Source: a virus
IMG/VR virus record: IMGVR_UViG_3300007520_000640
Location: 1 to 20,402 of that record
Reading direction: 5' to 3' (one strand)
Length of the DNA stretch: 20,402 nt
Shown here: piece after piece, positions 1-20,402 of the stretch
Position numbering within the stretch: the first letter of the stretch is position 1
Layout: every line of letters begins with the position of its first letter
Notes under the pieces: generated by a model
Told to the model about the DNA's origin: nothing
Database searches by the model: none
The model's input: the letters and a program-made list of their open reading frames with translations, nothing else
Translations under genes and position numbers: made by a program

Positions 1-2
1 AA

Positions 3-569
3 ATAACAAACGTCGAAATTAACCCAAATGATTTCAGCGAACTATCAAAGATATATAAGGCGAATCCTGATGCAAAAATACTCGACCTTATACCTGCTAC
101 TGATCCGCGGTTATATGAAGAGTCGTTATTTTATTTTGGGAACGAAGATTTCGATATTACCCAATTAATCCTTGATTTAACCGAAACAATGCGCTATCAT
201 GGTGGTATTGGTATATCCGCGATACAGTGTGGAGTACCTGTCAAGCTCTTTCTGGTTGAAACCGGGGGCGAGCAGCCTAAAGTATTCATCAATGCAAAAA
301 TTGTAGATGTATCTGAAAGTACATCAGATTTGGATGAAGGCTGCTTATCATATCCTGGAATGATAGTAAAGGTTTCTCGTCCGAGCATAATAAAGGTTCG
401 ATATACCGACGAGACTGGAGATACAGAAACAGTCAAATATAATGGAATGACAGCGAGAATTGTACAACATGAGTGTGCACATACTCTAGGTCAAACAATT
501 AAAACCGCCGTGTCGCGTCTCAGATGGGAACAGGCTCTTAACAGGAAAAAGAAGCGCAAGAATGGTTGA
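3..569 (+). CDS. def: Peptide deformylase, 5'-truncated by the window edge
   Basis: Removes the N-formyl group from nascent proteins using a catalytic metal. The frame is open from base 3 with no stop, and the first in-frame ATG (189) lies inside the conserved core, so the true start is upstream of the window. About 188 residues are visible. All three family motifs are present: GIGISAIQCG (motif 1, normally GxGLAAxQxG), EGCLS with the metal-binding cysteine (motif 2), and HECAH, the HExxH metal site with the catalytic glutamate (motif 3). The motifs are intact, so the enzyme is probably active. Peptide deformylases are known in several large phages. Its stop overlaps the start of queE by 8 bases, so the two are probably cotranscribed. 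Confidence 0.93.
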   Translation: MTNVEINPNDFSELSKIYKANPDAKILDLIPATDPRLYEESLFYFGNEDFDITQLILDLTETMRYHGGIGISAIQCGVPVKLFLVETGGEQPKVFINAKIVDVSESTSDLDEGCLSYPGMIVKVSRPSIIKVRYTDETGDTETVKYNGMTARIVQHECAHTLGQTIKTAVSRLRWEQALNRKKKRKNG

Positions 570-1482
570 ATTAATTAATAAGGTAAGAGAGAAGCGAACG
601 CCGGAATTTCAATATTCAGAACTATTTGGCAACACGTTTCAAGGTGAAGGTCATTATACAGGCGTTAAAACTGTATGGTATCGCGCCTGGGGATGTAACT
701 TCGAATGTAGAGGCTTCGGTCAAGAGGACCCTACCAGCCCTGAAACGTGGGTGCTCCCATTCGAAGATATAGATGTTGAGCAATATAAGTCAATGGAAGA
801 GCTCCCTGTATTTCATACAGGTTGTGATAGTTCATACTCTTGGGCTCAGAAGTTTAAGCATCTAGCACATAAAGACACTGCGGAAGTGATCGCAAACAAA
901 ATTCTAGATCTACAACCTGGTCGCACATGGGCGCACCCGAAGTCTGGTCAAGAAACACATATGGCATTTACTGGTGGTGAACCAATGATGAGCCAGAGTG
1001 CAATCGCTGCGATTATGGAAGAGTGGGAAAAGCTGGACCAGCTTCCAAAATATGTCACAATTGAAACAAACGGAACCCAAGCTATCCGCGCTCCATTCAA
1101 AGCTATCTTCGAGAGATTACTTAGCAGCGGACAAGTGAAAGAACTCTTTTGGAGTGTATCTCCTAAACTTTATCTATCTGGTGAAGACTGGGAACAAGCA
1201 ATTCAGCCGGATATTCTCGCTGATTACGCAGACTTGTGTAACGCAGGTCAACTAAAATACGTCTGCAACGGAACAGATCGCAACTGGGATGAAGTAGAAG
1301 AGGCGACGGCAATGTATCGGCAAGCTGGCATCGATTGGGATGTTTGGATTATGCCTGTAGGTGCCGACGTAGAAATGCAAGAATCACACCAAGCGGTTAT
1401 ATCTGATCAGGCCCTGGCAAGAGGATATAATGTTGCGGCAAGAGTACATTGCTGGGTTTATGGAAACGTTTTAGGAAAATAA
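562..1482 (+). CDS. queE: 7-carboxy-7-deazaguanine synthase, radical SAM (QueE-like)
   Basis: Radical SAM enzyme converting 6-carboxy-tetrahydropterin to 7-carboxy-7-deazaguanine in preQ0 synthesis. The N-terminus carries FQGEG (residues 26-30), typical of QueE. The iron-sulfur motif is split: C45 and C49 follow the normal CX3C, but the residue at the usual third position is F52. The family's third-Cys context reappears as C88-DSSYSW (88-94), so the cluster would be CX3CX38C with a 36-residue insertion. TGGEP, ETNGT and SVSPK follow in family order. At 306 residues it is longer than typical QueE (about 210-250). Cofactor residues look intact once the insertion is allowed for. It overlaps the deformylase upstream and the next ORF by one base (TAATG). 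Confidence 0.92.
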   Translation: MVELINKVREKRTPEFQYSELFGNTFQGEGHYTGVKTVWYRAWGCNFECRGFGQEDPTSPETWVLPFEDIDVEQYKSMEELPVFHTGCDSSYSWAQKFKHLAHKDTAEVIANKILDLQPGRTWAHPKSGQETHMAFTGGEPMMSQSAIAAIMEEWEKLDQLPKYVTIETNGTQAIRAPFKAIFERLLSSGQVKELFWSVSPKLYLSGEDWEQAIQPDILADYADLCNAGQLKYVCNGTDRNWDEVEEATAMYRQAGIDWDVWIMPVGADVEMQESHQAVISDQALARGYNVAARVHCWVYGNVLGK

Positions 1483-1718
1483 TGAGCTGGACATTTGGAT
1501 CTAATTTACTGAGTCACGTTCGCGATAGCGTTATGACTCTCGATAATACAGAACACGAGGATCTCGTGCACGTCTTTAAATACATTATTGAGGATTTTCG
1601 AAACTTCGATTGTGGTACGATAGATGAATGTGTAGGTGTATCTGAAGCGTTTGACGAAGCCTATAATGAATTGTTGGACGAAGAAAATGAATTAAATTAC
1701 ACGAATAGCATGGATTAA
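1482..1718 (+). CDS. Small acidic protein of unknown function
   Basis: A 78-residue protein starting at the ATG in the TAATG overlap with queE; an earlier in-frame ATG at 1449 lies inside queE and was not used. It begins MSWTFGSNLLSHVRDS and is rich in Asp and Glu, especially in the last 30 residues. No signal peptide, membrane segment or recognisable domain is seen. Translational coupling to queE is likely. I do not recognise the family. Confidence 0.7.
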   Translation: MSWTFGSNLLSHVRDSVMTLDNTEHEDLVHVFKYIIEDFRNFDCGTIDECVGVSEAFDEAYNELLDEENELNYTNSMD

Positions 1719-1739
1719 GCATAAAGAAACTACTTTAAT

Positions 1740-2279
1740 ATGACAACAACCATCAAAACTAAAGTTGTAAACCTCTTCGGAGGCCCGTCTTCTGGTAAGT
1801 CTACAGCTGCAGCAGGTATATTTAACCGTATGAAAGTTCGCGGATGTAATGCTGAACTAATTATGGAAGCAGCGAAAGATCATATCTACGAGGGGCATAC
1901 TAACATTTTAGCGGATCAGCTATATTTGTTAGCACAACAAAACAGACGTCAACAAAGACTACTCGGGCAAGTCGACTATATTATAACAGACAGTCCTCTT
2001 CCGCTTTGCTTAGTTTATAAACCAAAAAACTATTTAAAAACTTTTGACGCTTTGACGTTAGAGTTATTTAACACATATGACAATATCAACTTCTTCTTGA
2101 AGAGAGTAGACAAATTCCAAGCAGAAGGTAGAGTTCACGATAAACCACAATCGATATCATTAGATAGAAGAATCAAAGGTATTCTCGATTGGAGTGAAGA
2201 GTCGTATGAAATTATTCAAGTAGAAACATTTTCAGAAATAGCCATTGATAAGATGGTTGATACATTATTAGAGGGATAA
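1740..2279 (+). CDS. P-loop ATPase/kinase (AAA_28-like)
   Basis: A 179-residue P-loop protein with Walker A GGPSSGKST at residues 14-22 right after a hydrophobic first strand. A second conserved block, YIITDSPLPLCLVYKP, fits a Walker B-like strand followed by a substrate-lid region. Length and layout resemble the AAA_28/NadR-type kinase-like proteins common in large phages; the substrate is unknown. A second, distinct P-loop protein of the same length lies at 7052-7591. The ribosome site is weak (AAAGAAA). It sits in the queE-to-phosphoribosyltransferase run, so a nucleotide substrate is plausible but not shown. Confidence 0.85.
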   Translation: MTTTIKTKVVNLFGGPSSGKSTAAAGIFNRMKVRGCNAELIMEAAKDHIYEGHTNILADQLYLLAQQNRRQQRLLGQVDYIITDSPLPLCLVYKPKNYLKTFDALTLELFNTYDNINFFLKRVDKFQAEGRVHDKPQSISLDRRIKGILDWSEESYEIIQVETFSEIAIDKMVDTLLEG

Positions 2280-2280
2280 A

Positions 2281-2475
2281 ATGAATACCACAAATACACC
2301 AGTAGAGCTATTTTTATTTTTATTAGTACGTGACCACCTACCTATCGGAACGATTAATCAAATACTACTAGATGTTGAAAAAGCACTTAATAACGGTCCA
2401 GTTGATTATATAGGGGATGCCGAACTAATAAGTAAATGGACTGAAATTAAAACTAAACATCTACTAGGTACATAA
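2281..2475 (+). CDS. Small protein of unknown function
   Basis: A 64-residue ORF beginning one base after the preceding stop, with a good ribosome site (GAGGG, five to six bases upstream). The N-terminal third is hydrophobic (VELFLFLLV) but then turns polar, so it is not a clear membrane protein. It is one base from the next gene, so the three genes look cotranscribed. No family recognised. Confidence 0.65.
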   Translation: MNTTNTPVELFLFLLVRDHLPIGTINQILLDVEKALNNGPVDYIGDAELISKWTEIKTKHLLGT

Positions 2476-2476
2476 A

Positions 2477-2938
2477 ATGAATTTAAAATATGGATATCCC
2501 GCCTTCGTGGATGACCTCAAGCATATTGTATGTGCATTAAAAATATCAACATTCCAACCTGATATTATAGTTGGATTAGCCCGTGGTGGATTACCCGCTG
2601 CTGTTTGTCTCTCTCATCGTCTCGATATTGAAATGGAATCTGTAAACTGGCCCCGTGAAGAAAATCTTCGGTCCAGTTGCTGGCACATTGGGGATTACAT
2701 TCAAGAAGGTAAGCAGATATTAATTGTCGATGACATTATCGATTCCGGTAGATCTATCCAATCATTTCTAGACCATCTACAAGAAGGGCAGGTTGGAGAT
2801 TTAAGGCGTGAAAACGTTCGCATCGCGACCCTTCTATGGTATATGGATTCAGACTTATACAAGCCAGATTTTTACGGTACAAAGCTATCGCGCGAACAGC
2901 ACGGCTTCGTTGATTTCTTCTGGGAAGATAAGACTTGA
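2477..2938 (+). CDS. Purine-type phosphoribosyltransferase
   Basis: A 153-residue type I phosphoribosyltransferase that would join a base to PRPP. The PRPP-binding signature is clear: ILIVDDIIDSGRS, with the paired acidic residues and the loop after them. An upstream GLARGGLPAAVCLS matches the RGGL strand-loop of xanthine-guanine phosphoribosyltransferases (Gpt), and the C-terminal FVDFFWE resembles the hood ending FPWE of that family. The likely substrate is guanine, xanthine or hypoxanthine, but a deazapurine cannot be excluded, given neighbours that make 7-deazaguanines. Its stop codon lies inside the -35 box of the promoter for queD. Confidence 0.88.
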   Translation: MNLKYGYPAFVDDLKHIVCALKISTFQPDIIVGLARGGLPAAVCLSHRLDIEMESVNWPREENLRSSCWHIGDYIQEGKQILIVDDIIDSGRSIQSFLDHLQEGQVGDLRRENVRIATLLWYMDSDLYKPDFYGTKLSREQHGFVDFFWEDKT

Positions 2939-2963
2939 CAGATAATGTATTAGAATGTATAAT
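2935..2963 (+). promoter_or_regulatory. Consensus sigma70 promoter for queD-folE
   Basis: A perfect TTGACA, exactly 17 bases, then a perfect TATAAT. The -35 box overlaps the TGA stop of the phosphoribosyltransferase. Transcription would start near 2970, leaving about 30 bases of leader with AAAAGGA before the queD ATG at 3000. A full consensus promoter suggests strong early transcription by host RNA polymerase. Confidence 0.88.
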
Positions 2964-2999
2964 ATACCCACTCACGTTACGACAAAAGGATAAGATAAC

Positions 3000-3473
3000 A
3001 TGGTAAAGAAGTACGTAAGTACTAAAACGTATAACCAGATTGCTCCCGTTGCATATCGCCAATGGCGAGCAGGAACACATTGTGATCAGATTCACGGATA
3101 TGCACTCAGCTTCAAGTTTGAGTTTGAATGTGATGTGCTCGACGAGCGTAACTGGTGTGTAGATTATGGATCACTGCGATCGATTAAGGCTTTGGTAGAA
3201 GACCTTTTTGATCATAAACTCCTGGTAGCTACTGATGACCCGATGCGGGAAGAGCTGCTAAAACTCGGAGAGCTAGGACTTGCGTCTATCACGGAGGTGG
3301 AGAAGACGGGCTGTGAAGGAATCGCGGATTGGCTTTATGAGTATATCAACACCGGCTGGTTAAAGGAAAACGGATACGCTGGACGCTGCTGGTGTTCGCG
3401 CGTCGAAGTAAGAGAAACAGATGCAAATATGGCATACCGTCAAGGACATGCTGAAGACGGAGAATTCGCTTAA
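3000..3473 (+). CDS. queD: 6-carboxy-tetrahydropterin synthase (QueD-like, divergent)
   Basis: PTPS/QueD-family enzyme converting dihydroneopterin triphosphate to 6-carboxy-tetrahydropterin, step 2 of the preQ0 pathway. It is 157 residues (E. coli QueD is about 120). Conserved blocks: catalytic Cys in CDQIHGY (28-34), WCVDYGSL (52-59) matching the family's WxxDFxxL, D71-H72 of the catalytic pair, and the substrate-anchoring Glu in VEVRETDANMAY (E139). The zinc site is unusual: the normal HGH is HGY (Y34), and the upstream zinc His is not in its usual place, though H27 sits next to the catalytic Cys. Stop and folE start overlap in TAATG. The start has a strong ribosome site (AAAAGGA). Confidence 0.88.
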   Translation: MVKKYVSTKTYNQIAPVAYRQWRAGTHCDQIHGYALSFKFEFECDVLDERNWCVDYGSLRSIKALVEDLFDHKLLVATDDPMREELLKLGELGLASITEVEKTGCEGIADWLYEYINTGWLKENGYAGRCWCSRVEVRETDANMAYRQGHAEDGEFA

Positions 3474-4171
3474 TGAGTTTTATTGATGAGTTGAAGCGTC
3501 GTATTGATGTCAGAAATCTACGATCTTTTTCAAACGATAACGTATCAGAGATTTTTGAGAACGAGGAAGAATATTCTAAGTATATCGCCGAACTTACTAC
3601 TCGGTTCGAGCATGTACTTGACGGACTACTAATCGATATCGGAAACGACCCGAATGCGAACGGCACCGGAAAGCGTCTAGCGAAGATGTACGTTAACGAA
3701 ATTATGATGGGTAGATATCATCCAGCACCAGACGTAACTGCATTCCCGAATGACGGTTCACATGGTACGAAGCCGTATTGCGGCATGCTTGTTGTTCGCG
3801 CCGATATTAAGTCGATGTGTTCACATCATCATCAGCAAGTCTTCGGAACTGCATTTATCGGTATTATTCCTGGGAAAAAAGTAATTGGATTATCCAAGTA
3901 TTCTCGTATTGCACACCATTGTGCTCGTCGAGGAACTCTACAGGAAGAGTTAACTGTTGATATTAAGGATGCGATAAGTGCGGCGGCGGAAACTAACGAC
4001 ATTGCTGTATACATACAAGCTCAACACGGATGCTGTATTTTCAGAGGTATCAGTACAAACAACTCTAACACACAAACAACCGTATTAGACGGGCAATTTA
4101 ATCAAGCTGATGTTAAAAAAGAGTTTTTTGATAATATTAGTTTACAATTACGATCGACTGCAGGCATTTAA
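3473..4171 (+). CDS. folE: GTP cyclohydrolase I
   Basis: Converts GTP to dihydroneopterin triphosphate, the entry step to 7-deazaguanine (and folate) synthesis. It is 232 residues, the normal size. Zinc ligands are present: C116 and H119 in CSHHH (116-120), and C187 in QHGCC. The substrate loop IIPGKKVIGLSKYSRIA (131-147) and RRGTLQEELTVDI match the family closely, as does the C-terminal SNTQTTVLDGQF. It is translationally coupled to queD (one-base overlap). Its stop overlaps by three bases the stop of the convergent homing endonuclease gene. Confidence 0.97.
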   Translation: MSFIDELKRRIDVRNLRSFSNDNVSEIFENEEEYSKYIAELTTRFEHVLDGLLIDIGNDPNANGTGKRLAKMYVNEIMMGRYHPAPDVTAFPNDGSHGTKPYCGMLVVRADIKSMCSHHHQQVFGTAFIGIIPGKKVIGLSKYSRIAHHCARRGTLQEELTVDIKDAISAAAETNDIAVYIQAQHGCCIFRGISTNNSNTQTTVLDGQFNQADVKKEFFDNISLQLRSTAGI

Positions 4172-5220
4172 AGTCGTCCAAGCTGTAGGCCACTTCTCTC
4201 AATATTTTCTTGAGTAGACATATAATTTTTGACTCCATCATTAGCCCAAATCTTCCCCTTTACTGGTGACGAGCCAGTTCCTAGGTTCCAACCAGTATCG
4301 AGGTAAGATTTAAGCTCTGATTTCTCAATAGTTTTCCTTTCAGCATTGGTATGAATCCAGATTTTACCTTTAGATTTATTATTAGGATTTTTGAGAATGT
4401 AACCCCCACGTAAGTAAGAGTCTACTTCAGTGACTGGCACATACGTTGAATGATTTGTTGTTACGTTAAACACCCACTTAGACGGTACTCGTTTACCCCT
4501 ACGGGTGCCTATCTGTATCCAACCATCATTTAAAAACAGTTGAACCTGTTCTTTAGGAATACGCTTAGATACTTCAGCTTTAACGACCCGAATAGTATTC
4601 TTTACTGCTGATTTATAATTAGGGCCGCGACCTGGAAGATACCCGCGAGATATAAACACATCTACTTGGGTAATAGGTACAACTACAGATTCTAGTGTTG
4701 TGGAATGATACATGTATTTCATACCTTTAGAAGATTTAGTAGCAGTACGAGTCCAACCTTTCTCAATATAAGTAGGTAGTTCGCTCTCTAAAACTCTCCG
4801 TAAGATATTATTTTTTATAATAAACGTTAAAGACGGATATTCAAAAAGCGTATACCCGATATCTAAATACTCCTGAATTTTATAATCCGGCACCTTGAGT
4901 TTTTTCCCAGTCGAGTGTATAATTTTAATTCTTGTATATTTACCTACTGGAGTAGTCTTGTTTGGTAGTGTCCTATTAATGCATTCTGTAAACATAATAT
5001 GGTTAGCAATAAGGATATACTCAGCATTATATGCTTGATCTCTATCATTAAATGTCGCCACGATAGTTTTAGTAAAAACTATCCCATCGCTAATCTTATC
5101 CTTTACATATGATGAAGACGATAAATACTTTATATCAAATTCTGGCGATCGCCTGCATCCACGTGAACCGTAGTAGTACGTGTTGTCATCAAAAACAATC
5201 TTATATGTATAATAAAACAT
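4168..5220 (-). CDS. GIY-YIG homing endonuclease with tandem C-terminal repeats
   Basis: A 350-residue protein whose N-terminus carries a GIY-YIG nuclease core: YYTYKIVF (3-10), YYYGSRG (15-21), and a later ECINRTLPN. The rest is about seven degenerate units of 30-40 residues (near 95, 131, 168, 208, 248, 286 and 323). Each has a K-x-W/I strand, a short basic turn, a V/I-E/D-x-Y/F-L helix and a GW/GY turn; these are probably sequence-specific DNA-binding modules. It is on the strand opposite its neighbours and its stop meets the folE stop. Such free-standing endonucleases usually cut a related locus lacking them. The ribosome site is weak. Confidence 0.85.
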   Translation of the reverse strand: MFYYTYKIVFDDNTYYYGSRGCRRSPEFDIKYLSSSSYVKDKISDGIVFTKTIVATFNDRDQAYNAEYILIANHIMFTECINRTLPNKTTPVGKYTRIKIIHSTGKKLKVPDYKIQEYLDIGYTLFEYPSLTFIIKNNILRRVLESELPTYIEKGWTRTATKSSKGMKYMYHSTTLESVVVPITQVDVFISRGYLPGRGPNYKSAVKNTIRVVKAEVSKRIPKEQVQLFLNDGWIQIGTRRGKRVPSKWVFNVTTNHSTYVPVTEVDSYLRGGYILKNPNNKSKGKIWIHTNAERKTIEKSELKSYLDTGWNLGTGSSPVKGKIWANDGVKNYMSTQENIERSGLQLGRL

Positions 5221-5268
5221 TTTTTATTTCTCTTATGTTGATGTATACAGTTATTTATGGAGACCATA

Positions 5269-5847
5269 ATGGATAAGCTTATATTATGCGACGTGGATGG
5301 AGTTGTTCTCAATTATAATTCGGCGTTCGAAAAATGGATGTCGAAGAGTGGAATCGATGTAATCCTACACGACGAGTACGACTTTACCAAAAAGTACGGA
5401 ATCAGCAACGATATGGTGCATTCCTACTGCCAGGACTTTACTTCCTCACTAAACATACAAAACCTGGAATTCATTGAAGATTCCTTTAAGTATATCAATA
5501 AGTTATATGAGCAAAAAGGCTATAAGTTCCATTTTATCACTAGTATATCAAAAGAACCCCCAGCTGTATGGGCTCGAACTAAGAATCTACTACAACAAAT
5601 ATCATTAGATGCGATACATGAAGTTACATGCTTAGGATTCTTAGAAGACAAGTATCAATACCTATATGACAACTATAACGGTTCGAATAACTGGTGGATC
5701 GAAGATTCTGTACCAAACTTTATATCAGGAGAAAAGGTAGGGTTGCGATCTTTATTAATTGACCATCCCTACAATAGAGACTATAATACACCTAATCGCG
5801 TAACTTCGTGGAAAGAGATATATGACAGAATCAATAGCGACGAATAA
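5269..5847 (+). CDS. HAD-superfamily phosphatase (5'-nucleotidase-like)
   Basis: A 192-residue HAD hydrolase. The first motif is LCDVDGVVLN with nucleophile and acid/base aspartates D8 and D10; motif II is FITSIS; the metal-binding acidic motif is WIEDSVPN. This layout resembles the 5'(3')-deoxyribonucleotidase group, which dephosphorylates nucleoside monophosphates; other small phosphates are possible. I chose the ATG at 5269 over 5257 because GGAG sits six bases before it and the protein then starts directly at the first strand. It overlaps the next gene by 26 bases. Confidence 0.85.
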   Translation: MDKLILCDVDGVVLNYNSAFEKWMSKSGIDVILHDEYDFTKKYGISNDMVHSYCQDFTSSLNIQNLEFIEDSFKYINKLYEQKGYKFHFITSISKEPPAVWARTKNLLQQISLDAIHEVTCLGFLEDKYQYLYDNYNGSNNWWIEDSVPNFISGEKVGLRSLLIDHPYNRDYNTPNRVTSWKEIYDRINSDE

Positions 5848-6373
5848 GATCTGGATTGCGCTGTTTAGTCAATCTGGTTCTGAACTCGAAGCAGTTAGCA
5901 GTAGACTCGGTAAGACACCTGACCGTGTTTTTACAAACAACAAAAACTACGATCTATCTAGTACTCCATTCCCAGCTTGTGTGTATATGAAGAGTACCGA
6001 TATATTTGATCGGCTTCGTTATATGCTCATTCGACCTGATCATGTTATCATAACACTACATGGATTTCTCCGGATTCTTCCACCTGATATTTGTGAGATG
6101 TTTGAAATATATAATGGGCACCCAGGTGACATTATTACTTACCCCGAACTAAGGGGGAAAGATCCCCAACAAAAAGCATTAGACCTCAAACATAAAACAG
6201 CAAGAGCTGTTATTCATAGAGTAACACCTACTGTAGATGATGGTCATATCGTAGCAACGACACCATTGATACCTATTTCTGATACACTGCAAGACGTGAA
6301 TGTATTAATTAATCTTCTAAAAGCAGATTCAGTTCTTGCTTGGGAAAAACTACTAAAGGAAAAACTATCTTGA
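5822..6373 (+). CDS. PurN/formyltransferase-fold protein
   Basis: A 183-residue member of the 10-formyl-tetrahydrofolate-dependent formyltransferase fold. The catalytic set is visible: N98 and H100 in YNGHPGDI (equivalent to NIHPS in PurN and methionyl-tRNA formyltransferase) and the conserved Asp in TVDDGHI (D139). The block HGFLRILPP (80-88) matches the cofactor-side AGFMRILSP. The N-terminal strand WIALFSQSGS fits the family. It may formylate a small amine rather than the purine precursor GAR, since no other purine pathway gene is seen here. Its position in the 7-deazaguanine cluster makes preQ1 or a preQ1-containing base a candidate substrate (inference). The ribosome site GGAAAGAGA sits inside the HAD gene. 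Confidence 0.85.
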   Translation: MTESIATNKIWIALFSQSGSELEAVSSRLGKTPDRVFTNNKNYDLSSTPFPACVYMKSTDIFDRLRYMLIRPDHVIITLHGFLRILPPDICEMFEIYNGHPGDIITYPELRGKDPQQKALDLKHKTARAVIHRVTPTVDDGHIVATTPLIPISDTLQDVNVLINLLKADSVLAWEKLLKEKLS

Positions 6374-7012
6374 ACACCGATCAAAGTGCCAACGGTACAT
6401 AGCACTACTTCGCCCTGTTTTATTACAATGAGGACATATAAGTTCAGGTCGCGAGCTCCTATCTGCGGATAGTCGCATCTTTTGTTTTGTATCCTCAGAG
6501 GCCTTTGTACCCAAACGAGCATTACGGATACGTTCTTTAGTTGCATCAGAGGATTTATATCCTTTTCTAGACCACGACTTAGTTATCCCCCGTATTTGAG
6601 AAATCTTTTCACGAGCATGCTTAAAGGTATCTCTACCTTTTAATATATGTACCCATTTACCTGATATAATATTTGGGTGATTACAAGTAACAACACCGAT
6701 AACTTCCCCAGTCGTAGCATCTTTCACAGTTATAATACCCGATTTACCACCTTTACCTCCTAGTTTAAGATTATAGCAGTTAGGGTCAATAACCTCAGTT
6801 AGAGTAACAATCTCAGCTTCTTTTTGATATGCTTCCTCAGCAGTTTTAAATGTAAATAAAGTTTCCCGTTTGAAGTTTTTATACCCGTGGATTCGTACGG
6901 CACGTTTAAAATAGGTTCCGGAGCCCAGGTAAGACTTTCGCGTATTAAGTCTGTGAACACCGTAGTAGAATTTATTATCGATAGTGTTTGTTGTTTTATA
7001 TACAATATACAT
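6365..7012 (-). CDS. GIY-YIG homing endonuclease with C2HC zinc finger
   Basis: A 215-residue homing endonuclease. The start at 7012 has AAGG upstream and places the GIY-YIG core at the very N-terminus (MYIVYKTTN, then FYYGVHRL and the SYLGSG loop); the longer reading from 7081 would overlap the next gene. NUMOD3-like segments (KERIRNARLG) lie near residue 165-185. The C-terminus has a zinc finger CPHC-X12-H-X3-C. Opposite in strand to its neighbours; its stop overlaps the formyltransferase stop by nine bases. It is probably a mobile intron-less element inserted between gene ends. Confidence 0.88.
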   Translation of the reverse strand: MYIVYKTTNTIDNKFYYGVHRLNTRKSYLGSGTYFKRAVRIHGYKNFKRETLFTFKTAEEAYQKEAEIVTLTEVIDPNCYNLKLGGKGGKSGIITVKDATTGEVIGVVTCNHPNIISGKWVHILKGRDTFKHAREKISQIRGITKSWSRKGYKSSDATKERIRNARLGTKASEDTKQKMRLSADRSSRPELICPHCNKTGRSSAMYRWHFDRCSR

Positions 7013-7051
7013 AAATACCTTACGAATTAGAATAACAGGACATTTATATTT

Positions 7052-7591
7052 ATGGCAAAAATCGGTATTACTGGAAGCCAATCTTGTGGTAAAACAACTC
7101 TACTAAACGACCTTGCTGAGTTGGAAATTTTTAAAGGCTATACTATATGCAACGAAGTGACGCGTTCACTCGCTGCTAAAGGCTTTACAATCAACGAAGG
7201 CGGGAACGATGCAACGCAACGTGCCATTATGGATGTACACAACGACAACCTACAGCATTCGGATATGTTGACTGATCGAACAGCGATCGACGGCCTCGTA
7301 TATACGATCTGGCTCTGGAAGCAGGGGAATGTAACTACATCTACTGTACAGGTTATTAGCCATGTAGCTGATGCTCTAATACCAGATTATGATATCATTT
7401 TCTATGTAAAACCAGAATTCGATATTGAGGATGACGGTGTTAGATCTGCAAGTGTTACATTCAGAGATGAAATTGCAACGTTATTCGAAGAAGTAATCGC
7501 CAAGAAAAACCTACAACTTGTCCCGCTAACTGGTTCACGTGAAGAGCGTGTTCAACAAGTTCTCACCGCAGTAAAGGACAAACAGCAATAA
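7052..7591 (+). CDS. P-loop nucleotide kinase-like ATPase
   Basis: A 179-residue P-loop protein starting MAKIGITGSQSCGKTT with Walker A at residues 8-16. A DRTAIDGLVYTIW block after residue 70 fits the lid/Walker B region of AAA_28/NadR-like kinases; the substrate is unknown. TAATG overlap with the DpdA-like gene implies translational coupling, so a role in supplying or handling the modified base or its nucleotide is possible but unproven. Confidence 0.86.
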   Translation: MAKIGITGSQSCGKTTLLNDLAELEIFKGYTICNEVTRSLAAKGFTINEGGNDATQRAIMDVHNDNLQHSDMLTDRTAIDGLVYTIWLWKQGNVTTSTVQVISHVADALIPDYDIIFYVKPEFDIEDDGVRSASVTFRDEIATLFEEVIAKKNLQLVPLTGSREERVQQVLTAVKDKQQ

Positions 7592-8391
7592 TGAAGACAT
7601 TCCACGAAGCTCCTATTTATTATATGGATCTTGTTGACCGCCTGACAGATGGTACATATTTTCTTGTGCACCTGTTTGAAGATAATGAAGATTATCTAGA
7701 ACGAGCTATGTCAGTCTCAAGAGACCGGCATGTAATACTCGACAATTCTGTATTTGAACTTGAGACTGAATTCGATTCTGAGCGTTTTGCTTATTGGATC
7801 GATCTAACTCGTCCAACGGAATACATTATCCCTGACAAACTCGAAGATCGAGATAAGACAATCCAGAATGTTATTGATTGGAACAATGAGTTTAAATCTA
7901 ACGTTCCCGGAAAGTCTATTGGGGTTATTCAAGGAAAGTCATATCAGGAAATCGTTGACTGCTATAAGGCTATTGAACCCCTAGTAGATAAAGTCGCTAT
8001 ATCATTCGACTATAGTTGCTATAAACAAATCGCGTACGCCTGGGGGGGTATAGATAAGCTAGAGTTATGGATGCATGGACGCCGTGCGCTATTATCTAGG
8101 TTATTGCAAGATGGTATTATCAATACAAATAAGCCACATCACCTCCTCGGCGGGTCATTAGTTAATGAATGGAGATCATATATCGGATACTCGTGGATTG
8201 AATCTGTTGATACGTCCAGCCCGATAATGTGGGCTATGGAAAAGAAGCTTTATACTGGAGAAGTATATAAGCCAGCTGCAAAACTCTTTACTCTAATCGA
8301 TTTTGAACCATCTTCAATCGACGAAGACTTAGATATCACTAACAAGATGGTACAAAATATCGCAACATTTAGAAAGACGTGTAATGGCTAA
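7591..8391 (+). CDS. dpdA: TGT/DpdA-like DNA 7-deazaguanine transglycosylase
   Basis: A 266-residue protein related to tRNA-guanine transglycosylase, the fold of DpdA enzymes that exchange guanine for a 7-deazaguanine base in DNA. TGT landmarks appear in order: ILDNSVFE (49-56, like TDSGGFQ, with the base-recognising D51), GVIQG (111-115, like the family's GIVQGG), HLLGGS (184-189, like HYLMGVG) and SVDTSSP (205-211, like FDCVxPT, giving D207 as the candidate nucleophile). It is shorter than bacterial TGT (about 375) and lacks the C-terminal zinc cysteine cluster. Placement between pathway genes, coupled to the kinase and overlapping queF by eight bases, supports a DNA rather than tRNA target. 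The subfamily is not resolved. Confidence 0.82.
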   Translation: MKTFHEAPIYYMDLVDRLTDGTYFLVHLFEDNEDYLERAMSVSRDRHVILDNSVFELETEFDSERFAYWIDLTRPTEYIIPDKLEDRDKTIQNVIDWNNEFKSNVPGKSIGVIQGKSYQEIVDCYKAIEPLVDKVAISFDYSCYKQIAYAWGGIDKLELWMHGRRALLSRLLQDGIINTNKPHHLLGGSLVNEWRSYIGYSWIESVDTSSPIMWAMEKKLYTGEVYKPAAKLFTLIDFEPSSIDEDLDITNKMVQNIATFRKTCNG

Positions 8392-9271
8392 GAGACCTTC
8401 AACAGTAAAAATCGAACAAGAAACTATAACAGATAAAGTAGAAGGCACTCTACTTGGGCAACGAGTATCTGCTCCAACAACCTATTCGCCGGAAATTCTA
8501 GTACGAGTACCTCGTGAAGAAAATCGTAAGGATTATGGTATTACTACTACAGAAATGCACGGGTACGATGACTGGTATGCGTATGAGTGTTCAACAGTTA
8601 CAACCAAAGGCGTACCAGTATACTTCGGACTTATTATTCGATATGATTCTATGTCGCAGTTTATCGTTGAATCAAAATCGTTAAAGCTCTATCTAAACTC
8701 ATTCAATATGGAATCACTTGCAGATACAGTTAAGGGTGCCATGCAAGAGTATCTACGCCGCGTAGAAGTAGATCTAGCGCATCTGCTCGAAACAACTATT
8801 CAACTAGTAGTGTTTGAAGAAGGTAGTACCTTTAGTGCTATTACAGATGCAGACGATCTAGGTAAAATTGTAGACCTTGATAATATCGAGATTACAGAGT
8901 ATAATGAGAGTCCAGATATACTCCAAGTGTATGATACACCAACAGACGTATTTTGGAAGTTCTCTGGTATTCGTTCAAACTGCAAAATTACAAACCAACC
9001 TGATTGGGCGACCGCGTATATCCGCATTAGAGGAAATAAAGTACCGGTACCAGAAGCGTTGGTTAAGTACCTAGTATCATTTAGAAACGAAAGCCACTTC
9101 CACGAGGAATGTTGTGAAATGATCTTCAAGCGTCTGTTTGATATCTTACAACCCGATGTACTTTGGGTTCGCCTGAACTACACCCGCCGCGGTGGAATTG
9201 ACATCAACCCAACCCGATTCACTACGAATGTGAAGGATACAGTGCCTAGCAGCAGAACGGTATATCAATAA
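8384..9271 (+). CDS. queF: NADPH-dependent preQ0 reductase, long type
   Basis: Reduces the nitrile of preQ0 to the aminomethyl group of preQ1 with NADPH. It is 295 residues, matching the two-domain E. coli-type QueF (about 280). The NADPH/QueF signature ESKSLKLYLNSFN is at 96-108. Catalytic Cys C200 is in RSNCKITNQPDW, with D207 as the acid. FHEEC (239-243) supplies the substrate His/Glu, and YTRRGGIDINP (266-276) closes the site. All key residues are present, so reductase activity is expected. Adjacent genes overlap on both sides. This makes preQ1, not just preQ0, the predicted end product of the core pathway. Confidence 0.96.
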   Translation: MAKRPSTVKIEQETITDKVEGTLLGQRVSAPTTYSPEILVRVPREENRKDYGITTTEMHGYDDWYAYECSTVTTKGVPVYFGLIIRYDSMSQFIVESKSLKLYLNSFNMESLADTVKGAMQEYLRRVEVDLAHLLETTIQLVVFEEGSTFSAITDADDLGKIVDLDNIEITEYNESPDILQVYDTPTDVFWKFSGIRSNCKITNQPDWATAYIRIRGNKVPVPEALVKYLVSFRNESHFHEECCEMIFKRLFDILQPDVLWVRLNYTRRGGIDINPTRFTTNVKDTVPSSRTVYQ

Positions 9272-9519
9272 TGGCTACAACAGAAGACAAGATCAGACCA
9301 AAGCATTATCCAGAAGGCCCTATGGAGCCTATTAACATTATAGATTTTTATAATCTAAACTTTAACGCTGGTAATGTGATCAAGTATGCGCTTCGCTCAG
9401 GGCTAAAATCTGGTGAAGAACCAGTAGACGATTGGGGTAAAGCAGCCTACTACGCCACTCGTGAGTTTAAACGTCTTAAGGCTCTCAAGGATGCGATTAA
9501 TGACAAGTTACCTGGATAG
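9271..9519 (+). CDS. DUF3310 (SaV-like) protein
   Basis: An 82-residue protein with the pattern PKHYPEGPMEPINIIDFYNLNF followed after a short stretch by GNVIKYALRSGLK and a helical KAAYYATREFKRLK. This matches the DUF3310 family found widely in phages; its biochemical role is not established as far as I know. Start and stop overlap neighbours (one base with queF; 20 bases with queC), so it is embedded in the operon. Confidence 0.82.
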   Translation: MATTEDKIRPKHYPEGPMEPINIIDFYNLNFNAGNVIKYALRSGLKSGEEPVDDWGKAAYYATREFKRLKALKDAINDKLPG

Positions 9520-10237
9520 ATTACCTGATACTTCTAAAGGTGCTGTTGTAGTTTTATCTGGAGGACTGGATTCGACTATCGTTATGCGACTATGTGTTGA
9601 AAAGTATGGTGCGGATAATGTTCGAGCCGTTACTTTTGACTATGGTCAGAAACAACGAGTGGAAATTGAACGAGCAGCCGCATCAACTACTAAGCTTGGT
9701 GTCGTACATAAAATATTTGACTTATCTATACTTAACGAAATAAGTCAAGGGTTTAGTGCAAATGTTGACGCTGATATTGAGATGCCTACAATTGAAGATG
9801 TTCTCGGGGATCCACGACCTCCCACATACGTTCCAAATCGCAATATGATTTTAATGTCGTTATGTGCTGCTTATGCAGAAACACAAGACATTAATACTAT
9901 CGTAATGGGATTACAAGTACACGACGAATATGGGTACCATGACACTACACAAAAGTTTGTCGACAAAATAAACTCAGCGTTATCTGAAAATCGTAACATC
10001 AAAGTTAAAGTGTTATGTCCCTTCGTTGATCTTTCAAAGTTAGATGAGCTAAACCTATTAAATGAACTCGACGGCAATCTCGAACTACTTAAAGATACCA
10101 TCACGTGTTACAATCCTGATGTATTAGGTAGATCGTGTGGTGTGGGGAACCCTACAAGGGATTGTCCTTCATGTTCTGAACGATTAGCAGCTTTTGCTAA
10201 ATTTGGAGTTAAAGATCCAATTGAGTATCAGAGATAA
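9500..10237 (+). CDS. queC: 7-cyano-7-deazaguanine synthase
   Basis: ATP- and ammonia-dependent enzyme converting 7-carboxy-7-deazaguanine to preQ0. It is about 245 residues. The PP-loop SGGLDST is at 20-26, FDYGQ at 46-50, VPNRN at 111-115, and four zinc cysteines are at 203, 213, 222 and 225. The C-terminal spacing TCY...CG...DCPSC is looser than in E. coli, with an insertion between the second and third Cys. The start at 9500 has AAGGA eight bases upstream; in-frame ATGs at 9461 and 9491 would extend the protein into DUF3310 without added conserved sequence. The gene's end overlaps the next ORF. Confidence 0.95.
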   Translation: MTSYLDRLPDTSKGAVVVLSGGLDSTIVMRLCVEKYGADNVRAVTFDYGQKQRVEIERAAASTTKLGVVHKIFDLSILNEISQGFSANVDADIEMPTIEDVLGDPRPPTYVPNRNMILMSLCAAYAETQDINTIVMGLQVHDEYGYHDTTQKFVDKINSALSENRNIKVKVLCPFVDLSKLDELNLLNELDGNLELLKDTITCYNPDVLGRSCGVGNPTRDCPSCSERLAAFAKFGVKDPIEYQR

Positions 10238-10889
10238 ACAACGCTTTAATTACGCGTGCAATAATACTTTTGAGCAGTTTCGTGCACCTGATGGATTTTT
10301 TCATATAGTATATGCTACTATACATCATCCGACAGGAAAATTTTACTATGGTAAACATTCTACAAAAAACTACTACGATGGGTATTTTGGTTCAGGTACA
10401 TTACTTAAACATGCGGTTAACAAATATGGCATAAATCAGTTTTATCGAAAGACCTTAGGTTGGTTTAATGATACAAAATCTATGATGCAATATGAACAAG
10501 AGCTATTAGATCGTGCCGTTGGTTTAAAATTATGCTATAATATATCACGAACCGCTAGTGGTGGAAACACCGGCAATTATGAAAACCGTATATGTATAAT
10601 TACCAACGAGCAAAAGCGAAAGATATCTGAAGCTAATACTGGAAGAAAACGTCCAGACGTATCGAAACGTTTATCATTATCAGATAATGGGTTTAGTGAT
10701 TATTGGGTTGGTCGAACAAGAACGGCTGAAGATAAAGAGCGCAAGAGTGCTAAAGCAAAATTAAATATCGCTTCAGGAGTAAACCCATTCGCCCAAAAGA
10801 TACAATGTCCTCATTGCGATAAGCAAGTAGATAGAGGAAATGCTAATCGATGGCATTTTAATAAATGTAAATTTAAAAAGGAACAATAA
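10221..10889 (+). CDS. GIY-YIG homing endonuclease, non-ATG start
   Basis: A GIY-YIG endonuclease with HIVYATIHH and FYYGKHS (YIG part), a YFGSGTLLKHA loop, NUMOD3-like segments (KRKISEANTGRKRP) and a C-terminal zinc finger CPHC-X12-H-X3-C like that of the 6365-7012 gene. No in-frame ATG or GTG precedes the nuclease core. The only candidates are TTG codons at 10194, 10203 and 10221, all inside the end of queC; I list the last, with GGAG 13 bases upstream. Translation may depend on queC reinitiation, or the 5' end may be decayed. Same strand as neighbours, unlike the other two. The start is uncertain. Confidence 0.78.
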   Translation: MSIRDKQRFNYACNNTFEQFRAPDGFFHIVYATIHHPTGKFYYGKHSTKNYYDGYFGSGTLLKHAVNKYGINQFYRKTLGWFNDTKSMMQYEQELLDRAVGLKLCYNISRTASGGNTGNYENRICIITNEQKRKISEANTGRKRPDVSKRLSLSDNGFSDYWVGRTRTAEDKERKSAKAKLNIASGVNPFAQKIQCPHCDKQVDRGNANRWHFNKCKFKKEQ

Positions 10890-10890
10890 A

Positions 10891-11079
10891 ATGATTATAG
10901 CAGGAAAAATAAACTCAGAGTATACCGGGACGATTGTGTATCATTCCGCATCAGGTACACATATCAAAAGTGTCAATGAGGTAGTTACAACACTTGTCAA
11001 TAAATATCCATATGCTAGCGTAATAGGAATTCACGGCAACCGCGAATGTGACGAGATTGAGTTCTTAAACATAACCTAA
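10891..11079 (+). CDS. Small protein of unknown function
   Basis: A 62-residue ORF with a good ribosome site (AAAAAGGAA, about eight bases upstream) just after the endonuclease stop. The ATG at 10891 was used because an earlier in-frame ATG (10840) lies inside the endonuclease. It starts MIIAGKINSEYTGTIVYHSA and shows alternating beta-type hydrophobics. It ends in a TAATG overlap with the amidotransferase gene, suggesting coupling. No family recognised. Confidence 0.65.
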   Translation: MIIAGKINSEYTGTIVYHSASGTHIKSVNEVVTTLVNKYPYASVIGIHGNRECDEIEFLNIT

Positions 11080-11711
11080 TGTGCTCAATAATTGCGTCTT
11101 TTTCAGCTGAAAAGTTTAAAGAACTATATACACTCAATGCGTATAGGGGAACTCTCACGAGTTCGTTTACTGTGCTTGATGAAGACTCAGAGGTAGTAAC
11201 TCTAAACAGATTCGATGACCCTGATAAAATGTTCAAGGTAATCGAATCTTCTATCTTTGACGGAGACACAGGTTGTTACTTTGTAGGACATAGCCAAGCC
11301 CCCACAACCGCGAACTCAGGCATCCATCCAGCCGAAGAAGGCGCCGCACTACTCTGGCATAACGGTATAGTTAAAGAGTCAGATATAACAGCTTGGAATA
11401 CGAGACTCAATACAAACTTTGTATGGGACACAGAATTAATTCTACACCTCTACAACCTGTATGGGTTTTCGATTCTATCTTCTATAGATGGTTCGTTCGC
11501 CTGTATTATGCATGAACACAACAATTTGTTTGTTTTTCGTAACGCGCTCGCTCCATTATTCTATGACAAACAACTAAATATATCGTCCACGAAGTTCGTC
11601 GGTGCAAAACCGCTACCGGCAGATACTGTGTTTAAGATTAACATACATACTCGTGAGATCACAGACTGGAACATCCCATTCATAACAAAAAATAATCCAT
11701 ATTCAATATAG
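11079..11711 (+). CDS. Class II glutamine amidotransferase domain protein
   Basis: A 210-residue Ntn-type glutaminase domain with nothing fused to it. After removal of Met1 the N-terminal Cys2 (MCSIIASF) would be the nucleophile. Family motifs follow: AYRG (21-24), GHSQAPT (70-76), LWHNG (92-96), WDTELILHLYNLYG, and SSIDGSFA with the LAPLFY strand near the C-terminus. These match the glutaminase domain of asparagine synthase and PurF-type enzymes, which hydrolyse glutamine to ammonia for a partner. A GAT domain fused to QueC makes archaeosine-type bases in archaea and some phages; here queC is a separate nearby gene, so a trans partnership is plausible (inference). Confidence 0.85.
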   Translation: MCSIIASFSAEKFKELYTLNAYRGTLTSSFTVLDEDSEVVTLNRFDDPDKMFKVIESSIFDGDTGCYFVGHSQAPTTANSGIHPAEEGAALLWHNGIVKESDITAWNTRLNTNFVWDTELILHLYNLYGFSILSSIDGSFACIMHEHNNLFVFRNALAPLFYDKQLNISSTKFVGAKPLPADTVFKINIHTREITDWNIPFITKNNPYSI

Positions 11712-11719
11712 GACATATT

Positions 11720-12232
11720 ATGATAATTAGCCCAACAAAGGCACTCGAAGAAGGCTGGATTTTTGGTGAAGATATCTGCAAAGATTCTATCCAGCCAAAT
11801 GGAATTGATTTTAAACTCGACCGTATTTTCCGCTTAGATACAACACCATTCACGCTACGTAGAGATTCAAAAATTAATCGTAAAACGTACGAGGTAATGC
11901 CTCAGGAAGTTTTTACGTTGGAAAAGAATTCTCAGTATGATATACTGACGAATCTAAAAGTAAAACTACCCGCAGATATCGCAGCCACATGCATTATACG
12001 AAGTTCACTATCGCGTAACGGGTTACTACTCGGAAACGGGTTATATGATTCCGGTTATGAAGGAACAGTAGGCACTGTTATACATACTCCCGGCGTTAGA
12101 GTAATGCTTGAACAAGGCGTTCGCATCGGTCAATTAGTAATACATAGTGCTCAATCAGCATACAAATACAACGGCCAGTATCAAGGTAATATGGATTACT
12201 GGAAAGATGAAAAAGGAATAAAATGCAAATAG
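11720..12232 (+). CDS. dUTPase/dCTP deaminase-fold protein
   Basis: A 170-residue trimeric dUTPase-superfamily protein. Motifs: SIQPNGIDFKLD (23-34, like IQPxSVDLRLG), IRSSLSRNGL (93-102), LYDSGYEG (108-115, with the dUTPase-type Asp), GVRIGQLV (133-140) and YNGQYQG near the end. The Glu used by dCTP deaminases (in LEL after DPGxxG) appears absent (TVGTVIH), which favours dUTP hydrolysis over deamination. Role: keeping dUTP low and/or supplying dUMP. Ribosome site AGGAC upstream; it overlaps the next gene by ten bases. Confidence 0.85.
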   Translation: MIISPTKALEEGWIFGEDICKDSIQPNGIDFKLDRIFRLDTTPFTLRRDSKINRKTYEVMPQEVFTLEKNSQYDILTNLKVKLPADIAATCIIRSSLSRNGLLLGNGLYDSGYEGTVGTVIHTPGVRVMLEQGVRIGQLVIHSAQSAYKYNGQYQGNMDYWKDEKGIKCK

Positions 12233-13089
12233 AAGTACCGATTGAGCAGCTAAGAGAGCGTAAACTTTTTGTTTGTACACCTATGTACGCTGGTCAATGC
12301 TTCGGTAGTTATACTCAATCAATGATTAATCTAGCGATCAAATGTGTACAGTATGGTATCGCTATGCAGGTATATTACTTGTTCAATGAGAGCCTTATTA
12401 CTAGAGCAAGATCGTATTGTGTCGATGCTTTCCTACGGTCGGACTGCACTCACATGATCTTTATCGACTCCGACATTGCATTTGAAGCAGATGCTGTATT
12501 GACTTTGTTACCGCTACAATCAGATGAATCGCCTTATGATGTAATTGCAGGTCCATACCCTAAGAAGAGTATTTCCTGGGAGAAAATTAAAGCAGCTGTA
12601 GATAAGGGAGCCGCTGATACTGATCCGAATAACCTAAGCAATTACGTTGGCGATTTCGTATTCAACCTCATACCGGGTCAAACTGTAATGAAGCTAGATG
12701 AACCAGTTGAGGTTCTCGAGACTGGCACCGGGTTTATGATGATACGGCGTAAGACGTTTGAAGATTTTGCGAGCAAATATCCGGAGCTATTATTCAAACC
12801 AGATCACGTAAGAACTGAAGGTTTAGACGGTTCTAGAGAGATTATGATGTGCTTTGATACTATAATAGATCCAGTGACAAAGCGATACCTTTCCGAGGAT
12901 TATATGTTTTGCCAGTTTGTTCGCAATATGGGTGGACGCGTATGGGTTGCTCCATGGTTGCAACTACAACATACTGGTACGTTTGTATTCGGAGGTACAT
13001 TGCAACATTTATCATCCGTAGGGGCTTCCGCGACTGCTGATGTCAGTAAGATTCGCCCGACCCCTAGAAAAGTAAAGACGATTACATAA
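12223..13089 (+). CDS. GT-A-fold glycosyltransferase-like protein
   Basis: A 288-residue protein resembling phage family 2-type glycosyltransferases. The N-terminal VCTPMYAG strand, NESLITRARSYCVDAFL, and the nucleotide-sugar motif FIDSDIAFEADA (DSD at 82-84) are typical of this group. A late region ETGTGFMMIRRK and SEDYMFCQFVRNMGG (like the ED acceptor motif) follows. Acceptor and sugar are unknown: DNA base, virion or host surface are all possible. It is coupled to the clamp gene by TAATG. No membrane segment is seen. Confidence 0.8.
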   Translation: MQIEVPIEQLRERKLFVCTPMYAGQCFGSYTQSMINLAIKCVQYGIAMQVYYLFNESLITRARSYCVDAFLRSDCTHMIFIDSDIAFEADAVLTLLPLQSDESPYDVIAGPYPKKSISWEKIKAAVDKGAADTDPNNLSNYVGDFVFNLIPGQTVMKLDEPVEVLETGTGFMMIRRKTFEDFASKYPELLFKPDHVRTEGLDGSREIMMCFDTIIDPVTKRYLSEDYMFCQFVRNMGGRVWVAPWLQLQHTGTFVFGGTLQHLSSVGASATADVSKIRPTPRKVKTIT

Positions 13090-13748
13090 TGAAGCTAAGT
13101 ATTGATACTATCAACATACTGAAGTACTTTAGTAGTATTACACCAAATATTCTTATTAGTCCTGGTTCAGATCTTAGTACTATGACACTAAATAAAAATA
13201 TAGTCGCTGTCGCAACAGTACTAGAAGATTTTCCGCAGGAGTTTGGAGTATATAATCTACCGGAGTTTCTAAACGTTGTGTCTCTTTTCAAAGATCCTGA
13301 ACTCCTATTTCTTGGGGGAAAAAAGGCTCAAATAAAAGAGGGTCGAGCTGTTATAGGTTATACGTTCGCGGAGCCTGCTCTGATGACAAAAGCTCCCGCG
13401 AAGGGGCTCAAGGCTGGAGATGAAGTCGCCACCTTTGAGCTTAAAGCTGATCAACTTACTAGTCTACAAAAGGCTATGTCAATTCTCAATCTACAGGATG
13501 TTATAATTGAAGGAATTGGCGGTAAGCTATATCTGAAGGGGACGGATTTAAAATCATCGTCCAGTTCAGGGTACGAGTATGAGCTAGGAGATGCTGACAG
13601 TGATTTCAGCGCTATTATCAAAGAAGAATATCTAAGACTAATGCCAGGTACTCACAATGTAGCTGTTACAGAAAGATATGTACGATTCAATCATATCGAA
13701 AAGAATGTCACCACCTGGATTGGTGTTGATGCTAAATCTAAATTTTAA
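13089..13748 (+). CDS. DNA polymerase sliding clamp, T4 gp45-like
   Basis: A 219-residue processivity clamp for DNA replication and, in T4, for late transcription. It starts MKLSIDTINILKYFSSI, close to the T4 gp45 start MKLSKDTTALLKNF, and has the similar length (T4: 227), YNLPEFLNVVSLFKDPEL in the first domain, and LKADQLTSLQKAMSIL in the inter-domain region. It forms a ring-shaped trimer in T4. This is the main marker placing the phage near the T4 group. It follows the glycosyltransferase with a one-base overlap. Confidence 0.93.
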   Translation: MKLSIDTINILKYFSSITPNILISPGSDLSTMTLNKNIVAVATVLEDFPQEFGVYNLPEFLNVVSLFKDPELLFLGGKKAQIKEGRAVIGYTFAEPALMTKAPAKGLKAGDEVATFELKADQLTSLQKAMSILNLQDVIIEGIGGKLYLKGTDLKSSSSSGYEYELGDADSDFSAIIKEEYLRLMPGTHNVAVTERYVRFNHIEKNVTTWIGVDAKSKF

Positions 13749-13759
13749 AAGGAAACAAG

Positions 13760-14005
13760 ATGACAAAAGCAAAAGCAACTGAAAATACCGAGACGGGAGC
13801 TGAAGAAGTTCAAGAAGTAGAGCGTGATGTGCCTCGTGCTGAGCTGTACTTCGCTACTGTTCGTCTCATCGATATGATGACGAAGCGTGGAACGGTAGAA
13901 GGCGGCGAACTACTAACCGTAGGAACTATCCGTCAACGATATGTTGATTGGCTCGTAGAGCAAGGTTTTGTAAATACAGAACAACCACAACAACCACCAC
14001 AATAA
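13760..14005 (+). CDS. Small acidic protein downstream of the clamp
   Basis: An 81-residue protein with a charged, Glu-rich N-terminus (TENTETGAEEVQEVERD), a central helical region (RAELYFATVRLIDMMTKRG) and a Gln/Pro-rich tail. Good ribosome site (AAAGGAAA). In T4, clamp-loader and RegA genes follow gp45; this protein does not resemble them. It ends just before the hairpin terminator, so it closes the plus-strand operon. No family recognised. Confidence 0.72.
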   Translation: MTKAKATENTETGAEEVQEVERDVPRAELYFATVRLIDMMTKRGTVEGGELLTVGTIRQRYVDWLVEQGFVNTEQPQQPPQ

Positions 14006-14006
14006 C

Positions 14007-14040
14007 AAAAAAGAAGGATTTTAATAGATCCTTCTTTTTT
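14007..14040. terminator. Bidirectional intrinsic terminator
   Basis: A perfect 13-bp inverted repeat: AAAAAAGAAGGAT (14007-14019) pairs with ATCCTTCTTTTTT (14028-14040), leaving an 8-base loop. Run of T on the right for plus-strand transcripts and, by symmetry, on the left for minus-strand ones. It lies between converging transcripts. The minus-strand gene's stop codon (14021-14023) sits in the loop. Confidence 0.88.
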
Positions 14041-15526
14041 TAACTGCGGAGGCAGCTGAAAGTTTAGTTTCAATTGCCTCCATCGACTTGGCATGGTCGT
14101 GGCCGAAATGCTCATTATACTCACCTTGTTCAGCTGGGGCTGCGAACCCGTATTCGGATTGTTTGCTATATTTATGTTTAATATGGTCCTCTTTTACTCG
14201 ATGTGTTAAAATATGATCAAAGACTTTTTTATCATTCGTTCGCCGCACAACGGCCCCTAGTACTCTATAGTCTAGGTCGTTTTTCAAAATATCATGATGC
14301 TTACCCTGTCGGGCCAGGGCAGCTCGTACATTGCTGTTCGGGTGGCGTGCGTATTCTGTGGTATCAGTAGGTTCTGTAAACGTTACAATTTTATGAGCAT
14401 CCCAGTTGTTAAAACTATGAGCATTTGGATCACGCAACATTTGGTGTTTTATTTGATCGGAACCGTACGCTATTAATCCCTGCATATGCCCTGTATTATT
14501 ATTACCGTGAGGTAAATGTACCAACATCTTTTGATGTAACTCATGGGTACCGTGTTGTGCTAAGTTACTACCTATCCCGTAATTCATACCAGCTTTTTTA
14601 TTAATGAAATGATCAACTATCATATGCCGTTGCGACTCATTTCCGTATTTGGAAATATGCTGTATAACAGCCTCTTTCCGTTCGGCGACGGCATGGCCGC
14701 TTGTAGCGAATACATCACCATATGCGTGTTCTACTCCTCGTAAATGACGCTTTACCATATCGTCTGTAATTTTTGGAGCAATAACTGATGATTCTAAATC
14801 TCCATCGTGGTACGATCCAGCTGCTTTATGATACAGCTGTTCTTCTTTTAGCGGAAAATGTTCCGCCGCCCACCCGTGAACTGTATGCTCGAACGATGAA
14901 GCAGATGTTCCATATTGCGAATCATCTGGACGAAGAATGTGATGTGTTTTATCTTCATTGCTATATGGCTTCAAAGCAATTCTAGCAACGGGGTTCTTAA
15001 CGTCATCATCCCCCTTTTGAGTTAGATATGCTACGTGTGTTCCATTTTTTAGTTCTTTGTGTAGATAATGTTTATGTTCCCCGTCCACCATACTCATACA
15101 GGATGTCCATCCACGGTTCGTTGACATGCCCGCTACATCATATGGATGCCGTGAAATTACAACTTGTAGGTTGCCGTGTAGTTTAGCCGCTGCTCTAGCG
15201 GGGTCTGTATTGAAGTGGTGTGCAAGGCTAGGGTGTGCGTTCGTTTGTACCAGCGCTTTACCGAGCTTCATAATACGCTTATATTTGTCTTTTACATACC
15301 CACCAGCATAGTCGTGAACTTCTATTCCGTGTGTGTCGAAGTGGTTTTTGATAAGGTCAGGAGTACGTATATTTGTATCAGCGGGATCGTCTAGCGGAAT
15401 TGTGATACGGTCATGCCCTGCTGGAATTACATGCTTAGATATGTCGACCGCGTTCGCAGTCTTCTTCCAACTATTAACGTGTTTCTTTTGCGTTGCGGTT
15501 AGATCTTCTACGATTATGTTGGTCAT
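14021..15526 (-). CDS. Large His-rich protein of unknown function
   Basis: A 501-residue reverse-strand protein. I used the ATG at 15526 because AAGGA sits six bases upstream; a 13-residue longer reading begins at 15565. It is strikingly rich in His, with many HH or HxH pairs. A conserved-looking centre reads SRHPYDVAGMSTNRGWTSCMSM (residues about 129-150), and the C-terminal half looks like short helical repeats (HPNSNVRAALARQG). No signal peptide or membrane segment. It may be a late/virion protein (it is on the opposite strand and has a T4-late-like box upstream), but I do not recognise a function. Confidence 0.85.
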   Translation of the reverse strand: MTNIIVEDLTATQKKHVNSWKKTANAVDISKHVIPAGHDRITIPLDDPADTNIRTPDLIKNHFDTHGIEVHDYAGGYVKDKYKRIMKLGKALVQTNAHPSLAHHFNTDPARAAAKLHGNLQVVISRHPYDVAGMSTNRGWTSCMSMVDGEHKHYLHKELKNGTHVAYLTQKGDDDVKNPVARIALKPYSNEDKTHHILRPDDSQYGTSASSFEHTVHGWAAEHFPLKEEQLYHKAAGSYHDGDLESSVIAPKITDDMVKRHLRGVEHAYGDVFATSGHAVAERKEAVIQHISKYGNESQRHMIVDHFINKKAGMNYGIGSNLAQHGTHELHQKMLVHLPHGNNNTGHMQGLIAYGSDQIKHQMLRDPNAHSFNNWDAHKIVTFTEPTDTTEYARHPNSNVRAALARQGKHHDILKNDLDYRVLGAVVRRTNDKKVFDHILTHRVKEDHIKHKYSKQSEYGFAAPAEQGEYNEHFGHDHAKSMEAIETKLSAASAVKKRRIY

Positions 15527-15542
15527 GATTATCCTTTTTATA

Positions 15543-15550
15543 TATTTATG
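15543..15550 (-). promoter_or_regulatory. T4-late-promoter-like box
   Basis: On the minus strand this reads CATAAATA, one base off the T4 late consensus TATAAATA, 16 bases before the start codon at 15526. A gp45-like clamp in the window makes a T4-style late system plausible, but the match is only short. Confidence 0.35.
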
Positions 15551-15552
15551 GC

Positions 15553-15581
15553 TTGCATTGATCACGGAATGCCGCTATAAA
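15553..15581 (+). promoter_or_regulatory. Sigma70-like promoter for the 15606 gene
   Basis: TTGCAT, 17 bases, TATAAA. The end of the -10 box is 25 bases from the ATG at 15606, the same distance as at 16274 and 17947. The start near 15588 leaves the GAGGA ribosome site in the transcript. Confidence 0.75.
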
Positions 15582-15605
15582 CGAGGACAAATGAGGAAAG
15601 ATAAC

Positions 15606-16001
15606 ATGCAACTCCCCTGGTCAATGCCTGTTGAGATTAAAGATGCTGTAATGTCATGGGCAAAAGCTACGAAGTCGCCTTATTCGCAATCATATTACAA
15701 CCTAGCGCCTGGTGAAAAGGATTGGGGTAAAACTCCGATTGGTTCTCTCCGGGCATCAGATCATTGGAACTTCGTTGCAAAACAGAGTCGGCATTGCCAT
15801 ACATTAGTTCGCCCAGTTCCTCCAAGAACCTGGTCTATCGGTCAATGGAATGGTGATTGCTATGTTATTCTTATGTCGATTCCGTTCGTGAAATTGTATA
15901 ATATTACTGAAAGTGAGATTCGTACTCTTCCCAAGAACGTACTTAGAGCGTATGAGAAAGTTATTAACAAACGAAGGAAAATGTATCATGCAAGTACCTG
16001 A
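15606..16001 (+). CDS. Protein of unknown function
   Basis: A 131-residue protein starting MQLPWSMPVEIKDAVMSW. I used 15606, which has GAGGA eight bases upstream and fits the promoter spacing; the ATG at 15591 would leave almost no leader. Trp- and Tyr-rich N-terminal half (SWAKATKSPYSQSYYN), a KxWxFVAKQSRH block, then a C-terminal basic helix (RAYEKVINKRRK). It overlaps the next ORF by 14 bases. No family recognised. Confidence 0.75.
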   Translation: MQLPWSMPVEIKDAVMSWAKATKSPYSQSYYNLAPGEKDWGKTPIGSLRASDHWNFVAKQSRHCHTLVRPVPPRTWSIGQWNGDCYVILMSIPFVKLYNITESEIRTLPKNVLRAYEKVINKRRKMYHAST

Positions 16002-16245
16002 AAGCCTAAACTGGACCCTTGATGCATCCCGCCAGGAACCTCCGTTGACTACATACAATATTATGCGATGTGCAGATGCTAATTTTGCAGGCCAGCCTCA
16101 TTATCTTGTGGGAACTGTGCGCGCTCGTACAGACACAGAGGCTCATATGAAGATGATTTCAGTTGTCGCCTTCGGTCAGCCAGGCTACTTCTACGCAGTC
16201 CAAGTAGTTAATATCGAAGACGTGTTCATCGTTCGAGGTCAGTGA
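15988..16245 (+). CDS. Small protein of unknown function
   Basis: An 85-residue protein starting MQVPESLNWTLDASRQ. The ATG at 15988 has AAGGAAAA about eight bases upstream; a longer reading from 15913 lies inside the previous gene. The middle and end read as alternating beta strands (HYLVGTVRARTDTEA, YFYAVQVVNIEDVFIV). No family recognised. Confidence 0.68.
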   Translation: MQVPESLNWTLDASRQEPPLTTYNIMRCADANFAGQPHYLVGTVRARTDTEAHMKMISVVAFGQPGYFYAVQVVNIEDVFIVRGQ

Positions 16246-16273
16246 TTTATACGAGATATGTTGAATAATTCAG

Positions 16274-16302
16274 TTGACGTTTAACATATTCGAGACTATA
16301 GG
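16274..16302 (+). promoter_or_regulatory. Sigma70-like promoter for the 16327 operon
   Basis: TTGACG, 17 bases, TATAGG. The -10 end is 25 bases from the ATG at 16327, with AGGAG in the leader. Part of a family of similar promoter-leader units in this region. Confidence 0.75.
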
Positions 16303-16326
16303 TGTTTATCAATTAGGAGATATGAC

Positions 16327-16440
16327 ATGTATTTTGAATTTAACAAAGACGGTAAGTGGTTCCTCCGCAACGACAAAGGCCAGCTGAAGAGCCGCTTTTA
16401 CGACACCTTTGCTGAACTCATGGTAGGGGGTACCTGGTAG
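16327..16440 (+). CDS. Very small protein
   Basis: A 37-residue ORF, MYFEFNKDGKWFLRNDKGQL at its start, then an aromatic helix and a stop at 16438-16440. Supported by its own promoter, the AGGAG ribosome site and a one-base gap to the next ORF. No family recognised. Confidence 0.6.
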   Translation: MYFEFNKDGKWFLRNDKGQLKSRFYDTFAELMVGGTW

Positions 16441-16441
16441 G

Positions 16442-16630
16442 ATGGCCCCTATTCAGGTTGGGTTGATAACCTATGTAATTGTGGTAATTATCACAATTGC
16501 CTTGGCTATTGGAGCTGCAATTGCAGGGCTTGTGCTACATGCTGGGGCGTTCGCGCTCGGGTGTATTTTTATGTTTCTTGTATCGACTGTTCGATATAAC
16601 GGGCAATCACTTATTGGAGGACGAGACTAA
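16442..16630 (+). CDS. Small two-span membrane protein
   Basis: A 62-residue protein that is hydrophobic throughout: about 7-30 (LITYVIVVIITIALAIGAA) and 30-49 (AGLVLHAGAFALGCIFMFLV) form two transmembrane segments. Short polar tail RYNGQSLIGGRD. Likely inserted in the host inner membrane; role unknown. TAATG overlap with the next gene and close spacing to the previous one. Confidence 0.72.
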   Translation: MAPIQVGLITYVIVVIITIALAIGAAIAGLVLHAGAFALGCIFMFLVSTVRYNGQSLIGGRD

Positions 16631-16935
16631 TGGCACTAACAGAAAATGGTGTGTACTTGCTTGTAACTGAATCTGTTTCAGAACTTGCTGCGAACGTGTA
16701 TACAACCCAAAGTCAGCTTGATGTATCATTTGCACATGACTACGATGTTGCATATGCAAATGGTGATGCGGATGCTTTAAAAGCCGTGCATACCCGAATC
16801 GCAGGATATGGCGCCGAAATTCTTAATATCGATGTTGAAGAATATCTGAAGCTTTGGGCTGAAGCCGTTCAAGCAATCGAAAACTACTGGGCAATTCCCG
16901 AAGCGTTTCGTGATGCAGAGAGGTTTGAGACTTAA
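16630..16935 (+). CDS. Protein of unknown function
   Basis: A 101-residue, mainly helical, Ala/Glu-rich protein starting MALTENGVYLLVTESVSELA, coupled to the membrane protein gene by TAATG. No signal or membrane segment. No family recognised. It ends just before the next promoter. Confidence 0.72.
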   Translation: MALTENGVYLLVTESVSELAANVYTTQSQLDVSFAHDYDVAYANGDADALKAVHTRIAGYGAEILNIDVEEYLKLWAEAVQAIENYWAIPEAFRDAERFET

Positions 16936-16939
16936 ACAG

Positions 16940-16968
16940 TTGATATCCTCTCTAAAAAGAGCTATATT
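16940..16968 (+). promoter_or_regulatory. Sigma70-like promoter, possibly leaderless
   Basis: TTGATA, 17 bases, TATATT. The predicted start is near 16975, at the ATG of the next gene. No ribosome site lies between. The spacer also contains a small TCTCT/AGAG inverted repeat. Confidence 0.55.
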
Positions 16969-16974
16969 AAACAA

Positions 16975-17184
16975 ATGGAAAACATCTGCATTCACTTCGT
17001 AGGGTTTAAAGGCGACGAGTACCATCGCGCTATCCGTGTTTTCGGAAAGCCCGATTATGTGCATCGTCAGCACGACGGTCGCGCTGTGTCGATGTTCCTG
17101 CCTGGAGATGTAGTTATCTGCGCGAACGGTGCAGATACGCAGATAATTTCAAAGTATTCATTTGATGATAGTGGAGTAATGTGA
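16975..17184 (+). CDS. Small protein of unknown function
   Basis: A 69-residue protein starting MENICIHFVGFKGDEYHRAI, with a beta-rich look (RAVSMFLPGDVVICANGA). No Shine-Dalgarno sequence precedes the ATG, and the nearest promoter would start transcription about at the ATG, so it may be leaderless. It ends 14 bases before the first tRNA. Confidence 0.62.
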   Translation: MENICIHFVGFKGDEYHRAIRVFGKPDYVHRQHDGRAVSMFLPGDVVICANGADTQIISKYSFDDSGVM

Positions 17185-17198
17185 TAAATAAACTATCA

Positions 17199-17275
17199 TA
17201 GGTCATTAGCTCAGTTGGGAGAGCGCTGGACTCTTAATCCGGATGTCCTCGGTTCGAACCCGAGATGACCTACCA
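17199..17275 (+). tRNA. tRNA-Lys (anticodon CTT)
   Basis: Full cloverleaf: acceptor TAGGTCA/TGACCTA, D-arm with GTTGGGAG, anticodon stem CTGGA/TCCGG around loop CTCTTAA (anticodon CTT at the usual position, T33 present), T-arm CTCGG/CCGAG with TTCGAAC. It encodes CCA. Reads AAG. Confidence 0.95.
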
Positions 17276-17281
17276 AAATAA

Positions 17282-17366
17282 CGGCCTATGTCAGAATGGT
17301 TATTGAACTCCGCTCATAACGGAGCGTCGCAAGACACTGTAGGTTCGAATCCTACTGGGCCGACCA
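17282..17366 (+). tRNA. Class II tRNA with CAT anticodon (identity unclear)
   Basis: 85 bases with encoded CCA and A73. Acceptor CGGCCTA/TGGGCCG begins with a C1-G72 pair. D-arm TCAG/TTGA, anticodon stem CTCCG/CGGAG around CTCATAA, T-arm GTAGG/CCTAC. Between anticodon and T arms lies a 14-base variable arm that folds (GTC-GCAA-GAC), typical of tRNA-Leu, Ser or Tyr. Yet the anticodon is CAT, which would read AUG, or AUA if modified to lysidine. Real Met and Ile2 tRNAs have short variable loops. The charged amino acid is therefore uncertain; A73 and length (same as Leu TAA below) fit leucine best (inference). Confidence 0.88.
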
Positions 17367-17387
17367 TTTTTTATAATGAGGGATACC

Positions 17388-17567
17388 ATGAAATATACAC
17401 ATAAAATCGTATCGGACTCGTTTAAGTACTTAACTTATATTGAACAAAAACTCGACGAATTGAGTGGCGACGGCTGGGAGGTGTTTCAAGTTGTTCGCGG
17501 GAAACCTAGCTTACACAGCGACCTCTATCCTGTAGAAATTTATTGTAGACGGAAGCTACCCCATTAA
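17388..17567 (+). CDS. DUF4177-like small protein
   Basis: A 59-residue protein. The start at 17388 has GAGGG upstream. The sequence THKIVSDSFKYL, then LDELSGDGWEVFQVV and EIYCRRKL resembles the short DUF4177-type pattern (strand, helix, GWE, strand); function of that family is unknown. It lies between two tRNA genes. Moderate similarity only. Confidence 0.62.
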   Translation: MKYTHKIVSDSFKYLTYIEQKLDELSGDGWEVFQVVRGKPSLHSDLYPVEIYCRRKLPH

Positions 17568-17573
17568 TAATAT

Positions 17574-17658
17574 GCTCTCTTGGCGAAGTTGGTAGACGCG
17601 ACGGACTTAAAATCCGTTCCCTTCGGGGGTTCCGGTTCGATCCCGGAAGAGAGCACCA
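17574..17658 (+). tRNA. tRNA-Leu (anticodon TAA)
   Basis: 85 bases with CCA. Acceptor GCTCTCT/AGAGAGC, anticodon stem ACGGA/TCCGT with loop CTTAAAA (TAA), long variable arm with CCTTCGGG, T-arm CCGG..CCGG with TTCGATC. A73. Reads UUA. Confidence 0.93.
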
Positions 17659-17670
17659 AAGATAAAGAAT

Positions 17671-17841
17671 ATGCAAGAATATAAAGTACAAGTAAAGGGC
17701 AGTTGTTCCGATGAGTATGTTTACTTAGCGTGTGAAACTGCCCGTAAAGCAGTAGATTTAGAACCGGATGATATCAAATTAGTTGTACTCGTCGTAGATC
17801 GAGTAATTAATTTCATATTAGCTAAACCGGAAGCTAAATAG
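17671..17841 (+). CDS. Very small protein
   Basis: A 56-residue ORF starting MQEYKVQVKGSCSDEYVYLA and ending FILAKPEAK. It lies between two tRNA genes. Only a weak purine-rich stretch precedes the ATG, so translation is uncertain. No family recognised. Confidence 0.5.
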   Translation: MQEYKVQVKGSCSDEYVYLACETARKAVDLEPDDIKLVVLVVDRVINFILAKPEAK

Positions 17842-17854
17842 AATACTTAATTAT

Positions 17855-17937
17855 GCCTTACTGGGGAAATTGGTAAACCCGGGGGCTTCAAAAGCCTCCG
17901 CGAAAGCTTCTCGGTTCGAGGCCGAGGTAAGGTACCA
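17855..17937 (+). tRNA. tRNA-Leu (anticodon CAA)
   Basis: 83 bases with CCA. Acceptor GCCTTAC/GTAAGGT with a G1-U72 wobble. Anticodon stem GGGGC/GCCTC around TTCAAAA (anticodon CAA), long variable arm, T-arm CTCGG/CCGAG. A73. Reads UUG. Confidence 0.92.
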
Positions 17938-17946
17938 TTTTAACAG

Positions 17947-17975
17947 TTGCACCTTTTCTTAAAATAGACTATAAC
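17947..17975 (+). promoter_or_regulatory. Sigma70-like promoter for the 18000 gene
   Basis: TTGCAC, 17 bases, TATAAC. The -10 box is embedded in AATAGACTATAA, shared with the promoters at 18947 and 19444. The -10 end is 25 bases from the ATG, with GGAGAGAG as ribosome site. Confidence 0.8.
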
Positions 17976-17999
17976 TAGTCATCAGATGGAGAGAGCAAC

Positions 18000-18401
18000 A
18001 TGACCGATCAAAAACAAAAGATTACCGTTCTTGTGGGAACTCCGAGGCCGTCCGCGCTGCATCGAGACGCGGCCTGGGGGTCCAGAATCGAGATTGTAGA
18101 TACGGTCTACATAACGCCGCAGTATGGTACGCTAAAGGACCTAGTCTCAAAACTAAATGAGCTTCAGCGTAAGTATGGTGACTGTTATGAAGAATTAAGA
18201 TTTGAGGAGCAGGACAACTGTGGGTGTTATGGAGATTGTGGGTGCACTCCGACCCTGTTTCTTGCAGGTACCCGATACGAAACGGATATCGAGCAAACAT
18301 ATCGTCTAGCTGAAACTGCAAAACGAAAAGTTGAACAAGCTGCTCACGATGAAAAGCAACTTGTTACTCTCGCTGCTCGTCTCGGAAAAACGGTAGTTTA
18401 A
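18000..18401 (+). CDS. Cysteine-cluster protein of unknown function
   Basis: A 133-residue protein starting MTDQKQKITVLVGTPRPSAL. It has a dense cysteine group near residue 74-82 (NCGCYGDCGC) that could bind metal, a CYEELRFEE helix before it, and a long charged C-terminal helix (RLAETAKRKVEQAAHDEKQL), perhaps coiled. It has its own promoter. No family recognised. Confidence 0.75.
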   Translation: MTDQKQKITVLVGTPRPSALHRDAAWGSRIEIVDTVYITPQYGTLKDLVSKLNELQRKYGDCYEELRFEEQDNCGCYGDCGCTPTLFLAGTRYETDIEQTYRLAETAKRKVEQAAHDEKQLVTLAARLGKTVV

Positions 18402-18454
18402 CCATAAATAACGCAGGACGATGACTCCATAAGTCGTTATAAGTATTTTTATTT

Positions 18455-18539
18455 GGGTGTACGGCGGAGTTGGAGAGCCGCAGCGGGCTGTAAACCCGCT
18501 CCGTAAGGTGAGTTGGTTCGAATCCATCTACACCCACCA
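18455..18539 (+). tRNA. tRNA-Tyr (anticodon GTA)
   Basis: 85 bases with CCA. Acceptor GGGTGTA/TACACCC, D-stem GCGG/CCGC, anticodon stem GCGGG/CCCGC around CTGTAAA (anticodon GTA), a variable arm, T-stem GTTGG/CCATC with one U-U mismatch. A73. Reads UAU/UAC. Confidence 0.93.
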
Positions 18540-18547
18540 ATATTAAT

Positions 18548-18617
18548 GCCGGATAGTGTAATTGGTAACACGTGTGGTTTTGGTCCACAAATTTAGGGTT
18601 CGAATCCTTGTCTGGCA
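18548..18617 (+). tRNA. tRNA-Gln (anticodon TTG)
   Basis: Acceptor GCCGGAT/GTCTGGC, anticodon stem TGTGG/CCACA around TTTTGGT (anticodon TTG), T-arm TAGGG/CCTTG with TTCGAAT. A73 is followed by ACA rather than CCA, so the 3' end would need host processing and CCA addition. Compact D-arm. Confidence 0.9.
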
Positions 18618-18643
18618 ACAATTTTAATTATGAGGCGAATAGT

Positions 18644-18805
18644 ATGTCGAAGATAGTTCGTCGCCGAATTAAACCACACCACAATAACAATATCAAAAAC
18701 GTAAAAATCACTCCTGCATTTTTAAAGAGGATATATTATGTACCTAACTGGAGAAACTCGACACCGCCTAAGCTCGTTTGGCAAGAGGCTTATTTTACAG
18801 GTTGA
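18644..18805 (+). CDS. Small basic protein, overlapping the next gene
   Basis: A 53-residue ORF starting MSKIVRRRIKPHHNNNIKNV, strongly basic at the N-terminus, with GAGG eight bases upstream. It overlaps the 18738 ORF by 68 bases in another frame, and that ORF has the better ribosome site, so one of the two may be non-coding. A longer in-frame reading from 18572 lies inside tRNA-Gln and was rejected. Confidence 0.45.
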   Translation: MSKIVRRRIKPHHNNNIKNVKITPAFLKRIYYVPNWRNSTPPKLVWQEAYFTG

Positions 18806-18950
18806 GATTAGATATGTTCGCACAGAAAGCATCGGTGGGTTCATCGAATGCGACGACGCAGTAACGTACGCCTGGCGTGATGCCACCATTGAACACCTTC
18901 AAGAACTAAACAAACCCCCTTTCAGTAATATTTCTACAGAAAACAGTTGA
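18738..18950 (+). CDS. Small protein of unknown function
   Basis: A 70-residue protein starting MYLTGETRHRLSSFGKRLIL with a strong ribosome site (AGAGGA). Beta-strand-rich (LILQVEIRYVRTES), then FIECDDAVTYAWRDATIEHLQEL. It ends just inside the -35 of the next promoter. No family recognised. Confidence 0.62.
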   Translation: MYLTGETRHRLSSFGKRLILQVEIRYVRTESIGGFIECDDAVTYAWRDATIEHLQELNKPPFSNISTENS

Positions 18951-18975
18951 CTATGCGCTCTGAATAGACTATAAG
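18947..18975 (+). promoter_or_regulatory. Sigma70-like promoter for the 19001 gene
   Basis: TTGACT, 17 bases, TATAAG, with the same AATAGACTATAA core and following ATCAGAT...GGAGA leader as the 17947 promoter. The -10 end is 26 bases before the ATG. Confidence 0.82.
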
Positions 18976-19000
18976 TATTAATCAGATACGGAGAACAAAG

Positions 19001-19165
19001 ATGGACAAGGAACAACTTATTGCTTTTCTGAAAGAAAATCTCTCGGTGAGTGTTGTGAAACTTACACACTGGGGGTATGACGCCGATCAGGTAGCTGAGA
19101 TTGAAGTAAAGCTTATGTTGGGAGATGAAGTTATCTCCTCTGAATCGTGCACAATTAAAGGATAA
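19001..19165 (+). CDS. Very small protein
   Basis: A 54-residue protein starting MDKEQLIAFLKENLSVSVVK, with GGAG eight bases upstream and its own promoter. It has alternating strands (VAEIEVKLMLGDEVI). Three bases separate its stop from the next start. No family recognised. Confidence 0.62.
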   Translation: MDKEQLIAFLKENLSVSVVKLTHWGYDADQVAEIEVKLMLGDEVISSESCTIKG

Positions 19166-19168
19166 ACT

Positions 19169-19447
19169 ATGACTACAATACCAGAAGCAGCCGAGGCCGA
19201 CGTTCGAGATATTATTAGGCTCTTACCAGCATATGAGGTTGTCCGTGATGAATTACTTCAATTTGTTAGTGAAGAATTCTACAACGGTAACTGGGATCTG
19301 TTATTCGAATCTACAAATCCTGCAGTTGACCCTCTTCGTCTAATTCAAGAAGATGAGTACGACCAATCAATGTCTGACGATGAACGCCCCAGTGAAGCTA
19401 TGTCTCTCGGATATGCCGCAGGGCACTATATTTTTCGAGACGAATAG
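19169..19447 (+). CDS. Small acidic protein of unknown function
   Basis: A 92-residue acidic protein starting MTTIPEAAEADVRDIIRLLP, helical, with AAAGGA as ribosome site. It contains FVSEEFYNGNWDLLFE and a C-terminal SLGYAAGHYIF helix. The end overlaps the AATAGACTATAA promoter core. No family recognised. Confidence 0.7.
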   Translation: MTTIPEAAEADVRDIIRLLPAYEVVRDELLQFVSEEFYNGNWDLLFESTNPAVDPLRLIQEDEYDQSMSDDERPSEAMSLGYAAGHYIFRDE

Positions 19448-19455
19448 ACTATAAG
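19444..19455 (+). promoter_or_regulatory. AATAGACTATAA -10 element upstream of the tRNA-Arg-like gene
   Basis: A third copy of AATAGACTATAAG, with TATAAG as -10, but no good -35 at the 17-base position (TATATT). Predicted start near 19462, 15 bases before the tRNA-like gene at 19477. Confidence 0.5.
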
Positions 19456-19476
19456 TAGCCTAAATACTTCTTTTAT

Positions 19477-19560
19477 GGCCCCCGTCCCGACAACCGCCTT
19501 CTAAGCGGTCCCTCAGCGTTGGATGGAAGGCACGAGGTTCAATTCCTCCGGGGGCCTCCA
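19477..19560 (+). tRNA. tRNA-Arg-like gene (TCT) without a normal D-arm
   Basis: 84 bases with CCA. Acceptor GGCCCCC/GGGGGCC, T73. An anticodon-like hairpin ACCGC-CTTCTAA-GCGGT (anticodon TCT, T33 present) starts only nine bases after the acceptor, so there is no room for a D-arm. The following 23 bases (19510-19532) contain a D-loop-like GTTGGATGG. The T-arm is CGAGG/CCTCC around TTCAATT with one C-C mismatch. Either an atypical tRNA or a rearranged, possibly non-functional one. Confidence 0.6.
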
Positions 19561-19651
19561 CTGTTTACACTCATCGTAACTTCTTAAAATTATCAAGTTA
19601 ACTTGAGTTGATATGATACGAAGCTTTTCGTCCGAAAGGACAAACTAATAT

Positions 19652-19726
19652 GGTCTGGTAGCTCAGTGGTAGAGCGGCTGGTTGAAGTTCAGCGCGTCAG
19701 GAGTTCAATTCTCTTTCGGACCACCA
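19652..19726 (+). tRNA. tRNA-Phe (anticodon GAA)
   Basis: 75 bases with CCA. Acceptor GGTCTGG/TCGGACC, D-arm GCTC-AGTGGTA-GAGC, anticodon stem GCTGG/TCAGC around TTGAAGT (anticodon GAA), T-arm AGGAG/CTCTT around TTCAATT. A73. Reads UUU/UUC. Confidence 0.93.
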
Positions 19727-19741
19727 ATTAAAGGATATAAA

Positions 19742-19987
19742 ATGGCATTTAATTCAAAATGGGTCGTAACAAAAGAAACTGACAAGTTTGTTGAATATAC
19801 GGCCGGGACGTATAGCAGAAAAGAAAATAAGTTCCCCACTATCGGTGGTCCGTTTGATGGGCAAGTATTATGTCGAACCCAAGTCGGCAAAGAGTATATT
19901 CAGTTTAATCGAAGCGATGCGGATGACTGGTATAACCCGACACCAAAACAGATTAATATATTATATTCTTTGCTTGTACAAAGTTAA
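19742..19987 (+). CDS. Small protein of unknown function
   Basis: An 81-residue protein starting MAFNSKWVVTKETDKFVEYT. The ATG at 19742 has AAAGGA upstream and is used instead of the in-frame codon inside tRNA-Phe (19682). Beta-rich, with VLCRTQVGKEYIQF. No family recognised. Confidence 0.68.
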   Translation: MAFNSKWVVTKETDKFVEYTAGTYSRKENKFPTIGGPFDGQVLCRTQVGKEYIQFNRSDADDWYNPTPKQINILYSLLVQS

Positions 19988-20004
19988 GAAAGTCACTATA
20001 AATA
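19974..20004 (+). promoter_or_regulatory. Promoter before tRNA-Arg (ACG), with a T4-late-type box
   Basis: TTGTAC, 17 bases, TATAAA gives a sigma70-like match; the same site also contains a perfect TATAAATA (19997-20004), the T4 late consensus. Transcription would start just before the tRNA at 20018. Confidence 0.5.
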
Positions 20005-20017
20005 GAATACAATAATT

Positions 20018-20093
20018 GCTTGCGAAGTTCAATTGGAAGAACAGCTCCCTACGAAGGAGAAGGTTGGGGATTCGAGTTCCTCGGTGAGCGCCA
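20018..20093 (+). tRNA. tRNA-Arg (anticodon ACG)
   Basis: 76 bases with CCA. Acceptor GCTTGCG/GGTGAGC (one G-G mismatch, two wobbles), D-arm GTTC/GAAC, anticodon stem GCTCC/GGAGA (one mismatch at the outer pair), loop CTACGAA (anticodon ACG), T-arm GGGGA/TCCTC with TTCGAGT. G73. Reads CGU/CGC/CGA if A34 is converted to inosine. Confidence 0.85.
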
Positions 20094-20100
20094 GAATAAG

Positions 20101-20138
20101 CGACAATAGCTGGGGCCGAAATCCTCTCGACAATAGCT
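20101..20138 (+). repeat. Short direct repeat between tRNA genes
   Basis: CGACAATAGCT occurs at 20101-20111 and again at 20128-20138, with a small GGGG-CCGAAAT-CCTC hairpin between. Purpose unknown; it may be part of a non-coding RNA or a tRNA remnant. Confidence 0.5.
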
Positions 20139-20152
20139 TAACGATAACAACG

Positions 20153-20187
20153 CCCATCTAGCCTCTCATTGAAGCTCACTAGATGGG
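20153..20187. repeat. Perfect 9-bp inverted repeat
   Basis: CCCATCTAG (20153-20161) pairs with CTAGATGGG (20179-20187) around a 17-base loop, followed by TTATTAA. It could be a weak terminator or RNA-processing hairpin before tRNA-Ile; no T-run. Confidence 0.5.
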
Positions 20188-20200
20188 TTATTAAACATAT

Positions 20201-20275
20201 GCCCCGTTCTTATAACGGCTAATAAGCCCGGCCGATAACCGGGTAACGGAAGTTCGATTCTTCCACGGGGTACCA
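20201..20275 (+). tRNA. tRNA-Ile (anticodon GAT) with C33
   Basis: 75 bases with CCA. Acceptor GCCCCGT/ACGGGGT with G1-U72 wobble, all-AT D-stem TTAT/ATAA, anticodon stem CCCGG/CCGGG around CCGATAA, T-arm GGAAG/CTTCC with TTCGATT. Anticodon GAT. The nearly universal U33 is C. A73. Confidence 0.85.
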
Positions 20276-20354
20276 GATTAACCAAAGGTCTAACGTAGGT
20301 GAGGGCGCGGGATATCTAGTTACCCTGGATCACCAATTATAGAAGGATATTTAA

Positions 20355-20402
20355 ATGAGTTCATGTAGAATAAGAGACTTTCCTAAAGCCACGGAAACTA
20401 TC
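20355..20402 (+). CDS. Start of a gene, cut by the window end
   Basis: MSSCRIRDFPKATETI, open to the edge, with AGAAGGATATTTAA before the ATG. Too short to identify. Confidence 0.55.
   Translation, partial: MSSCRIRDFPKATETI

Follow-up and report, generated by a model that had tools for sequence, protein, structure and literature searches.

Gene content and organization of the window

The window analysed here is a 20,402-nucleotide fragment of an uncultured phage, a virus of bacteria (IMG/VR record IMGVR_UViG_3300007520_000640). The interval 562–10237 contains genes for FolE, QueD, QueE, QueC, a two-domain QueF and a protein resembling tRNA-guanine transglycosylases (TGTs), together with several further enzymes (Table 1); the gene identities, the TGT fold, the invariance of predicted active-site residues and the linkage between QueF and a formyltransferase were computed in this study. 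In the first-pass annotation these six genes had been placed in one interrupted operon, and all were found where it had put them; the interruption consists of two minus-strand open reading frames for putative GIY-YIG-type endonucleases inside the operon. That annotation had overlooked the formyltransferase, the kinase adjoining the transglycosylase, the phosphoribosyltransferase (PRTase) and the amidotransferase.

The pathway genes are mostly translationally coupled, with overlaps or abutments of −1 for the AAA kinase and DpdA, −8 for DpdA and QueF, −1 for QueF and a DUF3310 gene, and −1 for QueD and FolE. Well above one hundred further viral contigs carry these genes with their order conserved, which excludes chance as the source of the arrangement. 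The whole window had no match in a near-identity search of GenBank phages, and a single scan of genome contigs matched three MAG contigs.

Table 1. Features of the window and the evidence for their assignment
Feature	Position	Strand	Evidence
QueE-like radical SAM enzyme (CDG synthase)	562–1482	+	PHROG 2076, E 4e-52
Second AAA_28 P-loop kinase paralogue	1740–2279	+	AAA_28, 6.4e-11
6-Oxopurine (guanine/xanthine type) PRTase	2477–2938	+	Pfam Pribosyltran, 5.7e-14
QueD-like protein (6-pyruvoyl/6-carboxytetrahydropterin synthase family)	3000–3473	+	Pfam PTPS, 3.5e-16; PHROG 2389, 3e-37
FolE, GTP cyclohydrolase I	3473–4171	+	Pfam, 1.5e-36
Putative GIY-YIG-type homing endonuclease, interrupting the operon	4168–5220	−	Sequence and position; no Pfam match
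NT5C-like HAD 5'-nucleotidase	5257–5847	+	Pfam NT5C, 3.4e-5, just under cut-off
PurN-like formyltransferase (DpdN-like)	5822–6373	+	PF00551; PDB PurN, 1.1e-19
Putative GIY-YIG-type homing endonuclease, between formyltransferase and kinase	6365–7081	−	Sequence and position
P-loop nucleos(t)ide kinase (AAA_28; NadR-kinase/dNK/TMPK fold)	7052–7591	+	AAA_28, 9.7e-15
Putative DpdA-type DNA guanine transglycosylase, 266 aa	7591–8391	+	Predicted TGT fold, context, kinship
Two-domain QueF, preQ0 reductase	8384–9271	+	QueF_N, 8e-22; QueF, 1.3e-22
QueC-like preQ0 synthase	9461–10237	+	Pfam QueC, 1.1e-49
Third putative GIY-YIG-type endonuclease reading frame, after the operon	10194–10889		Sequence and context
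Class II glutamine amidotransferase, N-terminal Cys2	11079–11711	+	GATase_6, 3.3e-7

Predicted synthesis of preQ1 and the DpdA-type transglycosylase

The QueE-like protein has cluster cysteines at positions 45, 49 and 88, the third being separated from the second by a long spacer; each of them is conserved at 90% or more across 28 relatives, and the protein is 43% identical to QueE of phage nt-1. The QueD-like protein carries the variant motif CxxxHGY and lies below the QueD equivalog cut-off of NCBIfam. Both FolE motifs, CSHH and HGC, are intact. QueC, whose true start is probably near 9491–9500, clears the TIGR00364 cut-off (158.6 versus 150.3) and retains SGGxDS and VPxRN. YPDC is replaced in it by YHDT and YxQxHxxE by YGQKQRVE, and its zinc motif has a six-residue insertion, with the spacing C-x9-C-x8-C-x2-C as compared with the published C-x8-C-x2-C-x2-C. 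The departures at YPDC and in the zinc spacing count against the explanation favored below, as do the scores of the QueD-like and PurN-like proteins under their equivalog cut-offs, the lack of a Pfam match for the DpdA-type protein and the phylogenetic non-independence of the co-occurrence data. The glutamine amidotransferase commonly adjoins QueC proteins of this type in relatives as well, with C2 conserved, and is a possible ammonia donor.

QueF contains the catalytic SNC at 198 and, at 96, the sequence ESKSLKLY, which conforms to the NADPH motif E(S/L)K(S/A)hK(L/Y)(Y/F/W); the motif and the Cys are conserved in 97 relatives. Its score falls under the TIGR03138 equivalog cut-off (225 versus 293 bits). 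Because the NADPH-binding signature is present, the sequence favors a reductase yielding preQ1 over a QueF-L of the archaeosine type. The key residues of QueC, QueF and FolE had all been described previously as intact; this is borne out for QueF and FolE, but in QueC it extends to SGGxDS and VPxRN and not to YPDC, YxQxHxxE or the zinc motif. In the proposed pathway, GTP would be converted to preQ0 by FolE, QueD, QueE and QueC, with the amidotransferase as the likely source of ammonia, and preQ0 would be reduced to preQ1 by QueF.

The 266-residue protein gave no match in Pfam or NCBIfam, and structure was therefore used for its identification. In a Foldseek comparison of its AF2 model (pLDDT 93.6, pTM 0.91) with the PDB, the best 50 matches were all TGTs (best E 1.9e-8, probability 1.00), and a TGT fold is predicted with high confidence. 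The first-pass annotation had staked its reading on this protein modeling as a transglycosylase, as it does, and its description of the locus as a DNA-modification cluster is supported by the combination of a GTP-to-preQ1 pathway with a DNA-type guanine transglycosylase. Residues D51, D82, Q114 and D207, candidates for the catalytic aspartates and guanine-binding residues, are invariant in the family (n = 50), and PF01702 (TGT) was matched weakly by 4 of 50 relatives. The alignment profile found weak and mostly chance matches in the PDB, among them the solved bacterial DpdA 7ui4 at E 0.7; in this sequence-level alignment of weak E-value, D207 stands opposite the Asp of HLLG..SIDSTTP. The nearest kin of the window protein are a gene product of Flavobacterium phage immuto annotated as DpdA (43.5% identity) and proteins of Campylobacter phages (33%), and it groups with the transglycosylases of immuto, Campylobacter phage CPt10 and Cellulophaga phage phiST. 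On the basis of predicted fold, context and relatedness to annotated DpdA, we class it as DpdA-like ("DpdA3"-like).

TGTs that act on tRNA typically have a CxCxxC zinc motif, and this motif is absent from the window protein. The genes might nevertheless feed preQ1 to a TGT of the host for the synthesis of tRNA queuosine and better translation, an alternative consistent with the presence, among the tRNAs encoded by the phage itself, of a tRNA-Tyr GTA with a queuosine-type anticodon. It is highly improbable, however, given that the transglycosylase of the operon is of the phage DNA type lacking the zinc motif and that formylated preQ1, the product predicted below, is not among the intermediates of queuosine. 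In the preferred reading, the DpdA-type transglycosylase would act on completed phage DNA, where it would swap guanine for the deazaguanine base.

The formyltransferase and the predicted modified base

All 60 members of the formyltransferase family match PF00551 (best 2.4e-32), and the catalytic residues N98, H100 and D139 are invariant in 60 relatives. Position 21, which lies in what is presumably the loop that holds the substrate phosphate in PurN, is Glu in 60 of 60 sequences and aligns with an Asn of PurN, and in the PurN equivalog test the window protein scored far below the cut-off (TIGR00639, 30.8 versus 150.1 bits). Among 72 dereplicated DpdA loci from IMG/VR, which were selected on DpdA and are phylogenetically non-independent, the formyltransferase and QueF were both present in 61, both absent from 8 and mismatched in 3 (Fisher p = 3e-8). 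The order DpdA-formyltransferase-kinase-QueF was found in 57 of the 80 nearest loci.

Because QueF and the formyltransferase go together in the dereplicated loci, the sequences make N-formyl-preQ1, which we take to be fdPreQ1, more likely than plain preQ1 as the end product. The prediction for the base of this phage is thereby shifted: the first-pass annotation had proposed a preQ1-type base from QueF, and the NADPH signature behind that proposal is intact, but the pathway appears to go past preQ1. A pathway that ends with the insertion of preQ1 by DpdA would make the formyltransferase an unrelated PurN of purine synthesis, a common auxiliary gene of phages. PurN is carried by cyanophages (PHROG 9240, a weak match), and one relative (L176) has the arrangement DpdA-kinase-QueF-QueC, in which DpdA and QueF are not separated by a formyltransferase. 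We nevertheless consider such an ending unlikely, since the formyltransferase accompanies QueF in nearly every case and is missing where QueF is missing, lies within the DpdA-QueF block, and has both the Glu substitution and the low PurN score described above.

With N-formyl-preQ1 as the predicted base, the PurN-like enzyme would use 10-formyl-tetrahydrofolate to add a formyl group to the aminomethyl nitrogen, before or after the base is inserted, and the product would be 2'-deoxy-7-(formylamino)methyl-7-deazaguanine. The modified guanine would shield the phage DNA from host restriction; phages that bear 7-deazaguanines resist restriction (PMC6884629), and in Campylobacter phages of these groups guanosine is reported to be replaced by deoxyinosine or deazaguanosine (PMC8713573). 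The chemistry, the order of the steps, the degree of guanine replacement and the protection are what we infer. A lytic-type phage DNA-hypermodification operon working through N-formyl-preQ1 is overall the best explanation of the locus and, in our judgment, a probable one. In one lineage an FkbH/GNAT cassette takes the place of the formyltransferase, a putative formyl-to-acyl swap that hints at undescribed decorations. The peptide deformylase encoded at 3–569 was considered as a candidate for removing the formyl group from the modified base and was set aside, since it is missing from most loci that have the formyltransferase (present in 12 of 52 complete loci).

Possible guanine salvage and relation to known systems

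The AF2 model of the kinase preceding DpdA (pLDDT 94.3) matched NadR, dNK and TMPK in Foldseek, and this kinase adjoins DpdA in many lineages, also in loci that lack QueF and the formyltransferase. Its paralogue in the window is rare among relatives, with one other locus matched. For the PRTase, the family profile had purine PRTases as its top matches in the PDB (2.6e-28) and also matched E. coli XGPRT (6e-16), and the single window sequence gave matches to mixed PRTase subfamilies in NCBIfam. The GenBank phage MT835497 has a related PRTase, and the scanned part of its sequence showed no deazaguanine genes, so the link of the PRTase to the pathway is not absolute. A counterpart of the NT5C-like gene precedes DpdA in many relatives.

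The kinase and PRTase suggest a putative loop that salvages the guanine freed by base exchange. For each deazaguanine inserted, DpdA would expel one guanine, which the PRTase of the operon would convert to GMP; the DpdA-linked kinase would phosphorylate GMP, and the resulting GTP would enter FolE for the next modified base. Such a closed cycle, combined with a swappable decoration of the preQ1 amine (mostly formyl, with FkbH/GNAT acyl in one lineage), is put forward tentatively. No paper joining DpdA with guanine salvage was found in the literature searched, and the two enzymes offer a testable answer as to the fate of guanine expelled by post-replication replacement. The PRTase and kinase could instead make a 7-deaza nucleotide for the polymerase, DpdA being secondary. 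Their conservation in the operon is in keeping with this, and for Campylobacter phages a route by way of a dGTP analogue was put forward in the past (PMC6884629), but the protein of TGT fold, whose putative active site is conserved, is constant in every locus (the loci having been selected on it) and fewer than half of the complete loci have the PRTase (23 of 52); we regard synthesis at the nucleotide level as very unlikely and retain base exchange by DpdA as the preferred reading.

Flavobacterium phage vB_FspM_immuto_2-6A (NC_055915) has, like the window, QueD, QueE, PRTase, FolE, DpdA, formyltransferase, P-loop kinase and QueF in a cluster, with identities to the window proteins of 43.5% for DpdA and 42.5% for the formyltransferase. 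The gene order differs, DpdA coming after the kinase in the window, and the QueE proteins are of different types (28% identical); beyond the immuto cluster, the window has homing endonucleases and a nearby QueC with the amidotransferase. Cui et al. in 2023 reportedly described an fdPreQ1 pathway in which preQ1 is made by QueF, formylated by DpdN and inserted by DpdA3. To our knowledge, the kinase and PRTase are absent from that description. The window would be a new instance of this pathway.

Streptococcus phage Dp-1 and Halovirus HVTV-1, which contain dPreQ1 in their DNA (PMC6884629), share a QueF-type reductase with the window; the window differs in its type of DpdA and itself carries a formyltransferase. 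The Campylobacter phages CPt10/CP220 and CC_R7 have a related transglycosylase with an adjoining P-loop kinase but, unlike the window, no QueF or formyltransferase was found near DpdA. Vibrio phages of the KVP40/nt-1 type share the QueE and QueC types, with QueC adjoining a class II amidotransferase; unlike the window, nt-1 has DpdA2 and the ArcS amidotransferase, and it makes dG+, dPreQ0 and dADG (PMC6884629). Stretches with related transglycosylases numbered at least hundreds in each of two scans of IMG/VR and, judging by these scans, the pathway is common among uncultured phages.

Pathway genes and a variant QueC

The fragment (20,402 bases, GC ~41%, from an IMG/VR virus record) encodes a gp45-type clamp and has no match at the DNA level among GenBank phages. 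A near-identical phage fragment, IMGVR_UViG_3300007519_000207, carries a DpdA 99% identical to that of the window. FolE, QueD, QueE, QueC and QueF, which the first-pass annotation had placed between 562 and 10237, were all identified there by Pfam and PHROG models. The same annotation took the key residues of QueC, QueF and FolE to be intact; this holds for FolE (CSHH and HGC retained) and QueF but only in part for QueC, which is a variant with YHDT at the place of YPDC and a six-residue insertion (VGNPTR) between the second and third zinc cysteines. The insertion is shared with a near-identical phage (L004) and is found in no other QueC relative. In relatives of the window type this motif reads YWDT, or YFDT and the like, and CGxCPSC is retained in most; the window QueC still exceeds the TIGR00364 (QueC) cut-off. 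A class II glutamine amidotransferase is the usual neighbor of YHDT/YWDT-type QueC, and it also adjoins the same QueC type in Vibrio KVP40-type phages and Pseudomonas pf16. Because of this association, it is plausible that QueC and the amidotransferase form a split glutamine-dependent QueC (split Gat-QueC). Separately, in a QueC subgroup from related clusters (alignment A12; L023, L024, L031, L034, L057, L060, and L065) none of the four zinc cysteines remains (SYKP...SDYKSASSVER), while YPDC and SGGMDS are retained.

QueF-L lacks the NADPH signature of the QueF reductase. The window QueF is a two-domain protein that, judged by the presence of ESKSLKLY and SNC, has this signature. QueE has a long spacer between the second and third of its cluster cysteines (residues 45, 49, and 88); all three are conserved across 28 relatives of the same QueE type. 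The QueE of phage nt-1, which makes 7-deazaguanines (PMC6884629), is of this type (43% identity).

Features of the window and of compared loci
Feature	Contig	Position	Strand	Remark
Peptide deformylase	window	3-569		8-base overlap with QueE; QueE-linked in a subset of relatives (12/52)
QueE	window	562-1482		
6-Oxopurine phosphoribosyltransferase (PRTase)	window	2477-2938		
QueD	window	3000-3473		
FolE	window	3473-4171		
Formyltransferase	window	5822-6373		
Kinase (AAA_28)	window	7052-7591		
DpdA	window	7591-8391		
QueF	window	8384-9271		
QueC	window	9461-10237		
Class II glutamine amidotransferase	window	11079-11711		Cys2; downstream of QueC
514-residue protein, family not recognized	window	14021-15565	-	weak PHROG matches, function-unknown families only
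Eight tRNA genes (Lys, Met, Leu x2, Tyr, Gln, Phe, Ile)	window	17200-20275		dispersed between small ORFs
FkbH-GNAT and VOC proteins in formyltransferase slot	L027	3327-5221		between DpdA and kinase
FkbH-GNAT and VOC proteins in formyltransferase slot	L028	6918-8812		between DpdA and kinase
FkbH-GNAT and VOC proteins in formyltransferase slot	L062	5528-7422		between DpdA and kinase
Protein annotated NadR (Bacillus phage BSTP12)	L147	4896-5684		end of FolE/QueD/QueC cluster
PRTase, guanine-type (Synechococcus phage BUCT-ZZ01)	L230	11986-12447		between QueE and QueD

The transglycosylase

A Pfam search with the 266-residue DpdA alone gave no match. Its AlphaFold2 model, built from an alignment of 50 viral relatives (pLDDT 93.6, pTM 0.91), has the fold of a transglycosylase, as had been proposed: in the PDB, each of the 50 best-scoring structures is a tRNA-guanine transglycosylase (lowest E 1.9e-8, probability 1.00). 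The top named match in a viral structure library is M4SLA5 of Cellulophaga phage phiST (TM 0.82); CGPG_00065, the gene of matching size in phiST, belongs to PHROG 20335, a family also matched by the window DpdA. Residues Asp51, Asp82, Gln114, and Asp207 are invariant in 50 sequences, and the Asp207 block aligns, in a weak match, with the solved bacterial DpdA 7ui4. The CxCxxC motif is absent from the DpdA sequence. The closest sequences are the DpdA of Flavobacterium phage immuto (43.5%) and Campylobacter phage proteins (33%). Extensive guanine replacement in the phage DNA is possible, because a passage in PMC8713573 (citing Crippen 2019) describes Campylobacter phages of these genera in which guanosine is replaced by deoxyinosine or deazaguanosine.

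The DpdA profile also matches a BSTP12 protein (E 6e-24) that carries the annotation NadR and is probably a misannotated transglycosylase.

Co-occurrence of QueF and a formyltransferase

The putative formyltransferase matches Formyl_trans_N just under the cut-off, and all 60 aligned relatives match this model (best E 2.4e-32). The family profile retrieves PurN structures (1.1e-19), and Asn98, His100, and Asp139, invariant in the 60 relatives, align with the catalytic Asn/His/Asp of PurN. The PurN SGxGSN loop corresponds to S-Q-T-G-S-E, with an invariant Glu, and the score against the PurN equivalog model is far under its cut-off.

Two DpdA-alignment scans of IMG/VR were made and the best 80 loci taken from each, so that loci were chosen by DpdA and not by the formyltransferase. 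Of the 80 loci in the first set, 74 have the formyltransferase and 57 the exact order DpdA-formyltransferase-kinase-QueF; where at least 4 kb lay downstream (n = 63), QueF was present in 63, the formyltransferase in 58, and the kinase in 55. Pooling both sets, clustering DpdA at 90% identity, and requiring at least 4 kb downstream left 72 loci. Of these, 61 carry QueF together with the formyltransferase and 8 carry neither; 2 have QueF without the formyltransferase, and 1 has the formyltransferase without QueF (Fisher p = 3e-8, on phylogenetically non-independent counts). The link holds across differing gene orders; that of the window (formyltransferase, kinase, DpdA, QueF) is peculiar to it.

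In one QueF-only locus (L176) the formyltransferase slot has no decorating gene; in the other (L028) it holds a cassette, near-identical in L027 and L062 and confined to a single lineage. The cassette consists of a GIY-YIG-type ORF bearing a NUMOD3 motif, a protein of 508 residues in which an FkbH (HAD) domain (TIGR01686 above cut-off) is joined to a C-terminal GNAT domain, and a 124-residue methylmalonyl-CoA-epimerase-like VOC protein. Because the FkbH-GNAT/VOC cassette takes the formyltransferase place in this lineage, the slot may be one for decoration of the preQ1 amine, and the cassette possibly an alternative acyl decoration.

A preQ1-type base had been predicted from QueF; the intact reductase signature agrees with this, but the co-occurring formyltransferase argues against preQ1 as the end point. 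Most likely, GTP would be converted through preQ0 to preQ1, a preQ1-type base would be put into phage DNA through DpdA exchange, its amine would be formylated before or after insertion, and the modified DNA would be protected from restriction. Such a base, N-formyl-preQ1 (fdPreQ1), has reportedly been described together with a formyltransferase DpdN and DpdA3, and for that reason the window cluster appears to be a further case of this type. To our knowledge, the kinase, PRTase, and cassette lie outside that description.

Kinase and phosphoribosyltransferase

The kinase model (pLDDT 94.3) resembles NadR ribosylnicotinamide kinase, deoxynucleoside kinases, and thymidylate kinases. The gene adjoins DpdA in Campylobacter phages CPt10 and CC_R7, neither of which showed QueF or a formyltransferase near DpdA, and in 6 of the 8 dereplicated loci lacking these two genes. 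It is common at DpdA loci but not obligatory, because it is absent from 10 of the 61 with both. Among the 52 dereplicated loci for which both flanks are present, 23 contain the PRTase, whose family profile best matches 6-oxopurine PRTases. The two enzymes would be compatible with a hypothetical salvage loop for guanine expelled by DpdA; if so, activity would be expected on guanine and on GMP or dGMP.

With tblastn, the window PRTase matched only seven GenBank phage records. In the seventh (MT835497), no deazaguanine genes were found in the portion scanned. Five are phiST-type phages; phiST itself carries FolE, QueE, and QueD, and its PRTase adjoins a dNMP kinase (PHROG 139). The remaining record is the cyanophage BUCT-ZZ01, in which FolE is followed by two large uncharacterized proteins that could include its transglycosylase.
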